Part shown: positions 1 to 64,000 of the stretch, piece by piece
Numbering within the stretch: the first letter of the stretch is position 1
Layout: each line of letters starts with the position of its first letter
Assembly: GCA_028753945.1 (NCBI GenBank)
Contig: JAPNXP010000012.1
Span: 1,550,001-1,614,000, forward strand
Source of the DNA: Hexactinellida sp. DTS-2022
Lineage: Eukaryota > Porifera > Hexactinellida
Length of the DNA: 64,000 bases
Reading direction: 5' to 3'
The notes under the pieces: generated by a model
Database searches by the model: none
Told to the model about the DNA's origin: nothing
The model's input: only the letters and a program-made list of their open reading frames with translations
Translations under genes and position numbers: made by a program

Positions 1-12
1 AAGTTTCAGTGA

Positions 13-212
13 ATGCCTTCTTTACTTTTGATTAACTAATTAATTAATTTAGATGCCTTCTTTACTTTTGATGAACTAATTAATTAATATAAATGCCTTC
101 TTTACTTTTGATGAACTAATTAATTAATATAAATGCCTTCTTTACTTTTGATGAACTAATTAATTAATTAAAATGCCTTCTTTACTTTTTATGAACTAAT
201 TAGTTAATTTAA
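13..212. repeat. 40-bp tandem repeat, five copies
   Basis: The motif ATGCCTTCTTTACTTTTGAT recurs at 13, 53, 93, 133 and 173, an exact 40-bp period. Units differ by one or two bases and contain AT-rich TAATTAATTAAT tracts. The array decays after 212; 213-299 shows no other feature. Confidence 0.95.
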
Positions 213-299
213 TACTTCGATGAATTTATTAATACTTTCGATCAATTAATTTCATTTCTGATCTCTATGCACCATTGTTAATTTATTTAATTATTAGAT

Positions 300-587
300 A
301 TGATTTCTATTGAGCTTTGGAGAGCAAGGATTGGAGGCTGGGGAGGAAAAGGTAGATTACCTAGAGGATGCGATGAGACCCAGAATTTCTACCCCATTAC
401 GAAACAGGCGGATCCGATACTAGCACTATCGTGTTGCCTGTTGTTGGTAGTGATCAGTATACTCCTAGTGATAGGTATACTCCTAGTGATAGGTGGAGTA
501 GAGCTAAATCCTGGACCTACCGGAAGAGATCCTAATGCCTCATCTTCTGAAGAGTTATCATCTGAAACTATAAGAGGTACTATATGA
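300..587 (+). CDS. Orphan exon encoding a hydrophobic 2A-like leader peptide
   Basis: A 95-aa frame starting MISIELWRARIG. Residues 40-66 are strongly hydrophobic and run directly into GGVELNPGP (about 65-73), matching the ribosome-skipping 2A core (V/I)ExNPGP; separation would fall between G72 and P73. The hydrophobic run contains a small tandem duplication (LLVIGI/LLVIGG). A good splice donor GAG|GTAC lies at 576/577, so the frame past residue about 92 is probably intron. A second exon with the same start and the same hydrophobic-2A layout lies on the minus strand at 20946-21186, where it splices to a large transposase-like frame. Here no partner exon is visible downstream. It may be a relic of a related element or the first exon of a gene whose rest is lost. 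2A activity is inferred from the motif only. Confidence 0.6.
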   Translation: MISIELWRARIGGWGGKGRLPRGCDETQNFYPITKQADPILALSCCLLLVVISILLVIGILLVIGGVELNPGPTGRDPNASSSEELSSETIRGTI

Positions 588-932
588 TATTACATTACAA
601 ACTATGTTGCTTGATAATTACTGTTAGTTTGAAGATATGTTTCATACAAGTGCAATGAAAAGACTTGCATATTTACAGTTAATGATTTCAATTTTATTAT
701 TCAAATTAGTAACGAAATAATAAGCTATTTATATCTCTTTTGTAATAATTATACTTACTGTTAAACACTTGCACTGTTGCACATTTACAGTTGATGACTT
801 CAATTCTATTATTCACATTAGTAACGAAATAATAAGATATTTATATATATTTTGTAATAATCATACTTACTATTAATAAAGCCGATTGTTGTTTTAATTA
901 TTTACAATTCAAACTTAATTTAATTAAATGTT
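588..932. repeat. Non-coding; tandem duplication of about 100 bp and a poly(A) signal
   Basis: Two diverged copies of a ~100-bp unit lie at about 664-763 and 776-875 (shared TATTTACAGTT and ATTAGTAACGAAATAATAAG). AATAAA at 875-880 closes the second copy and could serve as a polyadenylation signal for the 2A leader exon upstream. No open frame is convincing. Confidence 0.6.
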
Positions 933-1059
933 AAAAAATCCAAAATTGCAACCTGTGCCGACGCTTGTTCCTTTGGTGGCACTATATTTTGGTCTTGGTC
1001 AATTGATAGTGCCTCAAATGGAACATGCTGTCGACACAGGCTGCAATTTTGGATTTTTT
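933..1059. mobile_element. Palindromic MITE, family A, copy 1
   Basis: About 127 bp with near-perfect ends AAAAATCCAAAATTGCA and TGCAATTTTGGATTTTT and inner inverted GCCTGTGCCGACG blocks. Other copies are at 2636, 4736, 42740 and 51273. No coding capacity. Confidence 0.85.
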
Positions 1060-1550
1060 CCCCATGACAGGAACATCACATAGTGTTTAGACTCATTTAA
1101 CAATTTGTACGGGACAAAGGAATGATTGTTGAATTTGAAGTTTATTTCTATCTTAAACCATCTTGAGTTTTAAGTTTATACAGTAGAACTCGGTTAAGAC
1201 GTACCACCTTGGGAGACAAGAAAAAGTACGTACTAACCGAGGTATTATAATGAAATTCAATTTAGATTAATAATAATAGCAAATAATTGAACTTAATTTA
1301 TTTTGCTGTCCATAATAATGGTGTTAAATTATTAATAATTTGAATAATTATTTATACAAATTTGATCAATTGGTCCTTATGCCAAGTAACACCTCTACAA
1401 ATGGGTCTTGACACCTTGAGGTGATGATGACATCGTCAAAAAATGTTTTTTACAATTTTGTGAATTAAATAATTCGCATGGGTTGGTTGGAGTTGGGTTA
1501 TCCAACACGCACATAAAAAATGCTGACTGATCACTTATTATATCTATATT
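1060..1550. other. Non-coding repeat-derived flank of the element at 1551
   Basis: No gene. 1320-1540 is homologous to 42340-42600, which is uninterrupted at the point where the 1551 element is inserted here. 1090-1190 duplicates 4873-4980. 1190-1250 carries a pogo-like string (GAACTCGGTTAAGACGTAC). Confidence 0.7.
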
Positions 1551-1565
1551 ATTAAATCTCGATTG

Positions 1566-1614
<49 letters not shown>

Positions 1615-2502
1615 TTTGTCCGGATTGTATTAAAGTGATGGGGGACTAGAAACCGCATTTATATATGAGATATAAACTAACTTTCAAATGTTATAATTGG
1701 TAAACAAATGTTATAATAGGTAAACAAGTATGCTGAACACGAATTTCGCATTTACAAATTTATGATATGAATATTTATTGTTGTTGTTTACACAAAATAG
1801 GTAAACAAATTTATGAAAATTCAAAATCAACCTAGAAGTTAGCTTTCAACGGATATATAGGTTAACAATTATGCTAAACACGAATTTCGCATTTATAAAT
1901 TTATAATATAAATATTTGTTGTTGTTGTTGTTGACACAAAATAGGTAAACAAATTTATGAAAATTCAAAATCAACCTAGAAGTTAGCTTTCAACGGATAT
2001 ATAGGTTAACAATTATGCTAAACACGAATTTCGCATTTATAAATTTATAATATAAATATTTGTTGTTGTTGTTGTTGACACAAAATAGGTAAACAAATTT
2101 ATGAAAATTCAAAATCAACCTAGAAGTTAGCTTTCAACGGATATATAGGTTAACAAGCGTGCTTAACACGAATTTCGCGTTTATAAATTTCTAATATGAA
2201 TAATTGTTGTTGTTGTTTACAGAAAATAGGTAAACAAATTGATTAAAATTAAAAATCAACCTAGAAGTTAGCTTTCAACAGGTATTATAGGTAAACAAGT
2301 ATGCTGAACACGAATTTCGCATTTAGAATTTAGAATATGAAAAACAAGTTAAAACTATGGAAATTTTCTAAAGGGATGTATATAAGTCCCTTTCTGCCAT
2401 TTTCCATGATAGAAAGGGTGAGGAGTAAGGCCGCACAGCGGCCGTTAACTTGAGGTGCGTAGCACCGATCCGTCGCAAAGCGACCGAGACCGAAGGGCTC
2501 GT
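1551..2502 (+). mobile_element. Non-autonomous Helentron-like element, family 1, copy 1
   Basis: Starts ATTAAATCTCGATTGTTG followed by a (TG)n run (about 1566-1610), then three to four ~145-bp internal repeats (GGTAAACAAGTATGCTGAACACG and related), and ends in a cluster of short hairpins (GGCCGC-aca-GCGGCC, GGTGCGtaGCACC, GTCGCaaaGCGAC) and CCGAAGGGCTCGT. The paralogous unoccupied sequence at 42595-42615 shows insertion between two T residues without target duplication, as known for Helentron/Helitron2 elements. Other copies: 24273, 46047 and 55717. Confidence 0.75.
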
Positions 2503-2635
2503 TCTACTTAAACTTGAATATCTTTGAAATGAAGTGAGCTAAAACGAAACATCCAACTCACTAAGGGTCGTTGCCTTTTGAAACACCTTTCAGAAATAAT
2601 TTAACACCTTCATAGTGATGATGACATGGAAAAAA

Positions 2636-2770
2636 TAAAATCCAAAATTGCAGCTGTGCCGACAGCATGTTCCTTTGGAGGCACTATCAATAAACCACCA
2701 CCAAAATATAGTGCCACCAAAGGAACATGCGTCGGCACAGCTGCAATTTTGGATTTTTTTTTTTTTTTTT
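2636..2770. mobile_element. Palindromic MITE, family A, copy 2
   Basis: Ends AAAATCCAAAATTGCAGCTG and CAGCTGCAATTTTGGATTTT, with a T tract at the right edge. Internal sequence contains the family string AAAGGAACATGCGTCGGCAC. Confidence 0.85.
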
Positions 2771-5700
2771 TAACGGGGCTTTTTGCTTTTTTTGTTCCAC
2801 AAGAAAATAAATGCAATAACAAGAAAAAATTTAGAATAATTAGTATCAGAAAAGTATTTTGAAACTGATAGCTCTTCACGATTTTATTAATCCGTCCTCA
2901 TTTTCCTGATAATTAGGCTCAAAGTTGCCACAATTCACCCTTAACTTTCTAAAATCGTAAATTCATTTCGTGGTTTCGATGAAGATCTACTATTTATGAA
3001 TAATTCAATTAGATTCAGTGTTATTTCGATTCAAGTTATTGTTGATATTATAATTACAATAAAGAATTCTAGTATATATGAATAATTAATTACATTCAAT
3101 AGCTATTACTTTACAAATCAATTTCTGATATCATAGTTACAATAAAGTATTCTATTTATATGAATAATTCAATTTGATTCAATAGCTGCTACTATATAAT
3201 TCGATTTCTAATACATAGTTGTATTAGAGTTTTCTCCTTATATGAAAATTCAATTTCACTCAAGTATTCAATTTCAGAACGATTTCTGATATTCAAACAA
3301 TGGATTAATGAGATGGAATATCTATTTGTATAAATATTTGTCTATATGTGTGCTTGGTGCCCGAAATGTATTAGAGTGATAGGGGGTCTAAAACGCATTT
3401 ATAATGGAAATACAGTGGAACTCGCTTAGTAAGTACTCGGCTTAAGACGTACTCTCGGATATTACTTACTGTTCTCTAATAACCGATTTTTTCCTCGTAT
3501 CTGATCCATTATAAATGATTCGGTTAATACGTACTCGGATAAGACGTACCAATTTATATTCCCAATTAAATAAAATGTGTGTATTTTAATTCGGTTAGTA
3601 CGTACTCTAGAAGTAACTATTTCGACTTATGGATTATGCATACGGATAAGATGTATTTGAATTCAGCGCACTCGATAACCCCAATATTCTAATTGGAACC
3701 CTCTCTATAAGTTAAAGACAGAGCGATTAATTATGTCAGTGTATCCATTGTGCAGAATATTCACGTAGAAGTAAATATAATCACATAATCTGTTGTTGTT
3801 ATGGAATGTAAAATCTTAGTTTTCAAATAGAAAATAGAAGCCTACTCGATTTCACAAGTGGAATCAAAATAATTATTGCAAGTTGAAACAATAGTGTAAG
3901 ATTTAACCACTTGAATTAATTAATTTATTACAAGTTGAAACAATAGAATTAGATTTAACACTTTTATTGAAACTGAAGTGTGAATAAACAAAGAAATTTC
4001 AACCCCTTTTCATGACATGAATTAAACCGTTTATTAAAAAATTTCTTCTCCCATCAAACGCAGAATCTTATGATGAATCCAAATGTGAAATAAAATTTTG
4101 GGGTTTAATATAACATTTTTTGAGTTATGGACCAGACATATTTTGAAAGGTGTTAAAAATGTGTCCAAAATTTGTTAATAAAAAATCGTAACCCCAGGTG
4201 CACATCTGTAACCCATGAGACACCCATCCAAAAAATTTGGGCTTCTAGTTAACTAAACTCTGTTGTGTGTAGAGGATACGGACTAATAATAATATAGGGA
4301 AACCTGTTTGTGTGAGTTATTTGTGCTGCATAACAGCTGAAATAGACGCCTACTCGAACTCACAAGTTGAATAAATATAGTTATCACTAGTTGAAACATA
4401 GAATTAGATTAACGCTTTCAATTGAACTGAAGTGTTAGTAAACAAAGAGAATTTGCAACTCAATTGTGGCACAAACTAAGCGCAATTTGAAAATTCGTGA
4501 ACAGTGAAAAGGTGTAGAATTAAATTCTCTATCGAATGCATATCAATTGAATATTCGCGCACTATATATTGTTGCTGTTGGAACATTAAACAGGTGTAAA
4601 ATGGGTCCAAATAAAGGAATAACAAATCTTGACCCCAGGTGCACATCTGTAACCCATGAGACACATATCCTGAAAATTTGGGCTCTTAGTTAATTAAACT
4701 CTGTTCTATGGAGAGGATACGGAAGGAAAATAATAATAAAAATCCAAAATTCCAGCCTGTGCCGACGCATGATCCTTTGGTGGCACTATATTTTGGTCTT
4801 GGTCTATTGATAGTGCCTCAAATGGACATGCTGTCGACACAGGCTGCAATTTGGGATTTTTTTCGCCATTTCATGAACATCACATGGTGTTTAGACTCAT
4901 TTAATAATTTGTACGGGACAAAGGAATGATTGTTGAATTTGAAGATTATTTCTATCTTAAACCATCTTGAGTTTAAGTTTATACGTATTTCCATTATTAA
5001 TTCATTTTAGACCCCCTATCACTCTAATACATTTCGGGCACCAAGCACACATATAGACAAATATTTATACAAATAGATATTCCATCTCATTAATCCATTG
5101 TTTGAATTTCAGTTATCGTTTTAAAATTGAAATCAGCATACTTGTTTACTTAGAATGACATATGGGATTAAATTTATATTTCCATTATTAATGCGTTATA
5201 AACCCCCCCTTACACTCTAATACATTTTGGGCACCAAGCACACACATAGACAAATATTTATACTAATAGATATTCCATCTCATTAATCCATTGTTTGAAT
5301 ATCATAAATCGTTTTGAAATTGATTAACTGGTGAGTAAAATTGAATTTTAATATAGGAGAAAACTTTAATACAACTATGTATTAGAAATCGATTTATATA
5401 GTAGCAGCTATTGAATCAAATTGAATTATTCATTTAAATACAATACTTTATTGTAACTATGTTATCAGAAATTGATTTGTATAGTAATAGCTATTGAATG
5501 TAAATTAATTATTCATATATACTGGAATTCTTTATTATGATTATAATATCAACAATAACTTGAATCGAAATAACACTGAATCAATTGAATTATTCATAAA
5601 TAGTAGATCTTCATCGAAACCACGAAATAATTGCATAATTGAATATTAATGAATTTACGATTTTAGAAAGTTAAGGGTGAATTGTGGCAACTTTGAGCCT

Positions 5701-5850
5701 AATTATCGGGAAAGTGAGGACGAATTTAACAAATCGTGTAGAGCTATCAGTTCCAAAATAATTTTCTGAAGCTAATGATTTGAATTTTTTTCTTGTTATT
5801 GCTTTTATTTTCTTATGGGACAAAAAAAGCTAAAAGTCCCGTTAAAGATT
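2771..5850. mobile_element. 3-kb foldback structure with ~650-bp inverted arms
   Basis: The left arm (about 2771-3420) is the reverse complement of the right arm (about 4985-5850). Landmarks include AACGGGGCTTTTTGC / GCTAAAAGTCCCGTT at the tips and TTTCGTGGTTTCGATGAAG / CTTCATCGAAACCACGAAA inside. The right arm also contains an internal ~130-bp duplication (4990-5110 and 5160-5290). The 1.5-kb centre contains a pogo-like GAACTCG string, family A MITE copy 3 and sequence repeated at 42890-43860. No protein-coding frame was recognised. Confidence 0.7.
4736..4862. mobile_element. Palindromic MITE, family A, copy 3
   Basis: Ends AAAAATCCAAAATTCCAGCC and GGCTGCAATTTGGGATTTTT. The copy and its right flank (to about 4980) duplicate 933-1190, so the MITE was copied as part of a larger segment. 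Confidence 0.8.
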
Positions 5851-5980
5851 TTCCCAAGTCGAAAATGAAAAATCAGGCCACGAAATGCACATTAATCAAC
5901 AACCAGACACCTATCCTAAAAATCTCAGAGCTCTAGCACTTATAGTTTAGCCTGGGGAGGCGACACGGAGAAATAAAACA

Positions 5981-6165
5981 AAATCCAAGGCATTAAGATT
6001 AGAACTCGGCCACTATACTATAGTATAGTCGGCACAGTAAAAATCCAAGGCAGTAAGATTAGAACTGGGCCACTATACTATAGTATAGTCGGCACAGTAA
6101 AAAAAAAACCAAGGCAGTAAGATTATAACTGGGCCACTATACTATAGTATATTCGGCACAGTAAT
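5981..6165. repeat. ~60-bp tandem repeat, three copies, with a perfect palindrome
   Basis: Each unit holds AATCCAAGGCAGTAAGATTA and GGGCCACTATACTATAGTAT. The palindrome CTATACTATAGTATAG recurs in all three. The ~100 bp between 5850 and 5980 is unremarkable. Confidence 0.9.
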
Positions 6166-6187
6166 AAGCTGAAATACAATTTGAGTA

Positions 6188-6387
6188 TTGGGTATTTTAT
6201 TTAAATTATCCCTATACCCACAATACAATATTTTAGATACTATGGATATTTCAACCGATCTTACTATCCGAGAATTGAGTCCAATGGATATACAGTTATG
6301 CTCGCAAGGAGAAACTAACGAAGATTCGGAATCTGAAATGAATGCTGATTTAAGTCCGGACGTTCAGCGTACCCCGATTATCTTGAG
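6188..6387 (+). CDS. Possible first exon of an unknown gene (weak)
   Basis: The frame from the Met at 6242 (MDISTDLTIRELSPMDIQL...) is acidic and Ser/Thr-rich, and ends at a good donor (CTTGAG|GTTAGT, about 6387/6388). Beyond it the frame runs into the 31-bp repeats of the adjacent foldback, so that part is not coding. No second exon was found. I do not recognise the protein; it could be a chance frame. Confidence 0.25.
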
Positions 6388-6485
6388 GTTAGTTATACTA
6401 TCTAATAATACTTATAATCTCAATCTCTACTATATACATAATTTTGATACTCATCCATGGATATTCTTAAATTTGAATGGGGGAG

Positions 6486-7253
6486 CTGCACATGTCAGAA
6501 TTTATTGCTCTGATTTTGTCAGAATAATCAGTTCTGCACATGTCAGAATGGGAATTCTAGAGTTCTGCACATGTCAGAATGGGAATTCTAGAGTTCTGCA
6601 CATGTCAGAATGGGAATTCTAGAGTTCTGCAATGTCAGAATGGGATTTCTAGAGTTCTGCACATGTCAGAATGGGAATTCTAGAGTTCTGCACATGTCAG
6701 AATGGGAATTCTAGAGTTCTGCACATGTCAGAATGGGATTGATAATATTATCATTTTAGCCCCTGACACCCTCTTAATTCCCTATATCAGAATACAAGCT
6801 TAATTTTAATTTAATTAATCCATAAGCCATACGAATGTTTAATCAAATTAAAAACGCCTATATTATTTCTTCCAAACTATGTCAAAGTTGAGATTTCGTC
6901 CACTTTTAATCGGACTTTGTTCACTGTCCGTCCAAAACTGGCTATGGACTGGACAGAACTCAACCTTGGTCAGAATCCTTCTATTGACTATTTACATTTG
7001 TCAAAATTTCATAATGGGTTTTGTGGTTAGATATGCATTGTCACTATAAGATTATATTGTTAGTTAACGCCAGTTATTAGTGTTTATTCATCACATTATC
7101 TATACAATAGTGTTGCTTCGACAAATTATTAAGTCTATATAAATAACTCTATAAATCCATTCTGACATGTGCAGAACTCTAGAATTCCCATTCTGACATG
7201 TGCAGAACTGATTATTCTGACAAAATCAGAACAATAAATTCTGACTTGTGCAG
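6486..7253. mobile_element. Foldback element with 31-bp repeat array in its left arm
   Basis: The left arm begins CTGCACATGTCAGAATTTAT and continues as seven copies of a 31-bp unit (GTTCTGCACATGTCAGAATG...). The right arm (about 7160-7253) carries the reverse complement of the same start and two units. The middle (6780-7150) is non-coding. Unequal array length between arms suggests expansion after insertion. No clear target duplication. Confidence 0.75.
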
Positions 7254-7371
7254 TCACCTCAGTTGAATTACTATGTTATATCCATGGTCCAATAACATAT
7301 TTGTTATTTAAATTACAATTAACTAAGTTTCAACATAATTTTCAAATCTTCTAATGAGACTTCCCTAGATA

Positions 7372-10300
7372 TGATAGGAGATATAGCACTAACATCCCTC
7401 TGCTGCTTCTCAAGTACAAACTGGTAGAAACAGCTAGTCTTAACAGTGCTATCAGTATTTGTATGAGAAAAACAAAGTCTACAGACGGACAGGCTATAAC
7501 TGTGTCTGATGTTCTCAATGACGATAATCTAGAGAGAATGGTTGAGGACGATGAGGCTTTTAAGTTCTTAAAGCAAGTCCGGTCTACCCCAGCATTCTGG
7601 CAGCAGAAACAGAGAGAACTGATGTCTATGATAAGACAGCTGGGATGTCCCACGTTCTTTCTAACTCTGTCTGCTGCTGAGACTAAATGGCTAGAGCTAC
7701 TAAGGATACTGAAACAGATCCTAGATAACGTTAAGCTGTCTGTTGAAGAGGTTCTGGAATTCCAGTGGAGTGAGAGAGCAGATCTGATAAGGAGAGATCC
7801 TGTCACTTGTGCTAGGTACTTTGATCACCGCTCCAAGGAGCTATTTAAGGTGCTTCGATCAGAGGTTAGTCCCCTTGGTAAATTGACTGATTACTATTTG
7901 AGAATAGAATTTCAGCAAAGAGGGTCCCCACATGTACATTCATTACTTTGGGTACAAGATGCCCCTAAGTATGACCACAATCCGTTACCTGAAGTAATAT
8001 AATTTATCGATCGTACTATCTCATGTAAATTGCCAGATGAGACTAGTATAATAACTGAGGATGATATTAAGTTACAGTGACATAAGCACACGAATACGTG
8101 TTATAAGAAAAAGTCGTTTCGGCGCTGTAGGTTTGGTATTCCGTACCCTCCAATGGTATCAACTAAAATTCTAGAACCATTGGAGTTTGAAGCCAGTACG
8201 GCTACCAAAGAGGAGATAGCTGCTAATGCAGCTCTTAAGGAGACTGCTAAGAAAATATATACGCTAATTGACACCTATGATAAGAGCGATACTGACTTAG
8301 GTAGTATAACGATACAGGATTTCTTTAACGAACTCTATGTAACCGAAGAGCAATACATAACTGCATTGAGATCTTGTTAAATAGACCAACTATATTTCTG
8401 AAACGAAATTTGAATGAGATACGAATCAATGCTCATAATAAGACTATATTGCATCTCTGGAAAGCTAATATGGATCTCCAATACATATTGGATCCATACG
8501 CTTGTGCTGTTTATGTTATTTCGTATATCGGAAAGTCCCAACGTGGGATGTCTAAGTTGTTGAGAGATGAATGTGTAAAACTAATCCCGATTTTGATGAG
8601 GAAAATATGGAAGACGAGGCAGCTTCCCTGGTCGATAATCCGACACTATTTCCTCTCAAAGATACAGGTTTTATGAGACTCCGTCGTAAAGCTAAAATTA
8701 TCCGATTTAGAAGGTATAGTATTATACAGGACGAAATTAACTTTTATAGAGAACAGTTAATGCTGTTTGTACCATGGAGAACTGACACTAGTGATACTGA
8801 CAATATCGACTTTAAGTCTATGTATGCTATCAATCTTAGTCTGATTACTCAGAATAGGGAAATATTTGAAAGCACAGACTAATCCTCAATTGACGCGGCT
8901 ATTAATATCCTCGAGGACTTGGACCCTGATGAGCTTAACTTTGATGGGATTGCTATTGAGGAAATAATGCACAATGAGGGTGCAGTGGTTATTGAGGATA
9001 CTGACTTCCAGGTAGACAATCCCTGGACTGTAGATCCCAATAGTGACCCCGGAACTAAATCTGTAGGAGGATTCTTCACTATTCCTAACATGAATACTGA
9101 GGAGGTATTCCTTGAGATGTGTCGCAGCTTGAACAAGGTTCAGCGTACTGTATTCCTCCACACTCTGCACTGCTTTAAGACTATGAAGCAGCTGCCTATG
9201 TATCTCTATATAGGAGGAGGTGCTGGTGTTGGTAAGACACGGTGGTACGAGTCTTATACGAAGGTTTGGTAAGATTTATGAATTCACTACCTGGTACTAA
9301 ACCTGATTCTATTACTGCTAACAGCTCCTACAGGTAAAGCTGCTTTTAATATCCGTGGTATGACACTCCATTCTCCATTTGCTTTACCTGTAACGGAGTT
9401 TAACGGCGAAATGCCAAACTTATCTTCTGATGTTTGTAACACGTTAAGAAGTAAACTAAGCTGTTTAAAAGTTATCATAATAGATGAAATATCCATGGTT
9501 GGTAGTAAAATTTTGGCTCAGGTTAATAAGCGATTGAAAGCCATTATGGATAATTCACTGGACTTTGGTGGTGTCTCCATCATCTGTGTTGGAGATTTCC
9601 ATCAGTTACGTCCGGTTAAGGATAGCTATGTCTTTCAAATTTCAATCTCCAGTGCCAATAATTACGACGGGCTGGTTGGTCCGTACCTTTGGGAAAAATT
9701 CTCATATATAGAACGGACGGAAATAATGAGACAAAAAGATGATCAGAAGTTTGCATTAGCATTGAACAATTTTGCTAACTGTTGTTTAACTGAGGATGAC
9801 ATAAATCTATTTACTAGTAGAATTATACAGAAAATTCTTATGAGAATCTTCCCATAAAATCTATCCATTTGTTTAGTACAAACGCCAGTGTTAATGCTCA
9901 TAACGAATTTGTTCTCAATGCATTAACCACTAAATGTTTTATATTTATATCTATTGATTCTTTAGTAGGAGACAATGTGGAGGTATTACTGACAAGCTGA
10001 GTAACCTTATTAAATACCTAAAGGTATGTGACACCCAGGGACTACCCTATGAGCTCTTCTTGAAGCTGGGCGCTAGATACCTCATGACAGTGAATATCGA
10101 TATACAAGATGGTCTGGTTAATGGAGCTACTGGCCTCTTGAAGAAAATAGTGTATGGTACCAAGAGCGATTCTCTGGAACGAGTTCCCTGTATCCTCTGG
10201 ATGGAGTTTGACGATCCAACTGTAGGAATGGACAAACGAGCCCAGTCTCTACATCGTTATCTTAGAGATAGCGCAATTCAAAGGAAGTGGACTCCTATTG

Positions 10301-10698
10301 GATTCGAAACGCGACGTTTCCAGAGAGGGAAAGGTGTGAGTTCCTTTAAGATAGTTAGGAAGCAGTTTCCTTTCATTGTAGCCGAAGCTCTTACTATTCA
10401 TAAGAGTCAAGGCGATACTTACGACTGTGTTGTAGTCCATATAGAAATACGTATGCTACGTAATGCGTTATACACGCGCTCAGTAGGGCAAAATCTGCAT
10501 CTGGTCTGTTTGTAGTTGGTAATCTAAAACTAACTAATAAGTTATCTGAAAAAGATCCTGTCCACTTAGAACTTAAGCGGTTAAGAGAACACTGTGCTAT
10601 TATGTGGTCTATTCCACTAACTAGTCCAGACATCTATGTACACAATGTTCGTTCATTGAACAAACACTGGGAAGATTTGACCGTAAATCCATTCATAG
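7372..10698 (+). pseudogene. Decayed Helentron/Helitron transposase: Rep (HUH-Y2), Pif1-type helicase, start of endonuclease
   Basis: Rolling-circle transposase broken by several stops and frameshifts. The Rep part runs from about 7372 in the frame of 7463-8002, with the HUH motif FQQRGSPHVHSLLW at about residues 150-163 of that frame (7910-7950). The tyrosine motif YVISYIGKSQRG follows near 8510-8545 in another frame. The helicase shows a Walker A GGGAGVGKT (about 9216-9242), Walker B IIIDEISMV (about 9475), VGDFHQLRPV (about 9590) and the C-terminal AEALTIHKSQGDTYD (about 10384-10428). The last piece, HNVRSLNKHWEDL (about 10640-10680), resembles the start of the AP-like endonuclease that Helentrons carry after the helicase. 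It is cut off by a gypsy LTR at 10699. Not functional as it stands; it could represent the family mobilising the non-autonomous copies elsewhere in the window. Confidence 0.85.
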
Positions 10699-10863
10699 TG
10701 TAACGACGAAAGTGATTGAGAGAGTTACGAATGTATAATCTCAGTCTATAGAACACAGTTAAGAAAACTAAATTGTTGCTACCGACTCTAGGTAAACTCT
10801 AACTATTAACTTATACTAACTATACTAAACTAATGGGCGTCTAATAGATATAACATCGTTACA
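10699..10863 (-). repeat. LTR of gypsy fragment 2 (165 bp)
   Basis: On the minus strand the LTR begins TGTAACGATGTTATATC next to a purine tract (AAGGGGGGAG then TGA) and ends CGTCGTTACA, giving TG...CA ends with a short inverted TGTAACG. The same purine-tract/TGA/TGT arrangement is seen in gypsy 1 near 29622. The second LTR is missing. Confidence 0.6.
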
Positions 10864-11834
10864 TCACTCCCCCCTTCAATGACCAGGGCTGTTCGCTAAT
10901 ACATAACCCATTCGCCATAACGATCGGGGACTCTGCGTTGCCTAGACGACCTTCTGGGTTCTTGCTCTGGTATCGGGACGCTTTCGTCGACTTCAAAGGT
11001 AGTCTCAGCTTCTTCCGCGTCTGAGTGTGAACTGTGAAAGTCACTCTCGAGCTGGGGTGTTATCCAGGTATTATGGCCTGTGGCCCTGTACTACCCCCAT
11101 TCTCATTCGTATGTGGGGAGTCTTTGCACCTATTCAAATGTACCACGCGAGCTCTACACCCGGGATCTTGAGTTGTACGTTAACTCCGATTCTTTTCAGT
11201 ACTTTCCAAGGTCCGCGGTAAACGGGTGACAGTGAATCGGTTCGCGCTTCGTCGTTTACGAGTACCCAATTCCCGGATGAGATTTTGATACTTTTGTCCC
11301 CCTATCGTAGCTCCTTTTCATTTTCTCCCTAGCCGAATCCGTGTTCGCAGCTACTCTATCGAAAAGTAAGCTGTCTCTCTCCCTAGAAACTTCACAATAC
11401 TCTCGCGGGCTCGCGAAGTTATCGGTTTCCCCCAGAGGGATGGTGACATCAACCTTTGTTCGCAAACGCGTTCCGAACATGACCTCGTTAGGTGTGACAC
11501 CGGTACTAGCGTTTATCTGTGCATTGTGGATGAAACTGGTTTCCCGGAGTAATTTTGGCCAATCGGTACGACACCGTCCCTTTTCCGCGAGCTGACATCG
11601 CAAAGATTGTTTGAAAGACTGAATGCTCCTCTCAGCTTCACCATCCCCTTGGGGGTGATATGGTGTTGAGTGACACTTCTGTATACCAAGCTGCTGACAT
11701 AACTGTCGTACTAGATGCCCATCCACGTTCGGGCCCTGTCCGAAAGAATCGTGACAGGATACCCATGCCGCAAAAGCCACCCGGACTCTAAGGCTTCTAC
11801 AATGTTCTGGGCGGTTTGGTTCTTCATCGGAATA
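10864..11834 (-). pseudogene. Gypsy 2 integrase, C-terminal half
   Basis: Minus-strand remnant of Ty3/gypsy Pol. It contains the integrase core segment KCHSTPYHPQGDGEAERSIQ (about 11665-11605), followed by the GPNVDG...NASTGVTPNEVMFG region and a C-terminal tail (ARVVHLNRCKDSPH, about 11150). Frames shift near 11256 and 11760. The N-terminal half of the same integrase resumes at 22693 on the far side of a 10.8-kb insertion: the frame reads FSKYIEA there and IEAIPMKNQT here across the duplicated target GCCTCGAT. No reverse transcriptase is present, so this is a fragment. Confidence 0.85.
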
Positions 11835-12099
11835 GCCTCGATCGTGAACTACGTAATAATAGGACTGGAATCGACAATAAAATATTGGACCATGGATGAA
11901 CTAGAAGTGCATTCGATATTTTCACTAATTACTGTTTGTTATGAACATTTGATTATATTTATGTAATTTTTAACCGGATTCGAACCCTAAAAATGTCAAA
12001 AATACAATTTTCAGTGTAATTGTTTAAGGTATTATTAGCAACCCATAAGCTTAAAAACAAACCTGACTACGTTATTCTATTATTTTCACAAAATTGAAA

Positions 12100-12203
12100 T
12101 ACAGTCGACTCCGCTTAATAGAGCCACCGGTTAATAGATTTCTTCGCTTATTGGGTCTAGTAACCTGGTCCCGAGGTGACTCTATTAAGCGCAGTCGACT
12201 GTA
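12100..12203. mobile_element. pogo/Tc1-type MITE, 100 bp
   Basis: TA-flanked, ends CAGTCGACTCCGCTTAATAG and CTATTAAGCGCAGTCGACTG. No coding capacity. Lies between the P terminal repeat and its transposase gene. Confidence 0.8.
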
Positions 12204-12332
12204 TGCCTGAATTTGAATTTTCTAAGCGATTTTGTTTGTTCTTGGTGATTTATCTTCATTATTTACTTTTCTCTTTAATTCTCTATAATTTATACCTACA
12301 AATATTTGCATTAGTTTACTAGCTTAACTCGT

Positions 12333-15068
12333 TATGCCCAATACTTGTTCAGTATTCGGATGCAAGTCCATTTACATAGGTCATCCCAGTGCTACTGTGT
12401 TTAAATTGCCGAGCGCCCGCGCGATTTGAAAGAGAAATAGATTAGAGCTCTCCATAGGGATATGGCTACTGAACTCCCAGAAGATAAGATATTCGTTTGT
12501 ATTCATCACTTCAGAGAGGAAGACATTATACGGGTTGACCGGAATATCCAAGCGGATGGTACATGTACTGAAACACCACGAATTAGGCCAACTTATCGTA
12601 TTAACGCAGTACCAGTTATTTTCCAAGGCTGCCCGTCTTATTTTATTTCAACTGCTCAGAAAACAAAGCGTCTTAGTCGAGAATCTAAGGAAGAAGAAAA
12701 CTTCGCTAAAGGTCTTCACGATAGTATCGTTCAAAACCAACAAGATCGTTTACAATTCAATTTGGATAACTTTGATGATCTTAAAATGAAGTTGCCTCGT
12801 TTACATCTTAGCCAAGATTGGGTGGCGTGGTACTCTTCCAGTAGCACCTTGCAGATCCTACAGCTGGAATTATTTAACAGCACTGTTAAAATTCAATCTA
12901 CACTAACAATTCAGTCAGACTTAACAGTATCAGCCGTTACTCGCCAATACCAAATACCCTTGCAGTTCAATCGAATAACCGACTTACGACAAATTGACTC
13001 CCTAATTGATAATATCTTAAATTTTGAGCCAAATCCAGAGTTATTTGAGTCAGCCTTGTTCTTGTAAGTATCAAGGAAGCAGCCACTAAATTGCAATTGT
13101 CAATATCAATGTTAGAAGCTACTGAACAGACTGACGAGGAATACTCAAGTACACATTTATTACCTCTCCTCCAGTTTATTACTTGTCAACTTGAAAACTC
13201 ACTAGTTTCCGCAAAACAACGAATAAATAACGTAGTTACTCAGGTTAGTATTTTCTGATTTCATTAATTTAATTATTCACCTTTTAATTTTAATCTAGAC
13301 GGTTGCATTGAAGGCACATCTGATCTCACCAGCGTGCTATCGTTTTTTCCAATCCTTGGATTGTCTCATTCTTCCAACTACAAGATCACTTCGAGCTTTA
13401 TCTTCGTGCATAGGATTGGACAGTGAATATTTACACTTACTAAATAATTTAACTTTACATTTTTGTAAAATAGATCGCCATGTTGTTCTAAATATGGACG
13501 AAATCCACGTTTCATCAGAAATCTCCTATCAAGGTAATAGGTGATATTACATATAGTAAATGTATATATTTATGCTTACATTTCTTATTCGATTGTTTAG
13601 GTGGAAATATTATTGGTGAGATCGATCCTACTACTCCAACTAAGAAAGTTTTTGCCTTGATGATTTCTTCTTTATCGAAAAAATGGTCACAAGTTGTGAG
13701 GTTATTTCCCTCAAATTTTTCTACTGCTGAGGAACTCTTCCCAATCGTAAATCTTCTAATTAATGATTTTGAAAAGTGTGGACTATTTGTTGAAGTACTC
13801 ATAAAAGACAATTATCCAATGAATGTACGTTTATTTAAATTATATTCTTTTGACCAGAAGACGTTACTTCCTGCTGTTCAACATCCAACTTGCCCAGAAA
13901 GAAAACTCTTTATTTTGTTTGATTTCGTACACATAATCAAGTCTATAAGGAACAACTGGTTAAACTTGAAGGACTATGATCTAATGTTTAAATATCCAGA
14001 CATGCTTCTGTATCCTTGGCCCTCTATTTCTGCAACAGAACTGAATGAGGCAAAATTTAATGATATTCGATTATTGTACAAGAGCGAACAACATTCTACA
14101 GTAAAGCAAGCTCACAAGCTAAGTTCTAAGGTATGTTGGCCCACAAGTTTAGAACGTCAGAACGTGAATCTAGCACTTCGCGTTTTCAACGAGTCCAATT
14201 TTGCAGCTCTTAAAATTCAAAACGATCTACGACAACATTCTAAAAACGAAACTGCAAATTTTGTGGACACAATTAGTCAAATTTGGAAGATTTTCAACAT
14301 AAATACCCCTCACAAACATTCGCGATTGAATGACGAGTATTCTAGACCCCTTGTGGACGAAGATTGGCGCTTTTAGTTTCTTCATTTAATCTCTAATTGG
14401 CTTGAGCGGTGGAAGTCAACAATTGGAAAGGATGGAAAACTTAGCGCGCAAACTTTCATAAGTTTTCAGCATTTTTGTATAACACTTCCGTTAATCGTTT
14501 CACATCTCACTCAGAATTGTGGGTACGAATATGTTCTTAGCGCCAGACTCTATATCGAATGATGAGTGGCGCGCAATATCACATCACCTATTCTCAGATA
14601 TTGGAGAGTCAACGTCGCCTGAACCTTTCAAATATTCTTAAGTTATTCTCATTACAACAAAACAAAAGCGATCTTACCCTTAAACGATTTATACAGACCT
14701 TTTCTCCAACTTCTGATGAGTTCATTGATGTGCCTTGCGATCCTTATATTGAAGCTATTCATGATCTAACCTCTGTCAATCTGGACATTCATGTTCTCCA
14801 ATCTATTGTGTTTATTGGTGGTTCCGCTGATACTCGTATCTTAAAACAACTAGTTGTCATTATTGCAATCAACTACTTACTGAAAACAAAGATATCGAGA
14901 TTACAGACGCAAAAAAGTATGATCTTGTAAGATATATTGATCGTTGTTCTTTGAAGTGGCCTTTTGATATCGTAATTGAGTCAATAGTGATACTGTGGAA
15001 AATATTCATTAAAATTGACGAAGACAAAGTTTTAAAGAAACTGTTCTACTCCTCGCCTTCAAGAAAGG
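12333..15068 (+). pseudogene. P-element-type transposase with N-terminal THAP zinc finger (broken)
   Basis: Start at 12333 (MPNTCSVFGCKSIYIGHPSA...). The THAP C2CH finger is split by an early frameshift/stop near 12427. Its second half (VCIHHF, then NAVPVIF) lies in the frame of 12462-13067. After another frameshift (~13063) come a leucine-rich stretch, a 55-nt intron (13244-13298), a catalytic-type segment VVLNMDEIHV (about 13477-13506), a 67-nt intron (13534-13600), and the 13657-14376 frame with NYPMNVRLFKLYS and FDFVHIIKSIRNNW. Further breaks at 14376 and ~14560 precede SGAQYHITYSQILESQRRL, the usual P-transposase GxYxxS-E region. The frame ends at the nested MULE insertion and its last 70 codons resume at 22219. 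Family known: THAP9/P transposases (RNase-H-fold DDE). Non-functional. Confidence 0.85.
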
Positions 15069-15078
15069 TGTTAATTCA

Positions 15079-15787
15079 TGACTGTGAAGTTGGCTTAGTA
15101 TTCGACCAGGCTCACTTCAGTCAGATATTTGACTCACTTCTAGTTATTAGATTTAAATAAATTTAGTGTCGTTCGAAAGAGGAGATACGGAGGTTTCCCG
15201 TGATATTATTTATTTTTAAATTTTTTAACTTTCAGTTGGTTATTTTTATCATACAAAGCCGCACTGGTATCTCATCAAAAATCACATTCTCAAAATTTGT
15301 TTATAATTCTGAAAATTTGTTATCATACTTTGGAGAGTTGGAGGTTTATGTGATTTAATTTTTATTTAAAATTTCCCAAAAATTTTGGAGTTATAAACAT
15401 TCAAACTTGAAGTTGGGAAAAAGAGTGGAAGTAGAATTTTGAAAAGTCCATTGAGTATGCTTAGTCCCAAGTGTCAATTCCTATCCAATATCAACCTGAA
15501 TCTAATTTATTTTGATATCATTCGTTAGAGGAGACACGGAGGTTTACCTCAATGCCATTAGATTCTCGAATATTCCCTTTATAACAGATAAATAACTCCT
15601 TTAAAAATGGCGTAAATCTCTGTTTTTATTGTTTTATCTTTTCAAACTTTGAGCTCAATTTTCCGAGATAAAATTGAACCAGAATCGATTCAAACTTTAC
15701 AGGTACTTTCTCTGATATATTATTATTCTATCCCCAGAAAAAAAAACAGGGGTCGCTAGTCATTTCTTTCAGAATTTTTTAATTTCT
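15079..15787 (+). repeat. Left 709-bp terminal inverted repeat of the 2A/OTU MULE
   Basis: Matches the reverse complement of 21500-22208 through its whole length. Landmarks: GAGGAGATACGGAGGTTTCC, GGAGACACGGAGGTTTACC and CAGGGGTCGCTAGTCATTTC near the inner end. The two near-repeats GGAGA(T/C)ACGGAGGTTT at 15180 and 15531 could be transposase-binding sites (inference). Confidence 0.85.
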
Positions 15788-16202
15788 CCAAAATGTTTCA
15801 ATTTCGATCTCATTATTTTAGCTAAGCCTATCTTTATTTCATCATAACATCAATATTAGTGATATCATTTATACTACCTACGTAATGTAACACAATTCAT
15901 TCGCTTCTCTTAGTTCCCATTGTAGTATTGAGTTTCAACTAATAATAGCAAATTGTAATTGCAACTATATAACTAAGACATCAGATGATTGGAATGCAAA
16001 CAGAATCAGTAAACAATGAATTATTCTGGTTGTAATAATGGTAGTGATAATTATATAATTAGTATGTATTAACAAATGCAAGAAGAATGGCATCCACAAT
16101 GTGTGCTTGTATAAATTCCCACTGCTTTTTGGATTGATCTTACTTATCCAATTCCAAGAAGAGAGAATGGCATCCAGGTATCTCATTAAAATAATGTGTG
16201 TT
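15788..16202. other. Non-coding interior of the MULE
   Basis: AT-rich, with a partly repeated string GAATGGCATCCA at about 16086 and 16165. No gene or RNA recognised. Confidence 0.5.
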
Positions 16203-16398
16203 TACCGTGGAGTCTCCGAATAACGGACACGTTGGGGACATGGCCTTTGTTTGTTCTTTGGACTCTGGAGATGTCCACTTCTCGGAGACGGCTGAAGTAT
16301 TAATTACATGCATGGTAAATTCATTCCGTTCCAGGAGGTTTGTCCGTTTTAAATGTGTTGTCCGCTCCTCGGAGTGTCCGTTTTGGGAGACTACTGTA
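16203..16398. mobile_element. pogo-type MITE inside the MULE
   Basis: TA-flanked, about 194 bp, with ends GGAGTCTCCGAATAACGGAC and GTCCGTTTTGGGAGACTACT. Internal GTCC(G/A)CTTCTCGGAG-like repeats echo the ends. Confidence 0.7.
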
Positions 16399-17130
16399 TA
16401 TCAATTCCGACTGCTTTGGGATAGATCAATTCCTTTTTGTATTTGCCTTCTTATAAAGAACTATAGGATAAATCTTTACACAAATATTTATAAATCATCC
16501 ACATGTACATTTAAGAATATAACTTACCACTTTATAACTGTTGTCATGATAAGCTTTGGGACCTTTCTGTATCAAGCTGCCACCATTGACAGCTCAAGTG
16601 GTCCAAGTGGTGTCGCCACCACTCTAGGGTTTCGGCCCTCCATAGGCCTCATCAGGAGGACGGTACAGTCCTCTACCCTCGGTACGCTCACTGCGACCGC
16701 AGTGTCCGACCTCGTCCAGATGGTACTTCTTCCATCGTCGCGACACACCTAGGCCTGCTCTCTCTCGCTGTCTAACAGCTCCAGCAGCGCCTAGTCCTGG
16801 GAGTGACTGACCATAAGCTCTCGCGGATCACACACCGCTTTGTCACACTGTCCAACATAAAAGTTGTTGAAAATCTTTACTATTTAAGTAGAGAAGGTGG
16901 CTGTAACCTGTAGACATGAGAATCGCAATTTTTGCGCTATTAAGAGCCCGAAATAATTTTATTCTTCTTTGCTTCTATTGATGTAATTAATAGGATCACT
17001 TCTAAACCTGGATAACATTCCGCATAAGACAATTAATCATTAACTAATAAAGGGAATCCTTTGGTTTTCTAATTACGTATATAGTTTTAATTAATTAATA
17101 TCTACGACTACGAGGTAATCAGTGAATTCA
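16399..17130. other. Non-coding interior with a GC-rich island (16550-16850)
   Basis: 16550-16850 is far richer in G+C than its surroundings (for example CGGCCCTCCATAGGCCTCAT). It has several short self-complementary blocks and no convincing protein frame. It could be the tail of an unrelated insertion or a structured transcript. 16860-17130 is plain AT-rich sequence just downstream (on the minus strand) of the OTU frame. Confidence 0.4.
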
Positions 17131-17910
17131 TTAATTTCCCGTAGATATTAAATCCACCCGTAATATTGGTTCATAATGTACTCCATTATGATTAATATAG
17201 ATAGAGCCTGCATTATTTCCTGGAGGAGACTCCAAAGTATCAATTAGTTTAGCTCCTCTACCTGAGAATACCATCCACTTGTTACCCATGTCTGAACTAA
17301 ATACCCAAATATCCGTATGCAATAATAAGGCTGTTGCAAATAACTCCACATCAGTAACCCACGTAGAATTCCTCTTCATATTAGATTTCACTACATAGTC
17401 CGCCACGTTACGATAGTTAATTACACTCCTAGGAAATTTATTGGCAATAAACTTATTGCATGCATCCTTCAGCTTACCAACCATATTCTCTACAACTTTC
17501 AACCGTACTAAATTAAAACCATCAATATTTCCTGTCAACCAGTACGACAATGATGCGAATAAACAATTTCCATCTCCAGGAATTCGCAAACACTTCGAAG
17601 GAACATATTCTTTTAAATTAGAATTGCCTGGGATATTATCTCTTATGGAATTTGTAGAATCCGACAACTGTAAATGTAAATCTTCACACAACTTCTTCTG
17701 TCCCCGATATGTAAGTGGTTGGAATGCCGGTAACTTATATTCCATGGTAGCCATTTCTACTAAATCTAAATCACCAATTATTTCAACTACACTTGCACGC
17801 ACTATATCATTAATAACTGTAGTAACATCTACTGGATTTTCTTCACAAATAGTAGCTTCTTCTCTGTCTGTTGAACGTTTACTTATACTTTCTACATTAA
17901 AACTTTTATT
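17131..17910 (-). CDS. OTU-family cysteine protease domain of the MULE
   Basis: The frame is open from 17910 to the stop at 17131, about 260 aa. OTU catalytic features are complete: IPGDGNCLFASLSYWLTG with the Asp-Gly-Asn-Cys nucleophile loop (about 17597-17544), a central NSTWVTDVELFATALLLHTDIWVF segment, and the C-terminal His in NHNGVHYEPI (about 17190-17160). OTU proteins are deubiquitinases or related isopeptidases and are known passengers of transposons. It has no ATG near its start and lies one frame behind (-1) the 1003-aa frame upstream, overlapping it by 19 nt. I see no canonical slippery heptamer, but a 47-nt GT-AG intron (17914-17868) would fuse the two in frame. It is therefore most likely the C-terminal domain of the same polyprotein. 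Confidence 0.85.
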   Translation of the reverse strand, partial: NKSFNVESISKRSTDREEATICEENPVDVTTVINDIVRASVVEIIGDLDLVEMATMEYKLPAFQPLTYRGQKKLCEDLHLQLSDSTNSIRDNIPGNSNLKEYVPSKCLRIPGDGNCLFASLSYWLTGNIDGFNLVRLKVVENMVGKLKDACNKFIANKFPRSVINYRNVADYVVKSNMKRNSTWVTDVELFATALLLHTDIWVFSSDMGNKWMVFSGRGAKLIDTLESPPGNNAGSIYINHNGVHYEPILRVDLISTGN

Positions 17911-20887
17911 TTACTACTTAAACTTTTAGACTTGAACTTTTTAAATATCGTACTAACTTTATCAACAGTTGGTTTAGTATAACTAAATTTACTCTTCTTA
18001 CTTCTAGACCACTCCTCTTTGCACTCCTCCTCATTCTCCACGCGTAATCTCTTCTTAACTTTAAACACTTTATGAGCCAGTGGAGTGAAAGCAAATTTAA
18101 ACGCCGCGATCCTATCGTCTATGTTATTATAAACTGTTCTGATGAAATCAGCAGCTCGTATCCCGGTCTCTGAATTAAATATGCTGTGTTTAACAATTCT
18201 GAACCAATTCTCAACAATCGCATTACTGTCTGTTGCATTCTCTGACGAATTAACTGTACATAAAATTATCCCACTCCACAACGGTAACAATGGCATATAA
18301 TACGTGAGAAGAAATTCCACTATCTGGGGGTTATAAGATACACTAGGATCAAGTTGCGAATTATTGTCGAATTCGCTTATTGAGACTAAGGTATTACGAT
18401 AAATCATTTCAAAATGTCTGCCAAAAGGGGATTTATCTCTGTAAGTTACAGCATTACTTTTAACTTCAGTCTCATCCTCGAATTCATTGGGAACATCATA
18501 ACTAACATTAATCTCCGCCCTAATACATTCTTCTAGTTTGTTTAATTTAGTGCAATAAACACTAGTTTGCTTCTTACTACACAAAATATAACAAATTAAC
18601 CCGAAAAGTTGATTAATTTCATCCATTTGTTTACAATTAACCATACGACCAAATACATGCAATATTAATCTTTTTAAGTCCTTTTCTAATTTGAATTTCT
18701 TATTTAAATTATAACTAATTCTGTGCATGATATGAGCCGAGCAGAGATGGAGGACTGTTATAACACCTAAGTTCTCACTATTAGCTATAAATTCCCAACA
18801 ATATTGGAGATAATGAAAAATAGTAAATTTGTTAAACGCTAAACATGTACTGTGCATCATAGCCCAACTAAAATCTATCTCAACCTTCTTAATTTTTAAC
18901 TCCATTGTGTTAAATAATTTTACACTCAAACACCATTTATTTAGGAAGTGTGAGATCTCAGCGGTGCTATGATCGCTACTTATCATTTCAGCTAATGGGA
19001 TGGGACTAGTGGAAAACTCCGGGTGTTGTATTGTAAGGGCATAGTAATATATTTTCTTAGAACAGGAAGGGGGTTTAGAAATAAGAGAACCAGTCGCATC
19101 TAAATTCAAGACAATATCTTTACTGTTCATTAGTTTTAGAATTTCCAGCTGCTTATAAGAATACATATGAATAATGAAAGGATCCTGTACGAAATACTGG
19201 ACATAGCCTGGTAGGGGGGATTCAGGAAGTAGATAACGGAAATACTGCTGGGTTGCTGTTATATCTTCCATATATAAATTAGAAAATCGCTCCTTAGATT
19301 TCAATTCAGCTTTAACTTTCCGCAAACAATCTTGTGATTTAAGAGAAGTAAAATTACCATAACAGAGACCAGGATTACTTGAATTATTAAACTGTTTATT
19401 ATAAATTTTACTAACCGAATTATTAACTAATAATTCTCCCATTTTACTACGCTCACTGCAAGAAAGATGGCGACTATGTGCACTCTGTCCATCTGTGTGT
19501 TGAAGTGACAAATATCCTTCTGAGTAAATCTTGACAAGTATGTCATTATCTACCAAATTTAGTGCATCATCAATATAGAAGATATAAGATCGACAATTTT
19601 CAAACTTACAATACGCTCTAGCTCTGAAGAAAGGACAATTACCCTTGCGACTATCAGGTTTCTTCAACCAATAATTTACAAACTTCAAAACACACATTGG
19701 GGCTAAATCTTTAAATTTTTCAGCAAAAACATTAGTCCAATTACTAACCAATGAAGTTTTACCAGTAGAATTGGTAATACAAATATTATCCCACTCACTC
19801 AGTTCGAGATAAAACTCCCCACAGTCACTACTACTCGTACTACTTAGAACTTCTATCTCAGAACTTTCTATCACCATTTGTGTTTCAAAGTTGTCAGTTT
19901 TAATATCAGGCACATCGTGAGAACGAGGAAGTGGTTCACTAAATTCACTTTCAACTCTAACACTAAAATCAGTACACTTACTTTCTAAACACTTAACACC
20001 ATTAGCATTGTACTCATCTGTCAACACCTTTACCCAAGTTATAAAATGACTCAAGTCATCTCCACTTAAAAACACATATTTCTTACCAAACATTTGATAC
20101 AAGAAACTACATTCAAGCTGTACTTCAGACAACCACAAAAACAATAAAGGAGTACATTCCACAAAGCTTTTACAATAAGTATTTACAATCGTGGTAATAA
20201 AATCAAAACACTCCTCAAAATAGCACATTTCCTCGAATTGTAAAAAACCAGAAACATTTTGTGGATTAATTAATCCATAAAACATAGCACCGTCTACCCA
20301 TAACTGGCATTCAGTTGTATTGAACATGTAATACGCGTCGTGACCTTCACTATTCAGAGAACTAAGATTTGTATTCTGAGAATCTCTCTTCAACCGGTCA
20401 TACACAGCTTGGTCAGATGCAGAAGATGCCCACACAATAAGAAGTTTATCGTCAACTACATTCAATTCAAGTTTGTTTAAATCTAAGTTATCGAATGACG
20501 AAAATAAATCGAAACAAGCAGCTACACTTAAACTTAGTTCCTTAAGAATTGTGGAAGTTACCAATGATGCTCTGCTCTGAATAGTTAAGTTACTAAGACT
20601 ATAACTCACGTGAAATTGCTCCTCCGAACTAGGGGGACTTACTGAAGGCTTAACTTCGCTCAAAGCATCCCTCACCAGGGTTCTTACGTCATAAGAATTA
20701 TTTTTCCACTTCAAGTACAAGCTATGTCTCTTATCAGGCTTGTTACGCAAGTAGACTTTCTTACAAATGGAACCCCAAATGGAACTGGGCGAACTGTAGC
20801 TTGCAGACAGGGACTGGATCAATTGTTCGAATGATAGTGTTGTGGAGAGGAGTGCGTCGACAAAAGATTTGATCTCAGCTGGTAGTT
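17892..20887 (-). CDS. Putative DDE (Mutator-like) transposase, main exon of the 2A-leader gene
   Basis: About 1000 codons without a break; the exon begins at 20887 (ELPAEIKSFVDALL...) after the acceptor TTTTTTAG. The N-terminal ~400 residues are unrecognised and Ser-rich at 330-380. A Cys-containing patch (GNCPFFRARAYCKFENCRSY) and a RHLSCSERSKMGELL segment precede the core. The core has LDATGSL (Asp ~602), EIDFSWAMMHS (Asp ~677), CSAHIMH (C721-x2-H724) and NAIVENWF (Glu ~898), the D-D-CxxH-E order of Mutator-type transposases. The C-terminus is Lys/Arg-rich (KKRLRV, RSKKSKF), possibly a nuclear signal. The gene is enclosed by 709-bp TIRs. The motif match is by eye; an overall match to a named superfamily was not tested. 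Residue numbers count from the frame's first Met at 20903, which lies in the intron. Confidence 0.75.
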
Positions 20888-20945
20888 CTAAAAAAAATAA
20901 CAATAAAGGTTATTCTTATCCATAACATATATAAGTCAAAATTAC
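20888..20945 (-). other. 58-nt GT-AG intron joining the 2A leader to the transposase
   Basis: On the minus strand the donor is ACGAG|GTAATTT and the acceptor TTTTTTAG|AACTACC. Joining is in frame (phase 1: G + AA gives Glu). The length is similar to the two introns inferred in the P transposase gene (55 and 67 nt). Confidence 0.8.
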
Positions 20946-21186
20946 CTCGTTCGTGATGAGTATCTTGAGTATGGGTGATAGGCCCAGGATTGATCTCGAT
21001 GCCACCAATGACGAGTAGAATGGCTACTATACATGCAATACAAGCCGAGATGATCGAAACAGATGAATCAGTTTGGTCTGTTGATTGATGACGATGATGG
21101 GTACTATTGCATCTACGGCTGCAATGCAATCCGATGTGAGCACGCCACAATTCAATAGAAATCATTGAGAGAGAATAATGAATCAA
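20946..21186 (-). CDS. First exon: hydrophobic 2A-like leader
   Basis: The frame opens at Met 21186, but the Met at 21165 begins MISIELWRAHIG, the same start as the exon at 300, and is the preferred start. After a short His/Ser/Thr-rich stretch comes a hydrophobic run (SIISACIACIVAILLVIG), then GIEINPGP, a 2A-like core whose skipping point would be Gly-Pro. The remaining residues (ITHTQDTHHE) are followed by the donor. Inference: ribosome skipping would separate a small hydrophobic leader from the transposase, leaving Pro at the new N-terminus. When skipping fails, the hydrophobic stretch could act as a signal or anchor. Hydrophobic 2A-like leaders with signal function have been described in sea urchin proteins. 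Confidence 0.75.
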
Positions 21187-21499
21187 TAAATAATTGTAGA
21201 AAAGAACTAAAGTTCAAGGAATAATTGTAGAAGAATCAAGGAAAAGTTTGAAAGAGTGATGAAAAAAAGCAATGATTGCAAAGTTCGAAATCTCCTCCTA
21301 GCCTGAGTCGAGGCTTAAATATTCTAAGAATAGCCTAAATGCGTAACAGCTAAATTTGTAAGTGGAACTAACGAATGTGTGACGCAAATTAGACTTGTGG
21401 GAAATACCATTTAGGGCTATAGGTGCATACTTGTATACTGAGCTATTATAAACTAAAGTATGAATATTGAAAATTTAAACAATTAGCTATTGCTGTCCA
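21187..21499. promoter_or_regulatory. Presumed promoter/5'UTR side of the 2A/OTU gene
   Basis: About 310 bp between the leader exon and the inner edge of the right TIR. AT-rich, with no recognised element beyond a weak repeat (GGAATAATTGTAGAA). Assigned only by position. Confidence 0.3.
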
Positions 21500-22208
21500 A
21501 GAAATTAAAAAATTCTGAAAGAAATGACTAGCGACCCCTGTTTTTTTTTCTGGGGATAGAATAATAATATATCAGAGAAAGTACCTGTAAAGTTTGAATC
21601 GATTCTGGTTCAATTTTATCTCGGAAAATTGAGCTCAAAGTTTGAAAAGATAAAACAATAAAAACAGAGATTTACGCCATTTTTAAAGGAGTTATTTATC
21701 TGTTATAAAGGGAATATTCGAGAATCTAATGGCATTGAGGTAAACCTCCGTGTCTCCTCTAACGAATGATATCAAAATAAATTAGATTCAGGTTGATATT
21801 GGATAGGAATTGACACTTGGGACTAAGCATACTCAATGGACTTTTCAAAATTCTACTTCCACTCTTTTTCCCAACTTCAAGTTTGAATGTTTATAACTCC
21901 AAAATTTTTGGGAAATTTTAAATAAAAATTAAATCACATAAACCTCCAACTCTCCAAAGTATGATAACAAATTTTCAGAATTATAAACAAATTTTGAGAA
22001 TGTGATTTTTGATGAGATACCAGTGCGGCTTTGTATGATAAAAATAACCAACTGAAAGTTAAAAAATTTAAAAATAAATAATATCACGGGAAACCTCCGT
22101 ATCTCCTCTTTCGAACGACACTAAATTTATTTAAATCTAATAACTAGAAGTGAGTCAAATATCTGACTGAAGTGAGCCTGGTCGAATACTAAGCCAACTT
22201 CACAGTCA
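21500..22208 (-). repeat. Right 709-bp terminal inverted repeat of the 2A/OTU MULE
   Basis: Reverse complement of 15079-15787, ending CTTCACAGTCA next to the 10-bp duplication. Visible differences from the left arm are very few, so the insertion is recent. Confidence 0.85.
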
Positions 22209-22218
22209 TGTTAATTCA

Positions 22219-22426
22219 ATTAGCTGAAAACGTATCGGTTGATATGTATAGTGAGAATTGGAGGAATAACTGTCCTAGTTGTTTTACTTCTGGGTGGAGT
22301 TTGTTAAGGAAAATACTTAGCACTTGTGCTAATTGCATATTAGCCAACAAAGTTCGGAATGTAAACTCTGGAATAAATTCTGGAAAGAAGGATATCCGGA
22401 AAATGAAAAAATTTAAATCTATTTGA
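22219..22426 (+). pseudogene. C-terminal end of the P-type transposase
   Basis: Continues the frame interrupted at 15068: QLAENVSVDMYSENWRNNC... to a basic tail (KKDIRKMKKFK) and a TGA at 22424. Recognised only because excising the MULE restores continuity; alone it resembles nothing specific. Confidence 0.75.
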
Positions 22427-22684
22427 AATATTCCTTATGTACTGTATCTGTATGCGTAATACTAATTCCTTATGTTGTATGTAAAATCGTTCTATTTTCA
22501 CTGAATGAACTTCAATGAACTGTTATTTAATGATATTCAATTTGCTTTTACAGTATAATCCAGTTTAATATATAATCTAATGTTCATAACAAACAGTAAT
22601 TAGTGAAAATATCGAATGCACTTCTAGTTCATCCATGGTCCAATATTTTATTGTCGATTCCAGTCCTTTTATTACGTAGTTCAC
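22427..22684. repeat. Right end of the P element
   Basis: The last ~125 bp are the inverted copy of 11843-11957 (CATCCATGGTCCAATATTTT, GTAATTAGTGAAAATATCGA). The ~130 bp before it shows no feature. Confidence 0.8.
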
Positions 22685-22692
22685 GCCTCGAT

Positions 22693-23260
22693 GTATTTGG
22701 AGAATAAATCCACAATAATCAGTACGTACCGGTATCCGTCCTTTGTCCACGGTAGGGTCGCGACGTCAAAAGCAATCGTAGCTCGGGGAAGCTCGCAACT
22801 CAACTTGATGGGATTAAGTGGTTGTTTTGGGGAGTACGATCTCTTATTCTTTAAACAAACCATGCACCTCTTGCACACACTCTCGGCGTCGGCATTCATG
22901 CCACGCCAATAAAATCTCATTTTGAGCTCCTGAATTGTGCGTTGGATGCCCCCATGGTATGAGCGATGAACCATTTCGGAAATCTCCTCGCGTAAGGAAG
23001 CTGGTATTATTATCCTTTTTCGTCTATACAAGATTCCATTCCTAATCTTAAGGCCGCAAAACTTCTTCAGTTGGCCGGAGGCAACTATACCGTGGGTCTG
23101 TAGTTGCATAATTGCGTCTGCCGTCATCTGGTCGTGCCTCTGTGCCTCCAATATCTTCTTTGCTAAATTCGGGAACTCATTACCGTGGCCATCTAAAATA
23201 GGCCCGCACAATACGTTATACTGAACAATGGTCAGGAGAGTCAAGTAGTTCAATGAACAA
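22693..23260 (-). pseudogene. Gypsy 2 integrase, N-terminal half
   Basis: Minus-strand frame with the integrase HHCC zinc finger (VHRSYHGGIQ...VCKRCMVCLKNK) and the start of the catalytic core (AFDVATLPWTKDGYRYVLIIVDLFSKYIEA), where the core Asp is the D of FDVA. It stops at the P-element insertion (22685-22692 duplication) and continues at 11834. Upstream of about 23260 the element is missing, so gag, protease and RT are absent. Confidence 0.85.
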
Positions 23261-23389
23261 TTAACTCAACTTCTTGTTAAACTTTAGCAATTTACCCCAA
23301 ATTACTGTAATTAGTATTTTCAGCTCATAATCCTTGTTATGTGTTTGTTGTTTGTTCGTCTAAACTTTAGAATGAAATCTATCTGTATA

Positions 23390-23404
23390 TTAAAAGAGGA
23401 ATTG

Positions 23405-23447
<43 letters not shown>

Positions 23448-24269
23448 TCCAGAATTAATAGGAAAGACTACGAGTCCTAGAAAGCAGAAAATTGGCATGC
23501 AGGGGTAACTTTGTACTGCGACAACGATCTATTGGTTTTCTAAGCGAAATAACGGGATTATGACGTCATAAAGGCACATATTTGGGAATAACTCTTTCAG
23601 TTTTTATTCGATTCGCCCACAATTTTAGATAATAACACAACATACAATGATACACAGGTGTTCCGATTTATGGGAATGTGACGTCACGTGGGGACTAATT
23701 TGGATTTAGCTCTTACACTTTTGGTTCAATCGACAAATAATTTTGTCACATTATAAAACAGAATGTATTGCATGTCTCTGGAAATTTTTATAATTTTCGC
23801 ATTTAATCTGAGCCAGGCAATAACAAAAATGTAACCTCCAGTTGCTGCGTCATTGCGCATATTGAGGTTTGACGATTTAATCTTCACCTACATTATTTCC
23901 GAAATTGCATACTTGATTAATCCAGTTTGGCTTCCATCAGTTTATTTCTATTCATTATGTATTTAGCTTACGTCAATCACATAAGCATAATATTACATAT
24001 CAAAGTAATTCAACTATTTACAAACAATTTACTGCTGGTTAGTAATTAACATGAATGAATTAATTAATTAATATATTGACATACTGGGGTCCCAAATAGC
24101 AGCATACTGAATTGAGTACGTGTAATTTGCAAGTCACAGGTTTAACTTATTTAATGTGAGTGATATTTGAGGAGAGTACGGCCGCGAAGCGGCCGTTAAT
24201 TAATTGTGTTGCGTAGCGTCTAACACGAACGAACAAAAGTCGCGAAGCGACCGAGACCGAAGGGCTCGT
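23390..24269 (+). mobile_element. Non-autonomous Helentron-like element, family 2
   Basis: Starts (TATATT)AAAAGAGGAATTGTTGTG plus (TG)n, then CCAGAATTAATAGGAAAGAC and a TGACGTCATAA-containing body, and ends with hairpins GGCCGCgaaGCGGCC and GTCGCgaaGCGACC followed by CCGAAGGGCTCGT. It shares its 3' tail with family 1 and abuts a family 1 copy at 24273. 23261-23389 holds nothing recognised. Confidence 0.7.
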
Positions 24270-24856
24270 ATTATTAAATCTCGATTGTTGTGTGTGTGTG
24301 TGTGTGTGTTTGTTTGTTTGTCCGGATTGTATTAAAGTGATGGGGGACTAGAAACCGCATTTATATATGAGATATAAACTAACTTTCAAATGTTATAATA
24401 GGTAAACAAGTATGCTGAACACGAATTTCGCGTTTATAAATTTCTCATATTAATATTTGTTGTTGTTGTTTACACAAAATAGGTAAACAAATTAATGAAA
24501 ATTCAAAATCAACCTAGAAGTTAGCTTCCAACGGGTATTATAGGTAAACAAGTATGCCGAACACGAATTTCGCGTTTATAAATTTCTCATATTAATATTT
24601 GTTGTTGTTGTTTACACAAAATAGGTAAACAAATTAATGAAAATTCAAAATCAAACCAGAAGTTAGCTTTCAACGGATATTATAGGTAAACAAGTATGCT
24701 GAACACGAATTTCGCATTTCTAAAATTCAAATATGAATAGTTGTTGTTGTTGTTGTTGTTTACACAAATAGGTAAACAAATTAATGAAAAATTCAAAATC
24801 ATAACGTCCCTTCTACCATTTCCATGGTAGAAAATGTGAGGAGTAAGGCCGCACAG

Positions 24857-25123
24857 CAGAGGCGGCGCCACGCTAGGGCAAGGTGGGGCAAATGCCCAAC
24901 CTGGACTTCGGCTTGCCCCACCACTGGTGGGGCAAGCCTTATCAATAGCTTATAATTTATTTGGGCGCTTTTGAAGTTTTTTTCGCTCGTCTTCTTAAGG
25001 AGATAGAGGCTCAAATCATTATCAATTATTAAATAATGCAAAAAAAAACTTTTTATTTATTTTATTTTAATGTACAAAATTGTAAGCGCATTGAGACATT
25101 TGTATAATGCGCAAACAAATGCT

Positions 25124-25169
<46 letters not shown>

Positions 25170-26345
25170 TTTATATCTCCCGTTACCGTTACTCCGTTAC
25201 CGTTACTTTATTTGTTCCGTTACCGTTACTCCGTTATCGTTACTTTTTTTCACCCGTTACTTTACTCCGCTACCGTTACTCCGTTACTTTTGTTAAGTTT
25301 AATCGTTTTTCTTTATTCAGTACAGTTTACCTTAATGTAACGGTAAGTGATTTAAAATAACGTCGTAGTGGCAAAGGAATAAGTTTAACGTAGTAACTGT
25401 TACTGTGTTACGGTAAAGTATTGGTAAGAGTAACTGATTAAAGATAACGGTAACTAGTCAAAAGTAACGGATCTCCGTTACCGTTACTTTTTTCCGTTAC
25501 CGTTACTCCGCGAAGCCCGTTACCGTTACTTTTTCCGTTACCGTTACTTGTCGACACCCGTTACCGTTACTTTTTCCGTTACCGTTACCGTTACCGTTAC
25601 CGTTACTCCGTTACTAGTAACGGAGCACATCACTGGTTTAAGCATTCCAACTATACTTTGATACGCTATATATCCAATCCGGAAGGAAAATTCGATTCGG
25701 ACATTTTTTAACCTTTTTGACGTCACTAAAGGTCAAAGTCCCGTCATTTTGTTGAAAAAAAATCCGCAAGATTTCCAGGAAGTGACCTTTGCATGGCTCT
25801 CATATCTCAAAAAGTATAAGTCGTAGAGAAAAAACCTACCCTCAAAATGATCCTTATCAGTAGTAGGTTTTTCCCCGCCGTGTCGATCTTCAACTTTAAT
25901 ACTAAGTTATAGAGTTAATAATTATATAATGCCAAATTTCTGATAAAATCGAGTGATTATTTGAAAATCTATAGATAAAAATATTAAAATTGAAATCGAC
26001 AATTCTGTGTGGGGGGAAAACTTCGAATAATAGAGTAGAGTTAAATTGGCACTAAATTAGAACTTGCGCCAATCAACGAAAAATCGGGTGTCGAAAATTT
26101 GAGCCTCTATCTCCTTAATAGGACGCTTTTTGAATCCAATTTTGTAGCATGGATTACGTTTGAAATGGTTTTCATGTTTTGAACCTTGTTGTTACTGTTA
26201 GTCTTACCATGAAATTTCCCCATCCCACTATTGTGTGTCTACCTATATTTTTGATAGTGATTCTATAGTTAAACATTTTGCCCCATCTCAAATGTCCCTT
26301 GCCCCGGCCAGCCCCATCGCTCATTTTGGTCTCGCGCCGCCACTG
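24857..26345. mobile_element. hAT-type non-autonomous element, 1489 bp
   Basis: Perfect 8-bp target duplication CCGCACAG (24849-24856, 26346-26353) and ends CAGAGGCGGCGC / GCGCCGCCACTG. Inner inverted repeats AAGGAGATAGAGGCTCAAAT lie at about 24998 and 26099. The centre holds a (TTA)n run and a CGTTAC repeat field. No transposase frame. Confidence 0.85.
25123..25622. repeat. (TTA)n microsatellite followed by CCGTTACCGTTAC repeats
   Basis: 25123-25170 is a pure TTA run. 25178-25622 is filled with CGTTAC hexamers and variants, mostly forward, with short inverted parts (AACGGTAA at about 25340-25460). It lies wholly inside the hAT element. Confidence 0.9.
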
Positions 26346-26417
26346 CCGCACAGCGGCCGTTAACTTGAGGTGCGTAGCACCGATCTGTCGCAAAGCGACC
26401 GAGACCGAAGGGCTCGT

Positions 26418-26710
26418 CATTATTATATTAAACCAGGATCATGCCTTGATTGCATGCATTGGAGTATATTGCGCTTTCCGAGCATTTATGTACAATGTAC
26501 TTCGTTATGTAAATTTAAGGGAATACACAAGGTACTTGATTATTTGCGGGCCGGTTGCGGGTTGTTGGGCGGGCCGCGGGCCTATTTTTCATATCGGCCC
26601 GCGGGTCAGTTAAACCTAAATGGCGGGCCGCGGGGCGGGCTGCGGTTACAAAAATTCGCCCGCGTGCAACTCTGCTGGAGCAGGCCTGGGTTAATAGTAA
26701 TATGTAATAG
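26418..26710. other. Non-coding; GC-rich transposon-end remnant
   Basis: 26545-26690 is a run of GGGCCG/GCGGGC words with an end-like CAGAGTTGCACGCGGGCGAA on the minus strand. Probably one end of a truncated hAT-type MITE; no partner end or duplication found. Confidence 0.35.
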
Positions 26711-27696
26711 CAGGGACTTCTTTAATATAGGGACTGTAAACTTCGTTTTACGGTAAAATTAGCGTAGGCCTAAAACAGTATTGTTACTTATTGATATCCC
26801 GTAATCCGCTAATGCTAGACATAGGAAATGTATTATTGTCGTATAGGAAGTCATATTTTGGGAGTCCAACGGTAATATTGGTTTATCGAAAATATTTGTG
26901 GAATGTAAGTTATACGATTCTCACACCTTTCCATATATGGTAATATTGTTAAAATCTCGAGATTAGTTAGTTTTATACATATGAAATATATTATTGGCGA
27001 ATGGGAAATGGGAATTCATATTTAGGGACTCAGTAGATCACATTGATTTACCTAAGGCGTTCCCATTAGCCTATATTATTATTTTGGCACTCTCCATAGG
27101 AGGATTGCCCCGACCCTGTTTTGTAGTTTAGCTAATACTTACATATCAGATATCTGTGATTATGTTGTTTATTAAAAAACAACAAGGCTGGATTCGGTTA
27201 ACCGGTTACCGTTGCTGACATCGGTTAACGATTAGAGATTTTATTAACCAGTTAGCCGGTCTGTTGAATAACAGTAGAGTTATTGGGAAATTAATGTATA
27301 AAGTATTAAAATTTTTTGAATTTTATCAGAATATGTAGTCCTAAATCCATTTCTCATCACCACTTAATACATTTTATTGGACAACATTGATTTAAATATA
27401 GATTTGAAAGAAACTTATCAAGATTTTTTAATAATGTAAGAATTAGCTAAACTACAAAACAGGGTCGGGGCAATCCTCCTGTGGAGAGATCGCATAACTT
27501 ACATTCCACAAATATTTTCGATAAACCAATATTACCGTTGGACTCCCAAAATATGACTTCCTATACGACAATAATACATTTCCTATGTCTAGCATTAGCG
27601 GATTACGGGATATCAATAAGTAACAATACTGTTTTAGGCCTACGCTAATTTTACCGTAAAACGAAGTTTACAGTCCCTATATTAAAGAAGTCCCTG
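26711..27696. mobile_element. Foldback element (hAT-like ends), 986 bp
   Basis: About 215-bp near-identical inverted arms starting CAGGGACTTCTTTAATATAG, flanked by GTAATAG on both sides (26704-26710, 27697-27703). A second inverted pair (AGGATTGCCCCGACCCTGTT at about 27101 and its complement at about 27456-27475) lies inside. No coding frame. Confidence 0.8.
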
Positions 27697-28174
27697 GTAA
27701 TAGTAATTGTATTAGTAACGATTACATTTTAGAAGTAATAGTAATAGTAATAAGTAATAATGTTTCAAATAGGATGTAATAGTAATAGTAATAGTAATAG
27801 AACCTATTGTAATAGGAATTATCTATTACAATTCTATAACTTCGGACTGGCTTATTTGATTTTTCGTGAAGAAATAGGAAGTGGTTAAAATAAATTTAAG
27901 GCAAGATTATTATCGTTTTGAATTTGTCACCTTATTGTAATTAGTTGTTTGCTTATGTTAGATAATATGTTTTGTTTGTGTGGGATAATCAATTAAAATA
28001 ATAAATTTCAGACATTCTTAATCATTGCAGAGTCTTAGTAAATGTCTAGTAATTGTAATAGTAATATTAAAAGTAATAGTAAAGTAATAGTAATAGTATA
28101 TATTACATATTATAATAATGTTATTGTAATAGTAATAGTAATAGGAAGAAATATATGAAATAGTAATAGTAATA
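27697..28174. repeat. Degenerate GTAATA microsatellite field
   Basis: Repeated AGTAATAGTAATA blocks at 27697-27835 and 28030-28172, separated by ~190 bp of plain sequence. The same repeat occurs left of the foldback (26690-26710), so the foldback inserted into this microsatellite. Confidence 0.85.
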
Positions 28175-28364
28175 TACAGTCGAAACCGGTTTATTCTAAC
28201 TCGGGTTATTCTAACTTATCGGTTTATTCTAACAATTAGTAATGCAATCTTTTGTAAGAAATTCCAACTATACTGTATTTTTCATCGGTTTTTTCTAACC
28301 ATCGGTTCTTTCTTACTATTTTTATCTGAAAAGAAATGGTTAGAAAAAACCGGTTTGAACTGTA
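28175..28364. mobile_element. pogo-type MITE, 186-bp core
   Basis: TA-flanked with ends CAGTCGAAACCGGTTTATTC and AAAACCGGTTTGAACTG. Internal copies of CGGTTTATTCTAAC repeat the end motif. Confidence 0.8.
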
Positions 28365-28429
28365 TTACATTTTAGAGTAATTGACCCCAGGCCTGGTCTG
28401 GAGTATCCACTAACTATGGATCTCAGCTA

Positions 28430-29329
28430 GATTTGTATTCACTAAAAACTTGACCTGTTTATCTGGTTTTTATGAATCATACTTTAGTGATCATAAGCCA
28501 ATGTTGATTTCTCTTGGAAATGTTGTTAGTGACTGTAGTAATGTGGATAATCAACCAATTATATCACATGCTAGCTAACTAGTCAACATGATATTATTGA
28601 TATTGACCAAATATCAATTGATAATACAACCAAGGATATTCATGATGTAATTGTTAGTCATGTATCATCCCTACTCCTGTGCTGTCTCCCATTATTACAT
28701 ATTGCAATGCTAATGCATTCACATTTCCAATGAGGCAGTCATTAGCACAATGTATTAATCTACAGAGAATACCTTTAAGACCGACTAACTATACTGGGTC
28801 TAGAGTCTCAGCTACTGGTTATTATGATTTTATGCGTACAAATGTAAGAGTTCGGTTTAATTTCAGGATAGTTCCTGTAACAAGTGATGGGAATTGTTTC
28901 TTTAGAACATTGTCTCACATAATCTTCGGTGATGAAAGTGAGCATCATAATATCCGTGGTTCTTTAATAGACACATTTGAACAGAGTCCTTATGTTGCTG
29001 TTCTCTGTGGCATCCAAGGCTATAATGCAGTTACTATTCAGCAACACTTGAGTAATATGAAGCGTAATTACTCATGGGGGACTGTGAATGAACTTATTAT
29101 GTTTGGAATTTTAACTGGTATTAATGTAAGTTACATTAATGCTGCTGACACCGACGCTTCTAAGTGGGCAATAACTGATGTGTATAATGCGAATACTCTC
29201 GGTAAACCAAATGATCCAATATATGGAGGGAGACACCTTGTTGTGTTGTTTCATAGTATTAATTTCTCTGGGTCTTGTTGTAATCATTATGACGCAATGT
29301 ATCCTATTATAAGTATCAATCTCATTTAG
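28430..29329 (+). pseudogene. Helentron fragment: endonuclease tail and OTU protease
   Basis: 28430-28577 reads ...GFYESYFSDHKPMLISLGN..., with the terminal Ser-Asp-His of exonuclease/endonuclease/phosphatase enzymes, then a stop. The 28679-29329 frame (217 aa) is an OTU domain: VPVTSDGNCFFRTLSHIIFG (catalytic Cys), YSWGTVNELIMFGILTGINV, and CCNHYDAMYPI with the probable catalytic His. An endonuclease followed by OTU is expected for Helentron polyproteins. The order and strand match the Helentron truncated at 10698, so this may be its displaced 3' end (inference). The OTU frame itself is intact. A small hairpin (ACACTTA...TAAGTGT, 29343-29366) just after it could be the rolling-circle 3' terminator. 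Confidence 0.6.
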
Positions 29330-29379
29330 GAGTAGCATATCCACACACTTATCAAGAACATTAAGTGTTCGTATAAATT

Positions 29380-29421
29380 GTGCTGAAGGATAGTAGATGG
29401 CTTGTGTTCGAGGCCTTATAG
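29380..29421. repeat. Left remnant of the 29-bp array split by gypsy 1
   Basis: TAGTAGATGGCTTGTGTTCG and GAGGCCTTATAG match units of the array at 39336-39718. Gypsy 1 inserted inside the array with a 4-bp duplication ATAG. Confidence 0.8.
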
Positions 29422-29621
29422 TGATAATTATAAGTACTATCGAATGCTCGTTAGCAATATATATAGTTTAATAATACAAGTATAGAAATCTAATTCAGTA
29501 ATCTCGGATACTAACTAAAAGCTACCTAAGTTGTACAGATCTAAAGTGTAACTGATATAACTAACTACAGCTATGGTTCACTAACAATGTTACTAACTAT
29601 GTTATTATAATATCTCTAACA
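29422..29621 (-). repeat. Gypsy 1 3' LTR (200 bp)
   Basis: Minus strand begins TGTTAGAGATATTATAATAA and ends CTTATAATTATCA. Matches the two pieces of the 5' LTR closely (for example ATGCTCGTTAGCAATATATA). Confidence 0.85.
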
Positions 29622-29669
29622 TCACCCCCTTTTAACTAATCTCTTGCCTATCAAGTATTTTCGGAGCGC

Positions 29670-29955
29670 CTACATTTGTCCGACACCGTATGTAGGCATT
29701 TGTCCGAATTTTAGATGTTGGCATTTGTCCGACAACTTTTGTGCTATGTTGACATTTGTCCGACAACCTTTGTGCTATGTTGGCATTTGTCCGACAACTT
29801 TTGTACTATGTTGGCATTTGTCCGACAACTTTTGTACTATGTTGGCATTTGTCCGACAACCTTTGTGCTATGTTGGCATTTGTCCGACAACTTTTGTACT
29901 ATGTTGGCATTTGTCCGACAACTTTTGTACTATGTTGGCATTTGTCCGAATACAG
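29670..29955 (+). repeat. Left TIR of MULE 1: ~31-bp tandem array
   Basis: About nine GGCATTTGTCCGACAAC units separated by CTTTTGTACTATGTT. Mirrored by 31873-32160 in inverted orientation with a matching proximal variant (GAATTTTAGATG). Confidence 0.9.
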
Positions 29956-30103
29956 CATTTCCAATTCTCACTTTGATGTTTTGAATCAACACACATATTT
30001 GTTGATTAATTATCAGATATCTTGTATAACTTCAACACTTCTTTTACAAACATCATTTGTATATAAGAATGGATATAATTTAGTCTAAGATATTAAAATT
30101 GAC

Positions 30104-31716
30104 ATGGACTACACTACAACTCATTATAAACAAAATCGCGGCTCAATATATCAAACATCTGAAGGTCACAAATATCTTGCGTCCAAAAGGAGAGGTGACC
30201 AAATTTATTTGAAATGCGTTCTTTTCCGTAACGGGTGCAAGTCTACTGCTAAACTCATCCAAGAAAGTAATCTGATTAGATTACAAGCAGATCACAACCA
30301 TGGGATTGATAAGTACGACGGTGATTTGTATATCGTGAAGGCTAATTGTAAAGAAGCTGCTAAATCTTCTGGCGAAAATCTGCGGAAGATATTCAATGAT
30401 GTCACACGGAGAGATGTCAGAGGAAGAGCAATTACATTTGCTCAGTGTGAATCACTGATATATCGCGCTAGGAGACAACTTCAGCCAAAGATACCCCAAA
30501 CCTCATTCCAATTAGAAACTTCATTATCAGGTACCCCTTATGGATTATTTTTGAAGGTATCGTAACAGTCGGTGATAATCAAGCTTTCATTTTTTTTTCT
30601 GATGAAATTATGGTTTTACTGGCTGAAATTTTAGAAATATCCTTTGATGGTACATTTTATACTGTGCCCAAACAATTTTACCAGCTGTGGACAATATTTA
30701 TTATTGTTGATCAGCACGTCCTCCCAGCTATACACTGTCTTTTAACTGGTAAATCTCAAGAACTCTATGAGGCCGTATTATTCAAAATACAATCTATAAT
30801 TCCTCAATTTAATCCACAAATATCTATCTCAGACTGGGAAATTGCACCACGAAACGCATTCAAAACAGTATACAATGGTATCAAGCTACAAGGTTGTTAG
30901 TTTCATTACACCCAGCGTATTTGGAAAATGGTTCAAAAGTGTAATTTGGTAAATGCATATGCCCATAATGCTGCATTTCACACTTTTTTGCGTCACATTA
31001 TGGCCCTCCCTTTCCTGCCACCAGAAACAATACAGCCTGTTTTCAATGAAATTACAGTCCCAGGTCCTAACCTAACTGATGATCAATTTGTTAATCGTGC
31101 CAAATTGAAGAGGTATATACAAAGAAGGTGGATAAACCAAGTATCTAGTGAAGAGTTATCTATCTGGAACCACGGAATTTCTACAAATAACGGGGCAGAG
31201 AGCTACCATGGCAGATTGAAATCTATAATTAAATGCAACCAACCAAGGGTTTGGAACTTTTTGGAAACACTTAACGAAACTATACTAGATACGGACAACG
31301 AACTAGCAAGATTGAAAAATGGATTACCAATTACAAGAGCAAAGAAAAAAAACTGTTTGCTAAATGAGGAGTATCGTCGTAAATGTAAGGATAAACTCAT
31401 CGAAGGTGCTTTTTCGCCATTAGAATATATTAAGGATATCAGTAAAACGGTGGGGTCTTTAACGGAGATAAGTATATTTGATGTAAGTTCAGATGAAGAA
31501 GATAATTCCAACCAGACTGATGCTTGTATTATCGAAAATTTGAATGCAAATTTGTGTGTGGTCTGTTTGAGGGCACGAGAAACAACATGGATTTTCATGC
31601 CCTGCAAACACGCAAACTGTTGTGAGGATTGCAGTACCCAAATTGAAGAACTTGGAGAAGCATGTCCTACTTGTCGTTCTGTTATTCAGAATAGTTTTAA
31701 AATATTTATTAACTGA
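30104..31716 (+). pseudogene. MULE 1 transposase: FLYWCH finger, MULE core, C-terminal RING finger
   Basis: Starts MDYTTTHYKQ. A FLYWCH-type zinc finger occupies about residues 12-67 (HKYLASKRRGDQIYLKCVLF...HNHG). A 1-nt frameshift near 30550 precedes the catalytic core: SFDGTFYTVP (first Asp, ~30649), ISDWEIAPRNA (second Asp, ~30829), QGC-stop-FHYTQRIW where a TAG (30898-30900) sits inside the C-x-x-H motif, and TNNGAESYHGRL (Glu, ~31185). The last ~50 residues form a C3HC4 RING: CVVC, MPCKHANCCEDC, CPTCR (31552-31690), closest in pattern to IAP/MDM2-type RINGs. One frameshift and one nonsense codon make it a young pseudogene. A transposase-RING fusion could link transposition to ubiquitin ligation (inference). 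Confidence 0.85.
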
Positions 31717-31872
31717 AATAATCAACAGAATTTCTTATCTTTCATATCTTTCATAATCATATTTCTTATTCTTATTATTGTTATAGTAATCTTCAAAATA
31801 ATAATCAGGATTAAAATATATTGTAGAATATGCTATATAGGACAGAAAGTATTATAGGAAAGCAAATTAAGA

Positions 31873-32160
31873 ACTTGTCCGACAAATGCCAATATAGTAC
31901 AAAAGTTGTCGGACAAATGCCAACATAGTACAAAGGTTGTCGGACAAATGCCAACATAGTACAAAGGTTGTCGGACAAATGCCAACATAGTACAAAGGTT
32001 GTCGGACAAATGCCAACATAGTACAAAAGTTGTCGGACAAATGCCAACATAGTACAAAAGTTGTCGGACAAATGCCAACATAGTACAAAAGTTGTCGGAC
32101 AAATGCCAACATCTAAAATTCGGACAAATGCCTACATACTGTGTCGGACAAATGCAGCGT
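31873..32160 (-). repeat. Right TIR of MULE 1: ~31-bp tandem array
   Basis: About eight units of GTTGTCGGACAAATGCCAAC, inverted relative to the left array. The ~150 bp before it (31717-31872) is non-coding. Confidence 0.9.
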
Positions 32161-32172
32161 CCCCGTATTTTC

Positions 32173-35156
32173 TTCCCACTCAACTTTCTTGCACCTCTCT
32201 TGGGGACTTGATCCCATGAGACTACCTCTCCATAGTACTTCCTAGGTCTTCTATTTCTTGCGGGATACCTTCTCTCCATCGAACTGGCCTCATCCTCCGT
32301 AACTTTCAGGTTTATGTCCTGGGTAACCACTACAGCATCACTATCCAAATCATCCCTAATTTCTTGTTCATTTTGGATCTCTGCAAATTGTATACCCATC
32401 TCCTCGTTGGGGGCTATCTCCTCCCCTCGTTCATTGTCTACCTGTCCCAGAGCCGGTGCATCCACTGCACTTGAAGAATCTACACTTTGCACCTATCCAG
32501 ATGGATCCATTTTGTGCGATGCTGAATTCGAGCGCCCCCAGTTCTGTTTCGGAGCTGTCTCTGAATTTTGATCTTCACGTCAGGTCCTTTCCTGTCTAAG
32601 ACTTCGTACGGTCCCTCGTATCTCTGGTCGAAAGAGTCATGTCTGGCCCAATTTCGTAGCATCACCTTGTCTCCCTTTCCAACTACTGAACTCGACCTTC
32701 CAGCATTCAACGACTCCCTAGCCTTTGTTAAAGTTCGTTCAATGTTTTCTTTTTGCCAAGGCGTGCAATTCTGTCTGTGTCGTCCTTAACGTATCAAGGT
32801 ATTCACCATGTGAATTCTGAGTACCATTTCCAAGGTTTCTACACCACAAGTCTATAGGTGACCGAGGTTGTCTGCCGTATGTCAATTTATACGGTGAAAC
32901 ACTACTGGAAGCATTTGCCATGCAATTACAGTGAAAGCTCGCCTCTTGAAGTAACGCAGGCCAAGAACCTTTGGCTAATTGTCGATCCAACATCAGACAA
33001 AGTAAGACTTGCTTGATGAACCCGACGTTCCTTTCCGCCATACCATCGCATTGCGGATGGTAAGGTGTGGTGTGGCGTTTATCAATATTTAGAGGTGTAC
33101 AAAACTTCCGTTACTCGGATCCATCGAGCTGTGAACCTTGGTCAGTAACCACGATTTCCGGAACGCCATGGCCCTTATAAATCCAACCTTGTTCAAAGGC
33201 AGCGATTACACTACCAGCTGTTTGGTCGTGAAGTGGCATTAACTCAACATGGCGTGTGAAGAGGTCGACCATCACTAGAAAATATCTATATTCGCCATCG
33301 CCCCATGGGAGCGTACCAATATCAACCCATATAGCAGCTCCAGGACAATCCTTTCCGAGTGACATTAGTTCTATTGGTTCCCTCGATCGACGCGATGGCT
33401 TAACTCGCTGACATATAATGCATTCCTGACAGAACAGTTACGCATCTCTTGCCATTTTTGACCAAAAGTAGTTCCGCCTCAGGGCGTCCAGGGTACCTGC
33501 AGCGCCAAAATGTCCTTGTGCGTGCACTTCCCTCAGTATCTCCTTCCTTTGATTCATAGGTACTACTAACCTATGGTCGAAATACAATATCTGTCCGTCA
33601 AGACGTAAATGATTCGTAACCCTTTTTAGTTGACCTGTCATAATAGTCCCTTCGTTCTGCAACTGTTGAACAGCATTCTGTATCACCGGATCTGCCCCTT
33701 GCTTCGTGACGATCCGTCTCCGAATTCTGTTTGATGTGCCAAGTATGTACACATGACCTTCAAATTCTTCCTCATGTTCCACTCCGTCATTACAGTAGAG
33801 GTGAGGTACCCGGCTGAGATAGTCTGCCGTTTTGTTCTGGTTTCCCGGACGATATTCTATCCGATAAGGTAGTTCCTCCAACTCCAAAATCCATCGCGCA
33901 TACGTGTGACGTGGATCCTTCTGACGTCTCAGCCATTGAAGGGGACAATTATCCGAGAGGAACACTACTTCGTTAGCTGCTCTCAAATATACCGACCACT
34001 TCCTCGCCGCAGATATCAGGGCCCACGCCTCCAACTGCCCTGCACTGTAATTCCTCTGAGTTGGGCTCAAGGAAGAAGAATGATAACATAAATTTTCCAG
34101 TTGAAGAGTCCTTTTGCGAAAGTACAGCGCCAACTCCTGTAGCGCTTGCATCTGCCTCGACGTAAAAGGTACTCTTCCAATCGGGGAAAGCCAAAATTAC
34201 AGGCTCCTCCAACAACTTGTCCCGTAGCCTTATGAAAGAACTTTCACATTCAGGAGTCCAATCCCACCGTGTGCCCTTCTCTGTCAATACGTATAATGGA
34301 TGCGCAATCTCAGCCATCCTTGATATATAACAGCGATAGTAATTGACGGTTCCTAAGAACCGTTGGAGTTCTCTAACAGATTCTGGTATTGGGAATGACT
34401 TCACTTTGTCGATATACGAAATGACCGGTCTCCTGCCGGAGCAAGAGATGTGATGGCCCAGAAACTCACATTCCAGGTGTGTTAGGCGGCACTTGTCCTT
34501 CCGTAGTTGAATGCCCCCGTCATGGAGGCGCCTAAAAACGCTTCGTAGGTATTCGATATGATCGTTCAACGTCTCGGAAAAAATTAGGACGTCGTCCACG
34601 TAACTCTCCGCAAATTTGATACCCTGTAACGTCCGATCCATTACTCTCTGAAAAGTAGCGCCTGAGTTTACCATGCCAAACGGCATGACCAACATCTCGT
34701 ATAAACCTCTCAGTGTATGGAATGCGGTCTTTTCTATGTCGGCCTTATGCATAGGCACACACCAGTAAGCGCTAGCAACGTCAAGACACGAGAAATATCG
34801 CTTCCCCTCAAGCTTGTCCAAAATCGATTGTGGGTTCGGGCCTTCGGGGGACCATATGCGTCCTTTATCGTTATGGAATTTAACGGACGGTAATCAACTG
34901 CAAAGCGCATTCGACCGTCCTTCTTACGCACCAGGACGACATCGCTCCCCCATGGCGAACTAGAGGGTCTACATATACCATTCATGCACATTTCGTCAAC
35001 CTGTCTGGTGATCTCCTCTTCCCACGCAGGAGGGATCCGTCGAGGTCTTGACCTCATGGGAGTATTGACTTTTAGTTGAACGCGGTGTACTTGATCCATG
35101 CTAACTCTCGAAGGTCGCTTGGGGTCTTCTGCAAAGAGCGTAGGAAATTCGTCCAA
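32173..35156 (-). pseudogene. Gypsy 1 pol: RT, RNase H, integrase (frameshifted)
   Basis: RT starts about 35156 (MDEFPTLFAEDPKRPSR...) with WGSDVVLVRKKDGRMRFAVD, a frameshift near 34800, then FAESYVDDVLIF containing the RT YVDD box (~34600). RNase H starts FYVEADASATGVGAVL (~34165), a second frameshift follows, then SDNCPLQWLRR. The integrase zinc finger begins EVHAQGHFGAAG (~33515). A stop (~33437) precedes the core (WVDIGTLPWG, VVTDQGSQLDGSE, 33340-33115). The C-terminal part spans 33041-32173 in three frames with a final ERRYPARNRRPRKYYGEVV tail. At least five lesions; not functional. Confidence 0.85.
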
Positions 35157-36510
35157 TACTGCCTTTCATCTCATTGTTCGAAAGTCGCGGGTTTATTAGT
35201 TCCGTCTGGTTTGGCCTTAAGGAAGTTTCTTTCGATAACTCTGCTCTGGAGAGTGGTGTAGCTCCACTTATTAAAGCTTGTACCGGTTCCCAACTGTTAC
35301 CTAGCTTGATTCGTCCACCATCAAAGTCAAAGGCTATCTCCTTGAAATTTCTCATGAAGTCTCGTCCGAGAATGATCGTAGGGCTGTCTGAGTCAAGTAC
35401 CTGCAAGCGTTGTGTTACAGGCAAATGTTGACCAATACCAATCTGTGCATCGATGTATCCCCTCACTTCGATGGGGGCATCGCAGAGCCCATAAACCTTG
35501 CTCGGAACTTTTACCACCTGTTGATCTAAACCGAGGTCATGTATCGTAGTACTGTCAATTACACTTGGTCTGGCGCCAGTATCGAGCATTGCCAGCACCG
35601 TACCTTGGCCCAATCGTATTCGAATGCTGACGGCATCCTCTCCTGGCCCTACTACAAGAACGGGACCACTGTCTCCGTATCGCCGCCTCCATCCCTCTTG
35701 TCGCTTCCCCCACGTACCTCGTGCTTTAGAACACTCCCATGGTTTATGTCCTTGTCGGCCGCATATGCCGCAAGGTCGTTTGGGGCAGTACTTGTATCCG
35801 TGTCCGAACTCGTTACATACGTAACAGCCGTTACCCCGTCTTTGTTGGGAAACGTAAGTATTCCTTTGACGCGCGGGTACTTTCTCTACAATGTGTACCT
35901 TTTCTGGGCTCGAGCCTTCCAACTCATCTTGGTCCTCCAATGCTGGGGTATGTGATTGTATCCTGGCCACTTTATCTTGTCCTCGATCGCGGTAACCTTG
36001 TGTCAGCGACAGCCCTTTCGCTAGAAAAAGATCTCTGATCTTGACTGCAAATAGTGCTCCGTCTCCTTCGTGAAAATCGTCTTTCGCGTTGATCCAGTCT
36101 TTGGCCTGCTGCCTGATCTCCATGGGAAGTTGACTGACCATGAATGTGCAAATTTGCTTAGTGTTTAAACCAGCTCTAAATCCTTCCTCCAAATATCTAG
36201 CAATAAAATCATAGGCTTGTTCTCCGATGGGCCAAACTAATTGACGAAATCTTCCTGTAGCTTCAAATATATCAACGGGGGGGTCCAATCGTTCTTTTAA
36301 TAGTTTGAATGCAGCTTCCAATGTATCTTTCTGAATTGCTTGCAGGACAACTTGTTCCTCGAGCTTTCCCCGGTTCACGAACGCGGGAAGGAGTCGAACC
36401 GCCGCTCTTTCTTCAATAGAAATAACACTGGCTCGAAATTTCGGTTCCCAATCCGCAATCTTCTGTCCATCCGATAACACGGGAATAGATACTGTCAAGG
36501 GAGTTGCCAT
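35101..36510 (-). pseudogene. Gypsy 1 gag-protease frame
   Basis: A 469-codon frame from MATPLTVSIP. It contains a Gag-like helical region (about 20-190), two CCHC zinc knuckles (CYVCNEFGHGYKYC and CGICGRQGHKPWEC, ~235-270), and an aspartic protease with AMLDTGARPSVID (~315) and IILGRDFM (~385). It ends 55 nt into the RT frame, which is read one nucleotide out of phase. Because protease and RT are usually in one frame in this family, this is probably a decay frameshift rather than programmed, but a programmed shift is not excluded. The gag-protease frame itself is intact. Confidence 0.85.
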
Positions 36511-36532
36511 TCGAGATTACGAATTAGATTTA

Positions 36533-36591
36533 TGTTATAAGTACTATCGAATGCTCGTTAGCAATATATATAGTTTAATAATACAAGTATA
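36533..36591 (-). repeat. Gypsy 1 5' LTR, inner piece
   Basis: TGTTATAAGTACTATCGAAT through ATACAAGTAT, identical in layout to 29426-29483. The rest of this LTR is at 39200-39335. The 22 bp between LTR and gag ATG (36511-36532) would hold the primer-binding site, but no standard TGG start is seen. Confidence 0.85.
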
Positions 36592-36746
36592 AAACCCCTC
36601 ACAGACGGGATGGGAGTGTGCTCCTTCTGATTACACTTCCCCAATGTTTAATTTAACTAGAATTTCAATATTCAAATTACATTTCATCTTAATGTAATAT
36701 AATTTAATTAATGTTTGAATTGTGAAGACTTCAAATGTTTAATTAA

Positions 36747-38536
36747 ACGAGCCCTTCGGTCTCGGTCGCTTCGCGACGGATCACTCTCTCACAAAAGTCG
36801 CTTCGCGACTTTTGTTCGTTCGTGTTAGGCACTATGCGATACAATTAACGGCCGCTTCGCGGCCTTTCCCTCCCAAAAGCAATAATAATAATAATAATAA
36901 TAATGAGTTCACCTGTGGCTAGTAAATTAGACACTATTACTTAATAACGCGTGCCTAAAATTCATTTTGGGTTGTGATTACTGTAATTTGTTTGAGGAAT
37001 TATGTTATGTAAATTATTCTCTTTGCTCATTAGTTATTAATTATTAGTTAATTAATAGCTTAATAATTCTTAAAAGTTCAGCTTGTTAGCTCAAATAAAT
37101 TGAGACCTGTATACGCAATTAATTATTTTAGTAAATTGTATTGCAAAGTAATCTACTAACTCTGGGTGTAATCTCTCCATAATAATGGCTTAAAGATGAG
37201 AATAAGACCGCTTCGCGGTCTTATTCTCATCATTAAACCATTATTATGGAGAGGTAAATCCAGGGTTGCAAAAATTTTATTTATAAATAGTAATAAAGTT
37301 CTACATCTCAATAAACAATTATTTTTGCAGGAGCTGGGTTAGTGAATTATTTAATTTAATTGATAGCAATAATTAACATAATAAATCTCATCGTTAGACA
37401 GAACCAAAATCCTAGATTACTTAATTAACTTAATTCATTTCTAGTAATAATCAATCCTAGGTTAGAAATTACGTAATTCCATTGATAGTCTTATTATAGT
37501 GTAATAAATTTATTAAATTAACAATGCATTAGAGACTCTAAGCGCCATTCTTGTTAACCAAACAAATCAGATTGATAGTAAATATTATGCATACTTATGT
37601 GATTGACGTAAGCTAAATACATCACGAATAGAAACAAACTGATGGAGGCCAAACTGGATTAATCAAGTATGCAATTTCGGAAATATTGTAGGTGAAGATT
37701 AAATCATCAAACCTCAATATGTGCAATGATGCAGCAATTGGAGGTTACATTTTTGTTATTGCCTGGCTCAGATTGAATGCGAAAATTATAAAAATTTCTA
37801 GGGACATGCAATACATTCTGTTTTATAATGTGACAAAATTATTTGTCGATTGAACCAAAAGTGTAAGAGCTGAATCCAAATTAGTTCCTACGTGACGTCA
37901 CATTCCCATAAATCGGTATACGTGTGTCTCATTGTATGTTGTGTTATCATCTAAAATTGTGGGCGAATCGAATAAAAACTGAATGAGTTATTCCCAAATA
38001 TGTGCGTATATGACGTCATAATCCCGTTATTTCGCTTAGGAAACCAATAGATCGTTGTCAGCTTGTAAAATTACGCATGCATGCCAATTTTCAGCTTTCT
38101 AGGACTCGTAGTCTTTCCTATTAATTCTGGACAAACACACACACAAACACACACTTGCACTTTGCTATACCTGTGTTGGTACGATACACTATTTATGGTT
38201 GATTAGTGCAGGGACTAATTAATTAACTGTGCCACAATCAGAAGTAAAAATGGGAATTCGTGGACTGCTATCAGGTGTAGAAATTTAGTGTACGTCTAAT
38301 GATTTGAATTTTCTACAGATCGGAGCAAAATTGGGAAGCTAGTACAAAATATCTGTTTTTCGAAACTGTGACGTCATAATCCCGTTATTTTGTTTCAAAA
38401 ACCAATAGATCGTTGTCAGCGTGTAAAATTACCCCTGCATGCCATAATTCAGCTTTCTAGGACTTGTAGTCTATCCTATTAATTCTGGACAAACACACAA
38501 ACACACACACACATAAACAACAATTCCGCTTTTAAT
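36747..38536 (-). mobile_element. Non-autonomous Helentron-like element, family 2, reverse
   Basis: The minus-strand end is CCGAAGGGCTCGT (36747-36759 read in reverse), with GTCGCgaaGCGAC and GGCCGCgaaGCGGCC hairpins to 36868. The minus-strand start near 38536 reads TATATTAAAAGCGGAATTG, with two (TG)n/GTCCAGAATTAATAGGA starts (38105-38160 and 38455-38530), so it is a composite of two family copies. Confidence 0.7.
37173..37253. repeat. Near-perfect 80-bp hairpin
   Basis: CTCTCCATAATAATGG...ACCGCTTCGCGGTC...CCATTATTATGGAGAG forms a long stem closed by CCGCttcGCGG. Sits inside the reversed Helentron-like element; either a small palindromic insertion or part of that element. Confidence 0.75.
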
Positions 38537-39199
38537 ATACAGATTAATTAAAGATTAATTATTACAAATAGAAATTAGGAATACGTGCTAGTATTTACGT
38601 TACTATCTTGAATAATAAATTGACATCATCATCAACTTGTAAAATATTCCAACTTCCAAGTGTTTCAATTGCACTTGTATGAAACACATATTCACTTACA
38701 AACCAATCAATAACAGTCATTATCCTAGCAGATAGTAGGCTTATGTAATATGTTCTATTATATTGAGTATACTATAGAGTAATTACAATATGGAGAAGAT
38801 GGCTGATTTATGTAAATAATCGTTAATAAAACGTAGAATTGATTAGCGACCTAATAATTTTAATTGATGTATAGAAAGAACATCCTTAGGAGAATACAAG
38901 CTCTATATTTTCAATAACTAATTCGAATTATTAAAGAGTCACTGGACCAGAATACAAATTTCGATATAACTGACGAACAAAAGCGAAATTGAGAAATCAG
39001 GCTTCGAGGTGATCATCTCCAGGAAATTCTATATCTCCTGTCCAAATTTTAAATCTCTATCACCAATGGTTTAGTCAGGCCATCGCGTACGGCCGGCCAG
39101 CCGGAAGTCCGACAGAGGTAAATTCAATAGTGTGCACTTATAGTATAAAACTATAGTAGGACCCTCCTATAACGTTTTTTACTAGAAGAAGCACACTAA

Positions 39200-39335
39200 A
39201 AATCTAATTCAGTAATCTCAGATACTAACTAAAAGCTACCGAAGTTCTACAGATCTAAAGTGTAACTGATCTAACTAACTACAGCTATGGTTCACTAACA
39301 ATGTTACTAACTATGTTATTATAATATCTCTAACA
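39200..39335 (-). repeat. Gypsy 1 5' LTR, outer piece
   Basis: AATCTAATTCAGTAATCTCA to ATATCTCTAACA, matching 29484-29621 with few differences, followed by the ATAG duplication. Confidence 0.85.
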
Positions 39336-39718
39336 ATAGTACATGGCTCGTGTTCGAGTGTCTTATAGTACATGGCTCGTGTTCGAGGCCTTATAGTACA
39401 TGGCTCGTGTTCGAGGTCTTGTAGTACATGGCTCGGGTTCGAGTGTCTTATAGTGCATGGCTCGTGTTCGAGTGTCTTATAGTACATGGCTCGTGATCGA
39501 GTGTCTTATGGTACATGGCTCGGGTTCGAGTGTCTTATACTACATGGCTCGTGTTCGAGTGTCTTATACTACATGGCTCGTGTTCGAGTGTCTTATAGTG
39601 CATGGCTCGTGTTCGAGTGTCTTATACTACATGGCTCGTGTTCGAGTGTCTTATAGTGCATGGCTCGTGTTCGAGTGTCTTATAGTACATGGCTCGTGAT
39701 CGAGTGTCTGTCGACACT
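39336..39718 (+). repeat. 29-bp tandem array with tRNA B-box-like motif
   Basis: About 13 units of TAGTACATGGCTCGTGTTCG + AGTGTCTTA; spacing 29 (sometimes 28) bp. Each unit holds (G/T)GTTCGAGTGTC, close to the RNA polymerase III B-box consensus GGTTCGANTCC. Ends in the palindrome GAGTGTCTGTCGACACTC. Confidence 0.9.
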
Positions 39719-40129
39719 CTAATACTCAAGTATTTTTTAATAAAATACATTAAAATACTAATATGTATTTATTTTCTTCTTCCTCCATACAATTAGCTAT
39801 ATTTTTTAAATTGTGCAAGGAGATTTTAACAGATGAATATCAAAAACCTATATAGTATTTGCAGAACTTTTGATGTAGATAGAGGAAAGTCTTAGAAGAA
39901 CGTCTGCACCAATTTATTAACTTCCTGCTAGGATAGAACAGTTTGGAGTGTGAATAACTGAGTGAACACAAACTGCCTGGCTGAAACAAAGTGTCCTAAA
40001 GCACACGATTGTCAATCTGATATCTTTATGCCTCGTGACAAATGCAAACGTCTGCTGATTAACCTCAGAAAAACAAGTTGCATCACTAGGAAATGATCTC
40101 GTACTAAATATTCGCACGAACTTGCTTCA
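39719..40129. other. Non-coding, nothing recognised
   Basis: AT-rich sequence without long frames, repeats or motifs that I can support. Confidence 0.5.
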
Positions 40130-40412
40130 AACGGGTATAATAAGTAAATTAATACCTGATTACGAATGTTGCATTGAAAAATTATTCATATTAATATTTG
40201 TTGTTATTTCTGTTTGATATTACAGAATGAATGAATTAAGTCATGGTTACGTATTCAATATTAAATTATTATTTGCAGTAACTAATATACACATATTACT
40301 GAAGATAGACTTATGTATTCATACAAAAAATATACACCTACATAGTCGTATTTTAATTATAATTGGAAACGCGAGACCGGGAACGACCAATACCAAAGGG
40401 CCCATGTATCTT
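40130..40412 (+). mobile_element. Diverged relic of Helentron-like family 1
   Basis: AAACGGGTATAATAAGTAAA, TATTAATATTTGTTGTTATT and a degraded tail GCGAGACCGGGAACGACC resemble parts of the family in the right order. 40413-40553 shows nothing. Confidence 0.4.
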
Positions 40413-40553
40413 ATAGATACATACTGCATCCCGAAAGTTTACTTTATTAATCGAATAGTTTTCACCTGTAATTGAATAATAAATATACTTGTAAATTTTT
40501 TGAATCCAAAATAACCCAGATACCCAACTAGTTTGATTTCAATGAGTAGAAGA

Positions 40554-40879
40554 TACAGTATACCTTCGCTAATCCGAAACCCGCTAATCCAAACCCTCGC
40601 TAATCCGAACAGGAGAAACCAAAATATTCTTCAAATAAATGTGGGGAAAAAATGGTAAATTGCAATAAAAAATATGTCTCAGGCAAGTATTTAAGGAGTA
40701 CACTAGATGTTTAGTGCGGATAACAAGGTTTCTACAAGTTTTGTTCGGATTATCGAGATTCTCATATATAGATGCCCATAGAAAATGCATTACTTCACTA
40801 ATCCGAACGAATTCGCTAATCGGTACAGAAGATTTTTGAATCGGAACAACTCTGTTCGGATTAGCGGGGGTGTACTGTA
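40554..40879. mobile_element. pogo-type MITE, 322-bp core
   Basis: TA-flanked; ends CAGTATACCTTCGCTAATCC and GGATTAGCGGGGGTGTACTG, with internal CGCTAATCCGAA repeats at both ends. This end sequence is typical of pogo/Tigger-type elements. Confidence 0.85.
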
Positions 40880-40997
40880 ATAAGATTTAATTAATTAGAT
40901 GTAAACATAAAGTAATATTAAGAAATACAAAGTATATTATGCTTTAATTGTAAAATCCGAGCGCACTTTATGTGGATTGTTATGGCGCACTTGTTAT

Positions 40998-41083
40998 AGT
41001 GGGCTCCGGCGCTGTGGGTAAAGTTGGCTCCGGCGCTGTAGGTAAAGTTGGCTCCGGCGCTGTAGGTAAAGTTGGCTCCGGCG
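40998..41083. repeat. 24-bp tandem repeat, four copies
   Basis: Units of GTTGGCTCCGGCGCTGTAGG + TAAA. The last copy was the target of the following hAT MITE (duplication CTCCGGCG). Confidence 0.9.
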
Positions 41084-41320
41084 CAGAGACGGAATCGGTC
41101 GGGTATGACCGGCACCGGTCGGGTACCGGTCGGAACCTTGACCGGCCGGTCGAGATCTCTATATGATCTATTCGATATCATAATATCATAGTTTGTTTTC
41201 TATTATTTATAAATTATTGCTAGCTATGATTGACCGGTCGACCGGCCGGTCGGGTCGGGTCAAATTTCCAACTGCACTTGTCGGGTCGGATCATGAAAAT
41301 TGCGACCGGTTCCATCTCTG
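41084..41320. mobile_element. hAT-type MITE (CAGAGACGG family), copy 1
   Basis: Perfect 8-bp duplication CTCCGGCG (41076-41083, 41321-41328). Ends CAGAGACGGAATCGGTC and GACCGGTTCCATCTCTG. Rich in ACCGGTCG/GGGTCGGG words. The AT-rich centre is shared with 51576-51833 in opposite orientation. Confidence 0.9.
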
Positions 41321-41328
41321 CTCCGGCG

Positions 41329-42141
41329 TACTTGCTCTGATAAGCTCTCTGCTTTCAATTAGGGCAATCGTTTCTTTTAATTTGGAGAAGTCCTCTAGCT
41401 GACGGATCTCCTAATAATGAAAGTTATATCTTTGAACAGTTAGAGCATAGTAAGTGTTTACGAAAACTTACATGATATTTTCTCATTTGTTTGAGCAAAT
41501 TATTTTCTTTCAAATATCTGAAAACTTAATTGTTCTTTATGTAGTTTTTTATTATTATTAGACTTGAAACCTCTTTTGGGATTTATAGTTTGGTTTTCGT
41601 TGACCTATTAAAATAATTATTAACAATATACCCACCCATACATAGCATAAGTTAGGGATCAATATACTACTTACAATGAATTTGCGCAACTATGAATAGT
41701 GTACTTCTGTGCCATGAGTATGTGGGTATTACGTGATTCGCTGCAATAATGTTGATAATGAATTATTTTCAACTATTCTGCGCTTCTTTTATAGTTTTTG
41801 GTGTATTGTTTTATTGACAAAGTGGTGAAAGTGGCTATCTGTAAACAATATAAGTTTAACACACTTGCGGTGAAGATTTTATAATTTGTTTATGCCTCAT
41901 CATATTATATCAGGGTTTCTCTAATTTGTTTGCACTTTCCAGGTTTTTTTATTAAACTAGGTCTTCGGTCTCGGTCGCTACGCCGCCTAACTATAGTAAA
42001 TTTGTTAATTCAACATTTTTTGTGCATTTAATGCAGATTTTTATTTTCTAGTTCTCTTCCAAAATTGTGTTCAAAGTTCAAATTACTGGTTATCCACTGT
42101 GCGAAATTGAAATATGGTAGCCAAATTAATTTTATTTACTG
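41329..42141. other. Non-coding; small Helentron-like tail relic at 41955-41990
   Basis: Only GGTCTTCGGTCTCGGTCGCT (41957-41976), a reverse Helentron-like terminus, is recognised. The rest is AT-rich without frames. Confidence 0.5.
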
Positions 42142-42280
42142 CAGTGAATTTCTTTATTAGCAACTTATTTTAAGTTCCCAAGCGAGCTTTTAGTGTAATT
42201 TCAGTTCGTCCAATAGCAACTTCGCTTATTATCGACCAAATTTCATGCAAAATGCGAGTTGCCAATAAAGCAATCCACTG
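42142..42280. mobile_element. Small MITE, pogo/mariner-like
   Basis: Ends CAGTGAATTTCTTTATTAGC and its degenerate complement GCCAATAAAGCAATCCACTG. No coding capacity. Confidence 0.55.
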
Positions 42281-43840
42281 TATTTATAACAAATAAATAT
42301 ACTCAATAAATTTAAGTTGCCATTAAATTTGGTGATAAATTATCAATAATTTTAATAATTATTTATACTAATTACCTAAATTTAATTAATCTCAGAGATG
42401 ATACAAGATAGAAACAAACTTTAAATTTATCAATTGGTCCTTATGCCACGTACAACCTATACAAGAGGTCTTAACACATTGAGGTGATTATGACATCGTC
42501 AAAAATAATTATTTTTACAATTTTGTGAATTAAATAATTCGCATGGGTGGGTTGGAGTTGGGTGAATACCAAACACGCACATAAAAAATGTTGAGTCATC
42601 ACAGATTATATTCTACTGAAAACTTGAATATCTCTAGAATTAAGTGAGCTAAATTGAAACTTCCACCACTCTAAGGGTTGTTGCCTTCTGAAACACCTTT
42701 CTGAAATAATTTAACACCATATTGATGATGACTTGGCGGGGAAAAAAAAATTGCGGCCTGTGCCGATAGCATGTTCCTTTGGAGGCACTATCAATAAACA
42801 ACCAACAAAATATAGTGCCATCAAAGGAACATGCGTCGGCACAGGCTGCAATTTTGGATTTTTATTATTTCTCCGTATACGGTACCCTGCCCTCACCTTT
42901 ATGCATTAAGGGCTGAAACTCGGTATGTAGCTTCGGAGTGACCGTCTAATTTGCATCTGGGGTTACGATTTTTGATCAAATAATTTTAACACCTATTTAA
43001 TCTAATTAAACCTCATAACATTAAATAATAAATAGTGAGCTTGATTAAATTTGCATATTTGGATAGAGAATTAAATTCTACACCTTTTCACAGTGCACGA
43101 ATTTTCAAATTGGGCTTAGTTTGTGCCACAATTGAGTAGAAAATTTATTTTGTTTACTCAGACTTCAATTTCAGTAAAACTGTTAAATCTAATTCTATTG
43201 TTTCAACTTGCGATAATTATATTGATTAAACTTATAAATTCCAGCTGGCTTCTATTCAATTGTAGTAACACTATACAATGGATAAAATAAAATCTAATAA
43301 TATAAGGAATTTATTGACTTTACTCAAATCACCGTAGATAACATTGCTAAAATATATAACTAATAATATAATTTATCATCAATACATAATGAAGTGAATG
43401 GCATTAAACTCTAGATGTTTATGATAGAAACAAACTTCAAATTTATCTACCGTTCCTTGTGACTAGTCCGTAGACGGTGCCCTGGCCAGAGCTCTATAGT
43501 TGATGGGCTGAAACTTGGCATGTAGGTGCGATGGGACCGTCTAATTTGCACCTGGGGTTACGATTTTTGATTAAGAAATTTTTGACACATCTTTAACACC
43601 TTTCAAAATTTGTCTGGTCTATAAATCAAAAAATGTTTTTCTAAACCCCCAATTTTTATTTACCATTGGATTTATCTTGAAATTCTGCGTCTGATGGGAG
43701 AATAAAATTGTTAATAATTGCTTTACTTTCTGCCATAAATGAGGGTTGAAATTTCTTTGTTTACTCACACTTCAGTTTCAGTAAAAGTGTTAAATATAAT
43801 TCTATTGTTTCAACTTGTAATAATTATATTGATTTAACTT
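42281..43840. repeat. Repeat-derived segment homologous to parts of 1260-5850
   Basis: 42340-42740 matches 1320-1540 plus 2507-2640 without the element at 1551. 42890-43200 and 43490-43660 match 3850-4700 in opposite orientation (for example CCCCAGGTGCACATCTGTAA-type strings). MITE A copy 4 is included. No gene. Confidence 0.65.
42740..42864. mobile_element. Palindromic MITE, family A, copy 4
   Basis: AAAAATTGCGGCCTGTGCCG ... CGGCACAGGCTGCAATTTTG, with the internal CAAAGGAACATGCGTCGGCA family string. Confidence 0.85.
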
Positions 43841-43856
43841 GTTAAATCTGGGATAC

Positions 43857-43963
43857 CTACAATTCGTGACCAGACAATTCGTGACCGACAATTCGTGACA
43901 CTTACAATTCGTGACAAGACAATTCGTGACATTTACAATTCGTGACAAGACAATTCGTGACCT
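43857..43963 (+). repeat. Left TIR array of MULE 2
   Basis: Seven ACAATTCGTGAC words spaced about 12-18 bp; the complement GTCACGAATTGT recurs at 50965-51108. Confidence 0.9.
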
Positions 43964-44028
43964 GTAGGTATGTGGTCTCTACCATAGGCGCTATGTTTTC
44001 GGTTATTATACGAATCTATACATATATT

Positions 44029-45074
44029 AAAAACACAATTGTTCTGATTTTGTTTGTTTGGATGTTTGCTCGTAATTAATTGAAAAGAGCGTACTACCTA
44101 GAGAGCTGAAATTTTGTATATAGGTGTAGTTTGTCATTGCGACATGGGTCTATAGGTTTTCTAAGCGAAATATTGTGAGTATGACAACACGGTAACCTTT
44201 TCCTTAATAACTTTCAAAATTTGACTAGATTAGCGTAAAATTATATAAAATCTTCTTCCAAATAACAAAATACTGAAATGAATTATGTATTAGTAGGGCA
44301 TTAGGATCGCACGATCAAAGATCGCGATCCTTTTTTGACGATCGAAGCAGGATCGTCGATCGTATTTTACAGAACGATCGAAATGGAGATCGCGATCGTT
44401 TTTTTTGCATATATTTTCGATCCTACATTCCGATCTTTTTTGAAAAGGTTGGCAATTAAATTCATTAATATAAAGCACTTGTCAAATCTCAGCATGGATC
44501 ATTAGGCCTTTCTTTAAATTTCGAAATACTACTTCCCAGAAAGACCTTTGGTGGCTAACGCCAGCTAACCACCAAATTTGTTGAACACAAATTTATTTAA
44601 ATTGAATACAATTATAAATTCAATTCATCCATAAAACATGCCCGTATCAAGGTATAAATATTGTTCAGTTTGTTGAAAATCTAACTTCACTGTTTCTAAA
44701 AGTTGGTCAGGTTGAAACCTGAGCATCCTGAACAGTTACTAGGGCAAATAAAAAATGATCGGGATCGGATCGGCGATCATTTGTAAAAATTCGATCGGGA
44801 TCGAGATCACGATACTATTTTAAGTGATGATCGGGATCGAGATCGCGATCAATTTTTTGGCGATCGACTAATTAGTGCCCTATGACCTATGTAGTGGTGT
44901 GTAATTTACAAGCCACAGGTTAACTCATTTATTATTAAAATTACTGCTGGAGGAAAAGGCAGCGAAAGCGGCCGTTAATTGTGTCGCGTAGTGTCTAATA
45001 CGAACGAACAAGTGTCGCGAAGCGATCTTTGTGAGAGTGATCCGTCGCGTAGCGACCTAAACCGAAGGGCTCGT
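44029..45074 (+). mobile_element. Non-autonomous Helentron-like element, family 2, in MULE 2
   Basis: Starts (TATATT)AAAAACACAATTG and contains TCTAAGCGAAATATTGTGAG. Ends with hairpins (GCGGCCGTTAATTGTGTCGC, GTCGCgaaGCGA) and CCGAAGGGCTCGT. The hAT-like element 44294-44882 interrupts it. Confidence 0.7.
44294..44882. mobile_element. hAT-like MITE rich in GATCG words, 589 bp
   Basis: Ends TAGGGCATTAGGATCGCACG and ...CGATCGACTAATTAGTGCCCTA. Both sides carry repeated GATCGCGATC/GATCGGGATCGAGATC. Its interruption of the Helentron-like element is clear from the flanking homology; no exact 8-bp duplication was found. Confidence 0.65.
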
Positions 45075-45511
45075 ATTAAATAAAACACAGCCTCGCATGC
45101 AAAATATTTTAATTTAAATACACAAAATTTGTCAAAATTATTCCATCGCGGTCTAAAAATAAATGTCATCCATATTAAACTGATGTCATTCAATGTCAAG
45201 TTAAGTAAATGTTCAATAACTTTAAAATCTTGAGTCCCTAGATTTGGCCCCATCTATGGAAGCCTTGTTAATTTGTCAACTCGATATATTGTTAATTTGT
45301 CAATTCGATAAATTGTTAACGAAGCCAAATAAATATAGCAAATCAAACCCAAACTTAATTATTAAATTGAACCAAAGTTAATTAATAAGTGGCACCTAAT
45401 ATACAACAAAGAGTGATATATCTTCACACTTTGAGGTAGAGGTACAAATACTCGATTCTTTAATCAATATTACATACGTATTGTGCTAAATTTGACAATG
45501 AACTATACTAT
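45075..45511. other. Non-coding interior of MULE 2
   Basis: AT-rich, with a local repeat (TTAATTTGTCAA(C/T)TCGATA, 45270-45312). No gene. Confidence 0.5.
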
Positions 45512-45673
45512 ATGGATGTACCTTGGCATATCTTCGCATTCTCTACTTTTTGCCAGAATTATTATCACGTCAATTCTGAAAATCTTGCAAGTGAAGAAGA
45601 TATTGGTCAACTCATAGAGAAATTGGCCACAATTGAATCGGTAACATTTCGTGCCTTGGTTAGGTCTGTTAAA
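45512..45673 (+). pseudogene. MULE 2 protein, N-terminal piece
   Basis: MDVPWHIFAFSTFCQNYYHV to ...FRALVRSVK, then cut by the hAT element at 45674. Unrecognised domain; assigned to the MULE gene because the sequence resumes after the insertion at 48562 on the same strand. A stop just after the join shows decay. Confidence 0.45.
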
Positions 45674-45787
45674 CAGGGCTTTGAATATATCATATCAGAT
45701 ATATATCTGATATGATATATGATATATATGAGTGATATACACGTTTAGTAAAATTCAACAATGATATATATATCAGATATACATATA

Positions 45788-45973
45788 CAGGTAAACCTCC
45801 CAAAGCGGCACCCATCGAGAGAATGATTTTGTGCCGCTTCTCGGAGGTTGCCGCTACTCGGAGGTTGCTCGTACAGATAAACCGCCCAAAGTTTCACCGA
45901 TCGGGAGAATGATTTTGTGCCGCTTCTCGGAGGTTTCCGCTACTCGGAGGTGCCGCTTTTGGAGGTTTACCTG
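45788..45973. mobile_element. pogo-type MITE
   Basis: TA-flanked; ends CAGGTAAACCTCCCAAAGCG and CCGCTTTTGGAGGTTTACCTG-like. Two internal ~95-bp direct repeats each carry GAGAATGATTTTGTGCCGCT. Confidence 0.8.
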
Positions 45974-46046
45974 TATATGTATATCACCATTCTGGACTTT
46001 GAATATATCATATCAGATATATATCAGATATACGTATATCTATATT

Positions 46047-48206
46047 ATTAAATCTCGATTGTTGTGTGTTTGTGTGTTTGTGTGTGTGTTTGTCCGGATT
46101 GTATTAAAGTGATGGGGGACTAGAAACCGCAATTAATATTGGGATATAAACTAACTTTCAAATGTTATAATAGGTAAACAAGTATGCTGAACACGAATTT
46201 CGCGTTTATAAATTTCTCATATTAATATTTGTTGTTGTTGTTTACACAAAATAGGTAAACAAATTAATAAAAATTCAAAATCAACCTAGAAGTTAGCTTC
46301 CAACGGATATTATAGGTAAACAGGTATGCTGAAGACGATTTTCGCGGTTATATTTTTCTAATATGAATATTTGTTGTTGTTGTTTACACAAAATAGGTAA
46401 ACAAATTAATGAAAATTCAAAATCAACCTAGAAGTTAGCTTTCAACGAGTATCATAGGTAATCAAGTATGCTGAACACGATTTTCGCGTGTATAAATTTC
46501 TCATATTAATATTTTTTGTTGTTGTTTACACAAAATAGGTAAACAAATTAATGAAAATTCAAAATCAACCTAGGAGTTAGCTTCCAACGGGTATTATAGG
46601 TAAACAAGTATGCTGAAGACGATTTTCGCGGTTATATTTTTCTAATATGAATATTTGTTGTTGTTGTTTACACAAAATAGGTAAACAAATTAATGAAAAT
46701 TCAAAATCAACCTAGAAGTTAGCTTTCAACGGGTATTGTAGGTAAACAAGTATGCTGAACCATGGCCTACTTAATATACGGCTATATATGTCGCCGAGAA
46801 GGCCATAAAACAAAGAGGCCAGTTTCTAATTTTCAAAATGGAGAATTGATCTTTATTCGAATAATTAGCAATGATAGAGCTGAAAAGTGTATTATAACTA
46901 TATAGGAATATGGTATCCAGGTATACATAGCACCCTCCAGAATTGTGATATGTCATCATCTGATGACGTTATGGTTATTTTGGTTGCGAATTATCTTGTT
47001 TTTCTAGCATACTTTTAACATAGTAAACGCGTTATAAATGTTCAAAATTGGAACATGGTTATACCCAGAAGTAGTAGAATAAAATATATCGAAATTATAA
47101 ATGGAATGTTGATACATTCCTCGGTTGCCATGGAAATGTATATTTCCTAAAATGTGCCATAACTCAAAAACTATGAATGTTATGTAATCTAGACTGGTAC
47201 TGATCTGTCCGGAATAGGTAACTTCCTATTCATCGATAATACATTTTCTATGCCTAACTTCAATAATTTTTGAGATAATGAGATAATTAACACTTAATTC
47301 ATTATTAGGTAATGACTCACTATCTCAAAAATTATTGAAGTTAGGCATATAAAATGTATTATCGATGAATAGGAAGTTACCTATTCCGGACAGATCAGTA
47401 CCAGTCTAGTTTACATAACATTCATAGTTTTTGAGTTATGGCACATTTTAAGAAATATACATTTCCATGGCAACCGAGGAATGTGTCAACATTCCATTTA
47501 TAATTTCGATATATTTTATTCTACTACTGGGTATAACCATGTTCCAATTTTGAACATTTATAACGCGTTTAACTATGTTAAAAGTATGCTAGAAAAACAA
47601 GATAATTCGCAACCAAAATAACCATAACGTCATCAGATGATGACATATCACAATTCTGGAGGGTGCTATGTATACCTGGATACCATATTCCTATATAGTT
47701 ATAATACACTTTTCAGCTCTATCATTGCTAATTATTCGAATAAAGATCAATTCTCCATTTTGAAAATTAGAAACTGGCCTCTTTGTTTTATGGCCTTCTC
47801 GGCGACATATATAGCCGTATATTAAGTAGGCCATGGCTGAACACGAATTTCGCGTTTAAATTTTCTAATATGAATATTTGTTGTTGTTGTTGTTGTTGTT
47901 GTTTACTCAAAATAGCTAAACAATTTATTGAAAATTCGAAATCAACCTAGAAGTTAACTTTCAATAGGTATTATAAGTAAACAAGTGTGCTGAACACGAA
48001 TTTCGCATTTATAAATTCTAATATGAGTCTTTGTTGTTGTTGTTGTTTACACAAATAGGTAAACAAATTAATGAAAATCAAAATCATAACGTCCCTATCT
48101 ACCATTTCCATGGTAGAAAATGTGAGGAGTAAGGCCACACAGCGGCCGTTAACTTGAGGTGCGTAGCACCGATCTGTCGCAAAGCGACCGAGACCGAAGG
48201 GCTCGT
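46047..48206 (+). mobile_element. Non-autonomous Helentron-like element, family 1, copy 3 (interrupted)
   Basis: ATTAAATCTCGATTGTTGTG start, (TG)n, at least five ~145-bp internal repeats, and CCGAAGGGCTCGT end with the usual hairpins. A 1.07-kb palindrome (46761-47835) is inserted in one repeat. Confidence 0.75.
46761..47835. mobile_element. Young 1.07-kb palindromic (foldback) element
   Basis: Arms of about 530 bp are almost identical. The 62-codon frame at 47637-47825 (+) is repeated exactly at 46771-46959 (-). Ends CATGGCCTACTTAATATACG. Flanked by GCTGAAC (46754-46760 and 47836-47842). A short spacer around 47290-47320. No known coding content. Confidence 0.85.
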
Positions 48207-48561
48207 ATTTATTATATTATGATATCGTCCCAAATGATATATGTATGATATCATATACACGCTTAGTAAAATTAACCACTCAACCACTCGACATACTTAG
48301 TAATAGCTACACATGAAAATGGTCGCAAATAACAAATGATAAAAATAAATAAAAACTTTATACATATGAAACTGAAAAGCATCAATGAACATTCTATGTG
48401 ATATATATATCATAAAATGATATATATATATCACTACAAGATATATGATATAATTATCACCTCCTTCCAAGTGATATGATACTGATTGATATATCTCGAT
48501 TTGAAAAAATAGATACGATATATATATTAATATCATATATCATGATTTATTCAAAGCCCTG

Positions 48562-49050
48562 CAGTTAAGGTTATCCGTTAACTGGAAAATGGTGTTAAAA
48601 GTTGTTTTTCTAATTCCAAGCCAAAGCTGACAGATGCATTCAAATTCCCTGTAACTTTGTGGGGTAAGAGTGATAATCTGTTGGTTATCAGAATTACTTG
48701 GCAAAGCATCGAGTGTAGCGAGTTTGACGAGCTTATCGCTTTCTCCTTATTTGTTAACAGGACAATAATTTGGGATAATACGCAAATACATGCTAGGTTA
48801 CATGAATATATATTCTGTACTACAGAAGTATATAGAGAACAACTCAATCTCAATGAACAAGCTGCTAACCTGCACTTAGAAATAATGGAAGTGCTTAACG
48901 ACCCAATTCTGAATAGAGATAAGGAACATTCAATTGAACCAATTCTTCAAGATACCTCCGAAGATTCACTATTTCTTGATCATACTTCTGATATTGTCTC
49001 GGATGTACAGGACCAAATCCCCATTTCGCATGTTCAAGACCATTCATTGT
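48562..49050 (+). pseudogene. MULE 2 protein, second piece
   Basis: After an early stop, the frame reads SKPKLTDAFKFPVTLWGKSD and continues to ...DQIPISHVQDHSL, where a hAT MITE is inserted (49051). The segment is acidic toward its end. No domain recognised. Confidence 0.5.
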
Positions 49051-49204
49051 CAGACCTGGGGCTGATTACTAGTGAGTGATTACGATTACGATTACGATTA
49101 CATCCTTCAAGAAAAGCTTGATTATGATTACGATTACGATTACAGGAAAAGTTGTAATCGATTACAATTGATTACGATTGTAATCGTAATCAGCCCCAAG
49201 CCTG
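49051..49204. mobile_element. hAT-type MITE with GATTAC repeats, 154 bp
   Basis: Perfect 8-bp duplication TTCATTGT (49043-49050 and 49205-49212). Ends CAGACCTGGGGCTGATTAC and GTAATCAGCCCCAAGCCTG. The centre is made of GATTAC hexamers and their complement. Confidence 0.9.
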
Positions 49205-49212
49205 TTCATTGT

Positions 49213-50514
49213 ATGAACTTAGATTTACTACAACAGAGAGAGGAGGATAATGTTTAATGAAAATGGGCTTTTCATACCCAAGTCATCGAATTAGAAGAAA
49301 TATTGTGCAATGGCAGTGTGTAATACACACACAAAATCAGATCGTTATCAAGAGGATTCATGAACATACTCATGAAAGTAATTCTTCAATTTTTCATTGC
49401 TCCAAGGTCAAAACTGTTATCAAACGTCGAGCTTTTGATACCCAAGATAGTACCCACAATATTCTGACTTCTTCATTGAGAGATGTCAGCGAACAATCGG
49501 ATGTATGTCTGCCCAAGCTTGACAGTTTAAAACAGACTATTCGGAGAGCACGAAAAATAGCATTAAATGTACCTCCAGAACCAGAGAGATTTAATACGCT
49601 CGTTATACCAGAGAGTTACAAGAAGACAAATAAAGGAGATGCATTTCTTCAATATGATTCTGGGACAGATATTGAAGATCAGCGCATCTTGATATTTGGC
49701 ACAGCATAAAATATCGAGGTATTGAACACATCAAATATTTGGATGGCTGATGGTACTTTTAAAACAGATCCGAATTTGTTTTATTATTATCCACGCTCTA
49801 AATGGGGGGCCAAATATCCTGGAAGAGGGGCATTTATTACCTTGTTTGTTGTCCTGCTTTCAAACAAATCTGAAAATATTTATGCTCTAATGTGGAATGA
49901 AATAAAAATTTTATGCCCTCAGGCATGCCCTTCTCATCTAATAGTAGATTTCGAACAGGCTGCAATAAATTCCTTCTATCTAAACTTCCCTGGGACCCAA
50001 GTTAAAGGGTGTTTCTTTCATTTAACACAGAATATGTGGAGGAAATTTCAAGATTTAGGACTAAAATCTCGGATATCAACAAGATTTCTCGTTCGCACTA
50101 CAAGTTAGAATGATTCCTTCCCTTGCATTTGCTACTCCTACAGATGTTCCCCATCTGTTTAGTGAATTATTTGCCACACTCCCTCCCGAAACTTATGACC
50201 TCGCACTGTATTTCGAAAGGACCTATATTGGGAGGCATATGATAAATTCTCCAATTGTTGTGCCACCTTTATTTCCTATTGAAATGTGGAATAACCATTT
50301 TATGGTTCAATATAGCTTGCCAAGAACGACTAATTCAATAGAAGCATGGCATAGGTCATTTACCTGTCATATGGCATGTCATCATCCTTGGATCTGGAGA
50401 TTCTTGGAAGTGTTAAAAAAAGAGCAAGATTTAGTTGAAGTTAAACAAGCTTTTGTATCAGTGGCAGAAATCCTAACAAAAGAAAACTCTATAGAGATCG
50501 TGAACAAGCGTTAA
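49213..50514 (+). pseudogene. MULE 2 transposase core
   Basis: Begins in a FLYWCH-like remnant (QWQCVIHTQNQIVIKRIHEHTHE, 49300-49380; a His-x-His end is present but the first Cys is not clear). A TAA at 49707 interrupts an otherwise continuous frame before NIWMADGTFKTD (first Asp, ~49740). Then LIVDFEQAAI (second Asp, ~49940), GCFFHLTQNMWRKF (C-x-x-H, ~50010) and, after a 1-nt frameshift near 50100, TTNSIEAWHRSF (Glu, ~50330). It ends at 50514 without a RING, unlike MULE 1. One nonsense codon and one frameshift in the core suggest recent loss. Confidence 0.8.
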
Positions 50515-50964
50515 AGACCTTGATCAACAATTACCTATCGCGTCCAAATTGGAATTTTTGAAAGGCATAGCATACCAATTTGGCTTCACATATTCATTCA
50601 TTCATGTCATTTTCATTTTTTTTTGTCTAGGAGTGAAATAAACAATATATTCTTTCAGTTTGAGTCAAATTGGAACTAATTAGTTTCTCTTAATTGCTAT
50701 TATTTCCATTCCTTTATATGTGAATACAATTTCCCTCCGAAGCGACACAGACTTGAATACTATTTACATAGTTAACAATTTTATTGGCATAATAGCTGAA
50801 AATAATATGTCCGTTTCAGGGTTGCCGTGGGAATGGAATTTTAATTCCCATCCCAATCCCACATAATTTTTGTGGGAATTACCATAGGCTGAATTTATTT
50901 CCCATCCCATATGGGAATCCTATGGAGTTCCCATACCCACGGCAACCTTTCTATTTGCGAAAGG
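50515..50964. other. 3' non-coding part of MULE 2 with a small MITE at 50817-50950
   Basis: 50817-50950 has ends CAGGGTTGCCGTGGGAATGG and CCCATACCCACGGCAACC, the same family as 60264-60372. The rest is AT-rich without features. Confidence 0.7.
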
Positions 50965-51108
50965 TCACGAATTGCCTGGTCGGTCGTCACGAATTGTCTT
51001 GTCACGAATTGTAAATGTCACGAATTGTCTTGTCACGAATTGTCAATGTCACGAATTGTCTTGTCACGAATTGTAAATGTCACGAATGTCTTGTCACGAA
51101 TTGTATGT
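50965..51108 (-). repeat. Right TIR array of MULE 2
   Basis: About eight GTCACGAATTGT words alternating with CTT/AAAT spacers, inverted copy of 43857-43963. Confidence 0.9.
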
Positions 51109-51272
51109 ATCCCGTTAAATCTAACTCGATTGATTCAACTCGCGATAATTATATTGATTTAACTTATTAACTAAGATAGAAATTAACTTCAAATTTATAA
51201 TTCCTCCTTTGTCCGGTAATAACTTGATAGATGAGTCTGAAGAAACACCTTGACGCGTTCATTTAATGGCGA

Positions 51273-51399
51273 AAAAAATCCAAAATTGCAGCCTGTGTCG
51301 ACAGCATGTTCCATTGGAGGCACTATCAATAAACCACCAACTAAATATTGTGCCACCAAAGGAACATCCGTCGGCACCGGCTGTAATTTGGGATTTTTT
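51273..51399. mobile_element. Palindromic MITE, family A, copy 5
   Basis: AAAATCCAAAATTGCAGCCT to CTGTAATTTGGGATTTTTTC, with AAAGGAACATCCGTCGGCAC inside. A more decayed relative is at about 52085-52190. Confidence 0.8.
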
Positions 51400-51575
51400 C
51401 GATTGGATCACCAGAAATTTTCTGGGCTCCATGTATGATATATAAGATAACCATTTATTAAATAAAATGCATTTCGATGAAACATTTGTTTTTTGTAGAA
51501 ATTTTTGTTCCCTTATGCCATGTATCACCTATACAATTGGTTCTTGATAGATGATAGTATATTCTGTCAATGCAG

Positions 51576-51833
51576 CAGAGATGGAACCGGTCGGGATTTT
51601 CATGACCCGACCCGACCGGTGCAGTTATAAATTTGACCCGACCCGACCGGCCGGTCGACCGGTCAATCATAGCTAGCAATAATTTATAAATAATAGAAAC
51701 AAATTATGATATTATGATATCGAATAGATCATATAGAGATCTCGACCGGCCGGTCAGGGTTCGACCGGTACCCGACCCGACCCGACCCGACCGGTCGACC
51801 GGTGCCGGTCAGACCAGACCGGTTCCGTCTCTG
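51576..51833. mobile_element. hAT-type MITE (CAGAGATGG family), copy 2
   Basis: Perfect 8-bp duplication CAATGCAG (51568-51575, 51834-51841). Ends CAGAGATGGAACCGGTC and GACCGGTTCCGTCTCTG. The flanks GATAGTATATTCTG / CAGAATATACTATC are inverted, so it landed in the loop of an older palindrome. Confidence 0.9.
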
Positions 51834-51841
51834 CAATGCAG

Positions 51842-52259
51842 AATATACTATCATTACTGTTGACATTTTAGGCATTATTTGACTCATAATTAGTATATAA
51901 AAAATTCCTGTACGCCTGTACAGAACAGCCAAAATGGTTAGAATCCCTGTACGGTTGGCAGGTATGTCAGCAAAACCCACTACATTTCATAGACATGCAA
52001 ATAGTATCATGGAGTGTACAGGGATTTTGGCCAATGTATGTGGGGAAAATTGGGGGCCCTTACAGAGATATGACTCATAGGTTGGCGGGTATGCATTTTC
52101 TTTTGGATGCACTATCAATCAATCACCCACCCAAATATAAAAGCTCCAAAGGGACATGCTGTCACTCTGCACAGCTGTAATTTAGATTTGTTAATGGTGT
52201 TCTCAAAAGTTGTAATACGATATGAAATCACCAATTTTTTTATTGTCTTAGCTCCATAG
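51842..52259. other. Non-coding upstream region of TRAPPC4
   Basis: Contains a small inverted pair (CCTGTACAGAA / TGTACAGGGATTTTGGCC region, 51908-52030) and a decayed family A MITE. No core promoter motif can be supported. Confidence 0.4.
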
Positions 52260-52913
52260 ATGCCTATCTTAGCACTCTACATAATTAACAGAGCTGGCAG
52301 CCTGATATTTGACCATGACTTCTCCCCATCTAATCTCAATGTAGAAGTGACTTTTACTTATCCTTTAGACATTATCCTTAAAGAGGAACAGAACGGTTTT
52401 GTAGTCTCCTATGGCGCAAGGGATGGGATTAAAATTGGACAAGTGGTAGTGTCCATCAATGGAGTATCTGTTGCCGGTTCTCAGCTGTCAGAAGGAGGAG
52501 ATGTAAGAGAATTTCTCTCAGTTCCAGATAATTATCCTGTCGCTATCAAATTCTCAAAATTGAAACCTAATGTGAATGAACGTATTATGTTGAGCAGTAT
52601 GTTCAACACTATTTATCATATGGCTAGCCAGCTTTCTCCTGAGAAGAAATCAACTGGTATTCAGGAGCTTGAGACTAGTGCGTTCACTCTTCACTGTCTA
52701 CAAACCCTCTCTGGTCTCAAGTTTGTTTACTTATCAGAGCCTAAAACACAGGGGATAGACATACTACTGAGGAAAACCTATGAACTTTATGTAGATTATG
52801 CATTGAAAAATCCATTCTACAGTCTAGAGATGCCTGTACGTTGTGAATTGTTTGATAAGAACTTGATGTTATTAATTGAGCAATCAGAAAAGATAACAAG
52901 TGGAAACTTCTAG
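52260..52913 (+). CDS. TRAPPC4: Trafficking protein particle complex subunit 4 (synbindin)
   Basis: A 217-aa uninterrupted frame, close to the usual ~219 aa. It starts MPILALYIINRAGSLIF, a longin-type strand as in TRAPP core subunits. The PDZ-like insert typical of this subunit follows (RDGIKIGQVVVSINGVSVAG, about 63-82), then ERIMLSSMFNTIYHMASQLS, FTLHCLQTLSGLKFVYLSEP and the highly conserved ALKNPFYSLEMPVRCELFD (about 181-199). TRAPPC4 is part of the TRAPP core that acts as a Rab1 exchange factor in ER-Golgi traffic. No intron is visible, and the frame is intact and complete, so it is probably a working gene rather than a retrocopy. No poly(A) tract follows the stop. The cyclophilin gene lies 1 kb downstream on the same strand. 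Confidence 0.95.
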   Translation: MPILALYIINRAGSLIFDHDFSPSNLNVEVTFTYPLDIILKEEQNGFVVSYGARDGIKIGQVVVSINGVSVAGSQLSEGGDVREFLSVPDNYPVAIKFSKLKPNVNERIMLSSMFNTIYHMASQLSPEKKSTGIQELETSAFTLHCLQTLSGLKFVYLSEPKTQGIDILLRKTYELYVDYALKNPFYSLEMPVRCELFDKNLMLLIEQSEKITSGNF

Positions 52914-53214
52914 AGAACTTATTTCGAGTCGGGTATTTATACTTGTCCAATTGTGTATTTAGTATATTACTGAAATATTGTTGTTAGATTGCAGTAAACA
53001 TTGGATTTAACGATATCGGCTTTAGCGACTAATCGCTAATAACTATAGTATATTTCTTTTTACCCCCAGGATCAAAGTCCATCTCCAAAATTTGTACCGG
53101 ACTAAATTTGGCATCCAAAACTTGTCCAGAAATACCAAAGTATCCAAAAGAACCAATTTTGTATGACCAGTCAAGAAGTATTGACTGTTTTACTACTTTA
53201 GGAATATATATATG
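52914..53214. other. TRAPPC4 3' flank
   Basis: No AATAAA. Nothing recognised until the repeat field at 53215. Confidence 0.4.
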
Positions 53215-53880
53215 TTATGTCGATTTTGTCAAATAGTCGATTTTACAAAATCAACACCCAAAATGTCGATTTTGTAAAATCAACATACAAACTTAAGTTT
53301 AATTTGTAAAATAGTTGATTTTGTGAAATCGACATTTCAGAATGTCGATTTTACAAAATCAACATATTTTATTTATTGATTTCGTAAAATCAACATTTCA
53401 GAATGTCGATTTTACAAAATCAACTACGTAATTGGAAATGTCGATTTGACAAAATCAACTAATAAAAAATGTTGATTTTATAAAATCGACATATTTTATT
53501 CGTTGATTTTGCAAAATCATTCTGGGATATTTTTTCATTCTAGTAAAAAATTTCATTTTGGTAAAAAAAAATCTTCATACAAGTCGGTATATACTTGGAT
53601 GAAGCGAATTCTGAACAAAATGCAATAAAACTAAGGCAGTGCCGTAGCCACCAATTAAAAGTGGTCAGGTTAGACCGGGCTGGATACAGTACCAGCAGGA
53701 CCAAGGGTTCAAGATTAACCTGTCCAACCAACCAAAAGTGGTCAGGTTGAAACCTGACCAACCTGACCAGTGGCTACGGCCCTGTAAGGCTTATCCGAAT
53801 AATATAGCCAAAGTCGAAGACTTGTTTTAGTTCCGTTGATTCAAGTTGATTTTGTAAAATCAACATTTGACAAAATCGGC
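53215..53880. repeat. Palindromic GATTTTGTAAAATC repeat field upstream of the cyclophilin gene
   Basis: More than ten copies of GTTGATTTTGTAAAATCAAC or GTCGATTTTACAAAATCAAC in both orientations at 53215-53525, resuming at 53843-53875 after an insertion (53637-53784). Spacing is irregular (about 20-40 bp). The last copy ends ~50 bp before the cyclophilin start codon. Confidence 0.85.
53637..53784. mobile_element. Small hAT-like MITE
   Basis: Ends CAGTGCCGTAGCCACC and GTGGCTACGGCCCTG; short flanking repeat TAAGG. Internal AGTGGTCAGGTT words in both orientations. It sits in the repeat field before the cyclophilin gene. Confidence 0.7.
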
Positions 53881-53922
53881 ATAACATATATATCATTCAA
53901 TTTGATCAGCATTAGACCTTAT

Positions 53923-54540
53923 ATGTCTTCTTACAACATCTTGAGAATTATAATCCCTCTAACTCTCTTCGGACTGCTTGTCTCTTCAACGGCAGCAGCT
54001 AAAGGTCCAAAGGTTACTACCACTGTCTTCTTTGACATTAGTCTGGGAGAGGAGCCTATAGGGCGTATAGTTATTGGTCTGTTTGGTGGCACTGTGCCTA
54101 AAACGATCAGGAACTTCGTGGCTCTTTCGAACCACGAGAAAGGCTACGGTTACAGAGGTAGCAAATTCCATCGAATAATAAAGGGGTTCATGATCCAGGG
54201 GGGGGACTTCACGCGGGGCGATGGTACTGGGGGTAAGAGCATTTACGGGGAAAAGTTTGCTGATGAGAACTTCAAGCTTCAGCACTTCGGGAGAGGCTGG
54301 GTTAGTATGGCTAATTCCGGGAAAGACACTAACGGATCTCAGTTTTTCATTACCACTGTCAAAACTACTTGGCTGGACGGAAGACACGTCGTGTTCGGAA
54401 AGATGCTCGAAGGGGATGACGTGTTGACACAAATTGAGAATACTAAGATTGGGGCCAACGATAGACCACAACTGGACGCTGTGATAACTGATTGTGGCGA
54501 GATTCCTCTTGACACGCCTATTTACGTCAAAAAAGAATAG
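53923..54540 (+). CDS. PPIB: Secretory-pathway cyclophilin (peptidyl-prolyl isomerase B type)
   Basis: 205 aa from the Met at 53923 ([20 protein letters not shown]). The frame extends 29 codons upstream, but this Met gives a clear signal peptide (hydrophobic ~8-22, AAA before residue ~27), so it is preferred. The cyclophilin fold is complete: [20 protein letters not shown], then [20 protein letters not shown] with the catalytic Arg, Phe and Gln, [17 protein letters not shown], and [13 protein letters not shown] with the drug-binding Trp and the His. It ends YVKKE, not a canonical HDEL/KDEL; cyclophilin B proteins also lack one and are kept in the ER by other means. It acts as a proline isomerase and chaperone for secretory proteins. 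Intronless and intact. Confidence 0.93.
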
Positions 54541-54785
54541 CTCGGAGTATTGTTATTAGAGTACTCACTGTAAGGTAGGATTGAGTGGTTAGCTTATTTT
54601 GAGAAATTTAATGTTTTTGTGTTTGTATACAAATCTAGTAATAATATATCATAGGTATTATTGTTTGCAAAAGTTCCTCTCTTGTTTTACAGTACTACGT
54701 CGCTCTAGTACTGATAACCCATGCTGCCATCCCCTAAGGTATAAATACAACTCTATTGGCTATCTGCATTTTTTAGCCTTTATAT

Positions 54786-55327
54786 CAAGGTTGAAACCGA
54801 ATACTGATATATTTGGTTGAACCGAATATTATTTGCCGAATAGTTGATATTTGGTTGCCAACCTGATATCAGTATTCGGTATACGGTCTCCCGACCGAAT
54901 ATTATCAGTATTCGTATTCGATTGACGTAACCGAATATTATCAGTATTCGTATTCGATTGACGTCACCGAATATTATCAGTATTTGTATTCGGTTGACGT
55001 AACCGAATATTATCAGTATTCGTATTCGGTGAAGTAAACTAATATTATCAGTATTTGTATTCGGTTGACGTCACCGAATATTATCAGTATTCGTATTCGG
55101 TTGACGTCACCGAATATTATCAGTATTCGTATTCGGTTGACGTCACCGAATATTATCAGTATTCGTATTCGGTTGACGTCACCGAATATTATCAGTATTC
55201 GTATTCGGTTGACGTCACCGAATATTATCAGTATTCGTATTCGGTTACTCAACCGAATATCAGTATTCGTATTCGGAGGGCAACTATTCATGAATACTGA
55301 TATTCGGTTCGAGCGGTTTCAACCTTG
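54786..55327. mobile_element. hAT-type MITE containing a 36-bp minisatellite
   Basis: Perfect 8-bp duplication CTTTATAT (54778-54785, 55328-55335). Ends CAAGGTTGAAACCGAATACT and CGGTTTCAACCTTG. The centre (about 54890-55255) is ten copies of a 36-bp unit, ACCGAATATTATCAGTATTC + GTATTCGGTTGACGTC; most junctions create TGACGTCA, the CRE/ATF palindrome. Confidence 0.9.
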
Positions 55328-55335
55328 CTTTATAT

Positions 55336-55716
55336 TCAAAAATTTTGCTGTGTAATTTAAATGGGTACGTGTCAATTCGGTACGGATAATTCGGTACAAT
55401 ACAATCCGGTACGTGAATAATTCAAGAACATGATCCTATTACGTAAAGTGGATGAATGTAATTCTTTCGAGACTGGCGCTAAAATATTATCATTATTTAA
55501 TATTATGGGCCCGAGAAATTCTGTCTGTGAAGGTATGCATGGGATTTATTGACTGTATTAAGTAGACAAGTCAAGGAGAAAATAAAGACATCGCTGGCAA
55601 AGTAATACCTTGGTTATTTAATCCTTCCTAGAGAGTTAGAAACCCGGTCCAGACTTAAATTCATAAAATATAAGTGTAAATAGGATTTAATTTATTTAAT
55701 AATTTAAATTTATATT
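55336..55716. other. Non-coding; short AATTCGGTAC repeats at 55375-55423
   Basis: CAATTCGGTACGGATAATTC and CAATCCGGTACG form three or four degenerate words, reminiscent of the short-repeat MULE ends. No partner array seen. Confidence 0.4.
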
Positions 55717-56239
55717 ATTAAATCTCGATTGTTGTGTGTGTGTTTGTGTGTATGTTTGTGTGTTCGTTTGTTTGTCCGGAATCCGGATTGTATTAAAGTG
55801 ATGGGGGAATAGAAACCGCTTTTATAATTGAGATAGATACTAAGTTCCAAATGTTATAATAGGTAAACAAGTATGCTAAACACGAATTTCGCATTTATAA
55901 ATTTATAATATGAATATTTGTTGTTGTTGTTGTTGTTGTTGTTAACACAAAATTGGTAAACAAATTAATGAAATACAAAATCAACCTAGATTCCTAGAAG
56001 TTAGCTTTCAACGGGTAATAGTATAGGTAAACAAGGATGCTGAACACGAATTTCGCGTTTGTAAATTTCTAGCATAAAAAACAAGTTACAACTATGGAAA
56101 TCTTATAAAGAGATGATATAACATCCCTTTCTACCATTTTCCATGGCAAAAAGGGTGAGAAGTAAGGCCGCAAAGCGGCTGTTAACTTGAGGTGCGTAGC
56201 ACCGATCCGTCGCAAAGCGACCGAGACCGAAGGGCTCGT
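55717..56239 (+). mobile_element. Non-autonomous Helentron-like element, family 1, copy 4
   Basis: ATTAAATCTCGATTGTTGTG start, TG-rich run, two internal repeats, GGCCGCaaaGCGGC hairpin and CCGAAGGGCTCGT end. Shortest complete copy (523 bp), left flank TATATT as in other copies. Confidence 0.8.
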
Positions 56240-57774
56240 ATATATACGTATAATACGAATGCGATAGTTTGCGTTTAGTTTATTCTCTTCACGATAACGG
56301 AACTAAAATATCAGAGGGGGCCCGCATCCAAAATTATGACCCGGGGCCCGCTCTCGCTCTCCTCGGCCCTGTATATCATAGTATATTATTGTACCATCCT
56401 TAATTAACCCCTGATCTACTTGATAACTTAATTAAAAATATATCAACTCCTGGCGTGAAGTCCAAATAGCTACCAAAAATTAATTCTATATAATTATCTC
56501 CATTACCAGTTTTGTCTTTGCGTCCATTTTTGGGTTTTTAATTAATTTGTTATTCTGTTTTTTGAAGTTCTACGGCTGAAACGAATATACCGAATATTCG
56601 TTCGAAATGATTGAACGAATATTCGTTTGGACGAATATTAGATTGAAACGGATATTTGTGGACTAATTTGGACAACAAGATGACTTTACAAAAACTGTCC
56701 GCCCGGACTGTTTTTGTCACATTTAGCAAATAATGTTTGGCTACAAAAACCGTCCGGCCGGACAGTTTTTGTCAAATCTAGGCAAACGATACTATTACAA
56801 CGACATTAAAGTGCCATACAGGGGCCTCACTCGGATATGCTTGGTTCTTGGACTGTCCTCAGAGATGGAACATAAAAGTGCATTGCTTATATCCAAGGGA
56901 AATATAGTCGTGAGGAACAGTATCCTCTAGAAAATAATGTTCGGGGAAACATTTTTTCTTAAGAAATAGTGTACGGCAACAAAAATATGGGGTAACAGGA
57001 TCCATAATGACACGACACCCGCCACTTATATTTGTCAGCATTACGCAAGAAAGAGAATCTGTGATAATACAGTAAATACGTATACTAGAAAATGACAAGT
57101 GAGAATCTAACTTTGTTTTAACTGTATTCCCGGCGGGAAAATAATCGGAAATTTACCCAAAAACCACATCTTAACGCTTCCGTATACATCCTTAGTATTA
57201 CGTGGTATGGCTATTATTTTTTCTGTAGTAGAAACTTGAACTATTCAACGTTTGCCAACTCTCGGTGACTAAAGTAAATAAAATGGATGCAAAACATGCC
57301 TGACAATGTCATAATTTCACTAGATTACATTAAAAATGTGCTTTTTGGTCCCCATTTACGATAATAGTATGCAATTGATTTGTTTGAAGTAGTAAATCAT
57401 AAGCAACCTTGGTTTTTTAAACTAATATCCCATCAAAGATATATTTACTTAATTTCCAATGAACGTTTTCATTTCTAAAACAACTAAATGTGATTATATT
57501 TGAAATTTTCTAAATTTGATCTGAAATAAGCCGAAATTTGACTGTTTTGGATAGGATTTCGTTAATAACTTTTGAATAGGGAACAATATTGGGAAACGCA
57601 ACGGTAAGATTATATATTTTTATGTGTAGCTTCTGTAGGAAAAACTACAAGTGAATTGATTGAATATCTTCAGAGAACAAAATAAAATAGTATAAAAATA
57701 TGGAAATAAAAATGAAGCAAAATGATAAATGCATCAGAATATTTAATCCATGGTGCACTAGGAAACGATATATA
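56240..57774. other. Non-coding; MITE fragments
   Basis: 56574-56660 carries GGCTGAAACGAATATACC and repeated GAACGAATATTCG, matching the inverted fragment at 63675-63748. 56688-56775 has two palindromes around AAAACTGTCCG(C/G)CCGGAC. 56780-57774 shows no gene or repeat I can support. Confidence 0.45.
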
Positions 57775-58860
57775 CGGATATTTATATTCCAAATAACTAG
57801 ACGAGATAAATCTTAGCTCTAAATGCTAGGCGCCCCCAACTTCCCATACCCAAATAATACATTTCACTAGTCTATCTCTTCGAATGACATAATATTAATT
57901 TTGATGACATCATTGTCAAAATGATGACTCAAGCTTTTTATATCTCTGAAACTAGACGAGTTAATGCTTAGCTCTAAACGGTAAAATGTTATGTGCCCCC
58001 TAATTCCCATACCTAAATAATACATTTCACACCTCTTCTCTTCGAATTACATAAAATTAATTTTGATGACATCATTGCAGGGTTCTAAAAAATGAGTGTA
58101 AAATTAAGGAGCCTTAATTTTGGTCATTCATATCTACTCGCCATATTTTTTTCCGGTCATACCCCAATTGGTTTACTCGCCTTAGTTTTTTTTTCAGTCA
58201 TACCCCAATTGCTTTACTCATCATATAACAAACTTTAATGAATAAATGTTGATTAGCCACAATTTTTCAAATTATACTTTGCACAATTACTGTTTACTAT
58301 ATGTAAAACACCATTATTAGCTTTTTCCTTATTAGAGATTTTTAACTAAAATATTACACCTTTGCCACTAATTGGGTTAATTAATTAAGACTTCAAAAAA
58401 GCACTTGTTTCGAATTCTATTGTTCACTAAATATTTACACGCCTTAATTTTTATTTCCTTAACTTTTACACGCCTTAATCTTTTCGAATCTAATAAATTT
58501 ATTTACTAGCCTTAATTTTTTTTCTGGCACCCAATGAATAATTTTACTCGCCTTAATTTTTATATTTCGCTTTTTTCATTTATCATACTCGCCATACTAT
58601 TTTTTCTTAAAATAAAAAAAAAACAAGGCTTATGGCGAGTAAAAAATTAAGGCGTGTAAAACCCTGCATCATTGTCAAAATGATGACTCAAGCTTTTTAT
58701 ATCTCTGAAACTAGACCAGCTAATGCTTAGCTCTAAACGGTAAAATGTTATGTGCCCCCAAATTCCCATACCCAAATAATATATTTCACTCGTCTATCTC
58801 TTCAAATGACCTCAAATAAATTTGATGACATCATTGTCAAAATGATGATTCGATAAATAT
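57775..58860. repeat. ~153-bp tandem repeat, about three copies, split by a MITE
   Basis: AACTAGACGAG, TTAGCTCTAAA, CCATACCCAAATAATA(C/T)ATTTCAC and GATGACATCATTGTCAAAAT recur at about 57797, 57950 and 58708. The third copy is displaced by the insertion 58078-58666. Confidence 0.85.
58078..58666. mobile_element. hAT-type MITE, 589 bp
   Basis: Perfect 8-bp duplication CATCATTG (58070-58077, 58667-58674). Ends CAGGGTTCTAAAAAATGAGT and ...GCGTGTAAAACCCTG. It contains many TTTACTCGCCTTAATTTTT and ACACGCCTTAA words in both orientations. Confidence 0.9.
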
Positions 58861-58984
58861 ATCGGGTAATGCGGAAATGGTTCGAATTTTCAAAGATATG
58901 AAATAGTATGACTTTTAAATAGTGTTCTAGGACCATGGATTAAAGCCTGGATCTTTCTCTTTCCGGTTTTGGTTTTACGAACCA

Positions 58985-60570
58985 TTTCCACCATACCAAT
59001 TATCGGTGTTAATTGGTAGGTATTCTGATCCGAGCTCATTGAGAATTTTGAAGTCAACTGCATCTGCCATGGAACTATGGGTTATTGCAAGGTCAGGTGT
59101 TGTCCAACTTCCGCTCGACTCTTGTTTTCTCATCGTTATTCACTGATACCATCTCCTTATCTGTGGCAATTGAAGTCTCCTACAAGGATGGTGTTGTTCC
59201 AATGTGGAAGGACTTAGGTTGTTAAGTGAGTTTTCATCAGTTCTGTTTTCTCTCCTGGAGCTCCGTATGGGGGGAATGTACACATTCCATAGCTGCAGTC
59301 TTTTCCTTTTTGACAGCACTAGTTTCTAAGCCCAATATCTCCGTTATACCCTCGGAAGTCTTCCTATCCTTTAATTCTCTGTACAGAATAGAGTTTTTGA
59401 TGAACATAACCAGCCCCCCACCTCTCCTATATTCATAATTTCGTATCGTCTCGCGGTCTCTTCTAGCTGTGCTGGATTCGGGTAGGACTGGAGTTTCTCT
59501 TTGTAGTTAATCTTGGTTTCCTGTAACATGATGATATCGGCTTGTTCATTGTGAATAAATATCTCCAAATCTGCCATCTTAGTTTCTAGAGTATCACAGT
59601 TCCATTGGACAACGTTGAGCTCTGGTTTCGTATATCCCATTTTTTCGATCTCAGTTGGTCTTGCTCACTAAGTTGGGGTCCTGCTACTTCCATTTGCAGC
59701 TTCTTACGTTCCTCATTATTAATACAGTTAGGACACCACCAGCTATTGTGCTCGATATTCATTTGTTATTCAGCTCTTGTGTTGTTTACTGCACTGTTTA
59801 GGACATATATCCTTGCATCGCGGCATTTCATCTGTTGTTTGACTGCTCGGTTTTTCTTTCTGCACACGCAGCATCGGCTTGTTTTGGTAGTTTTCTCTGA
59901 CGAATCTATGTTTTCCCGGTTATCACCCTACCAGATACTACCTGGGGGTGCACATGCTGATTCGGTTGGTTAGGGATTTGTTTGACAGGATAAGAGTGCA
60001 CAGCCCGGGCAATTCCACTCTCTTCGTCGCTCAATCACTTTCTGCTGTGGACTTCTGGTTAGTCTCGTGCATGTCTTATGGAAGAGTTTGTGGCACCATG
60101 TTGGTAACAGTTCCGTTTGGCAGCCAGCGCAGACAGGCCCAGGATTGTGTTCCACATCTCCAGCCTGCTCTATTACTAGGCAGAGGAGGTAGGCTGGATC
60201 GCCTCCTCTTCCTCCTAAAACCCGAGTCGCACCAGCTCAGAACCCTCTGTGAGGAGTGGAAGCCACGGTTGCCTTGGGAATGGAATTTCCGTTCCCATTT
60301 CCATCCCATTCCCATCCCATTCCCATGGGTATGGGGACTCCCATGGGAATTCCCATACCCACGGCAACCCTGGTGGAAGCTGGTGGTGCTGAGTTCTCCT
60401 TCGTGATACCACGGGGAACCGCGAGGAGATGGAGAGGGTTGGCCCGTTGTTGTTGTTGTTGTTTCTCCTAATTCATTCATTGTTTGTTTTGCAGTTATTT
60501 CTGGTATTTCTAATAGTGGACTGTTGTTAGTGTTGTTTGTTGTTGTTGTTGTTTCGCCTCCTATTTCCAA
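58985..60570 (-). pseudogene. Non-LTR retrotransposon: Thr-rich N-terminus, canonical 2A, zinc finger, AP endonuclease (truncated)
   Basis: Minus strand. Starts MEIGGETTTTTNNTNNSPLL at 60570 (Thr/Pro/Ser-rich). A MITE is inserted at 60264-60372. A frameshift follows, then a canonical 2A, QAGDVEHNPGP (60167-60135), directly before a Cys/His finger, CAGCQTELLPTWCHKLFHKTC...WNCPGC (60128-59985), of PHD/RING-like spacing. The endonuclease begins LNVVQWNCDTLETKMADLEI (~59613) with IIMLQETKI, continues with GGGLVMFIKNSILYRE (~59420) and ends TPDLAITHSSMADAV...LGSEYLPI (~59100-58985). The final box is LGSEYLPI where active enzymes usually have SDHLPI. No reverse transcriptase follows. Known: 2A-plus-finger non-LTR elements occur in several invertebrates. 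Confidence 0.8.
60264..60372. mobile_element. GGGAAT-type MITE, 109 bp, in the non-LTR element
   Basis: 8-bp duplication GTGGAAGC (60256-60263, 60373-60380). Ends CACGGTTGCCTTGGGAATGG and CCCATACCCACGGCAACCCTG-like. Same family as 50817-50950. Confidence 0.85.
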
Positions 60571-60649
60571 AACTGGACATGGGCTATTATTATTGTTGTT
60601 GGTTGGAAATCAAAAGGTGAATTGAAATTCAGTACTCTGGCTAGAAGCT

Positions 60650-60862
60650 TCCGACTCGCGAAATTCTCCAGGCGGGGAAATAGGAATATCTAACGAGTCT
60701 CCAGGCGAGGAAATAGGAATATCTAACGAATATCCTGGCGGGGAAATAGGAATATCTAACGAATATCCTGGCGGGGAAATAGGAATATCTAACGAATATC
60801 CTGGCGGGGAAATAGGAATATCTAACGATTCTCCAGGCGGGGAAATAGGAATATCTGTAGAG
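60650..60862. repeat. 33-bp minisatellite, about six copies, open in frame
   Basis: Units of CCAGGCGGGGAAATAGGAAT + ATCTAACGA(A/G)T(A/C)T. Because 33 is divisible by three, both strands stay open: the + strand reads (S/Y)PGGEIGISNE repeats, the - strand YSYFPARIFVR repeats. No start or partner exon supports expression. Confidence 0.85.
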
Positions 60863-61365
60863 TTTCCAGGAAATATTAGATTTTAGAAAACACATCACAA
60901 TATTTGAGGCTATTTGTGGACATATCACTTTCTCCTATTATCAACCTAAGAACCAGTTGTATGCATTCCAGAGAGACTCCAGCTCTTAGATCAATGTATC
61001 TTACTCCAGAGTGTGAAATATAAACTGCTCGCCTTCTGGGAATAGTGGCGAAACCCAGCAGGAAATGGGAAGCGTTGTACATAAAAATCTAAATATAAGA
61101 TGATTAATTTCTCTCAATTTCAAGAAAAATCTCAAAATGCTCCAATTCACTAGCAAAGCCAACAATGAAAGATGAGGGTAATTCTCTCCTCATGAAGTAA
61201 TCGGAAGCTCCACTTTCCTTCGATTATGGGATTAAATTCCATTATCATGGTGAGTTCAACCCAGTAAGTTCATGTTGGCAGAGAGAGAATGTAAAAATCT
61301 CGGGTCGAACTATATATTGGGGATTATAAATGAAATTGAAGCTATTAACAAAGCTCTTTAAATTA
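60863..61365. other. Non-coding, nothing recognised
   Basis: No long frame, repeat or motif supported. Confidence 0.5.
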
Positions 61366-61981
61366 GACGTCTAGTGCCTGGTAGAGGAAAAGGAATATCC
61401 CCAGATGGCAATTGCTCATTTAGATCTATCATTTGTCATCAAAGGAACAGATTACAATCATAAACTTATAAGGGAACTTATAGTTAACAAAATTAAGGGA
61501 GAATACAGAGAACAAATTTCGAAATATTGCAATGCTCATAATGACTTATTACCTGAAGGCCAATGCCAGTCAGTGGATGAATACTAGAATTAGCACGATG
61601 GATCGCAATGGATCTTGGGGGACTGATTTAGAATTTATTTATACAGCGATCATCGGCGTTTGTATTTTAAAAAAAACCTTGCTAGTTTCTACCGAAGGTG
61701 TTTTTTATAAACATAAAAAAACAATCGGTAGAAAGTAGCCAGGTTTTTTAATACAAACGCCGATGATCGGTGATATCGATTATCGCTGTATAAGTAAACT
61801 CATATTTTTAATGGTGAGAACTGATATTTTTGTTTGCAAAGATGATGAAATAAACTGGATGAAATTTTCAGGATATGGCTTTAACAACCAGCATTCTGTT
61901 CATGAATTAACTGAAAGCAGGATTTATTTGAGGTTGTATATGAGTCATTTTCAACCAGTGTTCAAGGTCAATGCAAAGTAA
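61366..61981 (+). pseudogene. Broken OTU protease gene with a foldback insertion
   Basis: About 61370-61440 reads RLVPGRGKGISPDGNCSFRS, the OTU catalytic loop Asp-Gly-Asn-Cys. A frameshift near 61440 and another near 61590 separate YNHKLIRELIVNKIKGEYRE and MDRNGSWGTDLEFIYTAI (the central OTU segment). A 121-bp foldback (61648-61768) then interrupts the frame. The last part, DIFVCKDDEINWMKFSGYGF...IYLRLYMSHFQPVFKV, parallels the end of the OTU at 17131 (INHNGVHYEPILRV), with SHFQPV aligning to VHYEPI. Third OTU of the window; inactive. Its parent element is unknown. Confidence 0.7.
61648..61768. mobile_element. 121-bp foldback in the OTU pseudogene
   Basis: Arms CGGCGTTTGTATTTTAAAAA and TTTTTTAATACAAACGCCG, with an inner pair CTACCGAAGGTG / CAATCGGTAG. 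The arms are slightly imperfect. Confidence 0.8.
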
Positions 61982-62463
61982 TGGCTGAATTTAGTAGCAG
62001 TATATGAAATTTATTTTATTTATCTTTAGAAGTAGAATGATCATATGTTAGAAAAATACAACTAGCAATAGTTACAATCAAATAATTTTTCGCTTATAAA
62101 CTATTATCAAACATTGCAAACTCATTTAATTTTATAGTCAATGTTACATTCAAATAGAAAATTCATTCAGATTTGCATAGTCACTGTCTTGTGGTTTGGG
62201 ATGGTATTTGTTAACATTTAAAATGGCGGAAAGCTACCCTCGTGAATTGTGTGTGAACAAATTTCAGCAATGATCTGACAATATATTGGGTTATGAGTGT
62301 TAATATGATGCTCGTTATTCGCTGCTATTCTCGCTGCTAACTTCACACCCATTATAAGAACTTTCTTCACTTGGACTGCAACATTAGCACGGACTACTAA
62401 TTACCGGACGTAACAAAGCCAAACCACAGTCAAAAATGCATAGGCAGATAGGATGAACACATT
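61982..62463. other. Non-coding, nothing recognised
   Basis: Near 62376 the string ACTTGGACTGCAACATTAGC also occurs at about 63551. No gene. Confidence 0.5.
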
Positions 62464-62537
62464 GTATGACTGAAAATATGGTCAATTCTGTATTTTAGTG
62501 ACTAAAAATACAGAATTGACCATATTTTCAGTCATAC
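62464..62537. repeat. Perfect 34-bp-stem hairpin
   Basis: GTATGACTGAAAATATGGTC...TATTTTA and its exact complement around a loop of about 6-8 nt. 62553-62598 carries a second palindrome of the AAAACTGTCCGG type (cf. 56690). Confidence 0.85.
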
Positions 62538-62599
62538 TGTTTTGACAAAAAACGTTGTTTTTTGACAAAAACTGTCCGGTCGGACAGTTTTTGTCAAAC

Positions 62600-62740
62600 A
62601 CTAAATACAATCCTGAATATCCGGATTTTTTGATTATCCGGGAACCCTTGGTTGATTTAATACACTGTGTTTATCCTAATTATCCCAACTTGTTTTGAGT
62701 GATACCAAAGAGTTCGGATGATCAAGGTTATACTGTATTA
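62600..62740. mobile_element. Probable pogo-type MITE, degraded
   Basis: ATATCCGGATTTTTTGATTA on the left and GATCAAGGTTATACTGTA on the right are imperfect inverted ends (CAGTATAACCTTGATCATCC type). Confidence 0.4.
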
Positions 62741-63069
62741 GATTATTAGATGAGTTTAAAAAAATTTTTTTTAACAAATGTTGATTATTTTCATCAGAGA
62801 TCACTTGGATAGAGTAATGATATGACTAATATTACCAATGTTGAGGAATAGATACTTAGAATCGTTCGAAGAGGTGAAACCAATGGTCCGCTCTACAAAT
62901 TAGCTCATATCTTTGAAAATACGATTGGAAAATACTCGAAACTTTGTATAAACAACAAATATGGTCCTTCTGTATTGCCGAGCATTAAAATAATTTTTTT
63001 ATTAAATTCTGGCGGGACACAGGCCCCACCTGGCTCCACCCTCGCTCCGCCTCTATGTCGAAGCAAAAG
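62741..63069. other. Non-coding, nothing recognised
   Basis: 63010-63055 is a GC-rich patch (GGCCCCACCTGGCTCCACCC) resembling a transposon end, without partner. Confidence 0.4.
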
Positions 63070-63084
63070 TTGACTTTGCGAAAT

Positions 63085-63556
63085 GACCGGGTTTGCGTTT
63101 CAACGCCAAACGCGTTTGGCGTGTTTATATACGCCATTCGCGTTTCTAACATTATTTCTTTATATTTGGTGTTATTTAATTCAAATTTTGTTCAACAATA
63201 CAAATAATTTTGAATTATTCGGAATTATATTTCCCTCGAAGGCGAGGCACATATTGTTCAATTACTTAGTTTTGAACGTGAATTGTTTTTAATTCACAAT
63301 GGTTTTAAATATTTAGTATAAGTCGCAATGGTATTATTTTAGTACAGAGATTAAATTAACAGTAAATATTGTAGAACAGATATTTGAATATTAATTAGAT
63401 ACATACTTTGTTTGTGAATAATCTAACTAGCATTAAAATTAAATAACACCAAATATAAAGAAATAATGTTAGAAACGCGAATGGCGTATATAAACACGCC
63501 AAACGCGTTTGGCTGAATTAAAATGCGCCAAACGCGTTTGGCGTTGAAACGCACTT
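63085..63556. mobile_element. Foldback element with CCAAACGCGTTTGG ends
   Basis: Left arm 63094-63185 (GCGTTTCAACGCCAAACGCG, GTATATAAACACGCC complement, ATTATTTCTTTATATTTGGT) is inverted at 63438-63554. The right arm has an extra CCAAACGCGTTTGG copy. Centre AT-rich, no coding frame. Confidence 0.8.
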
Positions 63557-64000
63557 GGACTGCAACACTAATACACTTTGTATTTATTATTTAACCATTG
63601 TAACATAACAAAAACCTATTTCCTATGTATTTTGTGTCTTGAAATATATTTAATGCTTAGTCATCCAAACTAACGAATATTTGAATATTCGTTCGTTTAG
63701 AAAAAGGTTCGTTCGTTACATGTCGAATATTCGTTTCAGCCCTAGAACTTTTTTCTGATATTCTGTTACTGTGACAGTATATTAGGTTTTTGAAATCGTG
63801 TGATGGGTTAATGAGTCAATCAATTTGTCAGATGGGTCATGGGCAAGGAATTATCCAGGAGCGCGAGACGCTCCTTTTGGAGCATGATTTAGGAAAAATA
63901 TTAATTAGGAGCGAAAATTTGGAATCCTCTCCTATACCGTTACATTAATTTGTGATTTAGGCGTATGAAAATTGGATCAGACAAAGGAGTAGGAGCGTAT
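63557..64000. other. Non-coding right edge
   Basis: 63675-63748 holds GAATATTCGTTCG repeats ending GTTTCAGCCCTAGAAC, the inverted relative of 56572-56660. A small hairpin GGAGCGcgagaCGCTCC is at 63860-63876. No gene. Confidence 0.5.

Follow-up and report, generated by a model that had tools for sequence, protein, structure and literature searches.

The window, a 64,000-nucleotide stretch of the Hexactinellida sp. DTS-2022 genome, carries a multicopy, recently mobile DNA transposon with long terminal inverted repeats (TIRs). It probably represents a Mutator-like cut-and-paste family in which a spliced 2A leader releases a transposase-OTU protein, and in which the leader is portable. A sequence-only reading of the same DNA had treated this leader as peculiar to one element. 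Related leaders precede two other enzyme types in the genome. We put the chances at about even that three DNA-transposon enzyme types in this one genome have taken up a portable, homologous 2A leader, which serves all three for translational release and dual targeting and tunes the amount of enzyme reaching the nucleus.

Element limits and insertion sites

The transposon occupies 15078..22209 (7.1 kb, gene sense on the minus strand), as delimited by its inverted arms, a target site duplication (TSD) test and its multicopy state. The arms of the window copy are inverted and 100% complementary over 711 nt. The first 709 bases agree in the arm comparison, which bears out the nearly identical 709-bp TIRs of the sequence-only reading. 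Combining the arm comparison with the TSD test placed the left TIR, the gene-sense 3' end, at 15078..15787 (710 bp) and the right TIR, the gene-sense 5' end, at 21500..22209 (710 bp).

The TSD test was run with fixed boundaries on ten copies with both ends, the window copy among them. The base before the left end as first drawn was A, and the base after the right end was T, in 10/10 copies. Counting this terminal A/T as element gave exact TSDs in 9/10 copies, 9 bp in six and 8 bp in three, while none was found at L013. The limits 15078-22209 are therefore better, and the TSD here is 8 bp (GTTAATTC at 15070..15077 and GTTAATTC at 22210..22217); without the terminal A/T, the element would have a 10-bp TSD. 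The perfect 10-bp repeat from which the limits had been drawn is a real direct repeat, but the limits with the 8-bp TSD are preferred.

Each of the ten copies sits at a different site, and distinct TSDs indicate separate insertions. Since a genome search found the element to be multicopy, the TIRs are not an assembly duplication. A single copy or an assembly duplication was rejected on the multiple copies and their distinct TSDs, so the additional copies sought genome-wide do exist.

When the element was removed, the joined flanks gave a single uninterrupted frame over the insertion site, as had been claimed. Because the piece adjoining the site matched no family, we infer that the interrupted frame is a P transposase from the TNP-like domains that Pfam places nearby (13492-14376).

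Recent mobility and condition of the window copy

Pairwise difference was 0.1-0.3% among L003-L006, which have both ends, and L007, which has lost one. Such near-identical copies with distinct TSDs support the recent mobility proposed earlier.

In the window copy no stop interrupts the 1005-aa frame, the leader or OTU, and to that extent the earlier description holds. The claim of an intact element does not. One extra base near window 17.91 kb is present in 10/13 aligned siblings; 2/13 have another deletion there, and 1/13 gave no data. Five siblings have a single open frame of 1,251-1,260 aa that contains the OTU match, and upstream of each the leader frame is unbroken. The one-base shift therefore ends the window transposase at 17892 and leaves OTU out of frame. 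Judged against its siblings, the window copy is broken at the transposase/OTU joint, and the idea of an intact copy was rejected. A separate OTU gene was also rejected, since siblings encode transposase and OTU in one frame. We regard it as very improbable that the window copy functions as it stands, with OTU reached by programmed frameshifting or reinitiation. The two frames do overlap by a few codons, but the shift is absent from the 10/13 siblings, five siblings read straight through, and no standard slippery heptamer was seen on inspecting the joint by eye.

No recognized gene lies between OTU and the left TIR (15788..17130), and a 185-aa frame within this stretch matched no Pfam family. 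The stretch matches poorly in a diverged subfamily, at about window 16200-17000, and several copies from the genome search have gaps in their match there (query ~1126-1924).

Transposase and OTU domains

The transposase exon lies at 17892..20887 (minus strand), with the early end of the window copy. D604, D679, C723xxH726 and E900 are the putative catalytic residues of the 1005-aa frame. D604, D679, C723, H726 and E900 are unchanged in 7/7 aligned members, including the window. The residues had been reported as D602/D677/E898; they are present, but those numbers are 2 too low.

The OTU frame lies at 17131..17910 (minus strand) and belongs to the transposase frame in siblings but not here. Pfam matched OTU here at E 3.8e-8, and found it in 5/6 members and in L043, a diverged OTU-transposase with 38% identity. 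OTU is joined in frame to the transposase in L028 and L033-L036. The Asp/Cys/His motifs are present in all six members reaching OTU, with DRNC instead of DGNC in L034. This domain is a predicted cysteine protease on the Pfam match and its catalytic residues, with putative activity.

MULE transposases carry D-D-E with CxxH. The family shows the same CxxH between the second D and E in 7/7 aligned members, TIRs of 710 bp in the window copy, and exact 8-9 bp TSDs in 9/10 copies, within the 8-11 bp of MULEs. No MULE or Mutator profile was matched with Pfam or with hhalign, the latter a weak test. The TSDs, TIRs and motifs thus fit the Mutator-like label of the sequence-only reading but do not prove it.

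The profile searches of the ~1000-aa protein recovered no transposase family. The window frame matched none in Pfam at E<=1, and in other members the hits were limited to OTU plus five families with weak scores of the kind expected by chance (best E 0.0062). NCBIfam returned one chance-like match, and a PDB sequence search returned four matches, all within the OTU part. With hhalign no match emerged to the genome's own MULE, PF20700 and P loci; MULE against PF20700 was negative as well, so this test lacks power. Single-sequence structure predictions for the 1005-aa frame and for residues 585-935 were too poor to judge an RNase-H-like fold (pLDDT 33 and 36). No relatives were confirmed in viral contigs and genome contigs.

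Another DDE superfamily, such as P or hAT or one not yet named, might also combine CxxH with 8-9-bp TSDs, and the failure of Mutator models in Pfam and hhalign fits such an origin. We consider it somewhat unlikely, as the motif order resembles that of MULE proteins by eye, and TSDs of 8-11 bp with TIRs often hundreds of bp long mark Mutator-like elements in the available text of PMC6446971.

The leader exon, its 2A-type motif and the intron

The coding part of the leader exon lies at 20946..21165 (minus strand) and reads MISIELWRAHIG...IACIVAILLVIGGIEINPGP... in translation. Its octapeptide GIEINPGP (20980..21003, minus strand) fits the expanded StopGo core, (D/G/C/N)(V/I)ExNPGP in the available part of PMC12846837, and has putative StopGo/2A activity. 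The same core is present as GIEMNPGP in some subfamily-B copies, DVEVNPGP in L043 and GVEVNPGP in L040. The L042 leader reads GGVEEHPGP and lacks it.

Comparison of copies predicts a 58-nt phase-1 intron (GT...AG) at 20888..20945 (minus strand). In subfamily B the leader frame survives a 6-nt deletion in 3/5 copies and the intron carries 1- and 2-nt indels; leaders are broken in 2/5 copies (L009 and L011). The order of leader, DDE motifs and OTU proposed earlier stands, with splicing predicted from these comparisons. The L043 intron has the same place and phase (phase 1). Between the L043 and window leaders the match reaches only E 1.5, so kinship is judged from place, intron and motif.

The leader is dispensable, since neither NPGP nor NSGP occurs in the sequence retrieved for L033, L034, L035 and L036, and the L035 type is found as at least six frames of 1,255 aa with almost equal scores. 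Leader dN/dS within the family was only 0.56-0.69, and a transposase pair including a decayed copy gave 1.13.

Related leaders before three enzyme types

Related leaders of ~60-70 aa, with the pattern MISIELWRARIG...hydrophobic...GGhExNPGP, were found at 83 hand-picked places. For 55/83, an enzyme of one of three types follows within 8 kb downstream on the leader's strand: the OTU transposase (20), Helitron Rep (27) or the PF20700 'Mutator' transposase (8), with copies within one family not being independent. Controls gave 2/83 on the opposite strand and 3/498 at shifted positions. The remaining 28/83 had none of the entered enzymes nearby. The window itself contains one such leader (MISIELWRARIG...ILLVIGGVELNPGP, 300..545, plus strand), linked by position only to a Helitron Rep frame 7 kb downstream (7358..8002, plus strand; PF14214, E 1.3e-29). 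In Helitrons the leader is presumed to be joined to Rep. In L040 and L042 a single frame runs through both leader and PF20700.

The best cross-type E-values between leaders were 2.2e-11 for the window leader with a Helitron-adjacent leader and 1.3e-5 with a PF20700-adjacent one, 1.4e-11 for the L040 leader with a Helitron-adjacent leader and 3.3e-6 with one adjacent to the OTU transposase, and 2.8e-10 for a Helitron leader with a PF20700-adjacent one. Across six leaders M1, I2, S3, R8 and I11 are unchanged. The hydrophobic stretch is strong in 5/6 (best 19-residue mean 2.5-3.5) and weak in L041 (1.03). The window and L041 leaders share 30/67 residues, and the same codon is used at 8/29 identical residues with more than one codon, a count that carries no codon-usage baseline.

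The leader could instead be an ordinary transposase N-terminus, its likeness to the Helitron and PF20700 leaders being convergence on a hydrophobic 2A signal. Hydrophobic stretches resemble each other, 2A needs a short core with loosely conserved upstream context (available text of PMC4981915), and the window leader links to PF20700 leaders no better than 1.3e-5. We think this quite unlikely. The six leaders also have their start in common, Helitron-type leaders match those of the two other types with E-values of 1e-7 to 1e-11, and residues are kept where codons have largely changed. 2A is not known to require such a shared start.

Helitrons capture exons. The leader may accordingly have moved between transposons as DNA, by nested insertion or exon capture, with no selected function. 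Some families have no leader, dN/dS within the family is 0.56-0.69, and a third of the leaders (28/83) have no entered enzyme close by, all of which suit such transfer. Residues kept between types despite different codons speak against a functionless passenger, as does the L043 family, which has the leader, the 2A and the intron phase although its transposase is 38% identical; this origin is decidedly doubtful.

Alternatively, the OTU and PF20700 transposases may be distant kin that took the leader from a Mutator-like ancestor, with Helitrons alone acquiring it by exchange. Both show Mutator traits, PF20700 through its Pfam name and the OTU transposase through TSD, TIR and motifs, and the diverged L043 has kept its leader. 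The two enzymes showed no profile similarity, albeit in a weak test, and with 114 PF20700 places entered, leaders lie near 8, which shows that this enzyme type does not generally have one. We rate shared descent as unlikely and favor a portable leader.

Proposed mechanism and comparison with known systems

A single gene with two coding exons is envisaged. Exon 1 would encode a leader of ~61 residues with a hydrophobic stretch and a StopGo/2A-type end, GIEINPG^P; after the 58-nt phase-1 intron, exon 2 would encode the ~1000-aa D-D-CxxH-E transposase with its C-terminal OTU cysteine protease. The ribosome most likely skips at 2A and frees the leader as a separate membrane-type peptide. The transposase-OTU would thereby be free for the nucleus, where it may cut the element at its long TIRs and leave 8-9-bp TSDs on insertion, and OTU probably deubiquitinates the transposase or repair factors. 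Any protein made without skipping would stay at the secretory pathway, limiting the dose. The leader would be a portable module, also used before Helitron Rep and a PF20700 Mutator-like transposase family. The analysis shows the copies with their TSDs, the frames and motifs, sequence comparisons that favor the intron, and how similar the leaders are and where they lie; splicing, skipping, release, localization, OTU activity, transposition chemistry and the joining of leader to Rep in Helitrons are proposed from them.

Helitrons encode a rolling-circle Rep/helicase, a different enzyme from a DDE transposase, and have no TIRs. In this genome a related 2A-type leader lies upstream of Rep. Animal Helitrons can also carry OTU cargo (PMC2836005, available text). 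MULEs including Phantom resemble the element in their 8-11 bp TSDs and TIRs of up to hundreds of bp (PMC6446971, available text). The element differs in lacking a Pfam MULE or PF20700 match and in its C-terminal OTU instead of Ulp1. A term count of the available text of PMC6446971 found no 'OTU', and the available part of its Table 1 names no 2A. That table lists FLYWCH or SWIM zinc fingers for some Phantom members and none for others; Pfam found neither in the element's proteins. Ginger1 transposases are Gypsy-integrase-like, and Pfam matched no integrase family here. What Ginger1 has in common with the element is a DDE transposase that bears OTU or Ulp1 at its C-terminus (PMC2836005, available text).

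In the available text of PMC4981915, 2A in mobile DNA is known from non-LTR retrotransposons, whereas the host elements here are DNA transposons. N-terminal signals ending in 2A and conferring dual targeting are described there for sea urchin NLR proteins; those leaders measure 26 aa, against 60-70 aa here before three DNA-transposon enzyme types. By titles and term counts, the literature listed on 2A with DNA transposons, Helitrons, OTU-Mutator elements and the leader motif gave no case of a DNA transposon or Helitron carrying a 2A leader. If the present reading is true, mobile elements share an expression module, a related 2A leader that precedes cut-and-paste and rolling-circle enzymes alike. 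Self-regulation of DNA transposons by ribosome skipping could then be tested directly, and the leaders would provide natural non-viral StopGo variants whose core begins with G or D.

Structure and copies of the element

The inverted arms of the element are 100% complementary over 711 nt, in agreement with the long, nearly identical TIRs described in the sequence-only reading. The genome (112.4 Mb, 18 contigs) carries the element at many further places. A search with the element returned 99 matching rows, with several rows per copy. Copies with both ends were compared to define the limits, which had been placed at 15079-22208 with a 10-bp TSD. The base outside the left end was A and the base outside the right end was T in 10/10 copies. 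Assigning these bases to the element produced exact TSDs of 8 or 9 bp in 9/10 copies (9 bp in 6), the exception being L013, which shows none. The best limits are therefore 15078-22209; the site duplication stands and the exact ends move. All ten insertion sites are different, with distinct TSDs. Pairwise divergence among sibling copies L003-L007, of which four are complete at both ends and one has lost an end, is 0.1-0.3%; between them and the window copy it is 2.6%.

When the flanks were joined without the element, a single long open frame ran across the insertion site. Continuity of the host frame was thus upheld. Its proposed identity as a P transposase is suggested by TNP-like domains at 13492-14376, beside the site; a family search with the adjoining piece gave no match. 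Judged by eye, frames at 33438-36516 (-) in the window resemble a Gypsy-type LTR retrotransposon, and 22681-23265 (-) resembles an integrase piece.

Coding sequence of the family

The leader exon (20946-21165, minus strand) was assigned by frame and sibling comparison, and is separated from the transposase exon by a putative 58-nt GT-AG intron (20888-20945, minus strand). Aligned to the window element, the diverged subfamily has 1- and 2-nt indels within the intron. In 3/5 aligned copies of this subfamily the leader carries just a 6-nt deletion, which keeps its frame, and in the other two (L009 and L011) the leader is broken.

The transposase frame of the window copy ends at 17892 (minus strand), and the OTU frame (17131-17910, minus strand) is out of phase with it. 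One extra base is present at this joint in 10 of 13 aligned siblings; another 2 carry some other deletion, and 1 provided no data. Five siblings encode transposase and OTU as a single frame of 1,251-1,260 aa, and in all five the leader frame upstream is uninterrupted. The family protein is therefore predicted to be a single chain of leader, transposase and OTU. The window copy, previously called intact, is broken at the transposase/OTU joint.

Residues D604, D679, C723xxH726 and E900 are kept in all seven aligned members, window included. These represent about five types, as L028 belongs to the window copy's own siblings and one type is represented twice, by the nearly identical L033 and L034; the six besides the window copy have 36-96% identity to its transposase. 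OTU is fused in frame, with its Asp/Cys/His residues, in all six members that reach it, and L034 has DRNC where the others read DGNC. The proposed HMM search of the window transposase frame against Pfam found no family at E<=1. Of the six further members in the first alignment, five matched OTU; five weak, chance-like families (best E 0.0062) also came up, none a transposase family by name. Alignment with hhalign to MULE, PF20700 and P loci of the same genome gave no match, at low power, as MULE and PF20700 were also unmatched with each other. Two single-sequence structure models were too poor to use. For these reasons "Mutator-like" is kept as a description based on TSD, TIR and motif order, and membership of the superfamily is not proven. 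The OTU and PF20700 transposases may be distantly related; Helitron Rep is a non-DDE enzyme.

At 28658-29329 (+) in the window a weak OTU match (E 0.03) falls under the cut-off. The frame that follows it, at 30901-31716 (+), has a RING finger and a stretch, NNGAES, that looks MULE-like by eye. Together these are possibly another MULE with OTU and RING.

Distribution of the leader

GIEINPGP, at the end of the window leader, agrees with the published 2A core (D/G/C/N)(V/I)ExNPGP (PMC12846837); StopGo activity is predicted. Searching the genome with this leader produced 115 rows at E<=10. A related leader opens a 912-aa frame with PF20700 'Mutator' at L040, where a PHD-finger match (E 1e-4) falls just under the Pfam cut-off. 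A second PF20700 frame, L042, has a leader with the core GVEEHPGP rather than NPGP. At L044 a 437-aa frame that starts with a leader lies upstream of Helitron Rep, and we infer a joint between the two frames. L041 has a frame resembling that of L044 by eye, with no entered Rep nearby. In both, the post-leader frame contains ERLKDPEKRAEHN-type repeats in variable number. The window itself has a related leader at 300-545 (+), 7 kb upstream of Helitron Rep at 7358-8002 (+). The leader-Rep distance is 2.1-3.4 kb for 24/27 Helitron-type leaders, so insertions may have lengthened this copy. Another kind of 2A core, GDVEHNPGP, occurs at 60146 (-), followed by Cys/His-rich sequence, which we take to be reminiscent of non-LTR retrotransposons.

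Reciprocal searches with Helitron-type and PF20700-type leaders recovered the other types. A census of 83 hand-picked, near-full-length leaders looked for enzyme matches within 8 kb downstream. Same-strand enzymes follow 55 of them: OTU transposase in 20 cases, Helitron Rep in 27 and PF20700 in 8. The remaining 28 precede none of the three. No leader (0/83) was near two enzyme types. Controls gave 2/83 (opposite strand) and 3/498 (shifted). The 55 enzyme-linked leaders could only rise in number, because enzyme rows were entered in part (Helitron 75/151, PF20700 114/116, transposase 48/56). Three tandem leaders about 9 kb apart (G000:C11 9014689, 9023218 and 9032814, minus strand) have no entered enzyme within 8 kb.

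The best cross-type E values were 2.2e-11 (Helitron-adjacent) and 1.3e-5 (PF20700-adjacent) for the window leader, 1.4e-11 (Helitron-adjacent) and 3.3e-6 (OTU-transposase-adjacent) for the L040 leader, and 2.8e-10 between Helitron and PF20700-adjacent leaders. Identity across types is 18-32 residues of 65-75 aligned. Six leaders begin with shared M1, I2, S3, R8 and I11 and finish with shared GG, E and PGP. Where an identical residue has a choice of codons, the codons differ in more than half of cases, by raw counts with no codon-usage baseline; the window leader and L041 have the same codon at 8/29. What stands firmly is that leaders of this kind occur with three enzyme types. As copies within one family are not independent, 55 separate acquisitions are not claimed. 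Inside the OTU-transposase family leader dN/dS is 0.56-0.69, and transposase dN/dS is 1.13 for one pair that includes a decayed copy. The selection signal is thus weaker inside the family than between leader types.

In L043, a diverged OTU-transposase type (38% identity), the leader ends in DVEVNPGP, and a putative intron of 90 nt has the same phase and G|GT...AG|AA joints as that of the window element. Because the L043 leader matches the window leader at E 1.5 only, the probable kinship of the two is argued from place, intron and motif. Neither NPGP nor NSGP was found in the fetched stretches of four loci from three other OTU-transposase types. One of these leaderless types, L035 (C18:236300-242600), apparently had a recent burst. 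Its at least 6 frames of 1,255 aa with almost equal score, together with the other leaderless types, argue against a necessary role for the leader.

Comparison with known systems and proposed mechanism

A C-terminal OTU, as in this element, is known from the Ginger1 transposase, and OTU is also known from Helitrons; for Mutator elements the same source names Ulp1, whereas the protease here is OTU (PMC2836005). Both NLR proteins of sea urchins and non-LTR retrotransposons are known to carry 2A sequences (PMC4981915). Searches of the open-licence literature, judged by titles and term counts, turned up no paper on a 2A leader in a cut-and-paste transposon or Helitron.

We consider the overall reading, an OTU-transposase element with a portable 2A leader, to be probable. 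Three points restrain confidence: the deviating core of L042, the weak match of the L043 leader, and Helitron joints that rest on position. Most likely, the ribosome would skip at the 2A of the leader and set free a short membrane-type peptide. Chains without skipping would stay at membranes, as is reported for sea urchin leaders (PMC4981915). The hydrophobic stretch of the L041 leader is weak, so membrane targeting may not be general among leaders. After skipping, the transposase-OTU would enter the nucleus. A repair-related action of the OTU on ubiquitin, of the kind proposed for Ginger1 (PMC2836005), is possible.
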